A DNA stretch of 64,000 nucleotides from the NCBI GenBank assembly GCA_017511205.1, contig JAFWLE010000010.1:1-64000 (forward strand), read 5' to 3'. Below are positions 1 to 64,000 of this stretch, in pieces. The stretch comes from Candidatus Saccharimonadota bacterium (GTDB taxonomy: Bacteria > Patescibacteriota > Saccharimonadia > Saccharimonadales > Saccharimonadaceae). The notes below the pieces were generated by a model that was given only the letters and a program-made list of their open reading frames with translations, was not told the origin of the DNA and did no database searches. The first letter of the stretch is position 1; each line of letters opens with the position of its first letter. The translations under genes and the position numbers were made by a program.

Positions 1-28
1 AATATATAATATATAATATATAATATAT
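1..28. repeat. 7-bp tandem repeat upstream of the initiator tRNA
   Basis: Four perfect copies of AATATAT run from the window edge to the tRNA start and may continue outside the window. Each junction creates a TATAAT (5-10, 12-17, 19-24), so the repeat supplies several phased -10 boxes to the tRNA. Confidence 0.9.
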
Positions 29-105
29 CGTGGGGTAGAGCAGCCTGGTAGCTCGTTTGGCTCATAACCAAAAGGTCGCTGGTTCAAATCCAGCCCCCAC
101 AACCA
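29..105 (+). tRNA. initiator tRNA-fMet (CAU)
   Basis: The cloverleaf is complete with encoded CCA. The anticodon loop is CTCATAA. Position 1 is C facing A72, the unpaired first acceptor position that marks bacterial initiators, and the D-loop has the AGCCTGGTA form of fMet tRNAs. The anticodon stem is TTTGG/CCAAA, so only two of the usual three consecutive G-C pairs are present (29:41 is U-A). Confidence 0.95.
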
Positions 106-109
106 GATT

Positions 110-136
110 AAAGAGCAGCTTAGCAGCTCTTTTTTT
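110..136. terminator. bidirectional terminator between tRNA-fMet and the pilin cluster
   Basis: AAAGAGC pairs with GCTCTTT around a short loop and a T-run follows. It lies between the tRNA on the plus strand and the converging minus-strand pilin operon, whose last stop codon overlaps its edge. Confidence 0.8.
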
Positions 137-1496
137 AATAATCACTTTCAGAACAAGGCTTTTCGTCACCGTAGAAATTCCATTCACACTTCACCGGATC
201 GGCACCAGAATTATTATCTAATACATTCTTCTTTATCGTACTTTCACCACTATTACCTAGTAATTCTAGTGGCCCCATGACTGAAAGTGGATCAGATGTA
301 TCTTCTAATCTAACCTCTATACGCCTAAATATATCATTAGCTTTTCCGGTCGAGTCCACTGCGACTTGTGTACCCTTCATAATTGCCCTCGAACTCTTTC
401 CTCCCGACTCATTAGCAATTTTTTCGCAACCACTAGCACCATCATTACACAAAAACTCTAATGAAAAATCGGTGTCTGGCGCCCCATATGGTAAACCGAC
501 TATAATCCTAAACGTTTCATTATTCCTGGCCCCATTCTTCGGGTCCGGCAATTCAATTGTTACTGAACAAGCGTAATCACCACCGCTATCACAAAAAACC
601 GCATACGGCAAATTAACGCTCGTTTTATCATTAGACTTCAAAAAACCATTTTTATCAATATAATTAGTGCTCTTCTCTTCACTATAAGCCCCCTTATAAT
701 TATTGTCCTTATTAGTTTTAGCCGCACTCTTATTGTTTACAGGTGTCAAGTAAACCATACCCCTATCAGTTTGAGCACCACTTGTTGTATCAAAATCGCT
801 CATATTAAAGCTCGGTCCAGTTTGCATCATTGCCACAAATACTGTAGGAGGTGTCGAAAGCTTACCTGAATTCAACCCTTTATACACTACACTAGTCCCG
901 TTAAAATTCGTATAATTTAGCTGATCGTTATCGCCCATATTCTTATCCGAATACCATTTCAATCTTATCTTTTTTACTCCAGAAGCATTAATTACATCAA
1001 AATTCGGTTTTACTACTTTTGTCATATTTGAAGGAGACAACTCGCCCAAATAATCACCCAAAGTATCATCCAGTTTTACACAAGTATAAAACTGCGCCAT
1101 ATTATTTCCCACATTCGACTCTTCTATCGAAACTATATCGTCATTTCGATTCAGAATCTTACCAACCATCTTGCAACTCTCTTCTTCGCTACTGTAATTG
1201 TTAAGATTCATATAGTAAAAAATCTCATTACATGATACTTCGAGATCATTGTTTGGTTTCACTTCTTTCCCAGTCTTATCTCTTTCTAGACAATTTCGAT
1301 AGTTATAAAGCGCTAATTTCGCATCTTCTACCCCAGCCATTGCAGAGTCATACGCCGATTGAGACAAATCGCTATTAGACGTCCTGGTTAACTCAGACAC
1401 TACAACTCCCGCAAAACTTAACACAATGATAACCAGTATCAAAGTCGAAAAAGCTACTATATAGAACGATGCAGCACCTTTCAATCTCTTTTTCAT
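135..1496 (-). CDS. type IV pilus minor pilin-like (PilX-type) surface protein
   Basis: Protein of 453 aa starting MKKRLKGAASFYIVAFSTL with one N-terminal hydrophobic helix (about residues 8-32), then a long soluble region rich in Asn, Asp and Ser. Short basic leader, AASFYIVAF helix and position after two pilin genes suggest a PilX-like minor pilin or pilus-associated adhesin. There is no GFxxxE cleavage motif, so processing by prepilin peptidase is uncertain. The start at 1496 is chosen because GGAGGA lies just upstream and doubles as the last codons of the upstream gene; a longer open frame to 1553 would overlap that gene. It is the last gene of a three-gene minus-strand operon. Which of several pilus-tip or pseudopilin roles it fills cannot be decided from sequence. 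Confidence 0.7.
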   Translation of the reverse strand: MKKRLKGAASFYIVAFSTLILVIIVLSFAGVVVSELTRTSNSDLSQSAYDSAMAGVEDAKLALYNYRNCLERDKTGKEVKPNNDLEVSCNEIFYYMNLNNYSSEEESCKMVGKILNRNDDIVSIEESNVGNNMAQFYTCVKLDDTLGDYLGELSPSNMTKVVKPNFDVINASGVKKIRLKWYSDKNMGDNDQLNYTNFNGTSVVYKGLNSGKLSTPPTVFVAMMQTGPSFNMSDFDTTSGAQTDRGMVYLTPVNNKSAAKTNKDNNYKGAYSEEKSTNYIDKNGFLKSNDKTSVNLPYAVFCDSGGDYACSVTIELPDPKNGARNNETFRIIVGLPYGAPDTDFSLEFLCNDGASGCEKIANESGGKSSRAIMKGTQVAVDSTGKANDIFRRIEVRLEDTSDPLSVMGPLELLGNSGESTIKKNVLDNNSGADPVKCEWNFYGDEKPCSESDY

Positions 1497-1497
1497 T

Positions 1498-2412
1498 TTA
1501 TCCTCCATTCGCCTGAGCGGCAAAATTAAATTTATTAATCGCACAATAATCAAAATTTTCTACTGAGGAATAGCCTTCAGGAACCGCACAATAATTACTA
1601 GTCGATGACAAATTAACTCCACCGCTAATCGTGCCAAGTACAAACGAAGCATTGTAAAACACATTTTTCCCATCATTACTTTCCGCAGGGAGTGTAGATT
1701 CCAAATTATAAAGCGACAAATTACTACCATTCCCAGTCCCCAAAAGTTCAACTAGTTCGCCGCCTACAGAACCATAACTCGTAATATCAAACTTAGAATC
1801 AAAATTACTCAAACCAGGAACATAGTTATTCCCCATAACAGAAATGCACACCGCCCTTTCACTATCTTCTATCTTTGCCAAACGGATGTCACTTTCTGTC
1901 TTCGTTACACCACTTGTGTCAATGTATTTTAAGGATGCTTTGTTAAGAGTTCCATTCTCTACCTTATACTCGTTGCTGAAAAAATACCCAGAATTCCAAA
2001 TATATGAATACTTCCCAGTACAAAACGCTCCAAAAACCGGCACCGAATACAAATCACTACCACCAACCTTTACATTTGCTTTCCTTACTAACGTCATAAA
2101 ATTATGGCCTTTATCACTTTCGCACTTATTTACCAAAGTCGATTCCGAATACACCCTTGCACATTCACTAGAAACCGAAAAGACTGGCGAACTTCTTAGA
2201 GCAGTCCGAAAATCAGTAACTAAATCCATCCCCACGGTGTTCACTTCATTCAAAACTACTCCTCGTCTAAATGAAGCAATCGCACCAGTAATTACTAGTA
2301 CTATAATGATAGATAAAATCGATATAAAAACCAGTGACAAAGACAGCTCAACGATAGTAAAACCTTCCCTATGCAAAAACTTATAGCGACGCCTACTCAT
2401 CCTGGTTTTCAT
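1498..2412 (-). CDS. type IV prepilin-like protein (PilW/pseudopilin type)
   Basis: Protein of 304 aa with a class III signal peptide: a basic leader ending HREG, then FTIVELSLSLVFISILSIII, with the conserved Glu at position 5 of the mature helix. Prepilin peptidase should cut after Gly and the helix packs into the pilus core. The remainder is a Cys- and Asn-containing globular region without recognisable domain. The gene follows another pilin gene by 3 bp and overlaps the ribosome-binding site of the next, so the three are almost certainly co-translated. Saccharibacteria use type IV pili for twitching and probably DNA uptake; this is likely a minor pilin. Confidence 0.8.
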   Translation of the reverse strand: MKTRMSRRRYKFLHREGFTIVELSLSLVFISILSIIIVLVITGAIASFRRGVVLNEVNTVGMDLVTDFRTALRSSPVFSVSSECARVYSESTLVNKCESDKGHNFMTLVRKANVKVGGSDLYSVPVFGAFCTGKYSYIWNSGYFFSNEYKVENGTLNKASLKYIDTSGVTKTESDIRLAKIEDSERAVCISVMGNNYVPGLSNFDSKFDITSYGSVGGELVELLGTGNGSNLSLYNLESTLPAESNDGKNVFYNASFVLGTISGGVNLSSTSNYCAVPEGYSSVENFDYCAINKFNFAAQANGG

Positions 2413-2415
2413 TTA

Positions 2416-3231
2416 TCACCTCCTACCCCCTTCTGGACCATCATCATCGTCATCATCATAATAATAATTATTATTACCATTATTACTTCCACTATTGGTC
2501 TCGACTGCGCACTCATTGTCGCTTCCCGTTCTCATTACTATTCCAGAAGAATTCCTCGCCTCGTCTTTTATCTGTACCTCAATCCTACGAAGCCCGTTGC
2601 TATCACCATTAGGATTAACACAATAATCAACCGCTCCATGCGCAAAACCATTCCAAAGCGTCGCTCTTAGATTATTGAAAGTTCCTTTTTTTATAGCTTC
2701 ATTAATACCTAATCCTGAGTTCTTCCTAACCGTATAAACCGTCCCAGAACGTGGATGCCTTACTATCAATAACCCACCCTCATAAATTTTTCCACTTTTG
2801 TCTTCAATTGTCGACGACCACCTTGGTAAATAACTATACGCTCGCCCAGTACCCGTATCCAATGTAGCCCCCACATCATTCAAAGAGCTACTAATACTCC
2901 CAGAGCTTAGACTCCCATCAGCATCGCCAATTACATCGTACACAAATATCTTCTCTTTGTTGCTATTCCCGTCTAGGTCGTATTTCTCACCAAAAGATAT
3001 TAACTTCCCATAAAACGCCTTGTTGCTATTCCCATTCGTCGAACTCTGGACATTTGTTACTTCAGAATAAACACCTCTCAAAAACTCCATAAAATTCTGC
3101 ACCGTATCGTTATAACGTTGCTGATAAATAGAATTTTGCACCCCCACAGTAATACCAATGAATAAGAGCCCAGTAATCGCTAAAAACAGCGACACCTCAA
3201 TCAACGTAAAACCGCGCCTAAATCTTCGCAT
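2416..3231 (-). CDS. type IV prepilin-like protein
   Basis: Protein of 271 aa beginning MRRFRRGFTLIEVSLFLAI, a textbook prepilin leader with cleavage between Gly and Phe and the invariant Glu5. The hydrophobic helix spans about residues 7-29. The body has several Gly/Ser-rich stretches; the C-terminus ends in Asn, Tyr and a run of Asp followed by GPEGGRR, an unusual acidic tail encoded by GAT/GAC repeats. First gene of the minus-strand pilin operon; a TATAAT-like box lies just upstream around 3239-3244. Whether it is a major or minor pilin cannot be told; length and the operon partners favour minor pilin. Confidence 0.82.
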   Translation of the reverse strand: MRRFRRGFTLIEVSLFLAITGLLFIGITVGVQNSIYQQRYNDTVQNFMEFLRGVYSEVTNVQSSTNGNSNKAFYGKLISFGEKYDLDGNSNKEKIFVYDVIGDADGSLSSGSISSSLNDVGATLDTGTGRAYSYLPRWSSTIEDKSGKIYEGGLLIVRHPRSGTVYTVRKNSGLGINEAIKKGTFNNLRATLWNGFAHGAVDYCVNPNGDSNGLRRIEVQIKDEARNSSGIVMRTGSDNECAVETNSGSNNGNNNYYYDDDDDDGPEGGRR

Positions 3232-3273
3232 AGCCTAATTATACCATAAGTTATTTAAAATAATTCAAGAAAA

Positions 3274-3702
3274 TCAATAATTTGGGAACAAATACATCAT
3301 CCATTTTTCAAAATTTGAATACTCTTTTTCTTCCACTATTTTCTGAACAGTTGCATGCTTATTTCTTGCTTCTTCCGAATTATCTGGCATTACCACCATC
3401 TTTTCATCTTTAAATTTTTTATCCAAATATTTTCGTGCTAGAAGCTCCTGATATTCGTCTGAACGATAATACTCATTTTGTAATTCTGCCGTTTCGACCT
3501 CTATTCCCATTAGCTCTAGCTCTTTCTTTTCCGTCGCCAATCTTTCAGTTAATTCCCAGTTTCTCGACATCGCCGTCACAGATTGATAAGTCCAAATCAA
3601 ACATAACACAATTGCAAGTACTAACACCACATTTTCCACCGTCAAAAAATCATGCTTCATTGCATAATTAAATCTTCGTACTTTATTTTTTATCCCGTTC
3701 AC
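3274..3702 (-). CDS. FtsB/DivIC-like septum formation initiator protein
   Basis: Protein of 142 aa: a short basic cytoplasmic N-terminus, one transmembrane helix (about residues 22-42), then a heptad-rich coiled coil (about 48-100) containing ELLARKYLDKKFKDEKMVV. The motif around ARKYL before a K-x-E-x-hydrophobic stretch is typical of FtsB/DivIC, which bridges FtsL and FtsQ in the divisome. The start is GTG at 3702, with a TATAAT -10 box at 3710-3715, giving a 5' UTR of almost zero. An internal ATG (residue 15) would still keep the membrane helix. Transcribed away from tRNA-Ile. Confidence 0.78.
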   Translation of the reverse strand: MNGIKNKVRRFNYAMKHDFLTVENVVLVLAIVLCLIWTYQSVTAMSRNWELTERLATEKKELELMGIEVETAELQNEYYRSDEYQELLARKYLDKKFKDEKMVVMPDNSEEARNKHATVQKIVEEKEYSNFEKWMMYLFPNY

Positions 3703-3741
3703 GCTTACTATTATATCATTTTATGATAAAATAAAGTAGCT

Positions 3742-3818
3742 GGGGGTATAGCTCAGCTGGTCAGAGCATGCGTCTTATACACGCAGTGTCCTAGGTTCGA
3801 ATCCTAGTACCCCCACCA
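3742..3818 (+). tRNA. tRNA-Ile (UAU)
   Basis: Perfect acceptor GGGGGTA/TACCCCC, D-arm GCTC/GAGC, anticodon stem TGCGT/ACGCA, loop CTTATAC, T-arm CTAGG/CCTAG and encoded CCA. The anticodon UAU reads AUA without lysidine. A -10-like TAAAAT is at 3727-3732. Its last 17 nt recur exactly at 3980-3996. Confidence 0.95.
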
Positions 3819-3859
3819 TGACAAACTAAAAGACCCAAAGGGTCTTTTTTAGTTTGTCA
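3819..3859 (+). terminator. tRNA-Ile terminator
   Basis: An 18-bp-class hairpin with AGACCC/GGGTCT at the tip, outer arms TGACAAACTAAA / TTTAGTTTGTCA and a T6 run inside the right arm. It immediately follows the tRNA CCA end. Confidence 0.85.
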
Positions 3860-3863
3860 TTTT

Positions 3864-3996
3864 GGGTATTAGGAGGCGAACCGTAGGTTCGCCCGACGTA
3901 GGAGGTGAGAGAATATGACAAACTTGTTTGTCATATTCCGAACCGACGCCCGTCGGATTGCTTGCCGAAGGCAAGCAAGTCCTAGTACCCCCACCA
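3864..3996 (+). repeat. tRNA-Ile-associated palindromic element with duplicated tRNA 3' end
   Basis: In order: 3864-3882, inverted copy of the tRNA-Ile T-arm region (16/19 to its reverse complement); hairpin GCGAACC-GTA-GGTTCGC; conserved core 3894-3955 (outer stem CGACG/CGTCG, TAGGAGGTGAG, 12-bp stem with CTTG loop, GAACCGACGCC); hairpin TTGCTTGCC-GAA-GGCAAGCAA; and 3980-3996, exact 17-nt copy of the tRNA 3' end including CCA. The inverted and direct tRNA pieces can pair to close the element. Related cores lie at 32578-32639 and 61997-62054. Confidence 0.85.
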
Positions 3997-4020
3997 CCAC
4001 TCCCCAACAATACAAAATCA

Positions 4021-4046
4021 AAAAACCGCCCCTTAGGGCGGTTTTT
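4021..4046. terminator. bidirectional terminator
   Basis: AAAAACCGCCC / GGGCGGTTTTT around a 4-nt loop. On the minus strand it terminates the 67-aa gene that ends 12 bp away; on the plus strand it faces the end of the tRNA-Ile element. Confidence 0.85.
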
Positions 4047-4057
4047 ATTTACGCTAA

Positions 4058-4261
4058 TTATTTTTTCTTGAGAGTGAGGAACCCGTTGCGTGGATTCTCC
4101 ACTACCATGCGATCAGCTGGCAAATCGCAAGGAGTACCCTTGCCGCCATTCTCTTCCTTAGTGAAGAAGTAAATAGTCTGAGGCTTGCCGCCACGTAGAG
4201 TTACTTCAGATTTGTGTAGATAGTATTTCACACCTTTACCGTTGGTATGTTCGTAAGCCAT
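4058..4261 (-). CDS. conserved small hypothetical protein (67 aa)
   Basis: A 67-aa basic protein with the pattern KYYLHKSEVTLRGGKPQTIYFF near the middle and a C-terminal ENPRNGFLTLKKK. I recognise the general pattern from Patescibacteria genomes but know no function. A strong ribosome-binding site (AAGGAGGAAAG) precedes the ATG, and the gene is monocistronic with its own terminator, which suggests high expression. The sequence looks like a small beta-barrel but no domain can be named. Confidence 0.75.
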   Translation of the reverse strand: MAYEHTNGKGVKYYLHKSEVTLRGGKPQTIYFFTKEENGGKGTPCDLPADRMVVENPRNGFLTLKKK

Positions 4262-4347
4262 TTAGCTTTCCTCCTTAAGTTAATATATTCCTATCTTATG
4301 TCTAGGTCGCTAAATTGTCAAGAGGTTTTTTATCTTTTTCTCTAATT

Positions 4348-5022
4348 TCATGCAAATAACAGAGAAAGTCTCAACACAATCCAAATCAGCCCCCTAATCA
4401 AAATTACAACAATCACTATCACAGTGGCTAAAATCATAAATCCCGTCAAACTCGGCGCCCATAAAGGTGATGCATAATTCTTACGATATAATTCCGTTGA
4501 CGGCAAACTCGCAATAATTTTATCTTGTATTTCATCTGCTGCCGGATACTTTTGAATTTCACTCATCATACAATTAATATAGTTAGCGTCATTCCAACTC
4601 CACCCATTTGCAATTGCCTGCGGCTGGCAAACGCTCGAAGCCAGGGCGTAAACATTCCCATTCGGATTACTATCATCTCGCATCTTTGCCTCCGCCTCTT
4701 TCAAAGCCGCATTCGCCGCCCGAATATACTGGTGCTCCAGATAAAACGGCCCCGTCCCAAAAGTGACCTTCTGCTCACCATTCTCCTCTACCACATTAAT
4801 CACTATATTCGAAAACACAAAATTTTTCAGCTCCTCCAAATTCTTCGAAATCTCCTCATCATTTTCTGCCTCATCTGCCTTTAATACCTCATCACGTAAT
4901 TCCGTCATTCTAATATGGTCCGTCCGAAGCAAAGTCGCGTCTATAAAGAATAATGGAACCAAAATCAAAAAAAGCTGCCAGGTCTTAATCTTACGAAATT
5001 TAATGCGCCCACGCTTTTTCAT
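4348..5022 (-). CDS. hypothetical membrane protein with two transmembrane helices
   Basis: Protein of 224 aa: basic N-terminus, a first transmembrane helix (about residues 15-31), an extracytoplasmic region of about 150 aa with two Cys near the centre (SSVCQPQ and NCMM) that could form a disulfide, and a second membrane helix near the C-terminus (about 190-215). No family recognised. The promoter is a TATAAT at 5029-5034 only 6 nt upstream of ATG, so the mRNA is probably leaderless. The nearby DsbA-like gene would be a plausible catalyst for its cysteines, but that is inference. Confidence 0.7.
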   Translation of the reverse strand: MKKRGRIKFRKIKTWQLFLILVPLFFIDATLLRTDHIRMTELRDEVLKADEAENDEEISKNLEELKNFVFSNIVINVVEENGEQKVTFGTGPFYLEHQYIRAANAALKEAEAKMRDDSNPNGNVYALASSVCQPQAIANGWSWNDANYINCMMSEIQKYPAADEIQDKIIASLPSTELYRKNYASPLWAPSLTGFMILATVIVIVVILIRGLIWIVLRLSLLFA

Positions 5023-5149
5023 AATATGATTATAACATCTTTATGCTTGCACGTTCTAAGAATCTTTGCTAGAATAAACTCTGTCGCTCAAATTTCCATT
5101 AATTAGGTGGGTGCGGTCGAGAGCGTCATTTAAGGAGAAAATTCGATAC

Positions 5150-5236
5150 ATGCGTATCAAAAGACAAAAACGTGGCAACAGCCACGACAAGTCAAAAATT
5201 GCTCCTGCCGATTGGCTAGAGTTCATCGAAATCTAA
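5150..5236 (+). CDS. possible 28-aa basic small protein
   Basis: Open frame encoding MRIKRQKRGNSHDKSKIAPA followed by DWLEFIEI, preceded at 5132-5137 by AAGGAG (12 nt from ATG) and followed at once by a strong terminator. The compact ORF-terminator unit and basic composition suggest a real small gene with an 80-nt leader, or the end of a small RNA. No homolog recognised. Confidence 0.45.
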   Translation: MRIKRQKRGNSHDKSKIAPADWLEFIEI

Positions 5237-5243
5237 TTTCGAG

Positions 5244-5278
5244 AAAAAGAGCCCGCAATTACAAGTGGGCTCTTTTTT
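5244..5278 (+). terminator. terminator of the 28-aa ORF
   Basis: AAAAAGAGCCC pairs with GGGCTCTTTTTT around a 12-nt loop. It can also act on the minus strand for upstream converging transcription. Confidence 0.8.
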
Positions 5279-5291
5279 CCAGCAAACTCTT

Positions 5292-6050
5292 TTATTTCCC
5301 CATCTTCGCATCTGCAATTTCTTCAAATAGCTTTATGAAATCATCACCGGTTCTAGCGGAATCCCAGCTGACGGTCTTACCATTAACCTCCACGCTACCA
5401 GCATTATTCCAATCAATAAATTGCCCATCCACATAAAAAGCCGGCGTCGCCTCTACGTTGACCCTCTTAGCTATACCCATATCAAAACTAATTTTCTTCG
5501 AAACCTCATCGCTTTCCATATCCTGCTTAAACTTTTCTACATCGCCCTTACCATCCGTGATATTATTAAAATATTCTACAAACATATCCGTCCTCGCCGA
5601 AGATGACAAATCCTCCCATTCCGTCTGCCGTTCAAACATCAAATCCGCATATGGCTTCCAATATCCCTGCAAACCTGCCGCTTCCACTGCCGATGCCGCC
5701 GCCGTACCATTTTTATGATAAGACAGTAAAAAGTTCCGATATACCAGCGCTATTTTCCCATCTAATTCTTTGATCATCTTGTTTACCCGTGGATTCACAG
5801 AAGCACAACCCGGACATTGATAATCCGCATACTCAAAAATCAGAACTGGCGCATCTGACGAACCCTTTACGTGGTCGCCAATAAAACCATTATCCTTAGT
5901 CGGCTCAATTATGGAATAAAAATCATAGTCGTTATAATTCGTTGCCTTGTTATTCCCGTCAATAATGAAAAAAGCCGCTACCGCAATCAATGCCACCACC
6001 GCAACTCCGATTATTGTGCCAATTAAAGAAAACCCCTTCATTTTTTTCAT
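5292..6050 (-). CDS. DsbA-like membrane-anchored thiol-disulfide oxidoreductase
   Basis: Protein of 252 aa with an N-terminal membrane anchor (about residues 8-30) and a DsbA/thioredoxin-fold domain (about 60-250). The active-site motif CPGC is at 79-82 and the cis-proline at ATPAF (Pro203). Family members form or isomerise disulfides in exported proteins. The Cys-containing pilins and membrane proteins around it are plausible substrates. Oddly, the anchor begins KGFSLIGTII, resembling a type IV prepilin cleavage site but lacking Glu5, so it is more likely an uncleaved anchor. Monocistronic on the minus strand. Confidence 0.87.
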   Translation of the reverse strand: MKKMKGFSLIGTIIGVAVVALIAVAAFFIIDGNNKATNYNDYDFYSIIEPTKDNGFIGDHVKGSSDAPVLIFEYADYQCPGCASVNPRVNKMIKELDGKIALVYRNFLLSYHKNGTAAASAVEAAGLQGYWKPYADLMFERQTEWEDLSSSARTDMFVEYFNNITDGKGDVEKFKQDMESDEVSKKISFDMGIAKRVNVEATPAFYVDGQFIDWNNAGSVEVNGKTVSWDSARTGDDFIKLFEEIADAKMGK

Positions 6051-6091
6051 AAATAACTCCCTTCAAAAAATAATGCTATAATTATTATATC

Positions 6092-6667
6092 ATGTTAGAA
6101 AACTTAATGCGAAAAATTGTTCATTGGCTTGACCCACTATTCGAAAAATTCCGTGAGCCCAAAGCTGAAACACCGCAGCCCAAATACACCCCCCACTCCC
6201 TAGAAGATTTCATCGGCGTCTTGCAGCGCACTCCTAAATCCATTCTCAGCTCCACCGATCGCAGTCGCATCGCCGCCATTATGAGCTTCGGCGATCGTAA
6301 AGTTGGCGACCTCATGGTACCTAAAAATTCCATGGTTTTCGTAAATAGCAAAGACATTTTAGGCCCCCTCGTCCTCGACAAACTTTACAAATCCGGTTTC
6401 ACTAATTTCCCAGTCGTTGATAATAAAGAAAAAGTCGTCGGTGTCATTCATACCGAAGCTTTAAACACTCTCGAAATCAAAAAAACCGACCGTGCCGAAA
6501 AATATCTCGATAAACACGTCTATAATCTCCACGTCAGTGATACTCTAGCTTTTGCCGTCGAAGAAATTGAGCGCACCAACAGTTACTACTTTTTCGTCCT
6601 CGATGAAAATGACTCTCTCGCCGGCTTCTTCACTACTCAAATGCTTTTAGATTACCTATTAGGTTAG
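6092..6667 (+). CDS. CBS-pair domain protein
   Basis: Protein of 191 aa with two CBS motifs (about residues 70-125 and 133-190), including KVGDLMVPKNSMVFV and FPVVDNKEKVVGVIH. The pattern is that of the CBS pair in CorC/TlyC-like proteins, but both the DUF21 membrane domain and the C-terminal CorC domain are absent. CBS pairs usually bind adenine nucleotides and regulate partners; the partner is unknown. A TATAAT at 6077-6082 lies 9 nt before ATG, so the transcript is likely leaderless. The stop codon is part of the left arm of a palindrome. Confidence 0.8.
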   Translation: MLENLMRKIVHWLDPLFEKFREPKAETPQPKYTPHSLEDFIGVLQRTPKSILSSTDRSRIAAIMSFGDRKVGDLMVPKNSMVFVNSKDILGPLVLDKLYKSGFTNFPVVDNKEKVVGVIHTEALNTLEIKKTDRAEKYLDKHVYNLHVSDTLAFAVEEIERTNSYYFFVLDENDSLAGFFTTQMLLDYLLG

Positions 6668-6738
6668 TTTCAAAACCTAATTTTTCGAGGAATTAGCGAC
6701 AGCGTCGACAGCCGAGAAAAATTGGTTTTGAAACTAAC
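6663..6738. repeat. 76-nt palindromic element between the CBS gene and aspS
   Basis: Perfect 15-bp arms (6663-6677 and 6724-6738) continue inward as AATTTTTCG / CGAGAAAAATT. The interior contains AGGAATTAGCGACAGCGTCG, which resembles the AGGAG...AGCGACGCC segments of the tRNA-linked elements without their inner hairpin. The left arm overlaps the CBS stop codon. It could double as a terminator although a clean T-tail is missing. Confidence 0.7.
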
Positions 6739-6762
6739 TAGAAATGTAGTATAATAACAGAT

Positions 6763-8559
6763 ATGAGAATTTTAGCAAATGAAACCGCAAAACATTTAGG
6801 CAAAGAAATCACCGTTTCTGGCTGGGTCAATTCCCGTCGCGACCACGGTGGATTAATTTTTATCGATCTCCGCGATCACACCGGTATTATCCAGCTCGTT
6901 GTCACTCCTGATACCAAAGATTCTTTCAAGCTTGCCGAATCCGTCCGCGATGAATTTGTTTTAACTGCTACAGGCAAAATGCGCGAACGTGCCCCAGAAT
7001 TAATCAACCCCAATATCCCCACCGGCAAAGTCGAATTAGTTGTAAGTGATTTAAAGCTTCTGAATAAATGTGCACCTCTTCCAGTTAATACCCACGACGA
7101 TGGCGAAAAAACTTCTGAAGAAATGCGCCTCAAATTCCGCTATCTAGATTTAAGACGTCCTTCCATGCAAAAGATCCTTAAAGACCGCTCAGAATATTAT
7201 CGCTTTATCAGAAATTATATGTATAATCACGATTTCACTGAAATCACTACTCCAGTTCTGGCTAATTCCTCACCTGAAGGCGCCCGAGACTTTCTCGCCC
7301 CATCACGTCTCCATCCAGGTAAATTCTACGCGCTACCTCAAGCCCCTCAGCAATTCAAGCAGCTCCTCATGGTCGGCGGTGTCGACAAATATTTCCAAAT
7401 CGCGCCGTGTTTTCGTGACGAAGACCCCCGTGCCGACCGGCTTTATGGTGATTTTTATCAACTCGATATGGAAATGAGCTTTGTAGATAATGGCGAGACC
7501 ATCCGTACAGAAATTGAGCCACTATTTATTTCCCTTGCCAAAGATTTTGGTAAGAAAAAACTCGTCCTTCGCTCTGAACCAGCCAAAAAGTATCTCGAAA
7601 AGAATAGCCCAGTACCACGCTTACCATACGATATCGCTATGGACCTATACGGTACCGACAAACCAGACCTCCGCTTTGGCATGGAGTTAATAGATCTCAC
7701 CGATGTCTTCAAGGGGACCGATTTCAAGGTGTTTCAAACTGAAGTCGTCAAAGCTATTAGAGTATCAGGTGGCGCTTCTCTCACTCGTCGCGAAATCGAT
7801 GAATTCACCGAAAAAGCTAAGAAACTCGGTGCTGGCGGCCTTGCCTATATACTATATACGGATGAAGGCGCCAAATCCCCAATTCTCAAATTCATGACTG
7901 ACACCGAAATTGCAAGCATTAAAAAACTAACTAGCGCCAAAACTGGTGACGCCGTTTTCTTCGGTGCCGATGCCAAAACCAAAGTCAATAAGGTTCTCGG
8001 CGAACTCCGAAATAGCTTTGCTGATCACTTCAATCTCAAAAACCCCGAAGAAGTCTCTTACGCCTGGATTATCGACTTTCCATTCTACGAATGGGATGAA
8101 AAACTCCGCAAACTCGATTTCGGTCATAATCCATTTAGCATGCCCAAAGGCGGCCTCGAAGCTTTAGAAAATGCCAAAACCGACGACGAAAAATTAGCTA
8201 TCAAAGCTGACCAATACGATATGGTGATGAACGGCTACGAAGTTGCTTCTGGCGCCGTTAGAAATTACAACCCAGCTATTATGTATAAAGTCTTCAATAT
8301 CCTAGGCTACAACAATGAATATGTTGAGTCACGTTTTTCTGGCATGCTAAACGCCTTCAAATTCGGCGCACCGCCTCATGCCGGCTGCGCTCCTGGACTT
8401 GATCGTATCTTCATGGTCCTAGAAGGAGTTGATAACATTCGTGACATCGTTGCCTTCCCGAAAAACGGCTCCGGAGTTGATCTCATGATGAATTCCCCAT
8501 CGCAAGTAGATAAAACCCAACTCGAAGAATCACATCTAATAATTTTAGAAGATGATTAA
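6763..8559 (+). CDS. aspS: aspartyl-tRNA synthetase
   Basis: Protein of 598 aa, normal for a bacterial-type AspRS. It charges tRNA-Asp with aspartate. Order: N-terminal OB-fold anticodon-binding domain (about 1-110, VSGWVNSRRDHGGLIFIDLRD), class II core with motif 2 FRDEDPRADR, an inserted GAD domain (about 300-410), and motif 3 GLDR within APPHAGCAPGLDR. A TATAAT at 6750-6755 is 7 nt before ATG, indicating leaderless transcription. A strong terminator follows. Whether it is discriminating or also charges tRNA-Asn cannot be decided here. Confidence 0.97.
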   Translation: MRILANETAKHLGKEITVSGWVNSRRDHGGLIFIDLRDHTGIIQLVVTPDTKDSFKLAESVRDEFVLTATGKMRERAPELINPNIPTGKVELVVSDLKLLNKCAPLPVNTHDDGEKTSEEMRLKFRYLDLRRPSMQKILKDRSEYYRFIRNYMYNHDFTEITTPVLANSSPEGARDFLAPSRLHPGKFYALPQAPQQFKQLLMVGGVDKYFQIAPCFRDEDPRADRLYGDFYQLDMEMSFVDNGETIRTEIEPLFISLAKDFGKKKLVLRSEPAKKYLEKNSPVPRLPYDIAMDLYGTDKPDLRFGMELIDLTDVFKGTDFKVFQTEVVKAIRVSGGASLTRREIDEFTEKAKKLGAGGLAYILYTDEGAKSPILKFMTDTEIASIKKLTSAKTGDAVFFGADAKTKVNKVLGELRNSFADHFNLKNPEEVSYAWIIDFPFYEWDEKLRKLDFGHNPFSMPKGGLEALENAKTDDEKLAIKADQYDMVMNGYEVASGAVRNYNPAIMYKVFNILGYNNEYVESRFSGMLNAFKFGAPPHAGCAPGLDRIFMVLEGVDNIRDIVAFPKNGSGVDLMMNSPSQVDKTQLEESHLIILEDD

Positions 8560-8561
8560 TC

Positions 8562-8597
8562 AAAAAAGAAACGGAATTCACTTCCGTTTCTTTTTTT
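8562..8597 (+). terminator. aspS terminator
   Basis: GAAACGGAA / TTCCGTTTC stem flanked by A6 and T7 runs, starting a few bases after the stop codon. Confidence 0.9.
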
Positions 8598-8772
8598 ATC
8601 CTAATTTTCTTTTACTGAACTTTTCCTTTTTAAAGGAAAGTCCAAGCTAGTGCCTGAGTGCTCTGCAAGGGAGAGCAAACTATAAGCGTTTTTAGGCTAC
8701 TCCTTGTTAATACTCTGCTGAGCTCTTATTTAATATCAAGTACGATATGCTTATACTAAGAGACATTAATAA
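8598..8772. other. non-coding left flank of the recombinase/DGR island
   Basis: No convincing ORF. Small inverted repeats are visible, such as GCTCT...AGAGC around 8659-8682 and CTCTTA...TAAGAG. The stretch AGGAAAGTCC near 8641 recalls the start of P4 in RNase P RNA but nothing else of that RNA follows. This is the likely left junction of the accessory island; no attachment site could be identified. Confidence 0.4.
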
Positions 8773-8807
8773 ACGAGCCTTAATGATAATATATCACAAA
8801 GGCTCGT
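8773..8807 (-). terminator. terminator of the recombinase operon
   Basis: ACGAGCCTT / AAGGCTCGT (9 bp, 17-nt loop) immediately downstream of the minus-strand recombinase stop codon. The long loop makes it weaker than usual. Confidence 0.6.
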
Positions 8808-8809
8808 AA

Positions 8810-10510
8810 TTACAAAATCTGATGCTGTTTTTTGGCTTCTTCAAGTGTTACACGAATATATTCGTCACCATAGAAGTAGTAGAGCATGGAATTAGGCTTT
8901 ACTAAGATATAATCAATAGTCTTAAGGAAGATTTCATCATTGAATTTGGTGAGCTGCTCTGGTAAAGCTTTAATAGTCTTAATAAAGGTAGTGAGTTCAG
9001 CTTTTCTGGCTCTGAGACTAGCTTGTTCTTCTTCCAGCTCCTTCTTATGCCGGAAGGCCTCAATCATTTCTTCTTTAATAGCTTCCTGACGTAATCTAAA
9101 CTCTTCGTTTTTACCAAAGGTAAGCTCCCATTCCTGGTCTAAGGAGACTTTATTCTTTTCAATCTCCTTAATATGCTCGTCTTCGGCTCTGATCTCCTTT
9201 TCTATACCACTTGGCTCTAGTCTATGGTCTATTCTTTTAATCTTTCGCTCGTATCTGCCCAAATATTCGTGTCTAACGCCGATGAACTTGCTTAAAGCTA
9301 TCATGTATCCATTAACGATCCATTCCTCCCTTAAATTAGGAGTTTTACACTTCTTATCGCTATAAGTAGTCTCTTCAGTATACTTATTTCTACAAACCCA
9401 AGCTGAATATTTAATGTTTCCTCTGGAATTCCAAGTCTTATGGCCAAAGATCTCACCACATTCATTGCATTTGATCCTACCTACAAAGGGGCTTTTTGCT
9501 GTACCTTTAGTTTTACGCTTAGTACGCTCACTAATTAGTTCCTGGGCTCTCGCAAAGGTTTCACGGTCTATAATAGCTTCATGATTATTTTTTACTAAGA
9601 CTTGAGGTTTTTCACCATTATTCTTATGGCAGTATTTATCTAAGTAGCTTTTCTTATAAGTTTTTTGGAGTAGTACATCACCAGTATACTTTTCATTAAT
9701 CAGGATGCGTTTTACTGCTTCGCCAATCCAAGGTTTCTGATTCTTAGTGGTAATGCCTTCACTATTTAGCTTAGTGGCAATAGAAGCATAGGATTTACCA
9801 GTTAAGAATTCATTAAAGATGAGCTTCACGGTTTCAGCTTCTTCTGGTACGATCTCGGGATTACCATCTAAGCCCTTTTTATAGCCTAAGAAGTTACCAT
9901 AGCAGATGGTGACTTTACCTTCTTTCATATTACGCTCTTTGCTCCAGCGGACGTTATTACTTAAGGTATTTGAATAATGCTCATTAGTAGCTCCCATTAC
10001 TTGGAGCATGGTACGATTATTAGTGCCTGACGTTACTATACCTTCTGATTCAAAGGAGACTTCTACGCCATATGACTCTAATTCGTCTAAAGCTTCAATA
10101 AACTCTACATTATTCCTACCAAATCTAGAGGTAGCCTTAGTGATAATCATATCAATCAGACCGGCTCTTACGTCATCCATCATTTCAAGAAAACCAGTTC
10201 TTCCTTTCATAGAAGTACCGCTTTTTCCTTCATCACCATATACTCCGGCACACTCCCAATTCGGATTATCATTGATTAACTTCTCATAGTACTGTTTCTG
10301 CAGAGCATAACTTCCTTGTTGTTCTTCTAGGCTAGTACTCACCCTACAATAAGCTGCTACTCTAATCTTCTGGTGACTTGGTTCTACATGGTCACGATCC
10401 GGATGGAGACTCTTAGTAGCTGGGATGACGACTACTTTACGATTACTAGTTGCATGGTTAGATGGTAATGACACATTTGTGTCATATCCTTCAGCTTCAC
10501 TTTGATTCAT
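8810..10510 (-). CDS. large serine recombinase (resolvase/invertase family)
   Basis: Protein of 566 aa. The N-terminal catalytic domain (about 48-200) contains RVAAYCRVSTS, with the nucleophilic Ser in CRVS, and ITKATSRFGRN, the conserved Arg cluster. A Recombinase domain (about 215-320) and a zinc-ribbon (about 365-415, CNECGEIF then later Cys) are followed by a long coiled coil (about 440-530). Such enzymes catalyse site-specific integration and excision of mobile elements. The ATG overlaps the TGA of the upstream recombinase (ATGA), so the two are translationally coupled. It is presumably one subunit of a heteromeric or paired integrase that moves this island. Base usage is closer to Firmicutes-like mobile elements than to the neighbouring core genes, an impression rather than a measurement. 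Confidence 0.9.
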   Translation of the reverse strand: MNQSEAEGYDTNVSLPSNHATSNRKVVVIPATKSLHPDRDHVEPSHQKIRVAAYCRVSTSLEEQQGSYALQKQYYEKLINDNPNWECAGVYGDEGKSGTSMKGRTGFLEMMDDVRAGLIDMIITKATSRFGRNNVEFIEALDELESYGVEVSFESEGIVTSGTNNRTMLQVMGATNEHYSNTLSNNVRWSKERNMKEGKVTICYGNFLGYKKGLDGNPEIVPEEAETVKLIFNEFLTGKSYASIATKLNSEGITTKNQKPWIGEAVKRILINEKYTGDVLLQKTYKKSYLDKYCHKNNGEKPQVLVKNNHEAIIDRETFARAQELISERTKRKTKGTAKSPFVGRIKCNECGEIFGHKTWNSRGNIKYSAWVCRNKYTEETTYSDKKCKTPNLREEWIVNGYMIALSKFIGVRHEYLGRYERKIKRIDHRLEPSGIEKEIRAEDEHIKEIEKNKVSLDQEWELTFGKNEEFRLRQEAIKEEMIEAFRHKKELEEEQASLRARKAELTTFIKTIKALPEQLTKFNDEIFLKTIDYILVKPNSMLYYFYGDEYIRVTLEEAKKQHQIL

Positions 10511-12072
10511 TTTTCGCTCCTTTCTGCCACTCCGTGGCTTTTAGCGGGTTTGGATGTTTCGGTTTCTACCGTATTACTAAGCTCTTCTTTTTTACGCTTC
10601 GCAATTATTTCTAGTGCTTTAATGCGAGCACGCTCCTTCATTTCCGGAGTCCAAGATTCACGTCTGGATTTGAACTGCCACTTAGTCGTGACGATCTCAC
10701 CATCTGCGAGATGATATTCTAAGGCCTGATCCTTATAGGCAATAATCTTAGTAATCAATCTGGTGAGAAGGTCATGAGTAAGCTCTGGTAGGTTTCCGGA
10801 GCTATCTTTTTTGATGAGTTTATGGGAGAGAAGGACGTCGGTGGTGACTTCTATTAGAATGGTTTCTGGAATGGCTTTATTAGGACACTTAGTTTTGCCA
10901 AAGTCTAAATAATCATTACAAACCCAGATTTCACGCTTGCTGGTGTTAATAATGGCTTTATAAATAAAACTTGTATGGCAGTGAGCGCATTTGATAATGC
11001 CAGTAAAAAGTCTATACCCTTTAGGCCCTTTATGATTACTAGGTGACTTGGCGTTAATGACAATCAGATGATTTTGTTTCTCACGGCGAGCAATTTCTTC
11101 CTGAGCCTTATTAAAGGTAATCTCATCTATGATTGGCTCGTGGGCACTTGTCACCAGATACTGTGGCAATTCTCCACGATTAATGGCTTTTCTCTTGGTA
11201 AGATAATCTACACGATAAGTTTTTTGAAGTAGTAAGTTGCCGATGTATTTCTCATCACGTAAGATTCCGTAGATGGTAGCCGTGCGCCACCTTTTGCCAC
11301 TTAGGCTTGGAACACTATCGTTAATCAGCCTTTTCGCTATGGCTCCTACACCCATGCCGGATAAATACATTTCAAAGATACGTTTAACAACTTTCGCTTC
11401 TTCCGGCACTACTTTCAGTGTATATCCATCCATATAGTAACCATATGGTCTGGTATAAGTTGGAATACCTTCTTTAAAGCGGTTTCTAATCGCCCATTTT
11501 TGGTACTCACTATTCTGCTTAGATTCTACTTCTGCTTGGATGCCTTGGTATTGTAGTTCAAAGATGGTATCAGAATTATCGGTACTTAAGCCTTCGTTAT
11601 CAAAGATGACTGTGACATCAAGCTCTTTTAACTCACGAATGGTTTTTAAAACTTCCTTCATATTCCTACCAAATCGTGAGACAGTCTTAGTGAGGACAAT
11701 ATCAATCTTTCCGGCTCTGGCATCAGTAAGCATTTGGTTGAAGGCTGGACGATTAAGTTTAGTACCAGTTTTTCCTTCATCTACATAGTGCTTAGTAAAG
11801 ATCCAGTTCGGATGGTTTTTGGCATATTCTTCTAAGTGCTTCATCTGCATAGCAATGGAATGATGCTTGATCTCACTTTCACGCGAAACTCTAGAATATA
11901 CCGCTACTTTCTTTAAAGCGAATTGTTTTAAATCCGTTCTTGGAATGTAGCTGATATATTTTTCTGGTTCTAAGGTACTAACTTTAGGTTCCGCGAATGT
12001 GCTATCTAATGTGCCGTCTTCTACTGCACTATTTTCTACTGTGCTGTTTTCTAATGTACAAGTTTGCTTCAT
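10507..12072 (-). CDS. second large serine recombinase
   Basis: Protein of 521 aa. Catalytic domain (about 50-190) with VAVYSRVSRESE (Ser nucleophile), DEGKTGTKLNRPAF and LTKTVSRFGRN; Recombinase domain (about 205-310); zinc-ribbon (about 365-410, IKCAHCHTSF ... CPN). It lacks the long coiled coil of its partner, so the two are paralogues with different C-termini. Tandem serine recombinases in one operon are typical of integrative elements. Coupled by a 4-bp overlap to the downstream recombinase and preceded by an HTH/zinc-finger gene 9 bp upstream. Confidence 0.9.
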   Translation of the reverse strand: MKQTCTLENSTVENSAVEDGTLDSTFAEPKVSTLEPEKYISYIPRTDLKQFALKKVAVYSRVSRESEIKHHSIAMQMKHLEEYAKNHPNWIFTKHYVDEGKTGTKLNRPAFNQMLTDARAGKIDIVLTKTVSRFGRNMKEVLKTIRELKELDVTVIFDNEGLSTDNSDTIFELQYQGIQAEVESKQNSEYQKWAIRNRFKEGIPTYTRPYGYYMDGYTLKVVPEEAKVVKRIFEMYLSGMGVGAIAKRLINDSVPSLSGKRWRTATIYGILRDEKYIGNLLLQKTYRVDYLTKRKAINRGELPQYLVTSAHEPIIDEITFNKAQEEIARREKQNHLIVINAKSPSNHKGPKGYRLFTGIIKCAHCHTSFIYKAIINTSKREIWVCNDYLDFGKTKCPNKAIPETILIEVTTDVLLSHKLIKKDSSGNLPELTHDLLTRLITKIIAYKDQALEYHLADGEIVTTKWQFKSRRESWTPEMKERARIKALEIIAKRKKEELSNTVETETSKPAKSHGVAERSEK

Positions 12073-12081
12073 TTTACCTCC

Positions 12082-12723
12082 TTAGCTTGACAATTCATCA
12101 GAGCCTTCAAATGACGAATCGCCAGAATTATTATGGTTAGTATGATTAGTATTGACATTTCTAGCAGCAAAGCTAGAGCCACTAATTGCAGTGGGTTTCG
12201 TATTAACTACGATTATCTCGCCGCCACTCAATTCATCACTCACTTTATGAATTAAGTCCAGTGTTTTTGGAGAGTCTTTTGAATTTTTTAATTCTCCTTT
12301 TAACTCCTTTTTTGGAATACTGCCTATATGTACTTGCATGGCATAAGGCTCAGCTTTTAATCCCTCTAGTTTATCCAGCTCCTCTAGCTCTTTTTTGAGC
12401 TTAGTGCTAATAATCTCATCTTCATGAGCTTTTCGCCAAGCACTAATACGGCAGCGTTCTGAGCAGTAGGACTGGAGCCTTCTGGTCTTAGGCATAAATA
12501 GTTCGCCACAGTTCTTGCAGATAAGGAAGCGGATCCTATTACGGTTACCACCATTATGGCTACTATTGCAGCTATCTCCGCCATCTTCTACTGGCATTAT
12601 CTTATTAGTCTGGCAGTAGCTCGCTACAGTACTTTTTGGTAATTTGAGTAAATCTGCGATCTGACCATAAGAACAGCCGTGAGTTCGCATGGTTTCTACT
12701 TTGAGTTTTTCTTCAACTTTCAT
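12082..12723 (-). CDS. HTH and zinc-finger protein of the recombinase operon
   Basis: Protein of 213 aa. Residues 1-45 form a helix-turn-helix (CSYGQIADLLKLPKSTVASY), residues about 68-95 a zinc-binding motif CKNC...CSERC followed by RISAWRKAHE. The C-terminal half is low-complexity, rich in Lys/Glu then Asn/Ser. Small HTH/zinc-finger proteins are commonly encoded next to tandem serine recombinases in Firmicutes elements and may regulate the operon or direct recombination; this role is inferred. First gene of the operon; four 10-bp direct repeats lie about 50 bp upstream and could be its operator. Confidence 0.7.
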   Translation of the reverse strand: MKVEEKLKVETMRTHGCSYGQIADLLKLPKSTVASYCQTNKIMPVEDGGDSCNSSHNGGNRNRIRFLICKNCGELFMPKTRRLQSYCSERCRISAWRKAHEDEIISTKLKKELEELDKLEGLKAEPYAMQVHIGSIPKKELKGELKNSKDSPKTLDLIHKVSDELSGGEIIVVNTKPTAISGSSFAARNVNTNHTNHNNSGDSSFEGSDELSS

Positions 12724-12770
12724 ATTGTATTTTTCTCCTTTGATTTGATTTTTATTGGTTGGTATCGGTG

Positions 12771-12810
12771 AGTATTGGTTAATATTGGTTAATATTGGTT
12801 AATATTGGCT
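12771..12810. repeat. four 10-bp direct repeats upstream of the recombinase operon
   Basis: Tandem AGTATTGGTT, AATATTGGTT, AATATTGGTT, AATATTGGCT. Helically phased 10-bp spacing suggests cooperative protein binding, for example by the HTH protein or a recombinase. Confidence 0.8.
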
Positions 12811-13382
12811 GGTTAGATTTTGATTATTTTGGACTAGTTTTTACTGATTTTGATTGATTATGGCTGGCTGGCTACAGTAGATTCTATCACCAGCGCCCTC
12901 GCCCCTAAGCATTAGATATTAACTAGGGAAACTAGTTAATATAGTCTCTGCCATCTTTTCTCTTTAGCTCGGTGAATTGGGGCATAAAGGAGTCAGTTGT
13001 TCACGATTAGGGGTCACATGAAACCTCACATGATTCCTACCATGAAACGACAAAGCTAATGTTTAAAATCAAAAACAGCCAGTGACGAATCCGTCCCCGG
13101 CTGACCTAAACGATAATAACAAATTGAAATTTTGCTTGAGATTTACAAAACTTCTAAATAAAGTACGTTTAATAAAGTACATTATGAAGTAGGATTAAGG
13201 TCTAGATCAGACGTTTCTGGAATAAAGGTTTAGTTTATCTACTTAAACCTAATAGATTGGATTAGTAAAGAAAATACTTATCAGATTTCCCATCTTCTAA
13301 TTAGCTTGGTAATGACACCCTATCTATAGTCACTACCTGTTAATTATATTAGCATAAAAGCAATAAAAAAGCAAACATAACA
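12811..13382. other. 570-bp non-coding region between the recombinase operon and the DGR target gene
   Basis: No ORF of note. It contains a hairpin at 13076-13103 (CAGCC...GGCTG with inner GACG/CGTC) and several TGGTT/TTAGT-rich short repeats near 12811-12880. No tRNA or known RNA family recognised. Confidence 0.5.
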
Positions 13383-13426
13383 AGTATGGGTGGCGTCTAA
13401 CAAACCAGTATGGGTGGCGTCTAACA
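13383..13426. repeat. pair of 20-bp direct repeats
   Basis: The 20-mer AGTATGGGTGGCGTCTAACA occurs at 13383-13402 and again at 13407-13426, 24 bp apart start to start, upstream of the DGR target promoter. Candidate regulator or recombinase binding site. Confidence 0.85.
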
Positions 13427-13491
13427 GAGGAGAAAGCTATCTGAGCTAAGTCTATTAAATGTATATTTAGTAAGAAAATTAGTGCGGATAC

Positions 13492-13590
13492 TTGCAAAAA
13501 AATTATGAATGATTTACAATAATAATGTTTACGTTAATATTAACAAAAAGCCTTGTTCTGCCAGATGGTGACTATTCACAGTCTGGCAGA
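13492..13590 (+). promoter_or_regulatory. promoter and 5' UTR hairpin of the DGR target gene
   Basis: TTGCAA (13492-13497), 17-bp spacer, TACAAT (13515-13520). The transcript would carry a leader of about 95 nt with a 9-bp hairpin TCTGCCAGA / TCTGGCAGA (13557-13565 and 13582-13590). A ribosome-binding site AAAGGAAT precedes the ATG at 13623. This contrasts with the leaderless core genes. Confidence 0.65.
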
Positions 13591-13622
13591 TCTTTAGGTC
13601 ATACATATAAAGGAATAAACAA

Positions 13623-15242
13623 ATGAATAATCGCTCTAGTGCAAAGCTTTGCATGGGACTAACCGCAGGGCTAGTAGGTCTTACTACTGCCTCAGGTTTA
13701 GTACTCATGAGTACTAAAGTTTCCGCTGATGATGTGGTGGATAACATTTCAATTACAGTGCCAATTGCCTGTTCTATGTCAGGCACTATTGCTTCTGGCA
13801 ATGAACACACTGCCGAAATCGCTAACGGCACTTATCAAGCAAACATTGGCACAACATCCATCAAAGCCTTGTGTAACGACAACGCTGGCTTTTCTATTTA
13901 CGCTATCGGAAACTCTGGCGATACATTAGGCGAAGAAGATAGTACTAAACTTCTTGGTACAAGCGCGAGTGGTAATGCTAAAATCGTTACTGGTACTGCT
14001 ACAACCGCAGGAACCCCAGACGTAAGCAATTGGGCGATGAAACTTGCTACTGATTCTGAGGCTTCTTATCCACTTACTATAGAAAGTGATACAGAAGGAG
14101 CCTTTTCTAGCTATCATACAGTGCCAGCAGAATACACTAAAGTAGCTACTAGACTAGCTGGTACCGATGTTGGTACAAGTGCGGAAGGAGCTACACTTAC
14201 TACTACTTATGCTACTTACATTTCTAAGACTCAAGCTGCAGATACCTATACTGGTAAAGTAAAGTATGTCTTAGTCCATCCTAATGATGGTACTGCTCCA
14301 GTGATTCCTACTGCTTCTACTTGTAACACTCCAGTACCAAATCTTACTTATATGCAAGATCTCAATAGCTCAAATAAATCTACAGTTCTAGCTTCTATGA
14401 CAGAAGACGAACAATACTTCTTAAAAGATGCTCGTGACGAGAAAACCTACTGTGTAGCTAAGCTCAAAGACGGTAATATCTGGATGACACAGAACCTAGA
14501 TCATGATATCAGCACTACTTATAGCTACACAAATGAAAACACTGATATCGGCTGGAATGGTAGTAGTTATACTTCTACTTCCTGGACTGCAGAACGTGCT
14601 ACCTATACCACAGGCACTACTACATGGGACGATTACAATAGAATTAGTGATCAAAATGGTGTAAATGGTTACTACCATCCCGAATCCTATGATCCTGGAG
14701 AACTGTACTGGAACGGTACTGCAGCATATTATGATAACGAAACAGACTGCGTAGCAGCAGGTGGCACCTGGGATGACAATAATGGCCTATGCAATCTTAT
14801 TGCCTCTAGTGGAGACTCTCACTATCATTTAGGTAATTATTACAACTGGTCTGCCGCAGTAGCCACCAATGACACCAGTTCCTACACCACACAGTATCAA
14901 GACCTAGACCGTTCCATCTGTCCAGCCAACTGGACATTACCAAAGAGTGGTGATAATACATTCAACGGTTCTTTCCAGTATCTAGTTACTCAATATGGTT
15001 GGGATAGTAGCGAATATACAATGACTAATCCAAACATTTGGAATACCGCTATTAAAAGTGCTCTAGCTGGCGGTTGGTACGGCTCGCTGGAAGACGTTGG
15101 CTACTACGGCGCCTGGTGGTCACCGGTGGTGGGCAATTCCGACCTCGCGTACAGCCTCGACGCCGACTCGGATGGGGGCGTCGGCCCTGTCGTCGGCTAC
15201 GGCCGCGGCTACGGTAATCTTGTCCGTTGTATTGCTCGTTAG
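13623..15242 (+). CDS. DGR variable target protein, secreted, FISUMP/C-type-lectin-like C-terminus
   Basis: Protein of 539 aa. Residues 1-36 are a signal peptide or N-terminal anchor; about 38-225 resemble the beta-rich N-terminal module of the other surface proteins here; about 235-539 form a FISUMP-like (Fibrobacter major paralogous) domain, with YCVAKLKDGNIWMTQNL, SICPANWTLPKSG and a terminal GNLVRCIAR. FISUMP and sulfatase-modifying/lectin folds are known DGR display scaffolds. Residues 481 to the stop are the VR; the variable positions (for example the GGWYGS, GYYGAWW and GYGRGYGN positions) are those read as Asn in the template. No C-terminal anchor is seen, so attachment must be N-terminal or by association. 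The role is likely surface ligand recognition. Confidence 0.92.
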   Translation: MNNRSSAKLCMGLTAGLVGLTTASGLVLMSTKVSADDVVDNISITVPIACSMSGTIASGNEHTAEIANGTYQANIGTTSIKALCNDNAGFSIYAIGNSGDTLGEEDSTKLLGTSASGNAKIVTGTATTAGTPDVSNWAMKLATDSEASYPLTIESDTEGAFSSYHTVPAEYTKVATRLAGTDVGTSAEGATLTTTYATYISKTQAADTYTGKVKYVLVHPNDGTAPVIPTASTCNTPVPNLTYMQDLNSSNKSTVLASMTEDEQYFLKDARDEKTYCVAKLKDGNIWMTQNLDHDISTTYSYTNENTDIGWNGSSYTSTSWTAERATYTTGTTTWDDYNRISDQNGVNGYYHPESYDPGELYWNGTAAYYDNETDCVAAGGTWDDNNGLCNLIASSGDSHYHLGNYYNWSAAVATNDTSSYTTQYQDLDRSICPANWTLPKSGDNTFNGSFQYLVTQYGWDSSEYTMTNPNIWNTAIKSALAGGWYGSLEDVGYYGAWWSPVVGNSDLAYSLDADSDGGVGPVVGYGRGYGNLVRCIAR

Positions 15243-15287
15243 TTTTATGGTTTCATGTTTCGTTGCGTTTCCTTCCTCCCGCCTTCC
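15063..15287 (+). repeat. DGR variable repeat (VR)
   Basis: A 225-bp match to the template at 15686-15910 (constant offset 623). From 15063 to the stop codon there are 30 differences, all at TR adenines: changes to G, C and T are all present. They fall in 18 of 20 AAY codons and the single AAA codon. The 3' 75 bp (stop codon and after) retain identical adenines except one A-to-C at 15282, so mutation effectively ends near the GGTAATCTTGTCCG segment that should contain the IMH. Confidence 0.97.
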
Positions 15288-15302
15288 GAAACTCAAGAAA
15301 CC
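15249..15302. promoter_or_regulatory. VR-specific hairpin downstream of the variable repeat
   Basis: Arms GGTTTC (15249-15254) and GTTTCG (15257-15262) pair with CGAAAC (15287-15292) and GAAACC (15297-15302). The left arms are shared with TR but the right arms are not, so only the VR copy can form it. DGR targets are known to need a hairpin/cruciform just after VR for efficient retrohoming. Confidence 0.7.
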
Positions 15303-15488
15303 GTAGTACTGGAACAAAAAAAGTATCTCATCTATCTAGTGACATGATAGAACCGTTTTGCCCAGAAACTGGCGAGCTAAGAGTTAAAAACTAAAATGGT
15401 CTGATAAAACCTACCAAACAAGAAAAGACATGCTTTAAGTTTTGCGCGTGCAAAGCGGCGCGAAATTTTAAAACCTATTTTGTTATGC

Positions 15489-15494
15489 TATAAT
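15489..15494 (+). promoter_or_regulatory. promoter -10 box of the TR RNA
   Basis: TATAAT preceded by TGC (TGCTATAAT, extended-type). A transcript would start near 15500 and read through the structured leader into TR. No good -35 is visible. Confidence 0.6.
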
Positions 15495-15499
15495 GAACA

Positions 15500-15685
15500 T
15501 GCGGTAGTCCGCGTGGACGAGTGCAGGACCCGAGGCAAGGCTCATTCCTACACTGGTACCATTAATAGGAAGGCAAAGAACCTACCTAGGTAGTACACTT
15601 AGGTTTCGTACTGTGCCGCCGTATGCCTCAAGGGGCGTAATGGGGATAAAATGGTTCTTCAATATTACTGTCTTAAGTGACTCTA
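15500..15685 (+). ncRNA. structured leader of the DGR template RNA
   Basis: Between the -10 box and TR lies a 185-nt ORF-poor segment with paired elements: GCGG-TAGT-CCGC at its start, AACCTA...TAGGTT, and a long-range GAGGCA / TGCCTC pairing that is extended by CCC / GGG. DGR template RNAs carry such flanking structure, used by RT and Avd to prime cDNA. Pairings were found by eye only. Confidence 0.55.
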
Positions 15686-15910
15686 CTAGCTGGCAATTGG
15701 TACGGCTCGCTGGAAAACGTTGGCAACAACGGCAACTGGTGGTCACCGGTGGTGAACAATTCCAACAACGCGTACAAACTCAACGCCAACTCGGATGGGA
15801 ACGTCAACCCTGTCAACAACAACAACCGCAACAACGGTAATCTTGTCCGTTGTATTGCTCGTTAGTTTTATGGTTTCATGTTTCGTTGCGTTTCCTTCCT
15901 CCCGACTTCC
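15686..15910 (+). repeat. DGR template repeat (TR)
   Basis: Same frame as VR but loaded with AAC/AAT codons (20 AAY plus one AAA between the first codons and the stop), the signature of a DGR template because A is the mutable base and AAY codons give broad diversity without stops. A short open frame over TR (15677-15865) is a by-product of this and is not called as a gene. A hairpin AGCCG-aag-CGGCT follows at about 15924. Confidence 0.97.
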
Positions 15911-15973
15911 TAACCGCTAAGATAAGCCGAAGCGGCTACCGCTAATGAGAAGTACTATTCTTGTTTTATAATG

Positions 15974-17104
15974 TTACTGCCTCTTGCGAGGCTTTTTAAG
16001 TTTAGGATAGTTGTAGTCCCAGCCAAGGCCATTATAGATTTTGTAGTTTAGTTTGTGACTGTTTAGATGTGCAAGATGCCCATCATAGGAGCCGATACTC
16101 TCTAGCTTGCCTTTGCCAGTAGTGGCGAGACGGTAAGCTGTAGAAGCGAAGTTTTTCTTAATGCGACTACCTGGTACCATGTGGTCATAGTAAACTTTTG
16201 CTCCGAGGAAGTCCACTCCTTCTTCTGATGGGATTTCAAATTGTTTCTTAGGATGAATGGTAAGACCAAGCCGAGCAGTGAATCTTTCTACTTTTGCTAA
16301 ATCCTGTAATAGTTTTGCTAGTTCTGACTCTTTGATGACGATGAAGAAGTCGTCTACATAACGACCATAGTGTTTATAGCCGAGTGTGATAGTAATAAAG
16401 CGGTCTAACTGATCCAAATAAATATTGGAGAGTAGTTGTGAGGTGAGATTGCCAATGACAATGCCACGGCCTTTGGGTTGAGAAAATAAGCTTTTATCAG
16501 CTGGGAGTTCGTCCCAATCGCTGGCTCTGCCACGGATCCTGACTCCACTAACTGGATCATCAAAGATGATTTCTTTCCATAAGTATTTGAGGGTGCGGTA
16601 AAGTTCGCCGCCGTCTGGAAACTGGCGCTTTAACCCCCATAAGATGCGACTGTATAGCCTATTATGGTCTAGACTCATAAAATAGCCTTTTAAATCGCGT
16701 TTTACTACATAGGTTTTGATTTTACCATTCTCGCTGACACTTCTGATTTGATGCCGTAAATCCTTAATGCCATAAAGCGTGCCTTTACCTTTACGGCAGG
16801 AATAAGCAGAATTAATCAGCCTAGGTTCCCACCAGCTACTAGTGTGCTTGAATAGAAAATGATGGACTACGCGGTCTACAAAAGGAGCAGCAAAGACTTC
16901 TCTGGTAACGGGATCGTGAATGATAAAAGCAACGCCACGACTGGGATGATATCTTCTGGACACAATTGCATCACGAAGACGCAGGATGTTTTCTAAGTCA
17001 TTTACTTCAAAGCGGTGCTCGTCTAAAGTTTTTCTCTTGCCACCGACCCTAGCTTTCTGATAAGCTTCTACGAGCTCCTGGTACAGATAGTTTTGATATT
17101 CCAT
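15974..17104 (-). CDS. DGR reverse transcriptase
   Basis: Protein of 376 aa. It should copy the TR RNA into cDNA, misincorporating at adenines. RT motifs: QPKGRGIVIGNLTSQLLSNIY (about 205-226, DGR-type motif 4 with SQ) and the catalytic YVDD in GRYVDDFFIV (about 245-255), followed by LGLTIHPKKQ and VDFLGAKVYY (motifs 6 and 7). No maturase or endonuclease domain, as expected for DGR RTs. Encoded on the strand opposite to VR and TR and converging on TR, 23 bp downstream of the accessory gene with which it is presumably co-transcribed. Confidence 0.95.
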   Translation of the reverse strand: MEYQNYLYQELVEAYQKARVGGKRKTLDEHRFEVNDLENILRLRDAIVSRRYHPSRGVAFIIHDPVTREVFAAPFVDRVVHHFLFKHTSSWWEPRLINSAYSCRKGKGTLYGIKDLRHQIRSVSENGKIKTYVVKRDLKGYFMSLDHNRLYSRILWGLKRQFPDGGELYRTLKYLWKEIIFDDPVSGVRIRGRASDWDELPADKSLFSQPKGRGIVIGNLTSQLLSNIYLDQLDRFITITLGYKHYGRYVDDFFIVIKESELAKLLQDLAKVERFTARLGLTIHPKKQFEIPSEEGVDFLGAKVYYDHMVPGSRIKKNFASTAYRLATTGKGKLESIGSYDGHLAHLNSHKLNYKIYNGLGWDYNYPKLKKPRKRQ

Positions 17105-17127
17105 TTTTTTACCTATAACTCTTTATG

Positions 17128-18000
17128 CTAGAGATGCTTAATCTCGCGTGCAATAATATCGTTGATTTTGATAATGATTTCACTAATCCGAGAGCAGGTC
17201 TTAGGAGTCCAGATTTTCAGGTCTAAAAGAAGCTTAGTCTGGTACTTGATGATTTTTAAGTTTTGCTTCATCTTTTTAAGGCAAGTTAGTTTATCAATTT
17301 CGCCATTAGAAAGATCTAAATATAAGTGTGACATTTTCGTAGTAGCAACGAGCATTTGGTAGCCAAAGGTATCTTTTTCTACGGGACTGCCCATACCACG
17401 GACATTTTCGTAGATGGCCTTTAAAAGCTCTTCAATCTGGATAAAGAGAACGGGCATGCTGTTATCTACCATTACAACGTGATTAAATATTTGAAGTGCT
17501 ACTAGGTTTTGTTCGGTAAAGTTATTTAGCTGGTCCTTAGTGAAATGCCAAGGAAATTTGAAGAGCAAGAAATTACCGGACTGACCTCTAGTTTTCACTG
17601 GTTTGATATTTAAGGTAAGTAAGGCTTCAGCTAACTTCTCTGGCTTCCTGATTGAGATGAACCCTTCGTTAGACTTATTAGTGAAGTCCTTGTCGTCTTG
17701 TAGTTTAGCGGTGAGGTTTAGTTTTGGTGCTAGGCTGTAGGTGTAATATAGGGCGGAATGCCCGAAGAGCTTGTAGAAACCGTGAGTAGAGCGCATCAGA
17801 ACCAGATAATTATAGTTGGATTCCTCAAATTGAAGTACCGCGGCTTTATTAGCATTATAAAGCTTATTAAGGGTACTTTTAATAAGACTCAGCTCGGATT
17901 TTACGCTTTTTGTTTGAGGCTTTAACCTTAGATTTTCTATTTTTGCCTCAAGATCAGAAATTGAGGGTGAGGTTTTGATATTTAGTGGTGGGTTTTCCAT
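17128..18000 (-). CDS. DGR accessory protein: MutS-domain-I-like region fused to an Avd-like helical bundle
   Basis: Protein of 290 aa. N-terminus: coiled helix (15-50). Residues about 60-160 (SNYNYLVLMRSTHGFYKLFG, then NLTAKL and FISIRKPEKLAEALLTLNIK) follow the layout of MutS domain I, the mismatch-reading domain with its F-x-E motif; here the equivalent is F75-Y-K. Residues about 185-290 are four amphipathic helices (FIQIEELLKAIYENVRGM to INDIIAREIKHL) resembling Avd, the pentameric RT partner and RNA-binding factor of DGRs. Position directly upstream of the RT supports the role. A TATAAT lies at 18033-18038 and AAAAGGAG precedes the ATG. MutS similarity is by eye and moderate. Confidence 0.75.
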   Translation of the reverse strand: MENPPLNIKTSPSISDLEAKIENLRLKPQTKSVKSELSLIKSTLNKLYNANKAAVLQFEESNYNYLVLMRSTHGFYKLFGHSALYYTYSLAPKLNLTAKLQDDKDFTNKSNEGFISIRKPEKLAEALLTLNIKPVKTRGQSGNFLLFKFPWHFTKDQLNNFTEQNLVALQIFNHVVMVDNSMPVLFIQIEELLKAIYENVRGMGSPVEKDTFGYQMLVATTKMSHLYLDLSNGEIDKLTCLKKMKQNLKIIKYQTKLLLDLKIWTPKTCSRISEIIIKINDIIAREIKHL

Positions 18001-18038
18001 AGACTCCTTTTGTTACGTTGATGATAACAATTATTATA

Positions 18039-18280
18039 AGGAGGCTTCTGAGACTAGTCTTTAGATCTGGTTTTAGTGGTGCCTATATATGGTTTTTGAG
18101 CTTACAGATTGCATTTTTGGCAACGTCGTTGTAACGCAAATGTAGCGACTACATTTTCACCTGTCTCATCGCTGGTACATTGCAAACGTTTTTCGTACTC
18201 TAAAATTATGCTTCAAAAATTTCCGACAAATGAGACGTGGTGAAGGCTCTGTTTTGCGACAAAAATAAATATAAGAAAAC
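18039..18280. other. right flank of the island with palindromes
   Basis: No ORF. A perfect 8-bp inverted repeat AAATGTAG-CGA-CTACATTT sits at 18138-18156, and GTCTCAT (about 18163) is inverted as ATGAGAC (about 18227). These are candidate recombinase or regulator sites near the presumed island end; no core duplication with the left flank was seen. Confidence 0.5.
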
Positions 18281-18310
18281 AAAAACTTCCCTATAAAATG
18301 GGAAGTTTTT
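18281..18310 (-). terminator. terminator of tRNA-Arg(UCU)
   Basis: AAAAACTTCC / GGAAGTTTTT with a 10-nt loop, 35 nt downstream of the tRNA. A second small hairpin CTGGAG/CTCCAG (18314-18330) lies between. Confidence 0.8.
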
Positions 18311-18344
18311 GACCTGGAGTGACTCTCCAGTTATAACAGTTTAA

Positions 18345-18419
18345 TGGTAGGCCCGGCTGGAATCGAACCAGCATTATATTCTTAGAGGGAATATGTCCTA
18401 TCCGTTGAACGACGAGCCC
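18345..18419 (-). tRNA. tRNA-Arg (UCU) with C33
   Basis: Acceptor GGGCTCG/CGGGCCT (two G-U), D-arm GTTC/GGAC, anticodon stem TATTC/GAATA, loop CCTCTAA, T-arm GCTGG/CCAGC and encoded CCA. The anticodon is TCT with A37 as expected. Position 33 is C instead of the nearly universal U. It marks the right edge of the accessory island. Confidence 0.9.
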
Positions 18420-18438
18420 ATCACCCCCCAATTATACC

Positions 18439-19188
18439 TTAATCTTCCGGTTTTCGCAATTTATAGTAAATCGACGGTGCAAACCGGATCGGCGCCAAAG
18501 CCTTTTGCGCTTTATCTTCCATTCTTACCAAGTTCTTCGTACCAAACACTTTTTTCAGTCCCCGGCTTCGGAAATTCGATACTGATAGCACTTTCTCAGT
18601 CTTAAATCCAGTCTTTTCAAAAATTTCCTCCACATATTTCGGATGGTAGTTATAAAATCCATCCGCCGAAATTTCCTTATAATTTGCCACCTTAAGGTCA
18701 AACGGGTTTACCTTTGACTTACCTAAAGCATAGCGTGCCATCTTTGGTAAAGTACGTTTATTCGCTACTTCAATCACTGCCACCCCACCTGGCTTTAATA
18801 CGCGATACAGCTCCGCTATCGCCTTATTCATGTCTTTCAAATGATGCGTTACCCGTACCATCATTAGTCCATCTAGTTCATTATCCTTAAATGGCAATTC
18901 ATAAATATCCCCCGCCTTCGTTTCAATCTTATCACCATAGATTTCTTTCGCTTGCTTTAATTCCGACTTTGAATAATCAAAAATGTAAACTTTGTGCGCA
19001 CGTTTCAAATATTCATTAGCAAGCCTACCGTACCCTCCACCAATATCTGCAAATTTATTCATCCGCTTCGGGAGTAGCTTCCGAATCGCCATCCGATCTG
19101 CCTGATCTTCATACTCGCGATCAGCATCTTCCCAAAATTTCTTTTTGTAATCATAACCATTATAGTCAGAAATAACTTTTTCACTCAT
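18439..19188 (-). CDS. class I SAM-dependent methyltransferase
   Basis: Protein of 249 aa. Motif I FADIGGGYGRLANEYL (about 46-61), acidic DYSKSE after strand 2, motif PFKDNELDGLMMVRVTHHL and LKPGGVAVIEV (post-III) define a Methyltransf_11 Rossmann fold that binds S-adenosylmethionine. Methyl acceptor unknown; UbiE/small-molecule type is as likely as lipid or glycan. Starts 8 bp downstream of pilB on the same strand. Confidence 0.85.
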   Translation of the reverse strand: MSEKVISDYNGYDYKKKFWEDADREYEDQADRMAIRKLLPKRMNKFADIGGGYGRLANEYLKRAHKVYIFDYSKSELKQAKEIYGDKIETKAGDIYELPFKDNELDGLMMVRVTHHLKDMNKAIAELYRVLKPGGVAVIEVANKRTLPKMARYALGKSKVNPFDLKVANYKEISADGFYNYHPKYVEEIFEKTGFKTEKVLSVSNFRSRGLKKVFGTKNLVRMEDKAQKALAPIRFAPSIYYKLRKPED

Positions 19189-19196
19189 AAGCCCTA

Positions 19197-20819
19197 TTAT
19201 ATCACACGTGATACTTCTTCTAAAGTCGTTTCTCCCCGCAGTGCTGCAAGCACCCCTTTTTGCTCCAATGTCAACATCCCATCGTGTTTTGCTGCTTTTT
19301 CAATCTCATTAGTATTAATATCTGCCACGTCCCCTCGGATAAACTTCTGGATATCTTCCGACACGATTAATTGCTCCATAATTACCGTCCTCCCCGCATA
19401 GCCGAATGGATCCTTTTCAGTCGCCACAGGATCAAATAACCTGATATCTTCTAAATCCACACCCGCCATTTTTTCTGGAGAAACGTCTGCAAGCGCCTCA
19501 CGGATATATTTCGCTTCCGCTTCTGTCGCCGATCTTTCTTTTTTCGACGGCGCCAATTTTCGTACCAATCTCTGCGCCATAATTAGTCTAATCGACGAAG
19601 CAAAAATCGGATTTACTCCAATGAGGTCAATCATCCTGGAAAACGCCGCCGCAGTCGAATTAGCGTGAAAAGACGATAACACTAAATGCCCCGTAATCGA
19701 AGCTTGAATCGCCGTTTTTGCTGTATCTGCATCACGAATCTCGCCTACCATCACCACGTCCGGGTCTAGACGTAACACCGAACGCAACCCCTCAGCAAAG
19801 GATCCACCCGCATTAGTATTAATTGGGATCTGCGAAATCCCCGTAATCCCATATTCAATCGGATCCTCCAAAGTGATAATTTTCCGATCTGTCGTATTAA
19901 GAGCATTCAACATTGAGTATAAAGTAGTCGACTTACCAGAACCCGTCGGCCCCACCATTAAAACTAATCCTCTAGGATGCGAAATCACTTCATTTATTTC
20001 CGCTCGCTCCTCATCCGACAATCCTAGTAAGTCTAAATTCAGAAGCGACTCATCAAAATTAAATAACCTTAGCACTGCGTCTTGTCCATAAAGAGTCGGA
20101 ATCGTTTCTACACGAATATTCAAAAGATGTGACGCGCCATCTCTTTCAATATCTTTTTGCATATGCCCTGACTGCGGATCGTTCGATGCCATCGATACAT
20201 TTGCCCGTGATGAAAGTTCCCCCATAAAAATCCGATACCGATCTCTATCAATATCCGCCACTGGGTGCAAAATCCCATCTACCCGCATCCGAATTCGTAT
20301 TTTATCTCGCATGTTTTCAATGTGAATATCCGAAGCTCCCAGCTTATCTGCTTGATCAATCAAAAAATCAAACACTTTTTCCGTCGAAACCGTCGCGAGA
20401 GTCTGCGAAACCGACGCAATCGTCTCCGAGTCTCCTTCACCCGCAATTTTAATATCATCATAATGTACTTCCTTCGGCGGATCATACCTAAGCATAAAAA
20501 CTTTATAAGCCGAGCCTGAAATCAAAAAGAAATCTACTTTTTCACCCTCATTCGTATAATCCTGGGTCATTTTATCCATCAAGGACCGCGGCGTTTGACT
20601 AGTCACCATGAATTGAAAATGCTCTTCTCCACCACCTTTTTGCAAAGGAATCACAAAATCCTGATGCATTTGCTCCACCGAAATCAAATCTGGCACTAGA
20701 AGTACTTCATTTTCAAATTCCCTCGTATCGAGATATGGCAAACCCAAAATCCGCGCTCGATCCGCCGTCGCTTTTTCCTCGTTTTCCCGTCGTCTCAATT
20801 GAATGTCTTTTTCATCCAT
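19197..20819 (-). CDS. pilB: type IV pilus assembly ATPase PilB/GspE-type
   Basis: Protein of 540 aa. A GspE-N domain (about 20-140) is followed by the secretion ATPase: ASDIHIENM, Walker A GPTGSGKSTT (about 286-295), Asp box ITLEDPIE, Walker B DVVMVGEIRD and His box ITGHLVLSSFHAN. It powers pilin polymerisation. The usual tetracysteine zinc site is missing (no Cys in the RKLAPSKKERSAT region). TATAAT at 20826-20831 is 6 nt from ATG and forms a divergent promoter pair with the next gene. The pilins it serves are at 1.5-3.2 kb and 38.3 kb. Confidence 0.93.
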   Translation of the reverse strand: MDEKDIQLRRRENEEKATADRARILGLPYLDTREFENEVLLVPDLISVEQMHQDFVIPLQKGGGEEHFQFMVTSQTPRSLMDKMTQDYTNEGEKVDFFLISGSAYKVFMLRYDPPKEVHYDDIKIAGEGDSETIASVSQTLATVSTEKVFDFLIDQADKLGASDIHIENMRDKIRIRMRVDGILHPVADIDRDRYRIFMGELSSRANVSMASNDPQSGHMQKDIERDGASHLLNIRVETIPTLYGQDAVLRLFNFDESLLNLDLLGLSDEERAEINEVISHPRGLVLMVGPTGSGKSTTLYSMLNALNTTDRKIITLEDPIEYGITGISQIPINTNAGGSFAEGLRSVLRLDPDVVMVGEIRDADTAKTAIQASITGHLVLSSFHANSTAAAFSRMIDLIGVNPIFASSIRLIMAQRLVRKLAPSKKERSATEAEAKYIREALADVSPEKMAGVDLEDIRLFDPVATEKDPFGYAGRTVIMEQLIVSEDIQKFIRGDVADINTNEIEKAAKHDGMLTLEQKGVLAALRGETTLEEVSRVI

Positions 20820-20853
20820 ACCATTATTATAGCATAAGTGTTATAATAACAAT

Positions 20854-21234
20854 ATGGCAATCGCTGATATATTTTTATGGTGGTATGCCGCCGGGTGGCG
20901 AACCTTTATTAAGAAAAATCGTAACGCTATTTCCAGCATTACCGATTTCTTTTCCATGAGTTCGCTCGTTCGTACGCTTTTCAAGCCTTACCGCCAAATT
21001 TCCGCCGAAACCGCCAGCGCTAATTCCTCACTCGATCTCAGATTCCATATGTTTCTAGATCGACTAGTCTCTCGTTTTATTGGCTTTTGTTCGCGTCTTT
21101 TCCTCCTACTCGCTGGTAGCGTCATTATTATCATCGGCGGCATTTTTAGTCTCATTCTCATCCTACTCTGGCCATTCATTCCACTTCTACCTATTGTCGG
21201 CATCGTCTTAACTATCATGGGGGTAACTTTCTAA
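20854..21234 (+). CDS. small membrane protein upstream of the Clp ATPase
   Basis: Protein of 126 aa; amphipathic N-terminus (FLWWYAAGWRTFIKKNR), then a strongly hydrophobic C-terminal half with two membrane helices (about 80-125). Its TAA overlaps the ATG of the AAA+ gene (TAATG), so the two are coupled and likely interact. TATAAT at 20842-20847 is 6 nt from ATG. No known family. Confidence 0.75.
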   Translation: MAIADIFLWWYAAGWRTFIKKNRNAISSITDFFSMSSLVRTLFKPYRQISAETASANSSLDLRFHMFLDRLVSRFIGFCSRLFLLLAGSVIIIIGGIFSLILILLWPFIPLLPIVGIVLTIMGVTF

Positions 21235-23615
21235 TGAATGCTTCTTTCGATCCCAAAAATCCCCGCGTTAAAAAAGCTTTTCAAAAAAAATCGCTCAATT
21301 CTCCCGCTATTCTAGTACTTAGTATCATACTTTTTGTCGGACTTCTTGCTGGCGGCATCGTACTACTTATCATGAAAATAGCTCTCGGCTGGCTCTTCAT
21401 CGGCCTTTCCGCCTGGCCTATTATGCTAGTTTTCTGGATCAAGAACACCTTAAACGAAATTCCAGTCAAGCAATCCGATCAATTTACTGACCTTATTTCT
21501 GAAGAACTATTACTCCTTTTAAAACCTCAAATAAAATCAACTGACCTTCTAAACATTTTACCTAAAACTCCTAGCGGCATTTTTATCCTAGCGCGTTTCC
21601 AGCTCAATGTAGACTTTCTCAACTTTATCACCCCACTTTTACCAGAAGATACCACACCTATTTACGAAAAAGCTTTGAACATTCGCGAAAAAACTAATTC
21701 CGAAGAAATTACCGGTGCCACTCTAGTCGTCGCCGTTATCGAAAACTTGCCTGATTATCAACAAATCCTTAACGGCCTCAAACTCGACCTTAATGATTTA
21801 TATCAAGGTATCAACTGGTACAACTATCTCCACGGCATCGTCAAAGATGCCAAAAAGCCCGTACGTTCTGGCGGTATCGCTCGTGATCTCGCTTTCGGGT
21901 TCACCCCCACACTGCAACATTTTGCTGTCAACCTTTCCGAACGATATACCGGCTCTCGTTACAAAATACAACAAGCTGAAAACTACGAAATCATCGGCAA
22001 AATGATTGACGCTTTTTCTCACCCAGGTCACCAAAACGTCGCTCTGATTGGTAGTTACGGCTCCGGCCGCTCCACTATCGTCAATTCCTTCGCTGAAACT
22101 CTCATGAATGCCGAAGCCAAAGTTCCAGCAAATCTCAAATTCCGCCAAATCTATGCCCTTGATGCCCCCAGCCTCATTTCTACCGCCAAAGACCAAAGTG
22201 AACTAGAATATCTAATGATCAAAATTTTCAACGAAATTTATTCTGCCAAGAATATCATTCTTTGCCTTGACAATGCCCATCTCTTTTTTGAAGAAGGTCC
22301 TGGCTCCATTGATATTAGCAATTCACTCACACCAGTTCTAGAAGGTGGCAAAATTCGCATCATCCTCATCATGGATGATCAAAAATTCCTCGAAATTTCT
22401 AACAAAAACCCAATGCTTACCAACACTCTCAATAAAATTATGGTCAATCCATCAAATCAAGAAGATACCATCAAAATTCTCATGGATCAGGTACCTTATT
22501 TCGAACATCAAAAAAAAGTCATTTATACTTACAAATCTTTACTCGAAGCTTATAAACTTAGCAAACAATACATTCACGACATGGAAATGCCTGGCAAAGC
22601 CAAACTCCTACTTGAAGCCTCCGCCAGTTATGCCGAAAATGGCTTAGTCACCGAATCTTCCGTCCAAACTGCTGTTGAAAAATCCTATGGCGTCAAAGTC
22701 AAAGTCGCCACCGAATCCGAAGACCGCGAAAAACTTTTGAATCTCGAAGCTTTAATTCATGAACGAATGATCGACCAAAAAGAAGCCGTTGCCACCGTGG
22801 CAAATGCCTTGCGCCGAGCTGGTGCTGGCGTCAAAAATCAAAATCGCCCTATTGGCACTTTCCTCTTCCTGGGCCCTACCGGCGTCGGTAAAACCGAATT
22901 AGCTAAAACCTTGTCCGAAGTTTACTTCAACGGCGAAGATCACATTATTCGCCTCGACATGAACGAATTCGTTTCTAGCTCCGACGTCAATCGTTTAATT
23001 CAAAGTGGCGAAAATGAAGCCGAAAGTCTTACCGCTTCCGTTTCCAAAAAACCATTTTCTGTTATCCTACTAGATGAAATTGAAAAAGCTCATCCATCTG
23101 TTCTCACCACCTTACTTCAGGTCCTCGATGAAGGCGTCTTACGCGATGAAAAAAATCGCGAAATCAGTTTTCGTGATTCCATCATTATTGCTACTTCTAA
23201 CGCCGGCGCCAATGAAATCCGTGATAAAATCGCTAATGGCATAGACATCAATACAGTTAAAGAAGAAATCATCGAAAAATTAATTTCTACCGGCGAATTC
23301 AAACCAGAATTTCTAAACCGTTTCGATGAAGTCTGTCTCTTCAAACCTTTGTCTAAAGAGGATCTGCTCGCCATTCTCGACCTCATCATCGCCTCTACTA
23401 ATAAAACTCTCGAATCACAAAAGATTTCCGTGAAGCTTACTCCCGAAGCTAAACAGCTTCTCATTGAAAAAGGCTACGATCCTAAAATGGGCGCCCGTCC
23501 AATGCGTCGCATCGTTCAAAAAACCGTCGAAAACACCGTGGCGTCTGCCATTCTTTCCGGCGCCATCGGCTCTGGCTCCGTCCTCGAAATCACTCCCGAA
23601 AATCTCGAAATCTAG
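21234..23615 (+). CDS. membrane-anchored ClpC/ClpB-like AAA+ ATPase with degenerate first nucleotide site
   Basis: Protein of 793 aa. Two N-terminal membrane helices (about 22-72) replace the usual Clp N-domain. D1 module: Walker A GSYGSGRST (about 273) has Arg in place of the essential Lys, and the Walker B-like IILCLDNAH has Asn where the catalytic Glu belongs. D2 is intact: GPTGVGKTE (about 546), VILLDEIEKAH, TSNAG, FLNRFDEV, and the ClpB D2-small domain GYDPKMGARPMRR. It should unfold membrane-associated substrates using D2 only. No ClpP-binding loop could be identified. Translationally coupled to the small membrane protein. Confidence 0.88.
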   Translation: MNASFDPKNPRVKKAFQKKSLNSPAILVLSIILFVGLLAGGIVLLIMKIALGWLFIGLSAWPIMLVFWIKNTLNEIPVKQSDQFTDLISEELLLLLKPQIKSTDLLNILPKTPSGIFILARFQLNVDFLNFITPLLPEDTTPIYEKALNIREKTNSEEITGATLVVAVIENLPDYQQILNGLKLDLNDLYQGINWYNYLHGIVKDAKKPVRSGGIARDLAFGFTPTLQHFAVNLSERYTGSRYKIQQAENYEIIGKMIDAFSHPGHQNVALIGSYGSGRSTIVNSFAETLMNAEAKVPANLKFRQIYALDAPSLISTAKDQSELEYLMIKIFNEIYSAKNIILCLDNAHLFFEEGPGSIDISNSLTPVLEGGKIRIILIMDDQKFLEISNKNPMLTNTLNKIMVNPSNQEDTIKILMDQVPYFEHQKKVIYTYKSLLEAYKLSKQYIHDMEMPGKAKLLLEASASYAENGLVTESSVQTAVEKSYGVKVKVATESEDREKLLNLEALIHERMIDQKEAVATVANALRRAGAGVKNQNRPIGTFLFLGPTGVGKTELAKTLSEVYFNGEDHIIRLDMNEFVSSSDVNRLIQSGENEAESLTASVSKKPFSVILLDEIEKAHPSVLTTLLQVLDEGVLRDEKNREISFRDSIIIATSNAGANEIRDKIANGIDINTVKEEIIEKLISTGEFKPEFLNRFDEVCLFKPLSKEDLLAILDLIIASTNKTLESQKISVKLTPEAKQLLIEKGYDPKMGARPMRRIVQKTVENTVASAILSGAIGSGSVLEITPENLEI

Positions 23616-23625
23616 TATCATTGAG

Positions 23626-23764
23626 CTTGTTATATAATTCATCAATATCGAAGGATATAAAGACAAAATCTCTGATTTTGTCGCCGCAAGGGCGAAGCGA
23701 CGTGATATAATCGTCAGATTATCACGTCGCGAAGCTCCTGAGATATGATGAATTATATAACAAG
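23626..23764. repeat. 139-nt nested palindrome between the Clp gene and the DUF1846 gene
   Basis: A perfect 19-bp outer inverted repeat (23626-23644 and 23746-23764), extended after a bulge by TATC/GATA, encloses three hairpins: GACAAAATC-TCT-GATTTTGTC, TCGCC-GCAAG-GGCGA, and a long one with GCGACGTGAT/ATCACGTCGC. The right part read on the minus strand contains CAGGAGCTTCGCGACG, similar to the AGGAG and GCGACG of the tRNA-linked cores. It is followed at once by the -10 box TATAAT (23771-23776). Confidence 0.8.
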
Positions 23765-23794
23765 AAATGTTATAATAATAGCAAAGGAGGTTTT

Positions 23795-25258
23795 ATGAAA
23801 AAATGTTTTGATGCCGAAAAATATCTGAAAATTCAAAGGAAAAAAATCGAAAAGCGCATCAAAATGTTTGATAAACTTTATCTCGAATTCGGCGGTAAAT
23901 TGATTGATGACCAACACGCCGCCCGTACTCTGCCTGGCTTTTTACCCGATCTCAAAATTCGTTTACTCCAAGAATTCAAAGACAAAGCCGAAGTGATTCT
24001 TTGTATTAACGCCAATGCTATTGAAAAGTCCAAAATCCGCGCCGATCACATGATTTCTTACGAAACCGAAGTATTGCGTTTAATTGAATTCTTACGCTCC
24101 AAAGATCTTTACGTCAGCTCCGTAGTAATCACACTTTTTGACGGACAGAAAAAAGCCAAGGATTTTGCTAATCGCTTAAAAGACTACCATGTCAAAACTT
24201 ATTTCCACAGTTTTACCAAAGGCTATCCTACAGATGTCGATACTATTGTGTCTGAAGAAGGCTATGGCGCCAATCCCTACATCAAAACCACCAAACCCTT
24301 AGTAATAGTTTCCGCTCCCGGTCCTTGCTCCGGCAAACTCGCCACATCTCTTTCTCAGCTTTACCACGAATCTAAGCGTGGCGTCAATGCCGGCTATGCT
24401 AAATTTGAAACCTTCCCCGTCTGGTCTTTACCTTTAAAACACCCAGTTAATGTTGCCTACGAAGCCGCTACTGCCGATCTTAACGATAAAAACATGATTG
24501 ATTTCTTCCACTTAGAAAAATACGGCGTTCCTGCTGTCAATTACAATCGTGATCTCGAAACTTTCCCCGTGCTCAAAGAAATTTTACATCGCATTACCGG
24601 CAAAAATGTCTACTATTCTCCCACCGACATGGGTGTCAATGTAATCGGCGAATGTATTACCGATGATAAAGCTGTCAAAAAAGCTGCCGAAAACGAAATC
24701 ATCCGCCGTTACTACCGCGCACTCACGGATCTCAAAAAAGGCGCTGTTCTGCCCGAAGTCCCAGAGCGCATCAAGCTCCTCATGAACGAGTTAAATATTT
24801 CCGAAAATGATCGCCAAGTCGCTTTGAAAGCCGCCGAAAAACGTGAAAAAGCCGGAAATCTCCCTAGCGCCTGCATTCAAGTTGGCAAAAGATACATCGT
24901 CGGGCGCAAAACTGGTTATCTTTCCCCCATCTCCTCCACTTTTCTTAATACCCTCAAAGTTCTAAATCGCATTCCCGACGAAGTTGATTTAATCGCTCCC
25001 GCCGTTTTAGAACCAATCCTCGAAATCAAAAATCGAACCAGCAATTTCAAAGAATCTTACCTCAAACTCGGAGAAGTTCTAATCGCCCTTTCTATTTGCT
25101 CTACCACGAATCCAATCGTTAAAAAGGTCCTAGAAAGTCTAGACAAGCTAAATGGTGCCGAACTTCACTCCACCCATATGATTCCCGACGACGAACTCGT
25201 TATTCTATCCAATCTCGGTGTCAACGCCACTTCCGGCACCGAAATCGACATCAACTAA
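23795..25258 (+). CDS. DUF1846 family protein
   Basis: Protein of 487 aa, the typical length of DUF1846. It starts MKKCFDAEKYLKIQRKKIEK and holds the family features GYGANPYIKTTKPLVIVSAPGPCSGKLATSLSQ and ADLNDKNMIDFFH, with a nucleotide-binding-like glycine-rich loop GPCSGK. Biochemical role is unknown to me beyond the family name. The RBS AAAGGAGG is strong. Neighbours give no hint of pathway. Confidence 0.9.
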   Translation: MKKCFDAEKYLKIQRKKIEKRIKMFDKLYLEFGGKLIDDQHAARTLPGFLPDLKIRLLQEFKDKAEVILCINANAIEKSKIRADHMISYETEVLRLIEFLRSKDLYVSSVVITLFDGQKKAKDFANRLKDYHVKTYFHSFTKGYPTDVDTIVSEEGYGANPYIKTTKPLVIVSAPGPCSGKLATSLSQLYHESKRGVNAGYAKFETFPVWSLPLKHPVNVAYEAATADLNDKNMIDFFHLEKYGVPAVNYNRDLETFPVLKEILHRITGKNVYYSPTDMGVNVIGECITDDKAVKKAAENEIIRRYYRALTDLKKGAVLPEVPERIKLLMNELNISENDRQVALKAAEKREKAGNLPSACIQVGKRYIVGRKTGYLSPISSTFLNTLKVLNRIPDEVDLIAPAVLEPILEIKNRTSNFKESYLKLGEVLIALSICSTTNPIVKKVLESLDKLNGAELHSTHMIPDDELVILSNLGVNATSGTEIDIN

Positions 25259-25349
25259 AAAATATGTTATAATATATAAACAAGATAACGCTGCACAGAA
25301 ATAAAGGCGTTTGCTCATTTATCGACCGATTTCATAGAAAGGGGGAGAC

Positions 25350-25619
25350 ATGGAAGTTGAATCATATAAAATTGGAGAAACCTCAATAATTTTAGAAACT
25401 GATGATGAGGGAGAAATCCTGGAGACGACGTTTCTGAACAAAAGAAAACGTAACAGGAGCCTAAGAGAGATAGCATTTGATCTCCTAGAAAAATATCATC
25501 TATCAGAACAATTATTGATAAGTGAAATCTATAAAGATGATCCTAAAAAGGAAAAAGAAAATAAGAAAATACTCCAAAGAGAAATCGAATCAATCGAAAA
25601 AGAGCTAGAAAGAGCTTAA
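25350..25619 (+). CDS. hypothetical coiled-coil protein (89 aa)
   Basis: A beta-hairpin-like N-terminus (YKIGETSIILETDDEGEILE) is followed by a basic stretch and a Lys/Glu-rich helical C-terminus (about 60-89). Preceded by a 60-70-nt leader with -10 TATAAT near 25268 and RBS AAAGGGGGAG. Terminator follows. Function unknown. Confidence 0.65.
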   Translation: MEVESYKIGETSIILETDDEGEILETTFLNKRKRNRSLREIAFDLLEKYHLSEQLLISEIYKDDPKKEKENKKILQREIESIEKELERA

Positions 25620-25626
25620 GCACCTT

Positions 25627-25650
25627 AAGGGCAGAAAATCTGCCCTTTTT
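25627..25650 (+). terminator. terminator of the 89-aa gene
   Basis: AAGGGCAGA / TCTGCCCTT with AAA loop and T-run. Confidence 0.88.
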
Positions 25651-25666
25651 CATTTTCAAAAATTAA

Positions 25667-25787
25667 GGGACAAAAAATCTTATTATTTGATACGTTTCGT
25701 TAGAAACGTGGCGGAAGGGACAAGATGATTATCTTAGTCCCTTCCTTCAAATCACTAAATCTAAAGCAAGCTTTAGATTTACTGATT
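25667..25787 (-). repeat. tRNA-Ser-associated palindromic element with duplicated tRNA 3' end
   Basis: On the minus strand, after the tRNA: a 17-bp-class palindrome with CTTG loop (AATCA..TAAATCTAAAG / CTTTAGATTTA..TGATT), an inverted copy of the tRNA end (25731-25745), then a second direct copy of the last 18 nt of the tRNA (25709-25726, identical to 25788-25805), then ACGTTTC-GTTA-GAAACGT and a third partial AGGGACAA. The direct and inverted copies form a hairpin with GATT loop. Confidence 0.85.
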
Positions 25788-25873
25788 TGGCGGAAGGGAC
25801 AAGATTCGAACTTGCGGTACTTTCGTACGCTGGTTTTCAAGACCAGTGCCATCAACCACTCGGCCACCCTTCC
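25788..25873 (-). tRNA. tRNA-Ser (UGA)
   Basis: Class II tRNA of 86 nt: acceptor GGAAGGG/CCCTTCC, loop CTTGAAA (anticodon TGA), a long variable arm (GTACGAAAGTAC) and T-arm AAGTTCGAATCTT with encoded CCA. It reads UCA and probably other UCN codons. Confidence 0.95.
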
Positions 25874-25919
25874 ACCTCTAATTATATCATAAATCGCTAA
25901 ATTATGTTATAATACCTTT

Positions 25920-26024
25920 ATGGCAAGAACAATCAAACTGCGACCAGTTTCCAAACAAAATCGCAATAATAATCATAAACACAGCGACAAAAGGAAACAC
26001 CCAATCCTTAAAAACGGTCGCTAA
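25920..26024 (+). CDS. possible 34-aa very basic protein
   Basis: Starts MARTIKLRPVSKQNRNNNHK and ends HPILKNGR; rich in Lys, Arg, His and Asn. TATAAT at 25908-25913 is 6 nt from ATG, the same spacing as known genes here, and a terminator follows directly. Composition resembles small ribosome- or RNA-binding proteins but no family is recognised. Confidence 0.55.
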   Translation: MARTIKLRPVSKQNRNNNHKHSDKRKHPILKNGR

Positions 26025-26051
26025 AATAAGCCCTCAAGCGAGGGCTTATTT
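26024..26051. terminator. bidirectional terminator between converging genes
   Basis: AAATAAGCCCT / AGGGCTTATTT with 6-nt loop between the 34-aa ORF and the zinc-ribbon gene. Confidence 0.85.
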
Positions 26052-26054
26052 ATT

Positions 26055-26954
26055 TTACTCAGTTTCTTCAGCTGGAAGGTTGAACTCTGGAATATGCATC
26101 CCTTCAAAAATACCCTCTCCGAACGCGCGATCACTAGTTTTCTTCTGAGCAGAACCTACCACCTTTGCCACATCTTCCAAACGGTCCATAGGATTAGAAC
26201 CATCTTCAGTCATAATGACAGTTTTAAAATAATACAAATCCGCATCAGAAACAGCAAATATCAAATTTGTTCCTTCGATATTTCCAAAATCAAGGCAAAT
26301 GAATTTTACACCACCAGCTGTTTTTATACTAGAAGTAACCGATACACCCGTCTCATCCCCAAGGCTTTTTGCCAGTACATCTACGTTGTTTTCTAACCTT
26401 GCAAAAGTCACATCGTTAAAATACATTGTTGCCGCAGCATAAGAATTATCATTTGAATAGGCCAAAGCTTCCGTCCCCTCAACATCACCTATCTCATATT
26501 CATAATCTTTTGGTATTACGAATTCATACCCTGCAAATGCCACCTTTGTGCCAGAAGAAACTACATCGGTCGTGCTCCCACCTTCACCATTATTGTCTAC
26601 CGCAATTTGCCCACCTCCTTTATCACCGCTATTTGCTACCGCAAGAATAATACCAACTATTCCAATCACCAAACAAACGACACTCACCGCAATTAAGGCA
26701 ACCATCTTGTTGTTTAATTTCTTCTTCGGCTCTTCCACTGGACCTGCTGTATTAACTCCAATAGCTGATCCCACGGTTGCCGAACTCATAGTCGGAGCGG
26801 CAGCTGGAGTCACTACCGGTCTCGATGCCGCCATCGGAGTCACTGGCTGCGACGCTGCACCACTAGTAGGCATCGCTGCCGGCACCGGTGTACCACAATT
26901 AGCGCAAAAAGCCGCTCCATCAGCTATTATTTGTCCGCATTTCTCACATTTCAT
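26055..26954 (-). CDS. zinc-ribbon membrane protein
   Basis: Protein of 299 aa: N-terminal zinc-ribbon CEKCGQIIADGAAFCANCG (3-21), an Ala/Pro/Thr/Val-rich linker, one membrane helix (about 85-108), Gly/Ser linker, and an extracytoplasmic domain (about 135-280) without recognised family. Same architecture as its upstream neighbour, from which it is 15 bp away: the pair seems to be an operon of zinc-ribbon membrane-bound proteins. Confidence 0.78.
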   Translation of the reverse strand: MKCEKCGQIIADGAAFCANCGTPVPAAMPTSGAASQPVTPMAASRPVVTPAAAPTMSSATVGSAIGVNTAGPVEEPKKKLNNKMVALIAVSVVCLVIGIVGIILAVANSGDKGGGQIAVDNNGEGGSTTDVVSSGTKVAFAGYEFVIPKDYEYEIGDVEGTEALAYSNDNSYAAATMYFNDVTFARLENNVDVLAKSLGDETGVSVTSSIKTAGGVKFICLDFGNIEGTNLIFAVSDADLYYFKTVIMTEDGSNPMDRLEDVAKVVGSAQKKTSDRAFGEGIFEGMHIPEFNLPAEETE

Positions 26955-26969
26955 TTTTTCTCCTTTCTT

Positions 26970-29096
26970 TTATTTATTAATATGAACCAAGTTTAGCCTA
27001 TGTGAATCCCCCTGCGTATCATGCACAATAAATCCAGCATAATAATCATCCAAACTATCAAATTCTCCGTCATACATATTGCCAAAATCAAAATCTAATC
27101 CAACTAGTTTTATTCTATACTTATCATTTTTCTTCAAATTAACGCTCGTCCCATAAAGCGTCCCATGACTTTCCATATTATAGTCTAGTTTACCAGCATC
27201 ATCAAATAGCTTATACGCGCCAATTGTAAAATCAATGATATTAATCTTTTCTGGGTCAAAACTCATCTTACTTGCAAGCTCATTATCAGACCGTACTCGG
27301 ATATCCCTCACCTGAGCCTCAGTTTCACCCTTTGGCACTCTAATATGCATTTCATAGCTCTTCGGCTTTATTCCAAGATTACTTCCATCCTCATACCAAA
27401 GTACCCCAAGTGTCACATAATCTGCATAGTCTGCTGTTCTCTCTTTTTCATACATTACTGCCCAACCATATTCTGTCCCCTCATCACTAGTCGCTTCAAT
27501 TACGAATTGTAAATTATAAGTTGTCGCTCTCAGCATATTACCAGAAAGCCCTACTTCAGAACTTCTATATACTGGCATATATTTATTATCGCCAAGTTTT
27601 CTGAAAATTATTATTTCGCCACTCTGATAATTATCTCGTAGTTCATCGGGTAACTCAATTTCAATTCCCCCATCTACTTCTTTCTCGTCCAAATTATCAT
27701 ATATCGCTCTTGACACCCTCCGATCACCCGCTACGAAACCTTTATACTTTATTAGAAAATTATAATATTCATCCGAAAGAGCTACATCCTTATAATCAAC
27801 CAACATCTTCTCAGCCTCTTTCTTATTATAATTTAAGAAATAAACCGATAAACCATTCGCATTGTCCATATTACTCTTGTTATACAACACGATATCATCG
27901 AAGTCATTTCTTATCTTATCAACCTTATCTCCATATTCATCTCGTAAACTTTCACATAAATCTACTAAATCAACTAAATCATAAGACCGATTGTCTCTTC
28001 CAGCGTAACCATAAACCTTATCCCTAGTCATGAGTCGCGAATACTGCGAGAATGATTGTTCTGTAATCCCATCCTTCACTTCCGAGAATAGTTCATCCAT
28101 TGAATTAACCAACTGGTCTATTTTTTTCAAATCTATTAAAGCCATAGAAAGATCAACGTCATACGCATAATCTTTATAAGAATCAATATACTGATCAATA
28201 ATTTCCTGTCCTAATTCTTTAGTATCTTTCACCGGATTTTCTTTTCCCAATGCATTTAAGAACCCATAGCTCCAACCATTACCGGGCTCCACTTCTTCCG
28301 AAGCAATCATATAATCACCATATTTACTAAATGCTTTTGCCACTTCCGCGCTTCCCATCAAACAAGCATCAAAACCAATCAAATCAAATTTTTTCCCGCT
28401 CGTCACTAATTCCGTTTCTGCAAGAGCTTTCGTCAAAGCTGGAATTTTCATCGCCTTTCCTAAAAGCGAATTTCCATCTTGACCATAACCAAAAATCGGA
28501 CCACCACCATGATCCCAAAAGATTAAATCATACAAATCCGCTGAATAGTTTTCATAAGCAAAGTTTACAAAATCCACAACATTTTGAGGCTCGGTCATTA
28601 AGCTTTTTTCGTAAACCTTGACTTTATTTATTTGTCCGTCAGCTACCTCAAAAATTGCATTCTCGTCCGGACTAATTTCATCCAAGGCCCACTTTTCCGA
28701 ACCACCAGTATATAATAATATCTTCGTATGTTCCCCATCAAAACTTGAACCTTTCATCTCATTGATATCCAAACTTGCCGCAGCCCCTTCTGACTCTAAA
28801 TTCGAGCCGATCATGTAAACCATAATCGTACGATCTTTTGCTTTCGTATTCAACATCACTGCGACTGCTACTCCAATAATCAACGCTAGAACCACCGCAG
28901 TCCCCACACTAAACCAGATCCAAAACTTCTTCTTCATTTTTTTAACTGGTTGCATAACAGGTACATTTTGTTGCAACATAGGATTACTTGAATTCGTGAC
29001 AGAATCCGTCAACTTAAAACCACAATTTGCACAAAAATTCTGCCCAGGTTGTAAAGGTTTACCACATTTCACACAAAAATTCTGCTGATTACCCAT
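26970..29096 (-). CDS. membrane-anchored clostripain-like cysteine protease (peptidase C11)
   Basis: Protein of 708 aa. N-terminal zinc-ribbon (CVKCGKPLQPGQNFCANCG, 8-26), membrane helix (about 58-84), then a peptidase C11 domain (about 90-440): TIMVYMIGSNLE, catalytic His in WDHGGG and catalytic Cys in GFDACLMGSAEVA. Clostripain-type enzymes cleave after Arg or Lys. The C-terminal region (about 450-708) is beta-rich and unassigned. The ribbon faces the cytoplasm and the protease the outside by charge rule. TATAAT at 29105-29110 lies 8 nt from ATG. A likely role is surface or host-protein processing. Confidence 0.9.
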   Translation of the reverse strand: MGNQQNFCVKCGKPLQPGQNFCANCGFKLTDSVTNSSNPMLQQNVPVMQPVKKMKKKFWIWFSVGTAVVLALIIGVAVAVMLNTKAKDRTIMVYMIGSNLESEGAAASLDINEMKGSSFDGEHTKILLYTGGSEKWALDEISPDENAIFEVADGQINKVKVYEKSLMTEPQNVVDFVNFAYENYSADLYDLIFWDHGGGPIFGYGQDGNSLLGKAMKIPALTKALAETELVTSGKKFDLIGFDACLMGSAEVAKAFSKYGDYMIASEEVEPGNGWSYGFLNALGKENPVKDTKELGQEIIDQYIDSYKDYAYDVDLSMALIDLKKIDQLVNSMDELFSEVKDGITEQSFSQYSRLMTRDKVYGYAGRDNRSYDLVDLVDLCESLRDEYGDKVDKIRNDFDDIVLYNKSNMDNANGLSVYFLNYNKKEAEKMLVDYKDVALSDEYYNFLIKYKGFVAGDRRVSRAIYDNLDEKEVDGGIEIELPDELRDNYQSGEIIIFRKLGDNKYMPVYRSSEVGLSGNMLRATTYNLQFVIEATSDEGTEYGWAVMYEKERTADYADYVTLGVLWYEDGSNLGIKPKSYEMHIRVPKGETEAQVRDIRVRSDNELASKMSFDPEKINIIDFTIGAYKLFDDAGKLDYNMESHGTLYGTSVNLKKNDKYRIKLVGLDFDFGNMYDGEFDSLDDYYAGFIVHDTQGDSHRLNLVHINK

Positions 29097-29125
29097 CCAC
29101 TATTATTATATCATAAGCATAATAG

Positions 29126-29827
29126 TTATTCAGCATTCGTATAAACGTTTGTCACGTCGTCTAAGTCATCTACTGCAGATAATAATTTTTCTAACTTTTC
29201 CGCATTCTCACCTTCCACTGGCACATACGAGGACGGCACATAGGAAAGCTCCGCCGACGTCACCGTCAGTCCCGCATCGATCAAAGCCTGCCGCACCTTC
29301 ATAAGATCTGCAGAATCCGTATATATTACCATCCCTTCATCTTCTTCTACTACATCTTCTGCTCCGGCATCTAACACCTTCATCAGAGCATCTTCGCCTT
29401 TTTCCGAAACATCAATCACGCCCTTCCGTTTAAACTGGAACATCACGCTCCCACTATCTGCCATCCGGCCACCATTCTTATCCAGCGTATGTCGTACCTC
29501 CGGCAAAGTCCGATTTTTATTATCCGTCGCTACTTCTATAATAATTCCCACTCCCCCAGGCCCATAAGCTTCATAAACTTCCTCAATCATCGCCGCCGCT
29601 GATTTATCTGCCGCTCTTTGAATTGCTCGCTCAATATTTGCTTTAGGCATATTAGCATGACGCGCCTTTTCTAGTACCATAGCAAGAGAAGGGTTCATCG
29701 CCGGGTCAGTTCCTCCACGTGCTGCAATCGCAATTTGATTCCCAATCTTCGTGAACAAAGCTCCACGCTTCGCATCAACTACCGCTTTTTGTCTTTTAGT
29801 CGTTTCCCATTTACTATGTCCAGACAT
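29126..29827 (-). CDS. yebC: YebC/PmpR-family protein
   Basis: Protein of 233 aa, normal length. Starts MSGHSKWETTKRQKAVVDAK and has the family blocks RGALFTKIGNQI, NMPKANIERAI and YEAYGPGGVGIIIE. YebC-family proteins act as transcription regulators or, in recent work, as ribosome-associated factors; which applies is unknown. Monocistronic; a TAATAT-like box is just upstream. Confidence 0.95.
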   Translation of the reverse strand: MSGHSKWETTKRQKAVVDAKRGALFTKIGNQIAIAARGGTDPAMNPSLAMVLEKARHANMPKANIERAIQRAADKSAAAMIEEVYEAYGPGGVGIIIEVATDNKNRTLPEVRHTLDKNGGRMADSGSVMFQFKRKGVIDVSEKGEDALMKVLDAGAEDVVEEDEGMVIYTDSADLMKVRQALIDAGLTVTSAELSYVPSSYVPVEGENAEKLEKLLSAVDDLDDVTNVYTNAE

Positions 29828-29898
29828 TTTCGCTCCAAAAAATTAATATTATTACTTATCTTAATTTTACCATTTTTTACCCAAAAAGTAAAATAAAA

Positions 29899-30873
29899 CT
29901 AACCTTGGTTCTGTTCAGGTTGATTCTCTGGCTGAGCCACAGGCTGGCCTTCTGGCTGAGCCACAGGCTGGCCTTCTGGCTGAGCCACAGGCTGGTCTTC
30001 TGGCTGAGCCACAGGCTGGCCTTCTGGCTGAGCCACAGGCTGGTCTTCTGGCTGAGCCACTGGCTGACTTTCCGGCTGCGCTTCAGGCTGGCTTTCCGTC
30101 TGCACCACAGGCGTTGCATTTTGCGCACCATTATTCGCCTGTGCTTGCAATCTTTGCTGTACTTCTTTTTCAACCATTTCTTGAATTGTCGCCTGCATCT
30201 CTTTACTATCCACCACATTCCCACTTTTCTTTTTACCACTCTTCGACACTAGAGATGCTGCAATCGCCATCACGATAAAAGCTAACCCCGCCAGCGCAGC
30301 TAATGCATACCACTTGCTATCATACATCGCTCCGATCTGACCTAAAGTCACAACAATTCCATAAATACCACAATATGACTCGCAAACTATTGCAGTAATT
30401 TTTAATGGTAACACCGGTTTCAACGTTTCTTCAATCGACCAAACGTTCGAATTCAGAAAACACATTGTTGCTATATTCAACGAAATAAGCATCACTTTTG
30501 CTAAAACCGTCATCGTTGAAGAATAATAAAATCCCCTCGGGCTAGTTTCAATAAATGGCACAACTTCCCAAATAAACAAGATAGCTAAAGTTAACCAAAC
30601 AATATTTGTAATCATACTTGCCAACGCAAAACATTGCACCAAAGCATTCTTTTTCTCCATGCACGAAAAATTATTCACTCCCACAAAAAGTACTATCCCA
30701 CAAAGTGCAAAGGTGCCCATTAGTTTTCCAATTGTTAGATCAAACTTTGCAGTTAAGATTAAAATCGCGCCAGCTATCAATTCACCTATCAAAATGAAAA
30801 CTGCCACCCACAAAAAAACTTTTTTTATATTTTTTATCGCCCCCAATACTTTGTCATTTAGTAAACCACTCAT
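29899..30873 (-). CDS. multi-pass membrane protein with 8-residue C-terminal repeats
   Basis: Protein of 324 aa with about six membrane helices in residues 15-215, an Asn/Gln linker, and a tail of repeats of the type PVAQPEG/D-Q. The ATG overlaps the comEC TGA (ATGA), suggesting co-expression with the DNA channel. No family is recognised. The tail is probably a flexible cytoplasmic spacer. Confidence 0.72.
   Translation of the reverse strand: MSGLLNDKVLGAIKNIKKVFLWVAVFILIGELIAGAILILTAKFDLTIGKLMGTFALCGIVLFVGVNNFSCMEKKNALVQCFALASMITNIVWLTLAILFIWEVVPFIETSPRGFYYSSTMTVLAKVMLISLNIATMCFLNSNVWSIEETLKPVLPLKITAIVCESYCGIYGIVVTLGQIGAMYDSKWYALAALAGLAFIVMAIAASLVSKSGKKKSGNVVDSKEMQATIQEMVEKEVQQRLQAQANNGAQNATPVVQTESQPEAQPESQPVAQPEDQPVAQPEGQPVAQPEDQPVAQPEGQPVAQPEGQPVAQPENQPEQNQG
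29923..30090 (-). repeat. 24-bp tandem repeat in coding sequence
   Basis: About six to seven 24-bp units encoding PVAQPE(G/D)Q, near-identical at DNA level. Slippage could vary tail length between strains. Confidence 0.85.
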
Positions 30874-32345
30874 GCTTTAATTCTATCACACTTTTGCTTT
30901 TCTTTATTTCCCATTTTTCTTCTTTTACTTTTTCTGAAAAATCTTATGCCAAAAGATAAAATGATTATGCCGTAAATCAAAAACGCCCACGGTTGATACG
31001 TATCAGTTTGAATTAAAAACTCTTTTCTCTCACCAAAGAAATTAACAACTAATATATGGAAATCTAATAGTTTCGTTGCTAAAAATGAAACTACAATTTC
31101 TACACCCGGAATTTCTGCACATGCTCCCGTCAAAAACACCAAACCCATCGCATACGGCAAGGTCGGCAAAATCAAAAGATTTGCCACCACTGATATCAAA
31201 GAAATCTGTCCATAATAATACAACGCTATCGGCAGCGTCATCAAAGTCGCCGCCACCGTAGTCAATACCACTCCAGCCAAAAATCCCGGTTTATGATTCC
31301 CGTAAAACATCTTCTGAAACACTGGACCTAAAATCATAATCCCAGAAAAACTCGCAAAGGATAAAAGCCAGCCTAGATTAATAATAAACCCAGGATTCAC
31401 CATTAACGTCCCCGCCGCTACCATAACAATCAGCCGCCACGGTGCAATTTTTCTTCCCACATACCAAGCCAGTAAAGTCAAAATCATCATTATCCCCGCC
31501 CTCATGATCGACGGCGTCCATCCCACCATCGCCATAAAAACTATAATCAAAATCGCCGAAAACAAGAGTCCCGCAAACCGAGATATCTTCCCGAAAATTT
31601 TTCTTGCAATTTCCACCAAAATCGAAAGATGCGCCCCACTCGCCACCACAATGTGTACTAATCCCACAGTCCTCAAATTCTCATCTAGCTCATCCGAAAG
31701 CCCCGTCCGCATACCGAGCAAATATGATAACCCCAAATTTACTTCTGGCTCAGGAATCAACTTCCGAATCCTTTCTGCAAAAATATTTCGTATTTTCAAA
31801 ACTAAGTCTCCTGGTTCTGGTCTCTGCCATCGCACTATTCTTGGCTGATACATGTATCCAGCATATATACCAAATCCATTCATCATTTTTCCACTTAAAA
31901 CTACCTCATCCGACCTCGCAATTTCTTCATTTTCTTTTAGAGTTACAAAAATATTCCCGCTTGTTTCCCGTTTTTCCTCACCGAGTTTTAAGTTCCCTAT
32001 CTTTATTTTAGTCCCCTTTTCATCCGTCTCCGGATCACCATTCACGACACCTGCTATTTCTACCTCCTTATCATAGAACTGCCTAATATAATCTTCTCCC
32101 CTCAGCTCATTTGAAGCTCGAAAAAATGCTAAAATCATTCCCGCAATTAAAGCAATTACTAAAAAAGCCAGTCTAGGTTTAAAAAACGCCCATAAAAGCA
32201 GCAGAACAGAAAACAAAATCCACACCGGCGATGCAAAATAATTAATTCGAAAAACTAGCGCTAGAATCGTTCCCACGATTATCCCCACCGCTAACGCCAC
32301 CACAAAATACGATTGGTGTAAATCGCTCCACAGTTTCTTCAGCAT
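30870..32345 (-). CDS. comEC: ComEC/Rec2 competence DNA-channel protein lacking the metallo-beta-lactamase domain
   Basis: Protein of 491 aa with three N-terminal membrane helices, an OB-like DUF4131 region (about 80-165) and the Competence domain (about 190-460) with SYLLGMRTGL, HIVVASGAHLSI and NPGFIINLGWLLSFASFSGI. ComEC carries single-stranded DNA across the membrane. Many ComECs also have a C-terminal metallo-beta-lactamase nuclease domain; this one ends after the membrane part. A ComEC-type metallo-beta-lactamase domain occurs instead in the surface protein at 57.2-59.9 kb. Overlaps the next membrane protein by 4 bp. Confidence 0.9.
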   Translation of the reverse strand: MLKKLWSDLHQSYFVVALAVGIIVGTILALVFRINYFASPVWILFSVLLLLWAFFKPRLAFLVIALIAGMILAFFRASNELRGEDYIRQFYDKEVEIAGVVNGDPETDEKGTKIKIGNLKLGEEKRETSGNIFVTLKENEEIARSDEVVLSGKMMNGFGIYAGYMYQPRIVRWQRPEPGDLVLKIRNIFAERIRKLIPEPEVNLGLSYLLGMRTGLSDELDENLRTVGLVHIVVASGAHLSILVEIARKIFGKISRFAGLLFSAILIIVFMAMVGWTPSIMRAGIMMILTLLAWYVGRKIAPWRLIVMVAAGTLMVNPGFIINLGWLLSFASFSGIMILGPVFQKMFYGNHKPGFLAGVVLTTVAATLMTLPIALYYYGQISLISVVANLLILPTLPYAMGLVFLTGACAEIPGVEIVVSFLATKLLDFHILVVNFFGERKEFLIQTDTYQPWAFLIYGIIILSFGIRFFRKSKRRKMGNKEKQKCDRIKA

Positions 32346-32410
32346 TCACAATCTCTAGCACACCTCTGTCAAAAGTTCAACCCCCTCTATAAAAAACTAG
32401 CCGATTATGT

Positions 32411-32416
32411 TATAAT
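32411..32416 (+). promoter_or_regulatory. -10 box of tRNA-Arg(UCG)
   Basis: TATAAT 8 nt upstream of the tRNA start; same arrangement as other tRNAs here. Confidence 0.7.
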
Positions 32417-32424
32417 ATATCTAT

Positions 32425-32501
32425 GCACCCGTAGCTCAGCGGATTAGAGCACTTGTCTTCGGAACAAGGGGTCGTGGGTTCGAATCCCTCCGGGTGTACC
32501 A
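32425..32501 (+). tRNA. tRNA-Arg (UCG)
   Basis: Acceptor GCACCCG/CGGGTGT, D-arm GCTC/GAGC, anticodon stem CTTGT/ACAAG with loop CTTCGGA, encoded CCA. The T-stem GTGGG/CCCTC contains a U50-U64 mismatch. A diverged copy of its 3' end occurs at 32655-32673. Confidence 0.92.
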
Positions 32502-32542
32502 AGACATTAAAATAGAGCCTTTAGGCTCTTTTTTAATGTCTT
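32502..32542 (+). terminator. tRNA-Arg(UCG) terminator
   Basis: AGAGCCT / AGGCTCT tip with outer arms AAGACATTAAA / TTTAATGTCTT and internal T6, same design as the tRNA-Ile terminator. Confidence 0.85.
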
Positions 32543-32549
32543 AATGCGT

Positions 32550-32673
32550 GGAGGGACGCGAACCCGTAGGGTTCGCCCGCCGTAGGAGCTGAGTATAAAT
32601 CTAAAACTTGTTTTAGATTTATCGAAGCGACGCCCGGCGCTTTAGCAAAAGTCTAATCCCTCCCAATGCACCA
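32550..32673 (+). repeat. tRNA-Arg(UCG)-associated palindromic element
   Basis: Order identical to the tRNA-Ile case: inverted T-arm copy (32550-32565, 14/16), hairpin GCGAACCC-GTA-GGGTTCGC, conserved core 32578-32639 (outer stem CGCCG/CGGCG, TAGGAGCTGAG, 12-bp stem with CTTG loop, GAAGCGACGCC), then a direct copy of the tRNA 3' end (32655-32673, 15/19). Confidence 0.85.
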
Positions 32674-32684
32674 AAAAAGCATAA

Positions 32685-32709
32685 AAAAGGCTCATTCAGT
32701 GAGCCTTTT
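32685..32709 (-). terminator. terminator of the VanY-like peptidase gene
   Basis: AAAAGGCTCA / TGAGCCTTTT around a 5-nt loop next to the stop codon. Confidence 0.82.
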
Positions 32710-32712
32710 AAG

Positions 32713-33393
32713 TTATTCTGTGTCGATAGATTCAAGATATTCTTCAAGAGTAATATCTTTCTTTGCTATTTCTTTTGCCGCGTCCACTCCGACATACCTC
32801 AAATGCCAAGGTTCATAATCGTAGCCGGTTGTATCCTCCTTTCCCTTCGGATAGCGCAAGATAAAACCATACTCTGGCATCAATTCATGAACCTTGTCAA
32901 ATAGCTCCGTTTCTGCAATCATTGCTTCGTTATCGTTGATTGCTTCCCCGTCTTTTACCATACAGACATCCACAGCCAGACCAGTATGATGTTCAGAATA
33001 TCCCGGCGCAGCCAAATACTTCTCGCAGTAGTCCTCACCATATTCCTCCTCAAAGGATTTCCAGAGCGCAATTTGATCATCCACAGAGCGATATACACTA
33101 TCAAGACGAATGTCTACACCTTGCTCCAGCAAAGCCGCTTGAAGTTTTTTAAACTGCTCAAGGGTAGTTTTTTCAATCTTCACTTCATCGCCCCAAGGGT
33201 CCTGATCTGAAACTAGTTCAATCCTTCCCAACCAATTATCCGGAAGAATGTGGTCTTTATTAACTAGTACCAAATAAACATCCCCCAAAGGAACATCATT
33301 TAAGACAGCATCCTTCGCTTCAGAATCACTACTCGTACCACAGGCCGTCAGCAACATAGCTATCACTAGCACAAACAAAATAACTTTTTTCAT
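32713..33393 (-). CDS. D-alanyl-D-alanine carboxypeptidase, VanY-type lipoprotein (M15B)
   Basis: Protein of 226 aa starting MKKVILFVLVIAMLLTACGT with a lipobox LTAC, so it should be a lipoprotein. The M15 peptidase domain has zinc ligands in SEHHTGLAVDVCM (HxxxxxxD) and EPWHLRYVG. It trims D-Ala from peptidoglycan stem peptides, its own or a host's. The start is set at 33393 by GAAAGGGGGTG; the frame is open further upstream to 33498 but overlaps the promoter. Both promoter and composition look unlike the surrounding genes, suggesting recent acquisition from a Firmicute-like donor (inference). Confidence 0.92.
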   Translation of the reverse strand: MKKVILFVLVIAMLLTACGTSSDSEAKDAVLNDVPLGDVYLVLVNKDHILPDNWLGRIELVSDQDPWGDEVKIEKTTLEQFKKLQAALLEQGVDIRLDSVYRSVDDQIALWKSFEEEYGEDYCEKYLAAPGYSEHHTGLAVDVCMVKDGEAINDNEAMIAETELFDKVHELMPEYGFILRYPKGKEDTTGYDYEPWHLRYVGVDAAKEIAKKDITLEEYLESIDTE

Positions 33394-33430
33394 TAAGGTA
33401 CACCCCCTTTCACTATAACAATGTCTATTT

Positions 33431-33459
33431 ATAATACAACAAATATTACGTTTAGTCAA
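33431..33459 (-). promoter_or_regulatory. canonical sigma-70 promoter of the VanY-like gene
   Basis: TTGACT (33454-33459), 17-bp spacer, TATTAT (33431-33436), followed by a 35-40-nt leader with Shine-Dalgarno. Unlike the leaderless genes around. Confidence 0.75.
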
Positions 33460-33554
33460 ACATAAAGTCGCAATTCTATAGCCAAAAGGATTAAACAAAT
33501 ATAGATTTTTCCCTATAAAAGTAGTAAAATACTAAAAAATACTCAGCATTCATC

Positions 33555-34727
33555 ATGACCACCGAAAAATCTAGTCTCAGAATCCACCAAAAAGCTCGCG
33601 GCAAAATCGAAATCATTTCCCGCGTTCCCTTAGAAACCAATGAAGATTTGAGCCTAGCTTATACTCCCGGCGTAGCCGCGCCCTGTCTCGAAATCCAGCA
33701 AGACATTAATAAATCTTATGATCTAACTAGGCGTTGGAACCTGTGCGCTGTCATTACAGACGGTAGCGCCGTCCTTGGCCTCGGCAACATCGGCCCAGAA
33801 GCCGGCATGCCAGTCATGGAAGGAAAATGTATCCTTTTCAAAAAATTCGGCAATGTCGATGCCTTCCCTCTTTGCATCAAAACTCAAAATGTCGACGAGT
33901 TCGTAAATACCGTCTATCTCATCTCCGGTAATTTCGGCGGCATCAATCTCGAAGATATTTCTGCTCCGCGTTGTTTCGAAATCGAGCAAAAATTAAAAGC
34001 CAAATGTGACATCCCCATTTTTCACGACGATCAGCACGGCACCGCCATTGTTACCTTAGCTGGTCTCATCAATGCCCTCAAACTAGTCGGCAAACCCAAA
34101 GAAACCATTCGCGTCGTCATCAGTGGCGCCGGCGCTGCCGCTACCGCTATCACCAAATTACTTTTAAACTACGGTATCAAAAATATCATAGTCTGTGATC
34201 GCGAGGGAGCGATTTATGATGGTCGTAAGAATCTCAATCCAGCCAAAAAGGCATTAGCTAGTCTCACCAACTTAGAAAAACATCCAGGCAAACTTGCCGA
34301 CGTCCTAATTGGAGCTGACGTTTTTATAGGCGTCTCAGCGCCTAATGTTCTCACGACCAAAATGGTCAGGGCGATGGCAAAAGACGCCATTGTTTTTGCC
34401 TGCGCCAATCCCACTCCAGAAATTTTCCCCGACGACGCCAAAAAAGGTGGGGCTCGTATCATTGCCACCGGCCGTTCTGATTTCCCCAATCAAATTAACA
34501 ACGTACTCGCCTTTCCAGGTATTTTTCGTGGCGCCTTTGACGTACGTGCCAGCGAAATCAACGAAGAAATGAAGCTCGCCGCCGCAAGCGCCATCGCAAA
34601 TCTAATTTCTGGCGACGAATTAAAAGAAAACTACATCATCCCTGCCGCTCTCGATCCACGCGTAGCTAAATCAGTCGCAGAAGCCGTCGAGAGTGCCGCC
34701 CACCAAACCGGCATAGCAAGATTGTGA
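33555..34727 (+). CDS. NAD(P)-dependent malic enzyme
   Basis: Protein of 390 aa, the short bacterial malic enzyme form without a Pta-like tail. It converts malate to pyruvate and CO2. Blocks seen: LAYTPGVAAPC, TDGSAVLGLGNIGPEAGMPVMEGK, catalytic FHDDQHGTA, NAD loop VISGAGAAATA and ANPTPEIFPD. Possible -10 TAAAAT lies about 20 nt upstream. A separate Pta-like protein is encoded at 54.7 kb. One of few central-carbon enzymes in the window, supplying pyruvate in a reduced metabolism. Confidence 0.95.
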   Translation: MTTEKSSLRIHQKARGKIEIISRVPLETNEDLSLAYTPGVAAPCLEIQQDINKSYDLTRRWNLCAVITDGSAVLGLGNIGPEAGMPVMEGKCILFKKFGNVDAFPLCIKTQNVDEFVNTVYLISGNFGGINLEDISAPRCFEIEQKLKAKCDIPIFHDDQHGTAIVTLAGLINALKLVGKPKETIRVVISGAGAAATAITKLLLNYGIKNIIVCDREGAIYDGRKNLNPAKKALASLTNLEKHPGKLADVLIGADVFIGVSAPNVLTTKMVRAMAKDAIVFACANPTPEIFPDDAKKGGARIIATGRSDFPNQINNVLAFPGIFRGAFDVRASEINEEMKLAAASAIANLISGDELKENYIIPAALDPRVAKSVAEAVESAAHQTGIARL

Positions 34728-34772
34728 CGCTCTAGCTCCAATCGCAATTTTATGGTATAATATGGCAGATCT

Positions 34773-34849
34773 GCGCCCGTAGCTCAGCTGGATAGAGCGT
34801 CAGTTTCCGGAACTGAAGGTCACACGTTCGAATCGTGCCGGGCGTACCA
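34773..34849 (+). tRNA. tRNA-Arg (CCG)
   Basis: Acceptor GCGCCCG/CGGGCGT, D-arm GCTC/GAGC, anticodon stem TCAGT/ACTGA, loop TTCCGGA, T-arm and encoded CCA. TATAAT at 34756-34761. Its last 18 nt recur exactly at 34914-34931. Confidence 0.94.
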
Positions 34850-34931
34850 AAATGTTTTAAAAGAAAGCTTGCTTTGTTTTAAAACATTTTAGGCACCGGC
34901 CGGCTAGATTTATATCGTGCCGGGCGTACCA
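34850..34931 (+). repeat. tRNA-Arg(CCG)-associated palindrome with duplicated tRNA 3' end
   Basis: A long palindrome AAAATGTTTTAAAA-G-AAAG-CTTG-CTTT-G-TTTTAAAACATTTT follows the tRNA at once (it may act as terminator), then GGCACCGGCCGGC, then an exact 18-nt second copy of the tRNA 3' end at 34914-34931. Unlike the other three tRNA loci no clear inverted T-arm copy or conserved core is present. Confidence 0.85.
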
Positions 34932-34938
34932 TCTTTAT

Positions 34939-34967
34939 TTGACAAACCCATAATTATTTGTTACATT
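34939..34967 (+). promoter_or_regulatory. promoter of the 1061-aa surface protein
   Basis: TTGACA (34939-34944), 17-bp spacer, TACATT (34962-34967); begins 8 nt after the duplicated tRNA end. Confidence 0.65.
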
Positions 34968-34995
34968 ACTATTATAAACAGGTCATACAAAAACT

Positions 34996-37900
34996 ATGTC
35001 GCAACACAAACATACGAAAATTAGTATTATACCAGCAATTATTTTCACCATGACGGTATTTGCAGGATTATTTTTCTGTGCCAACAATACATCCGCTGCA
35101 ACTTTTCGTCCCCAAATTAATATCGTCAATAGTCAAGCAGATATAGAAATAGACCCTGAAGCAGACAACACAGGAGAATTCATCTGGCTAGACAACCCAA
35201 TAATCAATGTCAATGACAATCATGAACTATCTTTTATAATAGACTATAGTTTGCAGCTCTTCGATAAATTATTAATAAATGGGAAAGAATTGACTGTTAA
35301 TGAAGATTACATTCTAGAGGAAGGAAGTACCATCGTCACTCTAAACAGTAATTACATCAGTCAACTCCCTTCGGGTTCTTATTCTGTCGCTGCATATTAC
35401 ACAGACGACCATGTTTTTTCCAGTTCCTTCGCTGTAGTATCCGAAACAGATGATTCCACTGATCCAACTAATCCCGTTAATCCAATCGATCCCACCGAGC
35501 AAAATTCCAGTAATGGCACACCTTCCGATTCCGAAGAATCCTCTCTTAGTGTCCCAAATACCGGCATGAACAATGCCGAAAAATCCAACCACGGCACCGC
35601 TTCTTTTCTACCGAAAATAATCTTGATCCTTAGCATTATCTCATTTATTATTCTAGTGACTCGCACAATCATTAATGCTAAAAAGAGCAAGCAATTTAAC
35701 GACTTTCAAAAAACTGGCCTAAAAATCACATCCATCAATCCTCTTTCCTCTAAACGATTTCTGTATTCCACCACCATGCTATTCATTATCTCTCTAGTTG
35801 TTTTCGGTTTGCATCAATTCAAAACTCCAACCAACGATATCAACGCCGTCACTCCGCCTGCAGAACTAGAAGTACTACCCATCACTCTTTCTCCCGCATC
35901 CACAGTCGAAGAAGCTGACCTTTCAAATGGCACAGCATTCTTGTATATGAGTCAAGAAGTAACCGTCAATGCTCCTACTACCAACGGCTATCGACTTTAT
36001 ATTTCCATGGATGGAGAAAACTACAATGAGCTTTCATTAAATGGCAGCATATCCGCAAGCGAACGTATTACGGCATCAGATGCTACTATTAATTTACCGC
36101 AAAAACTAACACGCAACTCTTGGGGATTTGCCTTAGATAGTGAAGCTTTTGGCACAGAATACACTCCTAGCATAGATAGTTCCTGGGCAGGTGTACCAGT
36201 ATCAGGAGGAGAAACTCTAATAAAAAACGTCAATACTGCCACCACCGAAGGCGATTCCACCACTATTTATTATGGTTTTTATCTCTCAAATGATCTTCCC
36301 AATGGCCAATATTGGGGCACTGACAATAGTAAAGTATCAATCATTGCGGTAGCTAACGCACCACGTACATTCACCATTTCTTATAATTGTTCTGATGGAA
36401 ATGGCATTATTTATAGAGAAAAAAGAATCGTTAACGAAACGACCACTTTAAACGATGGGTCCATCTGTCACCTAGCAAATCACCGTATCGTCGCCTGGAA
36501 CACTAACAGTGAAAACACGGGCAACAGATATGAACTATCTAGTCAATACACAGGAGAATCCGATATCACTCTATTTGCCATTTATGAAGAAGAAAGTGAA
36601 GGAGGCGAAGGGGGTGAAGGAGGTGAAGGAGGCGAAGGCGGAGAAGAAGGAGGGGGAGAAGGAGGTGGCGAAGAAGGAGGTGGCGAAGAAGAGCCCTCCG
36701 AAAAATACACCTACAGTGTAAACTTCAATGCTAATGGTGGCACCAACGCTCCTGAAACCCAAAGTGTCACGTCAAGCAACAAATATTCCTCAATCATTAT
36801 TACCTCATCTATACCAAATCGTCCAGGTTACACCTTTGTAAATTGGAACACTGCCGCAAACGAATCGGGAACCTCCTATTCACCTGGTTCTACCATTTCC
36901 CTATCCTACAGTTCTAATTCAATCACTCTCTACGCTATTTGGACACCTGTTAAAGTCACCAACATTACAATTAGCGGTCAAAACACTCTGAACTTCAATA
37001 GTACCAATTCCATAACTAGTTTACCTACTACCAAATTAACTGCATCAGTTTCACCTTCGGATGCTCTCAATAAATCAGTTACTTGGAAAAGTAGCGATGA
37101 ATCAGTAGTAACTATCGACAGTTCAGGATTAGTTAGCGTAGTCGAAGCTGGCGCAGCCACAATCACCGCCACCGCAAAAGATGGCTCAGGCGCCAAGGCA
37201 AGTTTCAAAATCACTGTAAACAAAAAGATTATCATTATCATGGGAGCCTCTTCTATCGATCGCATCAATTCAGTAAATCGTGCAAACATTCAAACTTATT
37301 CCACCTGTAGTTCAAGCCTCAACTGCAATTATTATGCCACTCGCAAAGATCTAGAAACTACCGATAAAAGGCGCGTCTATTCAACCCTAAAATTCCTATA
37401 CGAAAGTGGTACAGGTGCCGATGATTGGAAAACTAGTACCAGTTTTGGTTGGCCAAAAGCCAAAAGTATTATTAACCGCTATTCCGGTAGAAAAAACTAT
37501 GTAGATTTTTACGTCTATTACCAAATGCCAGGAAACGACGTCGCAAATTACACCTGCGCACAAATTAGAAATTCCTACCTAGCTAGCTTTGGAAAAGACA
37601 GCAGTGGCAATTACAAAAGAGCATCAGACATGACTAGTGGCATTCAAAAAGGCCAAACAAATAGCAAATATAAAGACATGAGTTTTAAAAACGTCAGTCT
37701 GTTCAACAGTAGCAGTGTCATATCATATTACAACGATGAAGTCGGTAAACTCAAAAAAGATGGCTACAAAATCAATGCCTATCTCAAAGACCTTCACCCT
37801 CAAGATCCATATACTGATAGCTCTAAAGTCTTAAACAGTAGCGATCCAAATCGATGCAATATGGGTAAAAAAACTATCTTCAAATCCTATGTTGCTAACC

Positions 37901-38181
37901 ACTTTGCCAAAGTATTTATCTCACAGCACAATCTTAGCAATATCTCTCTCGTTGAAACTCTTCCAGAAATAGTTGAAACTAGCCAATTCGCCAAAGTATA
38001 CAACAAAGCCGGAAAAAACAACTATTATTCTGTTAGCCTAAACAAAGATACTTTTATAGGCACTTGGAAGAATAACTACAAAACCACCGATGGTGTACAC
38101 TGGACATATACACCAGACGGCGGCACAGCAAAAAAATTCTTCAATTTCCTACTTGGCCTCAATTCCGATCTCAAACCATAA
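34996..38181 (+). CDS. large surface protein with VPNTG-TM segment, InlB-type and Big2 repeats and an SGNH-like C-terminal domain
   Basis: Protein of 1061 aa. Signal/anchor (about 10-36); beta domain; SVPNTG at about 188, followed by a membrane helix (about 205-225), basic linker and a second helix (about 255-272), so the rest is outside again. Then the shared beta module (about 290-455), a Gly/Glu low-complexity hinge (about 535-570), an InlB B-type repeat (NFNANGGTNAP...RPGYTFVNWN), a Big2-like Ig domain (LNKSVTWKSSDESVVTIDSSG) and a 300-aa C-terminal domain starting IIIIMGASSIDRI and ending TDGVHWTYTPDGG. The first resembles the GDS block and the last the D-x-x-H catalytic pair of SGNH/GDSL esterases, so acyl-ester hydrolysis is plausible. 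Confidence 0.82.
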   Translation: MSQHKHTKISIIPAIIFTMTVFAGLFFCANNTSAATFRPQINIVNSQADIEIDPEADNTGEFIWLDNPIINVNDNHELSFIIDYSLQLFDKLLINGKELTVNEDYILEEGSTIVTLNSNYISQLPSGSYSVAAYYTDDHVFSSSFAVVSETDDSTDPTNPVNPIDPTEQNSSNGTPSDSEESSLSVPNTGMNNAEKSNHGTASFLPKIILILSIISFIILVTRTIINAKKSKQFNDFQKTGLKITSINPLSSKRFLYSTTMLFIISLVVFGLHQFKTPTNDINAVTPPAELEVLPITLSPASTVEEADLSNGTAFLYMSQEVTVNAPTTNGYRLYISMDGENYNELSLNGSISASERITASDATINLPQKLTRNSWGFALDSEAFGTEYTPSIDSSWAGVPVSGGETLIKNVNTATTEGDSTTIYYGFYLSNDLPNGQYWGTDNSKVSIIAVANAPRTFTISYNCSDGNGIIYREKRIVNETTTLNDGSICHLANHRIVAWNTNSENTGNRYELSSQYTGESDITLFAIYEEESEGGEGGEGGEGGEGGEEGGGEGGGEEGGGEEEPSEKYTYSVNFNANGGTNAPETQSVTSSNKYSSIIITSSIPNRPGYTFVNWNTAANESGTSYSPGSTISLSYSSNSITLYAIWTPVKVTNITISGQNTLNFNSTNSITSLPTTKLTASVSPSDALNKSVTWKSSDESVVTIDSSGLVSVVEAGAATITATAKDGSGAKASFKITVNKKIIIIMGASSIDRINSVNRANIQTYSTCSSSLNCNYYATRKDLETTDKRRVYSTLKFLYESGTGADDWKTSTSFGWPKAKSIINRYSGRKNYVDFYVYYQMPGNDVANYTCAQIRNSYLASFGKDSSGNYKRASDMTSGIQKGQTNSKYKDMSFKNVSLFNSSSVISYYNDEVGKLKKDGYKINAYLKDLHPQDPYTDSSKVLNSSDPNRCNMGKKTIFKSYVANHFAKVFISQHNLSNISLVETLPEIVETSQFAKVYNKAGKNNYYSVSLNKDTFIGTWKNNYKTTDGVHWTYTPDGGTAKKFFNFLLGLNSDLKP

Positions 38182-38211
38182 AAGTCTAAAATATGATATA
38201 ATAGTACGGAT

Positions 38212-38288
38212 GGTACCGTAGCTCAGCTGGTTAGAGCGTGGGACTCATAAGCCCGAGGTCGGTGGTTCAATCCCACCCGGTACCACCA
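38212..38288 (+). tRNA. elongator tRNA-Met (CAU)
   Basis: Acceptor GGTACCG/CGGTACC, loop CTCATAA, T-arm GGTGG/CCACC and encoded CCA. The anticodon stem TGGGA/GCCCG has an A31-G39 mismatch and a U-G. A CAU anticodon could also be Ile2 (lysidine), but tRNA-Ile(UAU) exists here, so Met is preferred. Confidence 0.85.
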
Positions 38289-38305
38289 ATTTAATAATTA
38301 AAACT

Positions 38306-38689
38306 ATGAAACGTGGCTTTACTATTTTAGAAATTATCATCGTTGGAGTATTCGCTTCTCTACTTTTGATTATCTTCTTTATTCAAAAAGCCAATATTGA
38401 TGCCTTCGAACGTGATGAAAAACGCAAAACTGCTATCAACGCTATGTATTACGCGCTCGAAGAAAGCTTTTATAAAGAAAACAACTTTTATCCCGAATCT
38501 ATTTCCGAAAAAAATCTCACTGTCATCGACCCAGCTCTCTGGACTGATCCTGATGGCCACAATCTTGGCGATCCTGCCAGTTCTTATTCTTACGAAGCCG
38601 CCAATTGTAAAAACGGCAAATGCAAAGAGTACACCTTAAAAGCCATCCTCGAAAAAGAAGATATTTACATCAAAAATAATCGCAATTAA
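38306..38689 (+). CDS. type IV pilin-like protein
   Basis: Protein of 127 aa: MKRGFTILEIIIVGVFASLL, prepilin cleavage after Gly4 with Glu5, then a short globular domain containing a Cys pair (NCKNGKC) expected to form the D-region disulfide. Only 17 nt separate it from the tRNA, and it may be co-transcribed with it. Isolated from the main pilin operon; may be a major pilin because it is short and simple. Confidence 0.85.
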   Translation: MKRGFTILEIIIVGVFASLLLIIFFIQKANIDAFERDEKRKTAINAMYYALEESFYKENNFYPESISEKNLTVIDPALWTDPDGHNLGDPASSYSYEAANCKNGKCKEYTLKAILEKEDIYIKNNRN

Positions 38690-38758
38690 CCCCAAAATCA
38701 ATAGATAAGTCATCTTAGAAAATCGGCAAACCCGATTTTTTTAAAACCACCAAGTAAT

Positions 38759-39334
38759 CTAATCTTCCTTTTTCTTGGCTTTTTTAGCCTCCGTTATCAG
38801 TTTCGATACCGCTTTCAACTGCTCCGACGTAATGTCCGAATATTTAAACGTATAAGTCGTCTCATCACCTACCGTCGAAAGCCTCAAAGTCCCAAAATGG
38901 AACATTTGCTGCATTATCCCCTCTTGTTTAAAGCTCACATCTTCAATTGACGGAAGATCAATCATATTCTCTGACACTGAAACCAGTGAATTCATTACTA
39001 ATTGCACCACGTGCTTATTAGTTACAAACAATTTATTCCCGTTATAAATTCTTAGTGCTACTATACCAATTATCACCGCCGAAAATAGCAGCGCCGCCAA
39101 TATTATAAACAAGAACTTTTGTCCCATCTCGTCAATTCTTGATTGCTCTAGTAGAAACATTAGGAACACAAATAGCACCAAAATTATACCTAAAGCTGTG
39201 CCTCCCATAATCAAAAGCAGGCATATTCTTGCCCGCTTAAACACAAACTCTACGTACTCATCTTCTGCTAACTTTAGACCTGGAAAATCTTTTTTACTTC
39301 TCTCATGTCGAATTTTTACTAAAGATTCATCCAT
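38759..39334 (-). CDS. membrane protein with bacterial PH domain
   Basis: Protein of 191 aa with two membrane helices (about 33-60 and 70-95) and a bPH2-like beta domain (about 100-180, NKLFVTNKHVVQLV...LRLSTVGDETTYTFKYS). Function unknown. Adjacent to ruvB on the same strand, 18 bp away. Confidence 0.8.
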   Translation of the reverse strand: MDESLVKIRHERSKKDFPGLKLAEDEYVEFVFKRARICLLLIMGGTALGIILVLFVFLMFLLEQSRIDEMGQKFLFIILAALLFSAVIIGIVALRIYNGNKLFVTNKHVVQLVMNSLVSVSENMIDLPSIEDVSFKQEGIMQQMFHFGTLRLSTVGDETTYTFKYSDITSEQLKAVSKLITEAKKAKKKED

Positions 39335-39352
39335 AATAACTCCTTTCCGACA

Positions 39353-40372
39353 TTATAGCTTAAAATCAGTCTCTTGTAAATGTTTTCTTCCCTTTTCTGT
39401 TACTACTCTTCCCTTCGGCGTTCTCGCGAGAAGCCCCATCTGCAGCAGATACGGCTCATAAAAATCCTCAATTGTACTTGCTTCATCACCCGTTAATGCC
39501 GCAATCGTCGTGAGCCCCACTGGTCGATCCCCATAGTTTTCATACATCAACTTCAACATGTTCCGATCTGCCGGGTCCAGGCCCAGATCATCGATTTCCA
39601 TTAAATTAAGCGATTTCTCAGCTATCTTCCGGTCCACTATTCCATCACCGTTCACATCTGCAAAATCTCTCACTCGCTTAAACAACCGGTTCGCAATTCT
39701 TGGTGTCAGTCTAGACCTAGTCGCCAACAGTTCCGTCGCATCCGGCTGGATTTTTGTTTTCAAAATCCCCGCCGTCCGGTTTATAATCTTTTCAATCTCT
39801 GGTTCTTTATAATATTCTAAACGGTGAATTATGCCAAATCTATCCCTGAGTGGCCCAGCCAGAGACCCCGTCCGCGTCGTCGCACCAATCACCGTAAAAT
39901 GTGGTAAATCTAGCCGCACGCTTCGCGCTGCCGGCCCTTTACCAATCACAATATCCAACTTATAATCTTCCATCGCCGAATACAGTACTTCCTCCACTGT
40001 TCGCCTTAATCGATGAATTTCATCAATAAACAGTACATCTCCATCTTTTAGATTCGTGAGAATCGAAGCAAGATCTCCTGCCCGTTCAATCGCCGGCCCA
40101 GAAGTTACTCTAAGAGATGCCCCTAGTTCATGCGCAATCACCCCCGCCATTGTAGTTTTTCCGAGTCCTGGTGGGCCATATAATAATATATGATCGAGTG
40201 TTGAACCATCATTCCGCTTTTTTACTGCCTCGATCGCCAACTTCAAATTGTTCTTCAAATGTTCCTGTCCAATATACTCCTCAAAATTCACCGGCCTGAG
40301 ACTAATCTCAATCCGTTCCTCTTCCGCATCCTCGTGAGCCGTCGTCGGCTCCACTAACCTCTCAATTGCCAT
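39353..40372 (-). CDS. ruvB: Holliday junction branch-migration helicase RuvB
   Basis: Protein of 339 aa, full length. Walker [10 protein letters not shown], Walker [10 protein letters not shown], sensor GATTRTGSL and arginine finger region [16 protein letters not shown], with winged-helix C-terminus ending [13 protein letters not shown]. RuvB drives branch migration with RuvA; neither ruvA nor ruvC is in the window. TATAAT at 40379-40384 is 6 nt from ATG (leaderless). Confidence 0.97.
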
Positions 40373-40442
40373 AGCTCCATTATATCACAGAAAATCACGT
40401 AAAATCATGAATATTTTTTATCTTACCTCTGTATTAGCACTC

Positions 40443-40471
40443 TTGACATCACACTGCCAATTTGCTACAAT
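40443..40471 (+). promoter_or_regulatory. dnaK promoter
   Basis: TTGACA (40443-40448), 17-bp spacer, TACAAT (40466-40471). A nearly consensus housekeeping promoter. A CIRCE half-site TTAGCACTC (40434-40442) abuts the -35. Confidence 0.85.
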
Positions 40472-40480
40472 AGAGGTATA

Positions 40481-40507
40481 TTAGCACTCCACGTGGTAGA
40501 GTGCTAG
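40481..40507. promoter_or_regulatory. CIRCE operator (HrcA site)
   Basis: TTAGCACTC-N9-GAGTGCTAG, an 8/9-bp match to the CIRCE consensus, overlapping the expected transcription start of dnaK. HrcA repressor should bind here and release on heat shock. Confidence 0.95.
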
Positions 40508-40533
40508 AAATTAAAGAAAGTGAGGAAAATAAT

Positions 40534-42429
40534 ATGAGCAAAATAATCGGTATTGATCTCGGCACCACTAACAGCGCATTTGCGTACATGGTTGCCGGCA
40601 AGCCAGAAGTCATCACGAACGCCGAAGGTGATCGCACTACTCCATCAGTAGTCGCTGTTACCAAGAAAGGCGAGCGCTTGGTAGGTAAAGTTGCCCAGCG
40701 TCAACGTGTTACTAACCCGAAAAACACTATTTACGGTATCAAGCGTTTGATCGGCCGTAAATTTGAAGATAAAGAAGTCCAGCATGACCTAGAAATTAGT
40801 CCATATAAAATTGTTAAAAAAGGCAACAGCGTAGCCGTTGAGATGGATGGCAAAGATTACACTCCAGAGGAAATCAGCGCCATGGTGCTTTCCAAGATTA
40901 AAGCCGACGCCGAAGCTTTCCTCGGTGAACCAGTCACCGAAGCTATCATTACCGTCCCAGCTTATTTCGACGATTCTCAACGTCAGGCTACCAAAGACGC
41001 CGGCAAAATCGCTGGTCTCGAAGTCAAGCGTATTATCAACGAGCCGACTGCCGCTGCCCTTGCTTACGGCCTTGAATCCAAGAAAGACGAAAAAATCGCC
41101 GTCTTCGACCTTGGTGGTGGTACCTTTGATGTTAGTATCTTGGAGCTCGGTGATGGCGTCTTCGAAGTAATGTCCACCAATGGTGATACGCACCTCGGTG
41201 GTGAAGATTTTGACAACATTATCGTCAATTTCCTAGTCGACGAGTTCAAGAAAGAATCCGGCATTGATATCAAAAACGACGCCGCTGCCATGCAACGCGT
41301 CAAGGATGAAGCTGAAAAAGCCAAGAAGGAACTATCAAGCTCCACCTCTACCGACATCAATCTTCCATTCCTATCTGCCGATGCCGAAGGTCCTAAGCAT
41401 TTCGAATACACTTTGACTCGTGCCAAACTCGAAGAGTTAGTTTCTGATCTCCTAGACCGTCTCGAAGAGCCAGTCAAAAAGGCTTTGAAAGATGCTAAAC
41501 TCGAAACCAAAGATATCAACGAAGTCGTAATGGTTGGTGGTATGACTCGTATGCCAGCTGTCGTCGAAAAAGTCAAGAAAATCTTCGGTAAAGACCCGAT
41601 GCAAGGTGTGAACCCAGACGAAGTCGTAGCCGTTGGTGCGGCCATTCAAGGCGGCGTACTCCAAGGTGACGTCAAAGACATTCTCCTCCTCGATGTTACT
41701 CCACTTACTCTAGGCATCGAGACCATGGGTGGTGTCCGCACTCCTCTGATTGATCGTAACACCACCATTCCAACTTCTAAATCTCAAATCTTCTCTACCG
41801 CTTCCGATAATCAACCGCAAGTTGAAGTTCATGTCCTCCAAGGCGAACGCGAATTCGCCAAGGACAATAAGTCTCTCGGCCGTTTCATTCTCGACGGTAT
41901 CGCTCCTGCTCCGCGCGGTGTGCCTCAAATCGAAGTTACCTTTAACCTCGATGCGAATGGCATTTTAAATGTCACCGCCAAAGATAAAGGCACTGGCAAA
42001 GAGCAATCCATTACTATCCAAAACTCAGGCAACATGAGCAAAGATGATATCGAAAAAGCTCGTAAAGAAGCCGAAGCTCACGCCGAGGAAGATAAGGAAA
42101 AACGCGACAGCATCGATGCCAAGAACCGTCTCGAAAACACTGTCTATCAAGCCGAAAAAATGCCCGATGAATACAAAGATAAGATTAGTGACGACGACAA
42201 AGACACCATTAAAAAGGCTGTCGAAGATGCCAAGAAAGTCTTAAATGACGAAAAAGCTGACAAAGATGCTTACGAATCCGCCATCAAAGACCTAAATGAC
42301 AAAATTATGCCTATCGGCGCAAAGCTTTATCAATCAGCTACCGATGACAAAAAAGACGATAAATCCGACAAAAAAGATGATAAAAAAGACGATGACGAAC
42401 CCGTCGAAGGCGAAGTCGTAGACAAATAG
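40534..42429 (+). CDS. dnaK: molecular chaperone DnaK (Hsp70)
   Basis: Protein of 631 aa. Start set at ATG 40534 (GTGAGGAAAA RBS) rather than the upstream GTG at 40501, which lies inside CIRCE. ATPase domain: [27 protein letters not shown], and [12 protein letters not shown]; substrate-binding domain: [12 protein letters not shown]. The lid ends in a Lys/Asp-rich tail and EGEVVDK. Monocistronic; grpE and dnaJ are not adjacent. A terminator follows. Confidence 0.98.
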
Positions 42430-42458
42430 TATCCTAGAATAGACAACCACCAAAAACT

Positions 42459-42490
42459 AAAAATAGCCCAAATGCAAAAGGGCTATTTTT
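42459..42490 (+). terminator. dnaK terminator
   Basis: AAAAATAGCCC / GGGCTATTTTT with 10-nt loop. Confidence 0.88.
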
Positions 42491-42601
42491 ATTTTAAATA
42501 AAAGTTTTCCACAACCAATCAAATATTATTCAATAATCATTTAAATTATTCTTGCATTTTCATTTTGCTTATGATAGCATAAAAACAAGAAGAGGTCGTG
42601 C

Positions 42602-45600
42602 ATGACGAAAAGGTGTTTTAGGTGTGTTTTCAAAAAGCATTCTTCCACCAAAAGATTTGGTGTACTATATGGTTTTTGCCTCGTTCTACTTACCATTATT
42701 CTCTCAAATTGTAATATTAGTCTAGTTTCTGCTTCTGATTATTCTCTATCTCTTACCACTGATACTGATATCGAATTAAATACCCTTGCTGGTGATACAG
42801 CTATAAATGAAAGTAGTATTAATGTAGCTACTACTTGTAGAGCTGGTTATAATCTTTTTCTTACTACTTCAGTAAGCAACAATAATCTATATCTAGATGG
42901 TAATGTTGATAATAGTGGTGATAATTCTTTTATTGCTCCAGCCGACGGCACTACCGCTCTTACTAATGCTGCTAACACTTGGGGCTATTTGTTATCTTCT
43001 AGTGCGCCTACCAGTGATAGTGTTTTCTTACCAGTTTCATCTAGCCTACTAAATCCAGCTATCCTTAAAACTGATCAAGAAACTGCTTCAGAAGAAGATA
43101 TTAATGACAGCTTCCCGATTTACTATGGCACCAATGTTAGTCCGACTTTAATGAAAGGTGCTTATACGATGATTCCAGAAGATTCATCCACAGAAACTCT
43201 CACAAATGGAGGCTTAGTTTACTATCTAACCGCAAGTTTTAACTGTATCGAAACTCTAGATATTAATTTCAATCAAAATCTAGATGGAGCCGGCGGAGAA
43301 ACTTCCGAAGATCCAGAAGACACCGTCTCTAACTTCCCAGCAGCCAATGAAAGTACCATCAACCAAGTACTTCAAACTCTAACACTCAGCAGTAAAACAC
43401 CTACTCGCACCAAAGGCTACCTTTTCAAAGAATGGAATACTGAGCCCGATGGAAGCGGTACTAGCTATAATCCCAGAAGCAGCATTAAAATCGGCTCCAA
43501 TACCTCAGCCGGTGAACTTAGTGGAAACGTCACTTTGTATGCCATTTGGCAGCAAACCATCACCTTTAATTTCGATGGTAATGGTTTTTATTTTGACGAA
43601 AATGAAACTGAAGAAACTAATAATATCACTTACGCCGCAACCTGTTCAACACAAACCACCGCGGTTGATTACGCTATTGCTAGAACTCAAAACGTCAATG
43701 ATGACGGCACAATGAAATATCTTTACGATTCCAACACACCAGAAGAAGAAACTATTACTATTCCTGATGCTAGCTCTCTTAGGGTGGAACTCTTTTATGG
43801 TTATGATCAAAATGGCGGCATGGATGTCTATTATGGTGGTAATTCCAACTCTGGCTCACATTACGGTTATTTTTGGCAAAATGCTTGGGAAAACAACAAC
43901 GAAATCAGCACTGACATTTTTACGGTAAATAGTAATACCGTCAGTTTCCTCACAAAACGCTGGGGTCCGCCAGCCAAAGAATACTACGGTTACTATGCTA
44001 AAATCCACCCCCTAAACAGCAGCGGCATTCCGATCCCTTATGAAAACCAAATCACTCAAAAAACCTGTGAATATGAAAAAATATCAGGCGACTATAAAAC
44101 ACCACTTAGCGGCAACTACCCATTCTATAAATGGCAAGCTGACTCATCCAACCATTACTTCTCGCAAGAAGAAGATTTTAACCAAATGCTAGAAAATGGT
44201 GTTTTTAACGATTATTTAGGCCAGACCTTCACCTTTGACGCTGTTTACGAAACCGTTACATTCAACTTCCTTGGCGGTGGCCTTTACTTTGACGAGAATA
44301 AAACCGAAGACATTAATACTGTCACCTATGCCAATACCTGCACCGAGCATTCAGCCTATATCGGCGACACACCAACTATATCCAAAACCCCCAACATAAA
44401 TAACGACAGTACTATGCAAGAATACTACAATTCTAACGAACAAGAAACAGATACTGTTTCATTCTCTGGCGCAAATAAACTAAAAGTAGAACTAACTTAT
44501 GGTTACGACAATAATGGCGGTATGCAACTGTTCACTGGTATACCAGCAGACGATGGCAATTACGAAGATGACGAAACCTATTATAGCTATTTCTGGTCAG
44601 GAGACTGGGAAGATGCCGAACAAACTTCTTCAATTACACTTTTCTTAGATTCTGATACGGTAACATTCATTACAACCAGGTGGGGTGAGCCCACCAAGGA
44701 CTATTACGGCTATCATGCAAAAGTTACCCCAATCTATAACAACGAACATTCCGGAGCAACTTATGGCTCCTATGAAATTTGTGGTTGGCAAACCATTGAA
44801 GGCGAATTCAAACTCCCAATTTTAGACAACATTGAGCTAGACAATTGGTACATCTCATCTATAGACGAATATTTTCATAGAGAATCCGAAATCATTTCAG
44901 CACTTCAAAACGGCATGGGCTCAGATCTCGTCGGACAGACTTTAAGCATGGATCCAATTTATAATAGTATCGTAAGAATTGACTATAATAGTAACGACCT
45001 CTTCTTTGATAACGCTGAAACTAAGAAAACCAATACAGTATTATATAGCAACGTCTGCACCGAGCAAGACGGCGAAGAAGTCTGCAGCTGGCAAAGTGTT
45101 GCAGGCGAATATCAATTACCAATCCTAGTCAACATAGAATTCAAAGAATGGCATAGTGATTACCTAGGCAATTCTTTTACAAGTGAGTCAGAAATCCTAG
45201 AAATGCTTGAATCAAATGGTGATAATTACTACGGCCAAACTATCACCATTGACGCAAGGTATAACGCCGTCACCATCGTCTATAATGGTAATGGTCTTTA
45301 CTTTGATGAAAGCAAAACTAAAGAAACTAATACAGTAATATACGCAAATGCCTGCCAACCATTGGAATATGGCTATATTGGTGATACACCAACCGTCTCA
45401 AAGACTCCTAATGTAGAAGACGATGGCTCCGCCTCCAGCGGCTATGCTTACGATTTCACTCAAAATGATCCTATAACCATTCCTGGTGCAGATAAACTCA
45501 AAATTGAACTAAGCTATGGAATTGAAAGCGGCTACGATCAATTGTATATATTTGAGGGCACCTACAGCGGAGAAATAAATGAGAATCTTTCTGCCGGACA

Positions 45601-48600
45601 AATAAAACAATTTACTGGCGGAGAAAATTACGATACAAATACAGACCATAGCGGAGAAGCAACATTTATCGTAGATGGCAATACTGTATCTTTTGTATTC
45701 TTCGGTAACGATTACGAAGACAACGGTTATTATGGTTATTACGCCAAAGTATATCCTGTATACAATGAAGAACAAGAAAACACAACTTATGACAGCCTCG
45801 GTGAAACCTGTGGTTGGCAAGCCGTAAAAGGCGAATATACATTACCAATTCTTGGTTATAGTACATTTAGCGAATGGTACTATGATGATGGCGAAGGGCA
45901 TCGATCTTTTAGCAACGAAGAAGATATCATTAGCGCACTCCATAATAGTATGGGTGAAGACTATTCTGGCCAAACACTCACGCTAAATGCAGCTCACCAA
46001 GACCCCATCACATTCATCTTTAACGGCAACGGTCTTTACTTTGATGAAAATGAAACAGAGGAGACTAATACCGTAATTTATGCTGACACTTGCACCACGA
46101 AACAAGGTTATATAGGCAACAATTACGAAGAAGTTATGACATCAAACATCAATACGGGCGGTATCCAGAATGGCGCCTATACCAATGAAGAATACATCCT
46201 AGAAACTGTAACCATACCAGAAGCAAACAAGCTAAAAGTAGTAGTTAATTATGGAGTCACCGGAAACTCTTCTCAAGCATATGTGCTAGATGGCGAATGG
46301 AACGGCGATTGGGATTATTGGTTTAGTAGATGGGACAGGAATCGTCTTTCTAGTGAAACAGACACTATTGGTACTAAAACCTATATAATAAACGACAATA
46401 CGACGACCATCTACGCAACAGGCTGGAACACGCCAACATCTGGTTATGACTATGGCTACTATTTTAAAATCTATCCAATCTATGATGAAGAGCAAAATAA
46501 TACTACTTATAGCCCATATGAAATCTGTGGCTGGCAGGCTGTAGAAGGAACTTATAAATCTCCTATCACATTGGAGAGTGAAAGTACCTTTAATCATTGG
46601 TATTCTGATTATATTGAGTCCATCGACAGTAATCTCCAGTATGATGACGATGAATCGCAAATCATAGATAATTTGTCAGACTGGCTTGGACAAAACCTAT
46701 CTGGCCAAACCATCACTTTCCAAGCCGATTGGAACCAAATAGTTAATATCACTGTCAATTTAGACGAGCATGTTAGAAGTATCGGGATTTATGATTGGAA
46801 TGACGGAACAACCATAAATATTGTTAACAATAACGGTAATGGTGATGGCACCGAAACAGCTACTATTAGCCTAAAAACCAATGTAAGCTACAATATTTCA
46901 GCAAGTTATGATTTGGGATATGAAATAAACACCTGGACCACCACTGAAGGTGGTACGCTAGATGATTCCGTCAGTGAGGTCACTAATTACATATTGACCG
47001 GCACAGCTACACTTGGGCTTACTAGTAAATTTAAACAACCGCCAATTTCCTGTAATACACCAATCCCAGCTCAAAACATTACCTATATGCAAGATATTAC
47101 GCCAGCAAATAAAGCTGCAGTCTTTTCCAGCATGGAAACCAATACCGCTTATTACCTAAGAGACTCTCGCGACTATGAACCATATTGTGTAGCCAAACTT
47201 GCCGATGGAAACATCTGGTTCCTAGACAATCTGCGTTTAAATATCACGGATAACGAAGTCATAACCAACATAACAACTGCCAATACTAATGCTTCATCTA
47301 CTACGCTAAATTATTTCAAAAATGGTGGTGGATCATCATCAGACCAATACGCTATAAATGGCCTAAGCGGCTACGATTGGTCATATAGTCACAGTTATTC
47401 TGCCCCATTGGCCAGTACCTATTTCAAAAACCATATAACTACTCCCCGCGGTAATGGTAGTGGCAAAGTAGGTATCTTTTATAACTATTGTGCTGCCTCT
47501 GCCGGCTCATATTGTTACGGTAATGGTAGTTCCACCGGCTCTCCATCGGGCGATGCTACGGAAGACATTTGCCCAGTCAATTGGCGCATGCCTACCGGCG
47601 GAGCAAACGGTGAATACCAAATTCTCGCTAGAACTATCACTGGCTCTAATGCCACATCTTACAGTGATACTGATGCTAATAACATCAAAAATGCTCTTTC
47701 TATCTCAACCTCCGGATATACAAGCAATGGATCTTCAATAGATAGCCTAAATAGCTCTAGCTACTTCTGGTCCTCCACTTATTACGACTCCAATTATATG
47801 TATGAATCGTACACAGCATCAAATGCCGTATATCCACAGTATCATTCCACTGGTTCACGCACATTTGGTTTTTCTGTTCGCTGTCTCATGGAATCTCCAT
47901 CCCATGCCGTCACTGTATCACTAGATTCAGGCACCTCCAGCATCACATTTACCGATCAGTTCAATAGCACTCAAACCGCTACTACTGAAAGCCCAACCGT
48001 CAGCCTCAAAGAAGGGAGAGTTTACACAATTATCGCTACTATCGCTACCGGCTATGAATTCTCATCTTGGTCCACCGGCGCAAATGGCACTCTAGCTTCT
48101 AATCTAACCAACCCTACTACGTACTCAGTCACAGCTCCCACTACCCTTACTGCTACTTCTGAAGAGATTCCTAGCTATGCAGTAACTGTAAATATGGATT
48201 CACATTCTAATAGTGTCAGTTTCTATAATCCAGACTATGGCACGCAAACCGCGACTTCAGATGGGGTCACTGTATCCTTACGTCATGGAGCAGACTATAC
48301 CATCACAGCCACTACCGACCTCGGCTATGTGTTCGCCAATTGGTCCACCACTTCAAATGGCATATTAGCTAGTGCAAGTATAAATCCTACAACATACACT
48401 ATCACAGGCGAAGCCACTCTAGAGCTTACTAGCCAAATACCACCAGTGCCAAGTTCATGCAACAGAGAGATTACAGGTATTACATATTTGCAAGACATCA
48501 CCGAATTAAACAAATCTACGATTCTATCCGGCTTAACCACCAACACAGCCTATTATCTAAGGGACTCTCGCGATAACGAACCATATTGCGTAGCTAAGCT

Positions 48601-51600
48601 TGCTGATGGAAATCTCTGGTCTCTAGATAACCTAAGACTAGATCTCGCCAACCCAAACGTTATTGCTAATGTTACAGACTCCAACACAAATGCTTCAGCT
48701 ATTTCTCTTAATTACCTAAAAAATGGTGGTGGGACCACTTCAGATCAATATGCTACAAGCGGCTTATCTGGCTCTAATTGGACTAGCGGCTATAGCTATT
48801 CTGATCCATTAATTAATAGTTCCTATAGAAACTACACCGCTACATCTTACGGTAATGGTAGCGGCAAAACCGGCGTCTATTACAACTACTGTGCTGCTTC
48901 TGCCGGTTCTTACTGTTATGGCGACGGAACAAGTGCCGGTCCTTCGTCCGGCAACGCCACCGAAGACGTCTGTCCAATTGGTTGGCGTATGCCAACCAGC
49001 ATCTCGAACACTGGCGATTATCAAAAACTATCTATGGCTATCAATGGGCAAGGATGCAATATCGCTTGTAACGGATATAGTGCTACCATATTTCGCGAAA
49101 AACTATCTACTCCACTTTCAAGTTACTTTATAAATGGCTCGAGAATAACTGGCGAAGGAAGGTTCTGGTCATCTTCATACTTCAATGCGCGTTATATGAA
49201 CCAACTATCTGTCGACACATATAGTTACAATGTCATTACCAACAATCGAGATCGATCTTATGGTTTATCTGTCCGCTGTCTCCTTGGTGATGGCGCCTCA
49301 GCTCCACGCTCTACGGTAACTGTAAACTTAGATGAACATGTCCAAAGTGTTAGCTTTTACAACGCAATACTAGGCGCTCAAACAATCACAAACGAAAATA
49401 GTAACGGTGATGGCTCTCACACCGAAACTGTCTCCTTAGCTCAAAACGCTACTTATATTATTTCTTCAAGCTTCTCCACTGGCTATACCACAAACGAATG
49501 GATTACCACAACAAATGGCATTCTTGGTAATAATATCGCCGCTGCCACTTCCTATATAATAACTGGCGATGCTACTCTCTCCCTCACATCCAAGCAACCC
49601 TCCTACATGAGTAACTTTACAACTAATATGTGTAACAATTTATCCACCAATGACATCATAGAACTTAAAGACTATCGTGACGGCGAAATCTACAGAATTG
49701 CAAAACTAGCCGATGATAACTGTTGGATGCTAGACAATCTAAGACTAGACCTTACAGATAACACTATTACAACGAATCTTACTAGCTCCAACACTAACGC
49801 CAGTAATAATACTTTAAATTACCTCAAAAATGGTGGTGGCACCACTTCAGATCAATATGCTATAAGCGGTTTAACTGGCTCTAATTGGACTAGCGGCTAT
49901 AGCTATTCTGATCCAAAAGTTAATAACGCATACAAAGACGATACTACTACATCTTATGGTAATGGCAGCGGTAAAAGCGGTGTCTACTACAACTACTGTG
50001 CTGCATCTGCCGGTTCTTACTGCTATGGTGACGGTACTAGCTATACTAACAGCCCATCCTCCGATCCTAACACTAATACACTCATGGATACAAACGAAGA
50101 TATCTGCCCGGCAGGTTGGCGTATGCCTACAGGTGGAGATAACGGTGAATACAAAGGTCTAGCTGTCGCTATCACTAATTCTAGTAGCAACTCATACAGT
50201 GGCACTGATGCTACCAATATCCGTAATGCTCTCTCCACCCCGCTTTCTGGATATATTAATAGCGGCTCGCTGTCTAACCAAAATAGCTATGGCTACCTTT
50301 GGTCTTCTACCTATAACAGCAATAGAAGTATCTATAACTCATACGCATCATCAACTTCTGTTTATCCGCAAAACAATGCCTATCGCAATATTGGTTATTC
50401 TGTCCGTTGCCTTCTTGATGACCATGCCTTCTCCGAAATCACTGTAAATTTAGACTCCAATATCAATAGCATCACCTTTACCAATCCAGTCTATGGAACA
50501 ACCGTAGTAACTTCGAATAATAGTACTATAGAACTAAGAAAAGGCGTAGAATATGAAATTAAAGCCGAAATTCCTCTAGGTTATGAATTTGTCGGTTGGG
50601 CCACCAGCGAAAATGGCACACTCAGCTCTACTTCTACTAATCCTGCCACTTTCACCATTACTAGCACATCCACTCTTTCCGCCACCTCACAAGCTGCCTC
50701 CAGTTACACTGTCACAGTCAATCTAGATGAGCACTCATCCAGCGTAGGGTTCTATTACGCGGACTCAGCCGTCCAACAAATTATCAATACCAACAATAAT
50801 GGTGACGGTACTCACACTGGTACAATCACTCTATATAGCAACACCACATATATGATTGCTCCAAGCTTTGCTGACGATTATAAGTTTAGCGCTTGGTCTA
50901 CAACGACAAACGGAACTCTAGGCAACTCCGCCTCAACAGCCACAACCTATAATATCACTGGTACCTCTACCCTCTCGCTTACTAGTATATCTAAAACCGG
51001 TGCTACTACCTTAATTGCTGGCTTCAAACTCAACAGCAATATTAAATCTGTAGCTGAAAAAACTATAATTAATCATGGTATTGTTTCATCTACAATCAAA
51101 GCTCTTCGTATGTCAGATTATCTACCTGCTGATTTTATCCCATCTGACACTAACACCGTCTCTACGCCAGATTCAGAATATCCTGTTTATGTTTTCTTTG
51201 ACAATACTAATAATGCTGGCATTATATACTTCTACACCGAAGCTAAGGAAATTTATATGAATGCAAACTCTAGCTCTGCCTTTAATGCCTACGCTGCCCT
51301 CACTGACATTTCCGCATTATCTAATTGGAATACTAGTAACGTCACAGATATGGATTATATGTTTGCAAGCAACTACTCTCTTACCAACATAGATGCTCTT
51401 GCAAACTGGGACACCAGTAATGTCACAGATATGAATGGTATGTTTATTGATGCTATCTCTCTCACTAACATAGATGGTGCAATTAACTGGGATACTAGCA
51501 GCGTCACAAACATGAGCGACATGTTCGTGGAAACTCAGTCCCTTACCAACATAGATGGTGCAATTAACTGGGATACTAGCAGCGTCACAAACATGGGCGG

Positions 51601-53701
51601 CATGTTCAATGCATGTTTCCAAGATAGCTGTGAATCTTCCCTTGCTAACATAGATGGCGCTATTAATTGGGATACTAGCAGTGTCACAGATATGGGTTAT
51701 ATGTTCAATGGCAACTACTATCTTACCAACATAGATGCTCTCGCAAACTGGAATACCAGTAATGTTACGAATATGTCCCGTATGTTTAGTGGCACCAAAT
51801 CTCTTACTAACATAGATGGAGCAATTAACTGGGATACTAGTAGCGTTACGAGTATGCGCAGTATGTTCGACCAAACCGACGCCCTAGCCAACATAGATGG
51901 CGCTATTAATTGGGATACTAGTAGCGTCACAGATATGAGCTATATGTTCTGGAATACTTCTTCACTCACCAATATAGACGGCGCTATTAATTGGGATACT
52001 AGCAGTGTCACGGACATGAGCTGTATGTTCCAAAATGCTTCCTCCCTCACCAACATAGACGGCGCTATTAATTGGAATACTAGCAGCGTCATAGATATGA
52101 GCGGTATGTTCTCTGATGCTTATTCCCTTACTAATACCAACGGAGCGAACGATTGGGATATTAAAAATGTTAAAGCCACCACAGGAGAAACTGACTGGTC
52201 AAATAATAGATTCAATTACATGTTCTATTTCGCAGGAAATAGTGGCACTTCAGAATACCATCCCACCTTCACTAAACGATCTGGTACTTGGGATGATAAT
52301 GGAACTTTCATCCCTGATGATACTACTACGTCTACTACCACTATTACCGTATACTTTGATTCAAATATCAACAGTATTAGGCTAAGCGGTGAATTTCCAG
52401 ACTCTGGTTCATATACAACTCAAACTATCTCCACTTCGGGCGACACTATTTCGCTTAATCGTGGTAATTCTTATAGAATCTTCGCCGACACCACCTCTGG
52501 TTATGAATTAGCCCTCTGGAACCCAGGAGAAAACGGAATCATTCCATCGAACAAGCTTTCCATCAATTCTAGATCGGGTGATGACAATACTTACTTTACT
52601 CCAACTGACGATACCACCCTCACCGCAACTAGCCAGCCAATCCCAAGTAATGTGACTACAACTGTTAATATGGATTCAAATATTAACAAAGTTTCGTTCT
52701 GTAATGATAAATATAATATATATAACACAAATACTTTTACTTACGATTGCACATCCACCTCAACAAATGATAACACCGTCACCTTAAAGCAAGGCGTCAC
52801 CTATCGTGTCACCGCTGCCACCAAACAAGGTTATGAAATCTCTTCTTACACTACCACTGGCGCTACTATAGCTAACACCAGCGGTGCTCACACCAACTTC
52901 ACTCCGTCTGGCGCTTCAACTCTCACCGTCACTTCTACTACAGCTGCTTCCACTAACACCGTAACTGTTAACATGGATTCCAATATACAATACGCCACCT
53001 TCACCAATCCAGACTGGCCAACCAAAGTTGCTATTCGAAATGGCTCCACCGTAAAACTAAGAGAAAATACTAACTATACCGTTACAGCCTATACCAAAAC
53101 TGGCTACGAACTCGCCACATGGACTACTACAGCTAACGGTACACTGAGCTCTACTTCTTCCAACCCGACCACTTACACAGTTTCCGATGATACTACTCTT
53201 ACCGTAACAAGTTCTGCCATTCCATCCTATACTGTCACAGTAAATATGGATAGCAACGTCAGTAGCATTAGCTTCTATCATGCAAACTATGGTATTCAAA
53301 CAGTATCTACTAGTGGTGACACAGTTTCATTAAAGCATGGCACGAACTACACCATCACCGCTACCTACGCAAATGGTTACGAATTTGATACCTGGTCTAC
53401 TACAGCTAATGGAACCCTCGATTCCGCCTCTTCTGCCACCACCAATTATTCCGTTTCAGGCACAGCTACTTTAAGTCTCACTAGTAAAAACATCAATTAT
53501 ACTTGTACCAAACAGTATCGTCTCCAAAATACCGATGGTACATACCCAGAAACCTATACACAGGACGGACAAGAAACCAATCTCCACTATGGTGATACTT
53601 GTACCTATACTAAATCAGAAACCAACTACATCACTCAATCTAATACCGTCACCATAACAGAAGACACCACCATTTCGTTAGACCTTCCACTTGATATTTA
53701 A
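42602..53701 (+). CDS. giant multi-domain surface protein (3699 aa)
   Basis: Signal peptide (about 15-45), then the shared beta module (about 46-225), and an InlB-type repeat (about 245-315). Five copies follow of a module NGNGLYFDENETEETNTV (about 320-1375), four with a CUB-like insert (KLKVELSYG...). Three FISUMP-like domains lie at about 1483-1764, 1951-2230 and 2336-2606, each with AYYLRDSRD, YNYCAASAGSYCYG and a terminal SVRCLL, separated by divergent InlB B-type repeats (TVNMDSHSNSVSF..). About 2900-3215 are ten BspA-type 27-residue repeats (LTNIDGAINWDTSSVTNM). More B-type repeats run to the end. The C-terminus has no anchor. The FISUMP domains are homologous to the DGR target but their DNA does not match TR. 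It is probably an adhesin. Confidence 0.88.
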   Translation: MTKRCFRCVFKKHSSTKRFGVLYGFCLVLLTIILSNCNISLVSASDYSLSLTTDTDIELNTLAGDTAINESSINVATTCRAGYNLFLTTSVSNNNLYLDGNVDNSGDNSFIAPADGTTALTNAANTWGYLLSSSAPTSDSVFLPVSSSLLNPAILKTDQETASEEDINDSFPIYYGTNVSPTLMKGAYTMIPEDSSTETLTNGGLVYYLTASFNCIETLDINFNQNLDGAGGETSEDPEDTVSNFPAANESTINQVLQTLTLSSKTPTRTKGYLFKEWNTEPDGSGTSYNPRSSIKIGSNTSAGELSGNVTLYAIWQQTITFNFDGNGFYFDENETEETNNITYAATCSTQTTAVDYAIARTQNVNDDGTMKYLYDSNTPEEETITIPDASSLRVELFYGYDQNGGMDVYYGGNSNSGSHYGYFWQNAWENNNEISTDIFTVNSNTVSFLTKRWGPPAKEYYGYYAKIHPLNSSGIPIPYENQITQKTCEYEKISGDYKTPLSGNYPFYKWQADSSNHYFSQEEDFNQMLENGVFNDYLGQTFTFDAVYETVTFNFLGGGLYFDENKTEDINTVTYANTCTEHSAYIGDTPTISKTPNINNDSTMQEYYNSNEQETDTVSFSGANKLKVELTYGYDNNGGMQLFTGIPADDGNYEDDETYYSYFWSGDWEDAEQTSSITLFLDSDTVTFITTRWGEPTKDYYGYHAKVTPIYNNEHSGATYGSYEICGWQTIEGEFKLPILDNIELDNWYISSIDEYFHRESEIISALQNGMGSDLVGQTLSMDPIYNSIVRIDYNSNDLFFDNAETKKTNTVLYSNVCTEQDGEEVCSWQSVAGEYQLPILVNIEFKEWHSDYLGNSFTSESEILEMLESNGDNYYGQTITIDARYNAVTIVYNGNGLYFDESKTKETNTVIYANACQPLEYGYIGDTPTVSKTPNVEDDGSASSGYAYDFTQNDPITIPGADKLKIELSYGIESGYDQLYIFEGTYSGEINENLSAGQIKQFTGGENYDTNTDHSGEATFIVDGNTVSFVFFGNDYEDNGYYGYYAKVYPVYNEEQENTTYDSLGETCGWQAVKGEYTLPILGYSTFSEWYYDDGEGHRSFSNEEDIISALHNSMGEDYSGQTLTLNAAHQDPITFIFNGNGLYFDENETEETNTVIYADTCTTKQGYIGNNYEEVMTSNINTGGIQNGAYTNEEYILETVTIPEANKLKVVVNYGVTGNSSQAYVLDGEWNGDWDYWFSRWDRNRLSSETDTIGTKTYIINDNTTTIYATGWNTPTSGYDYGYYFKIYPIYDEEQNNTTYSPYEICGWQAVEGTYKSPITLESESTFNHWYSDYIESIDSNLQYDDDESQIIDNLSDWLGQNLSGQTITFQADWNQIVNITVNLDEHVRSIGIYDWNDGTTINIVNNNGNGDGTETATISLKTNVSYNISASYDLGYEINTWTTTEGGTLDDSVSEVTNYILTGTATLGLTSKFKQPPISCNTPIPAQNITYMQDITPANKAAVFSSMETNTAYYLRDSRDYEPYCVAKLADGNIWFLDNLRLNITDNEVITNITTANTNASSTTLNYFKNGGGSSSDQYAINGLSGYDWSYSHSYSAPLASTYFKNHITTPRGNGSGKVGIFYNYCAASAGSYCYGNGSSTGSPSGDATEDICPVNWRMPTGGANGEYQILARTITGSNATSYSDTDANNIKNALSISTSGYTSNGSSIDSLNSSSYFWSSTYYDSNYMYESYTASNAVYPQYHSTGSRTFGFSVRCLMESPSHAVTVSLDSGTSSITFTDQFNSTQTATTESPTVSLKEGRVYTIIATIATGYEFSSWSTGANGTLASNLTNPTTYSVTAPTTLTATSEEIPSYAVTVNMDSHSNSVSFYNPDYGTQTATSDGVTVSLRHGADYTITATTDLGYVFANWSTTSNGILASASINPTTYTITGEATLELTSQIPPVPSSCNREITGITYLQDITELNKSTILSGLTTNTAYYLRDSRDNEPYCVAKLADGNLWSLDNLRLDLANPNVIANVTDSNTNASAISLNYLKNGGGTTSDQYATSGLSGSNWTSGYSYSDPLINSSYRNYTATSYGNGSGKTGVYYNYCAASAGSYCYGDGTSAGPSSGNATEDVCPIGWRMPTSISNTGDYQKLSMAINGQGCNIACNGYSATIFREKLSTPLSSYFINGSRITGEGRFWSSSYFNARYMNQLSVDTYSYNVITNNRDRSYGLSVRCLLGDGASAPRSTVTVNLDEHVQSVSFYNAILGAQTITNENSNGDGSHTETVSLAQNATYIISSSFSTGYTTNEWITTTNGILGNNIAAATSYIITGDATLSLTSKQPSYMSNFTTNMCNNLSTNDIIELKDYRDGEIYRIAKLADDNCWMLDNLRLDLTDNTITTNLTSSNTNASNNTLNYLKNGGGTTSDQYAISGLTGSNWTSGYSYSDPKVNNAYKDDTTTSYGNGSGKSGVYYNYCAASAGSYCYGDGTSYTNSPSSDPNTNTLMDTNEDICPAGWRMPTGGDNGEYKGLAVAITNSSSNSYSGTDATNIRNALSTPLSGYINSGSLSNQNSYGYLWSSTYNSNRSIYNSYASSTSVYPQNNAYRNIGYSVRCLLDDHAFSEITVNLDSNINSITFTNPVYGTTVVTSNNSTIELRKGVEYEIKAEIPLGYEFVGWATSENGTLSSTSTNPATFTITSTSTLSATSQAASSYTVTVNLDEHSSSVGFYYADSAVQQIINTNNNGDGTHTGTITLYSNTTYMIAPSFADDYKFSAWSTTTNGTLGNSASTATTYNITGTSTLSLTSISKTGATTLIAGFKLNSNIKSVAEKTIINHGIVSSTIKALRMSDYLPADFIPSDTNTVSTPDSEYPVYVFFDNTNNAGIIYFYTEAKEIYMNANSSSAFNAYAALTDISALSNWNTSNVTDMDYMFASNYSLTNIDALANWDTSNVTDMNGMFIDAISLTNIDGAINWDTSSVTNMSDMFVETQSLTNIDGAINWDTSSVTNMGGMFNACFQDSCESSLANIDGAINWDTSSVTDMGYMFNGNYYLTNIDALANWNTSNVTNMSRMFSGTKSLTNIDGAINWDTSSVTSMRSMFDQTDALANIDGAINWDTSSVTDMSYMFWNTSSLTNIDGAINWDTSSVTDMSCMFQNASSLTNIDGAINWNTSSVIDMSGMFSDAYSLTNTNGANDWDIKNVKATTGETDWSNNRFNYMFYFAGNSGTSEYHPTFTKRSGTWDDNGTFIPDDTTTSTTTITVYFDSNINSIRLSGEFPDSGSYTTQTISTSGDTISLNRGNSYRIFADTTSGYELALWNPGENGIIPSNKLSINSRSGDDNTYFTPTDDTTLTATSQPIPSNVTTTVNMDSNINKVSFCNDKYNIYNTNTFTYDCTSTSTNDNTVTLKQGVTYRVTAATKQGYEISSYTTTGATIANTSGAHTNFTPSGASTLTVTSTTAASTNTVTVNMDSNIQYATFTNPDWPTKVAIRNGSTVKLRENTNYTVTAYTKTGYELATWTTTANGTLSSTSSNPTTYTVSDDTTLTVTSSAIPSYTVTVNMDSNVSSISFYHANYGIQTVSTSGDTVSLKHGTNYTITATYANGYEFDTWSTTANGTLDSASSATTNYSVSGTATLSLTSKNINYTCTKQYRLQNTDGTYPETYTQDGQETNLHYGDTCTYTKSETNYITQSNTVTITEDTTISLDLPLDI
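51299..52140 (+). repeat. 81-bp tandem repeats coding for BspA-type 27-residue units
   Basis: Ten nearly identical units with consensus LTNIDGAINWDTSSVTDMxxMF, highly conserved also at DNA level, followed by a degenerate unit. One unit (around 51600) has a 6-residue insertion. Recombination could vary the copy number. Confidence 0.9.
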
Positions 53702-53775
53702 GAGGCTCTCTTCATCCCCCTTTCTCAAATCCAAAATCTGTATTATAATATAGTGTATATGTTAAAAGGAGTGTT

Positions 53776-54585
53776 ATGAGCAAAGCCATTGATATAGTTA
53801 ATAAAGATACTAAAAAAACGCCAGAGCCAAAGCCTAAAAATGACGAACCAATCTCCATCACGGTCAACCGCATTTCAACTTCCAAAAAAGATGAAGAAAA
53901 AACCCGCAGTCGTTTCAAAGGATCTGCCGCTTTGAAAAAAATCAAGAATCCACTTAAAAGTATCAAAAAAATCAAACCTCAAAAAAAATCTCAAAAATCA
54001 ACCAAGGCCGACGATATCAAAGACACCAAATCCGCCATCGAATCCGAGCAAACTACTAAAAAAACCAGATCCAAAGTTCAGGCCAAAATCGCCAATCTTA
54101 ATGCTAGGACCCTTCAAATTATTCTCAACATTCTAGGCGTCATTGCTACCGTCTTACTCACCGCCATCATTATTGTCCTTGTTATCCAAAAGCTCCAACC
54201 CGAACCGATCAGCGAAGATTATTTCGTCTCCGACGAGACTAAGTCCGTCATTGGCATGAGTACCTCTGGCTCTACCAGCGAACCATCCCACATCCAAACT
54301 TTTGTCGTCTATGATTTTGATGGCGATAATGTCGTTGGGCTCAAAACCTATTTCGAATACACCGACTCCGAAGCTGCCGCCGCTGCTCTCGAGCGTCGTA
54401 AATCCCAGCCAGAATTTGAAAACGCTGAATTAAACGACAAATATATCATCGTTACTGCAAAGCCAGAAAGTTATCAAGGTCTCACCGCCTCAGACGTCAG
54501 ACAACAGGAAGAAGCCATCAAACAGTTTCAAGCCAGCACTAAGAAAGACGATAAAAAAGACGATAAAAAAGACGATAAAAAATAA
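53776..54585 (+). CDS. single-pass membrane protein with basic cytoplasmic N-terminus
   Basis: Protein of 269 aa: a very basic, helical Lys-rich N-terminus (about 1-105), one membrane helix (about 113-137), an extracytoplasmic domain of about 115 aa, and a repetitive KKDDKKDD tail. The gene starts 75 bp after the giant protein; RBS AAAAGGAG. Unknown family, perhaps envelope-DNA or envelope-ribosome tethering, which is speculation. Confidence 0.7.
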   Translation: MSKAIDIVNKDTKKTPEPKPKNDEPISITVNRISTSKKDEEKTRSRFKGSAALKKIKNPLKSIKKIKPQKKSQKSTKADDIKDTKSAIESEQTTKKTRSKVQAKIANLNARTLQIILNILGVIATVLLTAIIIVLVIQKLQPEPISEDYFVSDETKSVIGMSTSGSTSEPSHIQTFVVYDFDGDNVVGLKTYFEYTDSEAAAAALERRKSQPEFENAELNDKYIIVTAKPESYQGLTASDVRQQEEAIKQFQASTKKDDKKDDKKDDKK

Positions 54586-54672
54586 TTTTCTCTAATTTTT
54601 TCACTAAATCTCTTTACAAAACCTCCTCAAAAAACTCCACCATCCCCCAAATACCTATGCTATAATAATTAC

Positions 54673-55419
54673 ATGAAAATAGTTTTTCCGGAGATAAAAA
54701 ATAGCAAGGTTGCAAAAAACGCCACCGAATACTTCCAAGATCTTACATTTTTACCAGCTGACAATCTCAAAACAGCTACTAATATGATCAAAGGCGGCCT
54801 TGCCGATTCCCTAATTTCTGGTCTCGACGATTCCACTCGCGATGTTCTACTCGCTTGCAAAACCACTCTTCCATTAAAATCCGCCTTCTTCTCCAGCTGT
54901 TTTATCTGCGAAAAAGAGGGTAAAATCCTCGCTCTCGCTGATGGTGGCGTCATCAAAATTCCTGACGAAAACCAGTTATACACCATCGTCGAAGACACCG
55001 CCACCACCTATCAAACCTTTACTAAAGAAACCCCTATCATCGCTATGCTTTCTTACTCTACAAACGGTTCTGGTGGCAAAAATCCCGATCTGCCTAAAAT
55101 TCATTTTGTAATTGATAAAATCAGAAAATTCCACCCCGATTGGATTATCGATGGCGAAATGCAATTAGACGCCGCTATCGATCCAGCCGTTTCTGCCAAA
55201 AAATTCCCTACCTCCACTGTGAAAGGAAAAGCCAACGTTTTCATCACGCCCGATCTCAATTCCGGCAATATTCTCTATAAATCTCTCGAACGTTTTGGTG
55301 GATACACTGTTGCTGGCCCAATTATCCAGGGTTTCAAAATACCTCTCGCCGACCTTTCACGCGGTAGCACTGTAGAAGACGTCATTTTAACTATCAAAGT
55401 AATCAGGAGTTTATTATGA
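54673..55419 (+). CDS. short phosphate acetyltransferase-like protein
   Basis: Protein of 248 aa against about 330 for standard Pta. The C-terminal part matches the PTA/PTB family well: GEMQLDAAIDP, KANVFITPDLNSGNI, RFGGYTVAGPIIQGF and PLADLSRGSTVEDV. N-terminal residues 1-120 correspond to a shortened first domain. Pta makes acetyl phosphate from acetyl-CoA. TATAAT at 54661-54666, 6 nt from ATG. It overlaps glmM by 4 bp, so it is expressed with amino-sugar genes. Confidence 0.85.
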   Translation: MKIVFPEIKNSKVAKNATEYFQDLTFLPADNLKTATNMIKGGLADSLISGLDDSTRDVLLACKTTLPLKSAFFSSCFICEKEGKILALADGGVIKIPDENQLYTIVEDTATTYQTFTKETPIIAMLSYSTNGSGGKNPDLPKIHFVIDKIRKFHPDWIIDGEMQLDAAIDPAVSAKKFPTSTVKGKANVFITPDLNSGNILYKSLERFGGYTVAGPIIQGFKIPLADLSRGSTVEDVILTIKVIRSLL

Positions 55420-56735
55420 AATATTTTGGTACCGATGGTATCCGTCAACCAGCCGAGGATTTCACCCCCGAATTTCTCGCCCGCATCATCAATGGCCTCG
55501 TCAATTATGCTGGCGACAATATCAAAGTTTTAATTGGCGGCGACACCCGCGAATCCTCTGAATGGATTCTACAAGACCTCGAAATCGCCCTCGAAACCTT
55601 CGGTCTCGAATATGGCAATGTCGGCATTCTCCCCACTCCCGCTATCAACTATTATTTTTATAATATGGGCTTCGATTTCGCTATCGATGTCACCGCTTCT
55701 CACAATCCTTATACCGATAATGGTATCAAGATTTTCGAGCGAGGAGAGAATTACGGTCAAAAGCTTTGCGAAGAAGGTTGCAAATCAATTGAACAAGCCC
55801 TCACTACCAAAGAATTCTCTTTTTCGCCAGTCTCCCCTTCTCTGCGAGAAGATTTACACACCGAAGCTCTCGAGCTTTATAAAGAGCATCTCCTAAATTA
55901 TGTTGGCAAAGCTAATTTTACTGGCCTCCATCTCGGTATGGACTGCGCCAACGGTGCTACTAGCGTCATCAATAAAGATATCTTCGAATCCCTCGGCGCC
56001 AAAGTTGATTTAATTCATGCCGACTCCAGCTATAATACTAAGATCAACCACGCTTGCGGCAGCACTCACCTCGAATCCTTACAAGCTCTTGTCACTAAAA
56101 ATCATCTCGACTTTGGCATAGCCTTTGATGGCGACGGCGACCGCTGTCTACTCATCGACAGTAAGGGTAATATAATTGACGGCGACCAAACTATCGCCAT
56201 CCTCGCTAATTTCTTAAATCTCAATTCTATCGCTATTACCGTCATGGCCAATCAAGGTCTACTTAATTGGGCCAAAGAAAACCACATCAAAGCTGAGATT
56301 ACTCCCGTTGGCGATTCCAATGTCTTTGCTGCTATGAAAGAGAATCAAATCAAAATCGGCGGGGAACAATCTGGTCACACAATTCTGCCAGACGAACCTA
56401 CCGGCGATGGTATGCTCACTGCTCTTATGGTAACAAAAGCTGTCGTCACCTCAAATCAAACTCTTACTTCCCTTGCCAGTGTTATTACCAAATCCCCTCA
56501 AGTTATTTTGAACATGCCCGCCACCAAAGCTCAAAAAGAAGCTCTCAAATCCTCCGACAAGGCCAAAAAACTTCTTCTCGAATACAGTAAAAAACTCGAC
56601 ACTCTTTCCGGCCGCCTCCTCGTCCGTCCTTCCGGCACCGAACCTCTCATTCGCATCACCATGTGGGGAAATGACGAACAAAAAATTACCGATCTCGCTA
56701 ACAAGCTTAAAAAAGAATTGGAGCAAACACTATGA
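55416..56735 (+). CDS. glmM: phosphoglucosamine mutase
   Basis: Protein of 439 aa in the alpha-D-phosphohexomutase family: KYFGTDGIR start, catalytic Ser in TASHNPYTDNGIK, metal-binding DGDGDRCLLID, sugar-binding GGEQSGH and phosphate-binding RPSGTEPLIR. GlmM converts glucosamine-6-P into glucosamine-1-P for UDP-GlcNAc and peptidoglycan. The GTDGIR start favours GlmM over phosphomannomutase. ATGA overlaps on both sides show tight translational coupling in pta-glmM-GNAT. Confidence 0.92.
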   Translation: MKYFGTDGIRQPAEDFTPEFLARIINGLVNYAGDNIKVLIGGDTRESSEWILQDLEIALETFGLEYGNVGILPTPAINYYFYNMGFDFAIDVTASHNPYTDNGIKIFERGENYGQKLCEEGCKSIEQALTTKEFSFSPVSPSLREDLHTEALELYKEHLLNYVGKANFTGLHLGMDCANGATSVINKDIFESLGAKVDLIHADSSYNTKINHACGSTHLESLQALVTKNHLDFGIAFDGDGDRCLLIDSKGNIIDGDQTIAILANFLNLNSIAITVMANQGLLNWAKENHIKAEITPVGDSNVFAAMKENQIKIGGEQSGHTILPDEPTGDGMLTALMVTKAVVTSNQTLTSLASVITKSPQVILNMPATKAQKEALKSSDKAKKLLLEYSKKLDTLSGRLLVRPSGTEPLIRITMWGNDEQKITDLANKLKKELEQTL

Positions 56736-57178
56736 AAATTGTTAAATTAGAAAAATATGAAAAAGAAACCGCCAACAGGATTAGAGAACTTTTAATTCAA
56801 TTGTCTCGTTCCGGCAAAGATAAAGGCGAAATCCCAAAAGAATGGTTTGACGACATCATTGCCTCCCCATGGCATGATCTCCTCATGGCTGTTGATGATA
56901 ATGGCAAAATCATCGGCATCGCTACCATGTCTGTCACCATGGGCGCAGGGATCAGGAAAAACGCCTATCTCGAAGATTTCGTCACTGACGAAAAAGTTCG
57001 CGGCCAAGGCGTCGGCACCGCCCTTTGGGAAGCCATGTTAGAATGGGGTAAAGCTCACGATTGTCAAAAACTCGAGTTCACTTCCGGTCACGGCCGCGAA
57101 GCTGCCCAAAACTTCTACAAGCATCATGGCGCCGGAATCTACGACACTAATTTCTTCCGCAAAGATCTCACTGCCTAA
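56732..57178 (+). CDS. GNAT-family N-acetyltransferase
   Basis: Protein of 148 aa with acetyl-CoA motif A VRGQGVGTALW (about 91-101) and NFYKHHGAGI at the C-terminus. Position after glmM and coupling by overlap suggest glucosamine-phosphate N-acetylation, but general GNATs acetylate many amines. Converges with the minus-strand surface gene; 18 bp between. Confidence 0.85.
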   Translation: MKIVKLEKYEKETANRIRELLIQLSRSGKDKGEIPKEWFDDIIASPWHDLLMAVDDNGKIIGIATMSVTMGAGIRKNAYLEDFVTDEKVRGQGVGTALWEAMLEWGKAHDCQKLEFTSGHGREAAQNFYKHHGAGIYDTNFFRKDLTA

Positions 57179-57196
57179 AATCTAGTGCTTTCGCAT

Positions 57197-59875
57197 CTAC
57201 TTGCATTCGCTTTTAGAAGTTCTACCTTTTGACACACCATCACCGAACGATGTTTTGAAGGTATAATAATAGCCATCTTTAGTACCACCATCATTGGTCC
57301 CGCATCTATCAACATGTGCAAGTATATTCCCATAGGACGACAACTTCTTATAAACATACACGTAATACTTAGTGGTATAGCTAGTATAAGCCTCCTTGCC
57401 ACCACTTCCAGTTTTATTTTTAGGATAATACCACCCCAAAGTTCCACCGTCCCAATCCCAAACATACGGCTTACTACTTTGTTTGCCTCTCTCCTTATAT
57501 GTATTTGCATCTTTCATTATGTCATGTTTATTGTCCACACCCTTCTTAACGGAATAACTAGAATTATCAAAGTAAACCGAAACCGCATCATCAGTAGCTT
57601 TACTATCAACACTCTTAGACCCAGTGAAATAAACCGTTCCGCCTCTTTGTTCCACATATGCCCATGCCGCCGCTTGCCGATTTGGGTTCCCATATTGAGT
57701 TGCCACATTTCTCGAAGTAAGAACCATTGTCTTTGGATTTAATGCTTTTATGAACTCATAGGTATTCGAAGTCTTACCTCCATGGTGACCAGCCTTCAAA
57801 ATGTCCACCTGACCAATCGATGAACCATATTTATCCTCTACTCCCCACTCCCAATCAGCCGCTAGAAACGCAGTCTTATGATTAACTTTATGCTCTAACT
57901 TCATACCGATAGAATTCAAATTCTCACGATATCTATTACCATCTATGTGACCATCCGAATCATCATCATCAATGTTAAACATCGTCATCTTAAAGTTTCC
58001 AAAATCTATGCCATTTGCTTTTATACTCGCCCGTTCCGCTTCATGATTATAAAAATCAATTACATTTGCATGCGCTGCATTAAGAGCATTAACCATATCC
58101 GTACAGCCAGTTTTTACGCTGCCCGTATAGCTAGTTCCATCATCAGCAATGGTTTGTGTAGCCTCACATCCCCTAATATACACAGTAGTCCGATCGTTGA
58201 TATAAGCACCTCTCACTAATTCAGGAACCCCGCCCCGATGATCACCATGTATATGTGTAATCAAAACATAATCCACATACTTGATTCCAAGCTTTTTTAG
58301 ATATGCCGCTACCGTTTCACCCTTAGGCGCACCAGTGCTACTATCCACTCTTCCTGTATCAACTAACCAATATTTTCCTTTGCTCTTTATCAAAATCGCA
58401 TCACCAATCGAACTAATGCTATCCTTTTCATAATCATTCCTCAGGAAATGCAAACTATCATCCTCCGTACCAATCGTCAAATCTCCAGTCACGGTTACTT
58501 TGCTATTATTATTCACTTGACCATTCACAGTTACCGTCTGCAAAATACCAGCTGCATCAGTCGAATTGCTAATGTTTAATTCCTCACCTAAAAGCACTTT
58601 CGAATTTGAAGAAATAACACTACCATCAGATTTTGTTATTTTGGCCACATTACCATTCGCGATTGTCAAAACCTTATAAACTGGGTTCGTTTCGGCATCA
58701 AGATGCAAAGTCGCCGCATAATCACCTACCGGCAAATCGTTCGCTATTTTAGCAGCAAAATACACTACCGTCGAATTACCACCTGCCGAAGCCCCCTTAG
58801 TCTGGCGAACAAGTTTGCCTCTTCCACTTCCCTTTGGCAACTTGCCAAAGCTTGTTCCGTCCGTTGAAAAGCCCCACTTATTATCCGTAAATCCATCCGC
58901 AGTCGTGCCGTCATTTACCATCTGAATATGCGCATTGCTGTCGCTTGCATTCGCCAACTCATCTTTTTCTGTGGACATACTGAGAGTATAACCCGTCAAA
59001 TTATCTGTACTCGTCCGTATTGCAAACGCTGCCCTCGCATACTCACCCTGTCGCACGTAAATATCATAATGCCCATTTTCATCAACCGAAATTGTATAAG
59101 GATAGTCAAAACCAGCTGCTGAGGCTTCCTCAGACTCTTCCTTCTTAGAATTAAACACGCATACAGATACAATCACTAAAGTAAACATCAATACAGCACC
59201 TGCAATTCTCTGGAAGCTGAAAAATTTCAACCATTTATTCTTTGTTCCGTCAAACCCCATACTAGAATAGATATTCTTTCCACTTCGAACTCTAAAGCTA
59301 CTTCCACGATTGCTTGAAAAGCCAAAATCAAATTTCCTAACCGCCTGTCTTCGTTTATTCATCAAAACCACAATTCCAACCATCACCAAAATTCCTACAA
59401 CTGCCAAGACAACTATACCATTTGCATTACCAAATAATTCCGTATTTGTATCTCCACCAGTATCTGGCACAGCAAGACCAGTCTCATCGCTACCAGCATC
59501 GCCATCATCACCACTCGTGTTTGGTACTGGCAAATCCTCCTCATCATCATCCGTTTCCCTATCTATGCCATCGCCATCATCTATCTCATCCTCAGGCCCT
59601 TCGTCATCACTTGGCCCAACATCAGGCCCAACTGGGGTATCATCAGGTATCACTGGATCATCTTGTCCACTTGGATCAGGGTCACCCTCTGGATCATCTG
59701 GCGTATCAGGCTTATCTTCATCAGCCCCAAGTACATGTATAGTTATAGTCGCATCCTCTACGTCAGACACACCAGTCTCAGCAAAAACGTCAGCTGCGCC
59801 AAAACCAGCAAATACAAACGCGACCAAAAAACACAGCCACGTCATCTTTTTTGTAAATCTACAAACAGAAATCAT
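57197..59875 (-). CDS. surface-displayed ComEC-type metallo-beta-lactamase fold hydrolase
   Basis: Protein of 892 aa with start at 59875 chosen from AAGGAAAG upstream and the signal peptide (TWLCFLVAFVFAGFGAADVFA). Next: Asp/Pro/Gly-rich acidic region (about 35-140), LAVPDTGGDT, membrane helix (about 155-175), basic linker, second helix (about 220-240), shared beta module (about 255-420), and a metallo-beta-lactamase domain (about 480-760): LIKSKGKYWLVDTG, VLITHIHGDH (metal ligands) and LKAGHHGGKTSN, the ComEC-like type. C-terminal about 120 aa are Gly/Tyr-rich. It may be an extracellular nuclease or phosphodiesterase for DNA uptake; that is inference. Confidence 0.85.
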   Translation of the reverse strand: MISVCRFTKKMTWLCFLVAFVFAGFGAADVFAETGVSDVEDATITIHVLGADEDKPDTPDDPEGDPDPSGQDDPVIPDDTPVGPDVGPSDDEGPEDEIDDGDGIDRETDDDEEDLPVPNTSGDDGDAGSDETGLAVPDTGGDTNTELFGNANGIVVLAVVGILVMVGIVVLMNKRRQAVRKFDFGFSSNRGSSFRVRSGKNIYSSMGFDGTKNKWLKFFSFQRIAGAVLMFTLVIVSVCVFNSKKEESEEASAAGFDYPYTISVDENGHYDIYVRQGEYARAAFAIRTSTDNLTGYTLSMSTEKDELANASDSNAHIQMVNDGTTADGFTDNKWGFSTDGTSFGKLPKGSGRGKLVRQTKGASAGGNSTVVYFAAKIANDLPVGDYAATLHLDAETNPVYKVLTIANGNVAKITKSDGSVISSNSKVLLGEELNISNSTDAAGILQTVTVNGQVNNNSKVTVTGDLTIGTEDDSLHFLRNDYEKDSISSIGDAILIKSKGKYWLVDTGRVDSSTGAPKGETVAAYLKKLGIKYVDYVLITHIHGDHRGGVPELVRGAYINDRTTVYIRGCEATQTIADDGTSYTGSVKTGCTDMVNALNAAHANVIDFYNHEAERASIKANGIDFGNFKMTMFNIDDDDSDGHIDGNRYRENLNSIGMKLEHKVNHKTAFLAADWEWGVEDKYGSSIGQVDILKAGHHGGKTSNTYEFIKALNPKTMVLTSRNVATQYGNPNRQAAAWAYVEQRGGTVYFTGSKSVDSKATDDAVSVYFDNSSYSVKKGVDNKHDIMKDANTYKERGKQSSKPYVWDWDGGTLGWYYPKNKTGSGGKEAYTSYTTKYYVYVYKKLSSYGNILAHVDRCGTNDGGTKDGYYYTFKTSFGDGVSKGRTSKSECK

Positions 59876-59949
59876 TTTACTTTCCTTGTTTATTTTTGAC
59901 CTTACTACAAATACATAATAACCCTTTAAAAAGCTAATGTCAATAGTTA

Positions 59950-61464
59950 CTAACGTTTTTCCGCAAATATACTCATAAAACAAGGAACTAACAAATAAAT
60001 CTGCAAAGCATTAGCTAGTCCCGAGAAAAAGCATAGCGAAATCGCATAAGCCAAAATCAAACCATATATCACCAACTTAGCTTGACTTTCTCGCACCTTT
60101 TTCACTACTAAAACAAAGCCATATATTAAAAGCATCGTGCCAATTAATCCAGTCTCTAGGAACAAACTCACGTATTCGTTGTTTACAATTTCTTTTGGTG
60201 TCGGAAAAACTCCTTTTTCGTACATTATAATTGAGGCGCTCCCGAGCCCCGTTCCAAATAGCGCCGTTTGCCAACTATCAAAGCCAGCCTCAAGCGCAGC
60301 CTCAGTTGCACTCATCCTAGCTTCAGTTGAAACTTCCACATAACCATCAAAATTCGCCTGCTTCATCTCACTCTCTTCTTTAGAATTGTCTTCCTTCTGC
60401 GCAGCATCTTCTTGTTTTTTTACCTGACTTCCGCCTAAATCGATTTTACCAAGCGTCAATTGATTAATTACCTTCGAAACCCCCGAAACATACGTATCAT
60501 TAGTCTTTGACACCTCCGCCATTAAACCCTGCAAATTCAAAGTAAACAAGAAAGAGAGAACTACCATCAACCAAACCAAACCAATTCTTTTTAACTGTTT
60601 CTTATTCTTCACACCCCACACGACCGACATAATCACCATCGCAATAATAAATGCAAAAATTGCTCCTCGCGACAACGTCAAAAATATCGTCGCGGATGAT
60701 GTGAAGAAGCAGACTATTAGAAATTTAGGACATAAAGAGCATGAGCCGGTTGTGGTTTTTACAACGGCAACGGACGAGGATCCCGAACTGTAATTTGGGG
60801 CCGAGTCCGACTTCGCCGTTGTAAAAACTGCTCCGCGCGAATGCTTCCGTCCTAAACTTCTAATAGTCTGCTTCCTGAATAGCATCCACGCCGCTACTAT
60901 CGCTGGCGCGAGGAGCAAATTTCCCATAAATTGTGGTTCTGCCGCAAAGCCATTCGGATGTGGGAACCCAAATGTTTCGTATTTACATCCCGGGCACATC
61001 AAGCTACACTCTCTCGGCACTCCCGCTAAGTCCAAAATGCATTGCAAGAAACACCACAAACATACGACCATTGCCGACCCGAAGAACCATTTCCAGAAAG
61101 ATTCTCGGAATTTTCCATCAAACTCCCCTTTCAGTGTCCACATCGCATATCCGGCGAAATAAATCAACCACAATATCCCAACTGTGAGAAGTCCTCTTAC
61201 CGAATTTCGCGACCATACCACGGTTAGTGTCAGCCACAAAGGGAATAACACCCACTGCCACTTCAAATTTTTAAATAATAATTTCTTTTTTATCATTAAA
61301 ACAAAAGCTACCACATCAAAAATCAAAAGCCAAATCAAAGGCAGGGAAAGCTCAAAATTCATTGTTTCATTCGTGCCAAAGGAAATAACTGGGAAGTACG
61401 AAAAAAACAAAATTGCCGGTAGTATCTTAACCAAAAATTTAAAAACCTTACTTAGTTTTTTCAT
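59950..61464 (-). CDS. O-antigen ligase/polymerase-type membrane protein
   Basis: Protein of 504 aa with about ten membrane helices and a Wzy/O-antigen ligase core: FGFPHPNGFAAEPQFMG, SRGAIFAFIIAMV and GTGLGSASIIMYEKG. It would ligate or polymerise glycan chains. Residues about 197-253 are encoded by a nested palindrome (60706-60874) and read as a hydrophilic Arg/Ser/Thr insert between membrane helices without breaking the frame. The start overlaps the GT4 stop by 17 bp. Confidence 0.85.
   Translation of the reverse strand: MKKLSKVFKFLVKILPAILFFSYFPVISFGTNETMNFELSLPLIWLLIFDVVAFVLMIKKKLLFKNLKWQWVLFPLWLTLTVVWSRNSVRGLLTVGILWLIYFAGYAMWTLKGEFDGKFRESFWKWFFGSAMVVCLWCFLQCILDLAGVPRECSLMCPGCKYETFGFPHPNGFAAEPQFMGNLLLAPAIVAAWMLFRKQTIRSLGRKHSRGAVFTTAKSDSAPNYSSGSSSVAVVKTTTGSCSLCPKFLIVCFFTSSATIFLTLSRGAIFAFIIAMVIMSVVWGVKNKKQLKRIGLVWLMVVLSFLFTLNLQGLMAEVSKTNDTYVSGVSKVINQLTLGKIDLGGSQVKKQEDAAQKEDNSKEESEMKQANFDGYVEVSTEARMSATEAALEAGFDSWQTALFGTGLGSASIIMYEKGVFPTPKEIVNNEYVSLFLETGLIGTMLLIYGFVLVVKKVRESQAKLVIYGLILAYAISLCFFSGLANALQIYLLVPCFMSIFAEKR
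60706..60874. repeat. 169-nt nested palindrome inside the O-antigen ligase gene
   Basis: Outer arms 60706-60731 and 60849-60874 are complementary in 25 of 26 positions; inner arms GTTTTTACAACGGC / GCCGTTGTAAAAAC (60755-60768 and 60815-60828) are perfect; short GGAC/GTCC and GAGC/GCTC pairs add to it. The conserved CTTG-loop core is absent. Confidence 0.9.
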
Positions 61465-62761
61465 TCACAAATTCCTTAATTTCTCTATCAAATCTTTCTG
61501 TCTCAAACCCTTCCGCTGTTTTCGAAATTTTTTCTCGATCGAAATTCAGCTTCTCAAACCTTTCTATCGCGTTGACAAGCGATTTCACCGTCTGTTTTTC
61601 AAACAAAACTCCATTCTTGCCTTCCGAGACGTAATCTAAAGCTCCACCCTCACCATACGCAATTACCGGACACCCCGCTGCCAATGCCTCTACTGGCGCA
61701 ATCCCAAAAGGCTCTTTACTAGGGAACAAATATCCCTTCGCCCCAGCTAATAATCCTGCCAACTCAGACTTTTCCACAAGTGGCACAAATTCAATCAAAT
61801 CTGAATTCCCTGCCATTTTTACAAGTTTCTTATGCTCCGGTCCTTCCCCCACCACTAGAAGTTTCCGCCCAAGTTTCAAACACGCCTTAATCGCAAGATC
61901 AATTCTCTTCCAATTCACCTGCCGACTGGTAATAATATAATAATCCGAAGGCAGCTGAGCAATTATATCGAGGGGCTTCCGGAGGTCACGACCGATCGCT
62001 GAAGGAGCTGAGAATACGAAAAACTTGTTTTTCGTATTGAAGCGACGCCCAGCGGACGACCCGATAGGGTCGAGGTATGAGGGGCGCTCCGCCCGTGACG
62101 ACGGGCCGGAGCGACCCCGTCCCCGAGATATATTGCTCAACTGCCTTCGAAACTCTGCAATTTCCACCGGCGGATGAATTACAGTAGCCTCGCGATCATA
62201 GTATTTTTGAATCTGTTCCTTCGCGTATTCCGAAATCGTAATATAATAGTCCGGCCTTTTCGCCGCTTTCAAATCCGCTTTTCTTAGCGGCTTCACTAAA
62301 GCTTTAAAACACACTCTCACTACCGGATTCAAAATTCCAAATCCTGGATTCTTCACATAAGTATCATACATTTCCCAATAATACTGTGTCGGCACATGAC
62401 AAAAAGAAATGTGAAGCCCATTCGGACACTTCACGTTTTTTACTCCCTTTTCGTGAAGCCACTTTCCCGACTTCACGGCCTTCGCTTCCGCCCCTGTTAC
62501 CGAAATGATTAAGTCGTAATCCGAAAGGTCAAGATGCGAAAAATAGCTTTGCCGAAGAGGCCCCAAAATCCGCCGCATAAACACCGGAAAGATTTGCAAC
62601 CACCCCGTTTTTACCTCCGCATCTTTAAACCAATCAATTCCCTTCGGGCTATATTTTGAAGTATAAATCGGCGCCTTCGGGAATAGTTTATGCATTTCTA
62701 GGAGCACTTTTTCCGCTCCTCCCACATTTGTCAGCCAATCACAAACCAGCGCAACTTTCAT
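61448..62761 (-). CDS. GT4-family glycosyltransferase with in-frame palindromic insert
   Basis: Protein of 437 aa. N-terminal GT-B domain (VCDWLTNVGGAEKVLLEM, then GLHISFCHVPTQYYWEMYDTY) and C-terminal domain (VVGEGPEHKKL, SKEPFGIAPVEALAAGCPVIAYGEGG) typical of WbaZ-like mannosyl/glucosyl transferases. Between them residues about 205-272 (RGRGRSGPSS ... IGRDLRKPL) are encoded by a palindromic element and are not part of the family. Placed at the interdomain linker, it is probably tolerated. Part of the minus-strand glycan operon with initiating transferase and ligase. Confidence 0.92.
   Translation of the reverse strand: MKVALVCDWLTNVGGAEKVLLEMHKLFPKAPIYTSKYSPKGIDWFKDAEVKTGWLQIFPVFMRRILGPLRQSYFSHLDLSDYDLIISVTGAEAKAVKSGKWLHEKGVKNVKCPNGLHISFCHVPTQYYWEMYDTYVKNPGFGILNPVVRVCFKALVKPLRKADLKAAKRPDYYITISEYAKEQIQKYYDREATVIHPPVEIAEFRRQLSNISRGRGRSGPSSRAERPSYLDPIGSSAGRRFNTKNKFFVFSAPSAIGRDLRKPLDIIAQLPSDYYIITSRQVNWKRIDLAIKACLKLGRKLLVVGEGPEHKKLVKMAGNSDLIEFVPLVEKSELAGLLAGAKGYLFPSKEPFGIAPVEALAAGCPVIAYGEGGALDYVSEGKNGVLFEKQTVKSLVNAIERFEKLNFDREKISKTAEGFETERFDREIKEFVNEKTK
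61946..62149. repeat. palindromic element inserted in frame in the GT4 gene
   Basis: Imperfect inverted repeats close it (61946-61975 and 62121-62149; CGAAGGCAG, TGAGCAAT and ATATC blocks match). Inside is a core at 61997-62054: outer stem CGCTG/CAGCG, AAGGAGCTGAG, 11-bp stem with CTTG loop, GAAGCGACGCC, then GACCC-GATA-GGGTC. Total 204 nt is 68 codons. It is the third copy of the core found beside tRNA-Ile and tRNA-Arg(UCG). Confidence 0.92.
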
Positions 62762-62774
62762 TTTTTACTCCAAA

Positions 62775-63977
62775 TCACTTCGCACCTTCGCCCTTTAAAA
62801 CCACCGCAATCGTCTTAAAGAAAATCGAAAGGTCCAGTGCCAAAGACCAATTTCTCACGTAATAAATATCCAGCGCTCTTCTTTCTTCAAACGAAATATC
62901 CCGTCTGCCAGACACCTGTGCAAAACCAGTCAAACCCGATTTTACCGTCAAAATTAACGATCGATCACCATAATCTCTCAGCTCCCCCGGTAATAGCGCT
63001 CGTGGCCCAATCAACGAAATATCTCCCTTCAAAATATTAAATAGCTGCGGCAACTCATCTAGTGAAGTCTTTCGGATAAACCGCCCAATTTTCGTAATCC
63101 GCGGGTCATTCTTCATATAATCACCATTTTTACGATATTTCTTAATTAATTCCGGCTTCCCCATTTTCGCAAATGCCTCGTCTGCCGTCATGCCACTATA
63201 TTCCGCCTTCATCGACCGGAATTTATAGCATTTAAATTTTCGATTGTATTGCGTCAATCTTTCGTCCACATAGAGCGGTGAATGTTCAATATCCGATAGT
63301 TTCAAAACCAGCCAAATAACCGCCATCGGAATAGCTGTAATTATAATTGAGATCAGAGAAAACAAGAAATCAAACGTCCGCTTGATCATTGCATTCATAC
63401 CGATAAGCGGTGTCGTCACCACCATCACCGCCGGCGTATTACCAATTAACTCCAACTCGCCAAAATGCGATGAAAGCGCCGTTTCCGAAGGCACAAAATA
63501 ATATTCCATGTGATTTAATATTGTTTGACGATATACATATTCAGTCTGTTTTTCGTCCGTTTGAAAAATCGCATCCGTTCGCGTTTTTTTCAAAGCCTCC
63601 TTCAGCGAAGAAAACTGCTTTTTTCGTAAATCCTCCGGAATAAACCGTTTCGCCGCCACAATCCCAGCCAACCTATAACCACATTCCGGCGTCGAAGCAA
63701 TAAAGTCCGCTAGATATCCCGTATTTTTATGATTCCCAATAATAATCACCCGTTTGACACCATAATCATTTCTAAAAATCAACCTGATCACGAATCTTAC
63801 AATCACCCTTTCCAGCAGCAAAAAAACAAACGATAATATGACTGCCGTGAGCGCCATTATCCTCACTGGGAAAACATCTTGCTCTGTGAAAAACCCATAC
63901 ACAATCAATGCTGCTACCGACAGTATTGCCGCTAGCATCAATCTCCCCCGTTCTGGCAATCTCGAACGATTAATCAC
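62775..63977 (-). CDS. undecaprenyl-phosphate sugar transferase (initiating glycosyltransferase), 5' end outside the window
   Basis: At least 400 aa. N-terminal membrane helices (four or so) and a CoA-binding-like Rossmann region (VKRVIIIGNHKNTGYL), then the PF02397-type catalytic domain: RTFDFLFSLISI, YKFRSMKAEYSG, RKTSLDELPQLFNILKGDISLIGPRAL and SGLTGFAQVSGRRD. It loads the first sugar phosphate on undecaprenyl phosphate and starts the glycan chain. A GTG at 63977 is the first possible start but the frame stays open to the window edge, so the true start is probably outside. 13 bp separate it from the GT4 gene. Confidence 0.93.
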   Translation of the reverse strand: MINRSRLPERGRLMLAAILSVAALIVYGFFTEQDVFPVRIMALTAVILSFVFLLLERVIVRFVIRLIFRNDYGVKRVIIIGNHKNTGYLADFIASTPECGYRLAGIVAAKRFIPEDLRKKQFSSLKEALKKTRTDAIFQTDEKQTEYVYRQTILNHMEYYFVPSETALSSHFGELELIGNTPAVMVVTTPLIGMNAMIKRTFDFLFSLISIIITAIPMAVIWLVLKLSDIEHSPLYVDERLTQYNRKFKCYKFRSMKAEYSGMTADEAFAKMGKPELIKKYRKNGDYMKNDPRITKIGRFIRKTSLDELPQLFNILKGDISLIGPRALLPGELRDYGDRSLILTVKSGLTGFAQVSGRRDISFEERRALDIYYVRNWSLALDLSIFFKTIAVVLKGEGAK

Positions 63978-64000
63978 AATCGATTTTTTATAAAGTCCAA

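Follow-up and report, generated by a model that had tools for sequence, protein, structure and literature searches.

What has produced two repeats of 225 nt that lie close together, beside a gene for a reverse transcriptase (RT), and differ at 31 positions? They occur in a window of Saccharimonadota DNA (by window is meant the whole 64,000-nucleotide stretch that was analysed). An earlier note on this DNA held that a target protein with a variable repeat (VR), a template repeat (TR), an RT with the motif YVDD and an Avd-like protein, all within 4.4 kb, make up a complete diversity-generating retroelement (DGR). Each of these elements is indeed found, and the reading as a DGR is borne out by mismatches confined to adenines, an RT of DGR type, an Avd fold, a C-terminal VR, a 3' block free of mutations and a hairpin that follows VR but not TR. 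The note left out the strand layout, the two domains of the Avd protein, the structured leader of TR and the island in which the element sits. We hold it very probable, judging from the sequence, that the locus is a complete, functional, chromosomal DGR that is presumably active at present. DGRs are already known; here and genus-wide, TR stands tail-to-tail with RT and Avd has an extra domain.

Adenine-specific repeats and the target gene

VR (15063-15287, plus strand) and TR (15686-15910, plus strand), recognized by their pairwise match, align without a gap over 225 nt, and 31 of their 31 mismatches fall at an adenine of TR (21 A>G, 6 A>T and 4 A>C). Non-adenine differences are absent from all 225 nt. 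Since 55 of the 225 nucleotides of TR are A (24%), the chance of such an outcome is about (0.244)^31. The 30 differences and 19 affected codons that had been claimed between 15063 and the stop codon are reproduced exactly: 30 mismatches lie no farther than 15242, the last nucleotide of the stop codon, and alter 19 codons, all non-synonymously, and the remaining one, an A>C at 15282, lies 3' of it. Seventeen of the 19 altered codons read AAC in TR, where 17 of 17 AAC codons are altered, and just 1 of the 153 possible A-to-N changes yields a stop. Remote VRs were sought in the same genome with TR DNA, and at E<=0.01 it matches TR and VR only. The genome's FISUMP paralogs, compared with TR, give a match that is not A-specific.

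The target gene (13623-15242, plus strand) encodes 539 amino acids. VR runs up to its stop codon and so makes up the C-terminal part of the protein, in which 19 residues have been changed from template Asn or Lys codons. The FISUMP/lectin-like domain ascribed to it stands as regards the match to the FISUMP model TIGR02145 (E=1.1e-8), with the reservation that the score, 35.9 bits, is under the curated cut-off of 41.65. A search of PDB sequences with the target gave no match. The N-terminus, read by eye, looks like a signal peptide. The product is a probable secreted or surface-type FISUMP/C-lectin-like protein, with a putative location at the surface and a putative ligand.

No mismatch between TR and VR occurs between 15211 and 15282, leaving an invariant, pyrimidine-rich block (15212-15281, plus strand; TTTCCTTCCTCCCG) at the 3' end of VR. 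The block is IMH-like and may act as the IMH, as had been supposed. Across the same end of VR runs an inverted repeat able to form a hairpin (15245-15306, plus strand), whose left arm is inside VR and whose right arm is missing from TR; a hairpin is present 3' of VR and not 3' of TR. The folding energy of 15243-15345 is -21.7 kcal/mol, and the 60 nt directly 3' of VR fold weakly at this locus (-5.4 kcal/mol). Over 64 loci, the stretch after VR folds more strongly than the stretch after TR (p=8e-6).

A template RNA opposed to the reverse transcriptase

The RT gene (15974-17104, minus strand; 376 amino acids; RVT_1 E=2.8e-12) lies 64 nt from TR. Its reading frame is intact and contains the DGR-type motifs YxDD and GxxxSQ, as YVDD and VIGNLTSQ. 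The best match of the RT profile in the PDB is the RT of the Bordetella phage DGR (8ub7_A, E=5.5e-42), and support for the RT clade is 100/100. Genome contigs searched with the RT alignment yield relatives, and the RTs of named relatives are up to 72% identical, which confirms that the genome belongs to Ca. Saccharibacteria. Some sister species have no RT.

The genes for RT and Avd are on the minus strand; target, VR and TR are on the plus strand. How general is this? The A-specific signature of TR and VR is present in 64 of 81 scanned loci (80 named ones and this locus), and in these 64 together 1401 of 1461 mismatches are at A, which makes up 26% of TR, a fraction partly imposed because the search score favors A. 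Strand layout was read by a script that, as a control, recovered the TR of Bordetella phage BPP-1 on its RT strand. TR is antisense to RT and just 3' of it in 60 of the 64 resolved Saccharibacteria loci (this locus and 59 of 63 others), and the target in this lineage is often on the RT strand. In most of the loci compared from other Patescibacteria, TR lies upstream of RT on the same strand, and Avd is short and free-standing.

The DGR of BPP-1 (brt, avd, TR, mtd) is like this one in its adenine-specific changes from TR to VR, its related RT (8ub7), the four-helix fold of its Avd, the position of VR at the 3' end of the target gene and the hairpin on the VR side. It is unlike it in layout, for in BPP-1 a single strand carries every part and TR precedes RT, whereas at this locus RT and Avd are on the strand opposite to TR and target, and TR is 3' of RT. 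The present TR also has a structured leader and terminator of its own, and the present Avd an added domain. Closer in layout are the inverted (group 4) DGRs of Shewanella, Vibrio and Photobacterium, in which TR, VR and target share the strand opposite to RT and which were described from three RTs as a rare, one-time inversion (PMC3521204, 2012). The present case differs from group 4, for inversion is the norm of the lineage (the 60 of 64 loci), the target is often on the RT strand and Avd is fused. DGR clade 2 is restricted to Patescibacteria (Roux et al. 2021, PMC8144416); these too are cellular DGRs of Patescibacteria, a likeness in host group.

There are signs that TR has a transcript of its own. 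A promoter-like site, TTTAAA-16-TATAAT preceded by TG (15467-15494, plus strand; 10/12 in a consensus scan), is matched in close relatives by TATAAT or TAAAAT at the corresponding place, although promoter-like sites in the region are no more numerous than in shuffled sequence. Next comes a structured leader (15498-15685, plus strand), conserved in seven species. It contains a covarying three-way junction of 27 pairs (15566-15662, plus strand), in 13 of which both partners have changed; the share of paired cells is 94.7%, versus 33-54% in slid controls. An intrinsic terminator, GCCTCTTGCGAGGC followed by TTTTT (15979-15997, plus strand), overlaps the 3' end of RT. In an Rfam search of the locus a tRNA alone passes, leaving the leader with no known family. 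A covariance model of the leader matches this locus alone in its own genome and, in 60 relatives, the corresponding locus of G009 alone. The model (R1) has no match in the other 70 DGR loci of the genus or in four outside loci, and therefore the leader is either clade-specific or too divergent. A single global alignment of 63 leaders was unsuccessful because the sequences are too dissimilar. The leader, of about 190 nt, presumably has a function.

The accessory protein and its added domain

The accessory gene (17128-18000, minus strand) encodes 290 amino acids, and the claim that its product is Avd-like holds for the C-terminal half; N-terminal to it is an added domain. Residues 155-289 (17134-17538, minus strand) form, in the AlphaFold model (pLDDT 95), the four-helix Avd fold, with Foldseek matches to 4dwl and 8ub7 (TMt about 0.8) and E=0.0036 against NF033474. 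Several family members match Avd in NCBIfam and PHROG. The whole protein, used singly or as a profile, found no relative in searches of PDB sequences, nor did the single sequence find a match in the genome contigs.

The added domain (residues 31-152; 17545-17910, minus strand), about 120 amino acids, is confidently folded by AlphaFold. It is fused to Avd in 79 of 80 loci of the lineage, whereas 20 other Patescibacteria have an Avd that lacks it, and K52, E59, N62, S82 and D103 are invariant. It would be a lineage-specific accessory module, one that most likely binds nucleic acid. Profile and fold comparisons suggest a weak resemblance to MutS domain I: hhalign gives P=0.0012 (probability 19%) over 76 collinear columns, second among 33 non-self profile comparisons. 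MutS-like (MSL, PF01624) proteins are named as DGR accessory factors where PMC10053308 cites Wu et al. 2018. By comparison with that account, the likeness would be that a DGR is accompanied by a module possibly akin to MutS domain I, and the difference that this module is joined to Avd on its N-terminal side and is too divergent for the Pfam cut-off (best single member against PF01624, E=0.04). The domain may be related to MutS domain I and may replace a separate accessory protein of the MSL type. A more specific scheme strikes us as improbable: that in Saccharibacteria that have no recognizable MutS a mismatch-binding module derived from MutS domain I was fused to Avd, that the retrohoming complex thereby handles the mismatched cDNA:VR heteroduplex, and that the template is a separate, structured RNA whose gene converges on that of RT.

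An alternative, to which we give a little less than an even chance, is that the domain has nothing to do with MutS and is an RNA-binding module of the lineage that holds the leader of the TR RNA. By itself it has no significant match in Pfam, the PDB or Foldseek, in reciprocal HMM searches it does not stand out as MutS-like, and it occurs, with its five invariant residues, in the lineage whose TR would have its own promoter and structured leader. Against this are the hhalign result, the published MutS-like accessory proteins and the MutS-family chains in the Foldseek list for the domain (ranks 14, with E=0.54, 34 and 40), none of them significant.

Proposed mechanism, island and putative present activity

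We propose that a dedicated promoter gives rise to a non-coding RNA of roughly 500 nt (about 15500-15997), consisting of the structured leader, TR and a 3' tail that extends to the terminator abutting the 3' end of the RT gene. A minus-strand operon, transcribed separately, would supply RT together with the Avd protein and its two domains. If the system resembles that of the Bordetella phage, the TR RNA would be bound by RT and oligomeric Avd and copied inaccurately at its adenines; the altered cDNA would then replace the VR of the target, guided by the pyrimidine-rich 3' block common to both repeats and by the hairpin that VR alone possesses. In DGR biology the step still to be explained is how the mutated cDNA enters VR. 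A lineage with an extended Avd, a separately transcribed TR and a covarying leader offers a natural comparison, which could show what RNA structure RT and Avd need, what the accessory proteins do and whether TR has to be joined to the transcript for RT, a question that the inverted DGRs already published answer in the negative. For epibiotic Saccharibacteria of the ruminant gut, a DGR would provide rapid variation of a probable surface protein, relevant to attachment to the host or escape from phage.

The DGR cassette is inserted in an otherwise empty site. It lies in a 9.7-kb island (8600-18344), between aspS and tRNA-Arg(TCT), whose opposite end holds two large genes for serine recombinases and a small one of HTH/zinc type (8810-12723, minus strand; Pfam Resolvase, Recombinase and Zn_ribbon_recom), and the island is absent from the corresponding site of the sister species G003. 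Might the DGR be carried on a mobile island that the adjoining recombinases move, and diversify that island's own FISUMP gene? The edge at tRNA-Arg and the empty site speak for it, as does a similar recombinase set next to a FISUMP gene in G003 and next to the DGR in L117. No att repeats were identified at the island, and few other DGR loci have recombinases alongside. We think the idea unlikely, though worth entertaining, and it is compatible with the explanation given above rather than opposed to it. A general association of recombinases with DGRs is unsupported.

We think it quite improbable that the DGR worked until recently and is now an intact-looking relic, its VR a record of past events. 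A single snapshot of TR and VR gives no date for the last event, and RT is missing from some sister species. Targets do lose their link to TR, as is shown by an orphan fragment resembling VR elsewhere in the genome (L063, 4010-4290, 69% identical to TR) and by roughly twelve FISUMP paralogs for which there is no matching TR. Against this, not one non-A mismatch has accumulated over 225 nt, the target, RT and accessory reading frames are all open, and compensatory changes have kept the base pairs of the leader. As for the notion that TR and VR are an ordinary duplication, diverged by point mutation or positive selection near an unrelated RT, the many FISUMP paralogs in the genome lend it a certain appeal, but there is next to no chance of its being right, already contradicted as it is by mismatches at A of one copy only, by a TR copy that is no gene, comes with a promoter-like site, a leader and a terminator of its own and lies close to a DGR-type RT, and by the recurrence of the A-specific pattern at 63 other loci.

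A genuine diversity-generating retroelement

The window element is a genuine diversity-generating retroelement (DGR) of known kind, as the earlier note claimed. Its template repeat (TR, 15686-15910) and variable repeat (VR, 15063-15287) form a gapless alignment of 225 nt, in which all 31 differences fall at TR adenines (21 A>G, 6 A>T, 4 A>C). The reverse transcriptase (RT) carries the motifs VIGNLTSQ and, as had been noted, YVDD; the best solved-structure match of an RT profile built from 19 relatives is the Bordetella phage DGR RT, 8ub7 (E=5.5e-42). The note's count of 30 adenine differences up to the end of the stop codon, in 19 codons, proved exact on gapless alignment. Each of these codons is altered non-synonymously, and 17 of them are AAC in TR (every AAC codon of TR is altered). 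A stop would arise from just one of the 153 possible A-to-N changes. The 31st difference is an A>C at 15282, 3' of the stop codon. At this same site several species of the window's clade have GACTTTCC in TR and GCCTTTCC (or GTCTTTCC) in VR. The DGR may well be active today, and the target protein presumably has a ligand.

The genome (796 kb, 12 contigs) groups with Ca. Saccharibacteria, chiefly from ruminant gut, Ca. Nanosyncoccus alces among them. A tree of 38 RTs puts those of this lineage in a single 100/100 group. Three separate DGR RT loci occur in each of several genomes of the genus (G213, at L281-L283; G007; G035). In 64 Saccharibacteria TR/VR pairs, 1401 of 1461 differences lie at A, a fraction partly imposed by a repeat-pair search score that favours A. 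A>C is scarcer there (174) than A>G (676) or A>T (551).

At the 3' side of VR, an invariant pyrimidine-rich block is followed by sequence found on the VR side only. An inverted repeat (15245-15306) folds here, and its right arm is missing from TR. Over 64 loci, folding is stronger after VR than after TR (median -12.1 vs -6.5 kcal/mol, p=8e-6), consistent with the hairpin requirement demonstrated for the Bordetella phage BPP-1 (PMC3240598). Elsewhere in the same genome (G000:C9, locus L063), a fragment at 4010-4290 is 69% identical to TR and ends in the VR-type 3' motif CCCGCCTTTCCGAAAC. Orphaned, with no whole target gene around it, it is probably a fossil VR.

Tail-to-tail layout and the template RNA

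In BPP-1, TR lies on the RT strand, whereas here it lies opposite: the minus strand encodes RT (15974-17104) and the accessory protein, and the plus strand carries the target, VR and TR, with 64 nt from the end of TR to the 3' end of RT. A scan for A-biased repeat pairs, run on the window and on 80 named Saccharibacteria loci, obtained a pair in 64, and in 60 of these TR is antisense to RT and immediately 3' of it. The A-favouring score does not affect orientation, and for BPP-1 the same script places TR on the strand of the RT. As for VR, 51 of the paired loci have it on the RT strand and 13 on the opposite one. Among 14 paired loci from other Patescibacteria, TR is on the RT strand in 10 and not in 4, three of the latter convergent as in the window. 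Inverted RT/TR has been reported as rare (PMC3521204; PMC6642488), so the new aspect is that an entire lineage has the tail-to-tail layout as its standard form. In other Patescibacteria a short avd gene (L284-L289) often lies opposite the RT strand, between TR and RT.

An independent structured template RNA is part of this variant form of DGR. An extended -10 promoter-like site upstream of TR (15467-15494, plus strand) and a predicted intrinsic terminator (15979-15997, plus strand) predict a TR RNA of about 500 nt. Its leader is conserved in 7 species and contains a three-way junction of 27 pairs (15566-15662), 13 of them changed on both sides; 94.7% of cells are paired, against 33-54% in slid controls. 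No Rfam family matches the leader. A model of it finds only this locus in its own genome and one locus, in G009, among 60 relatives. The conserved CTTTCC 3' of TR could, by its sequence, pair long-range with the leader's GGAAAG.

A two-domain accessory protein

A fused two-domain Avd is likewise part of the variant form. The 290-aa accessory protein (17128-18000, minus strand), modelled from a 59-row alignment, is predicted at mean pLDDT 95. Its C-terminal half resembles Avd (Foldseek: 4dwl, 8ub7; TMt about 0.8, rmsd 2.0-2.5 A), and the NCBIfam and PHROG Avd models recur most among members. A second domain, spanning the N-terminal ~120 residues, is also predicted well (pLDDT 92 when modelled alone). 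The fusion is present in 79 of 80 named loci, a count that includes a few truncated or split copies, and the sole exception is on a truncated contig. One copy in G213 is broken by a frameshift between the domains. Outside the genus, 20 of 287 genomes have a match, to the Avd half only, in open frames of 114-183 aa.

What is the added domain? Kinship with MutS domain I is a lead that I rate about even. By hhalign the two align collinearly over 76 columns at P=0.0012, a value subject to selection bias since the likeness was first spotted by eye and tested later. MutS domain I ranked second among 33 non-self comparisons, and the sole better match spans just 26 columns. MutS of E. coli and a pair of MSH3 chains appear in the Foldseek list (ranks 14, 34 and 40), though none is significant. 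The position aligned to the mismatch-wedge Phe36 of MutS is aromatic in 58 of 59 members; two residues on, 42 of 59 have Lys, not Glu. PMC10053308, citing Wu et al. 2018, names MutS-like (MSL, PF01624) proteins among DGR accessories. On the other side, a Pfam search with the domain gave nothing above cut-off, a MutS-I HMM search did not pick out the accessory proteins, and Foldseek gave no significant match. In the wider phylum MutS_I scores above cut-off in 51 of 240 genomes, but in neither this genome nor any of 60 related ones. Contigs G171:C8, G156:C16 and G091:C23 of other Patescibacteria have MutS_I matches (E about 1e-11) in open frames of 750-1000 aa. I infer a role for the added domain within the element.

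A variable insertion spot and the target's paralogs

The aspS/tRNA-Arg(TCT) interval (window 8600-18344; L290-L297) is a variable insertion spot. In G003, a sister species without RT, 157 bp including tRNA-Arg separate aspS from a methyltransferase gene; in the window this space is occupied by the DGR together with two large serine recombinases and a third, small gene, and in other relatives by several kb of different content. Relatives of the three recombinase-region genes adjoin a FISUMP gene in G003 (L295, 11222-16633), a genome with no DGR, as they do in the window. Recombinases adjoin few of the other DGR loci.

The target has about a dozen FISUMP-type paralogs in this genome (L064-L073; window 42602-53701), one of them forming part of a 3699-aa protein encoded in the window; none shows an A-specific match to TR. 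Upstream of the target gene itself (13623-15242, plus strand), a 24-nt tandem repeat occupies 13379-13426 in two copies, 96% identical.
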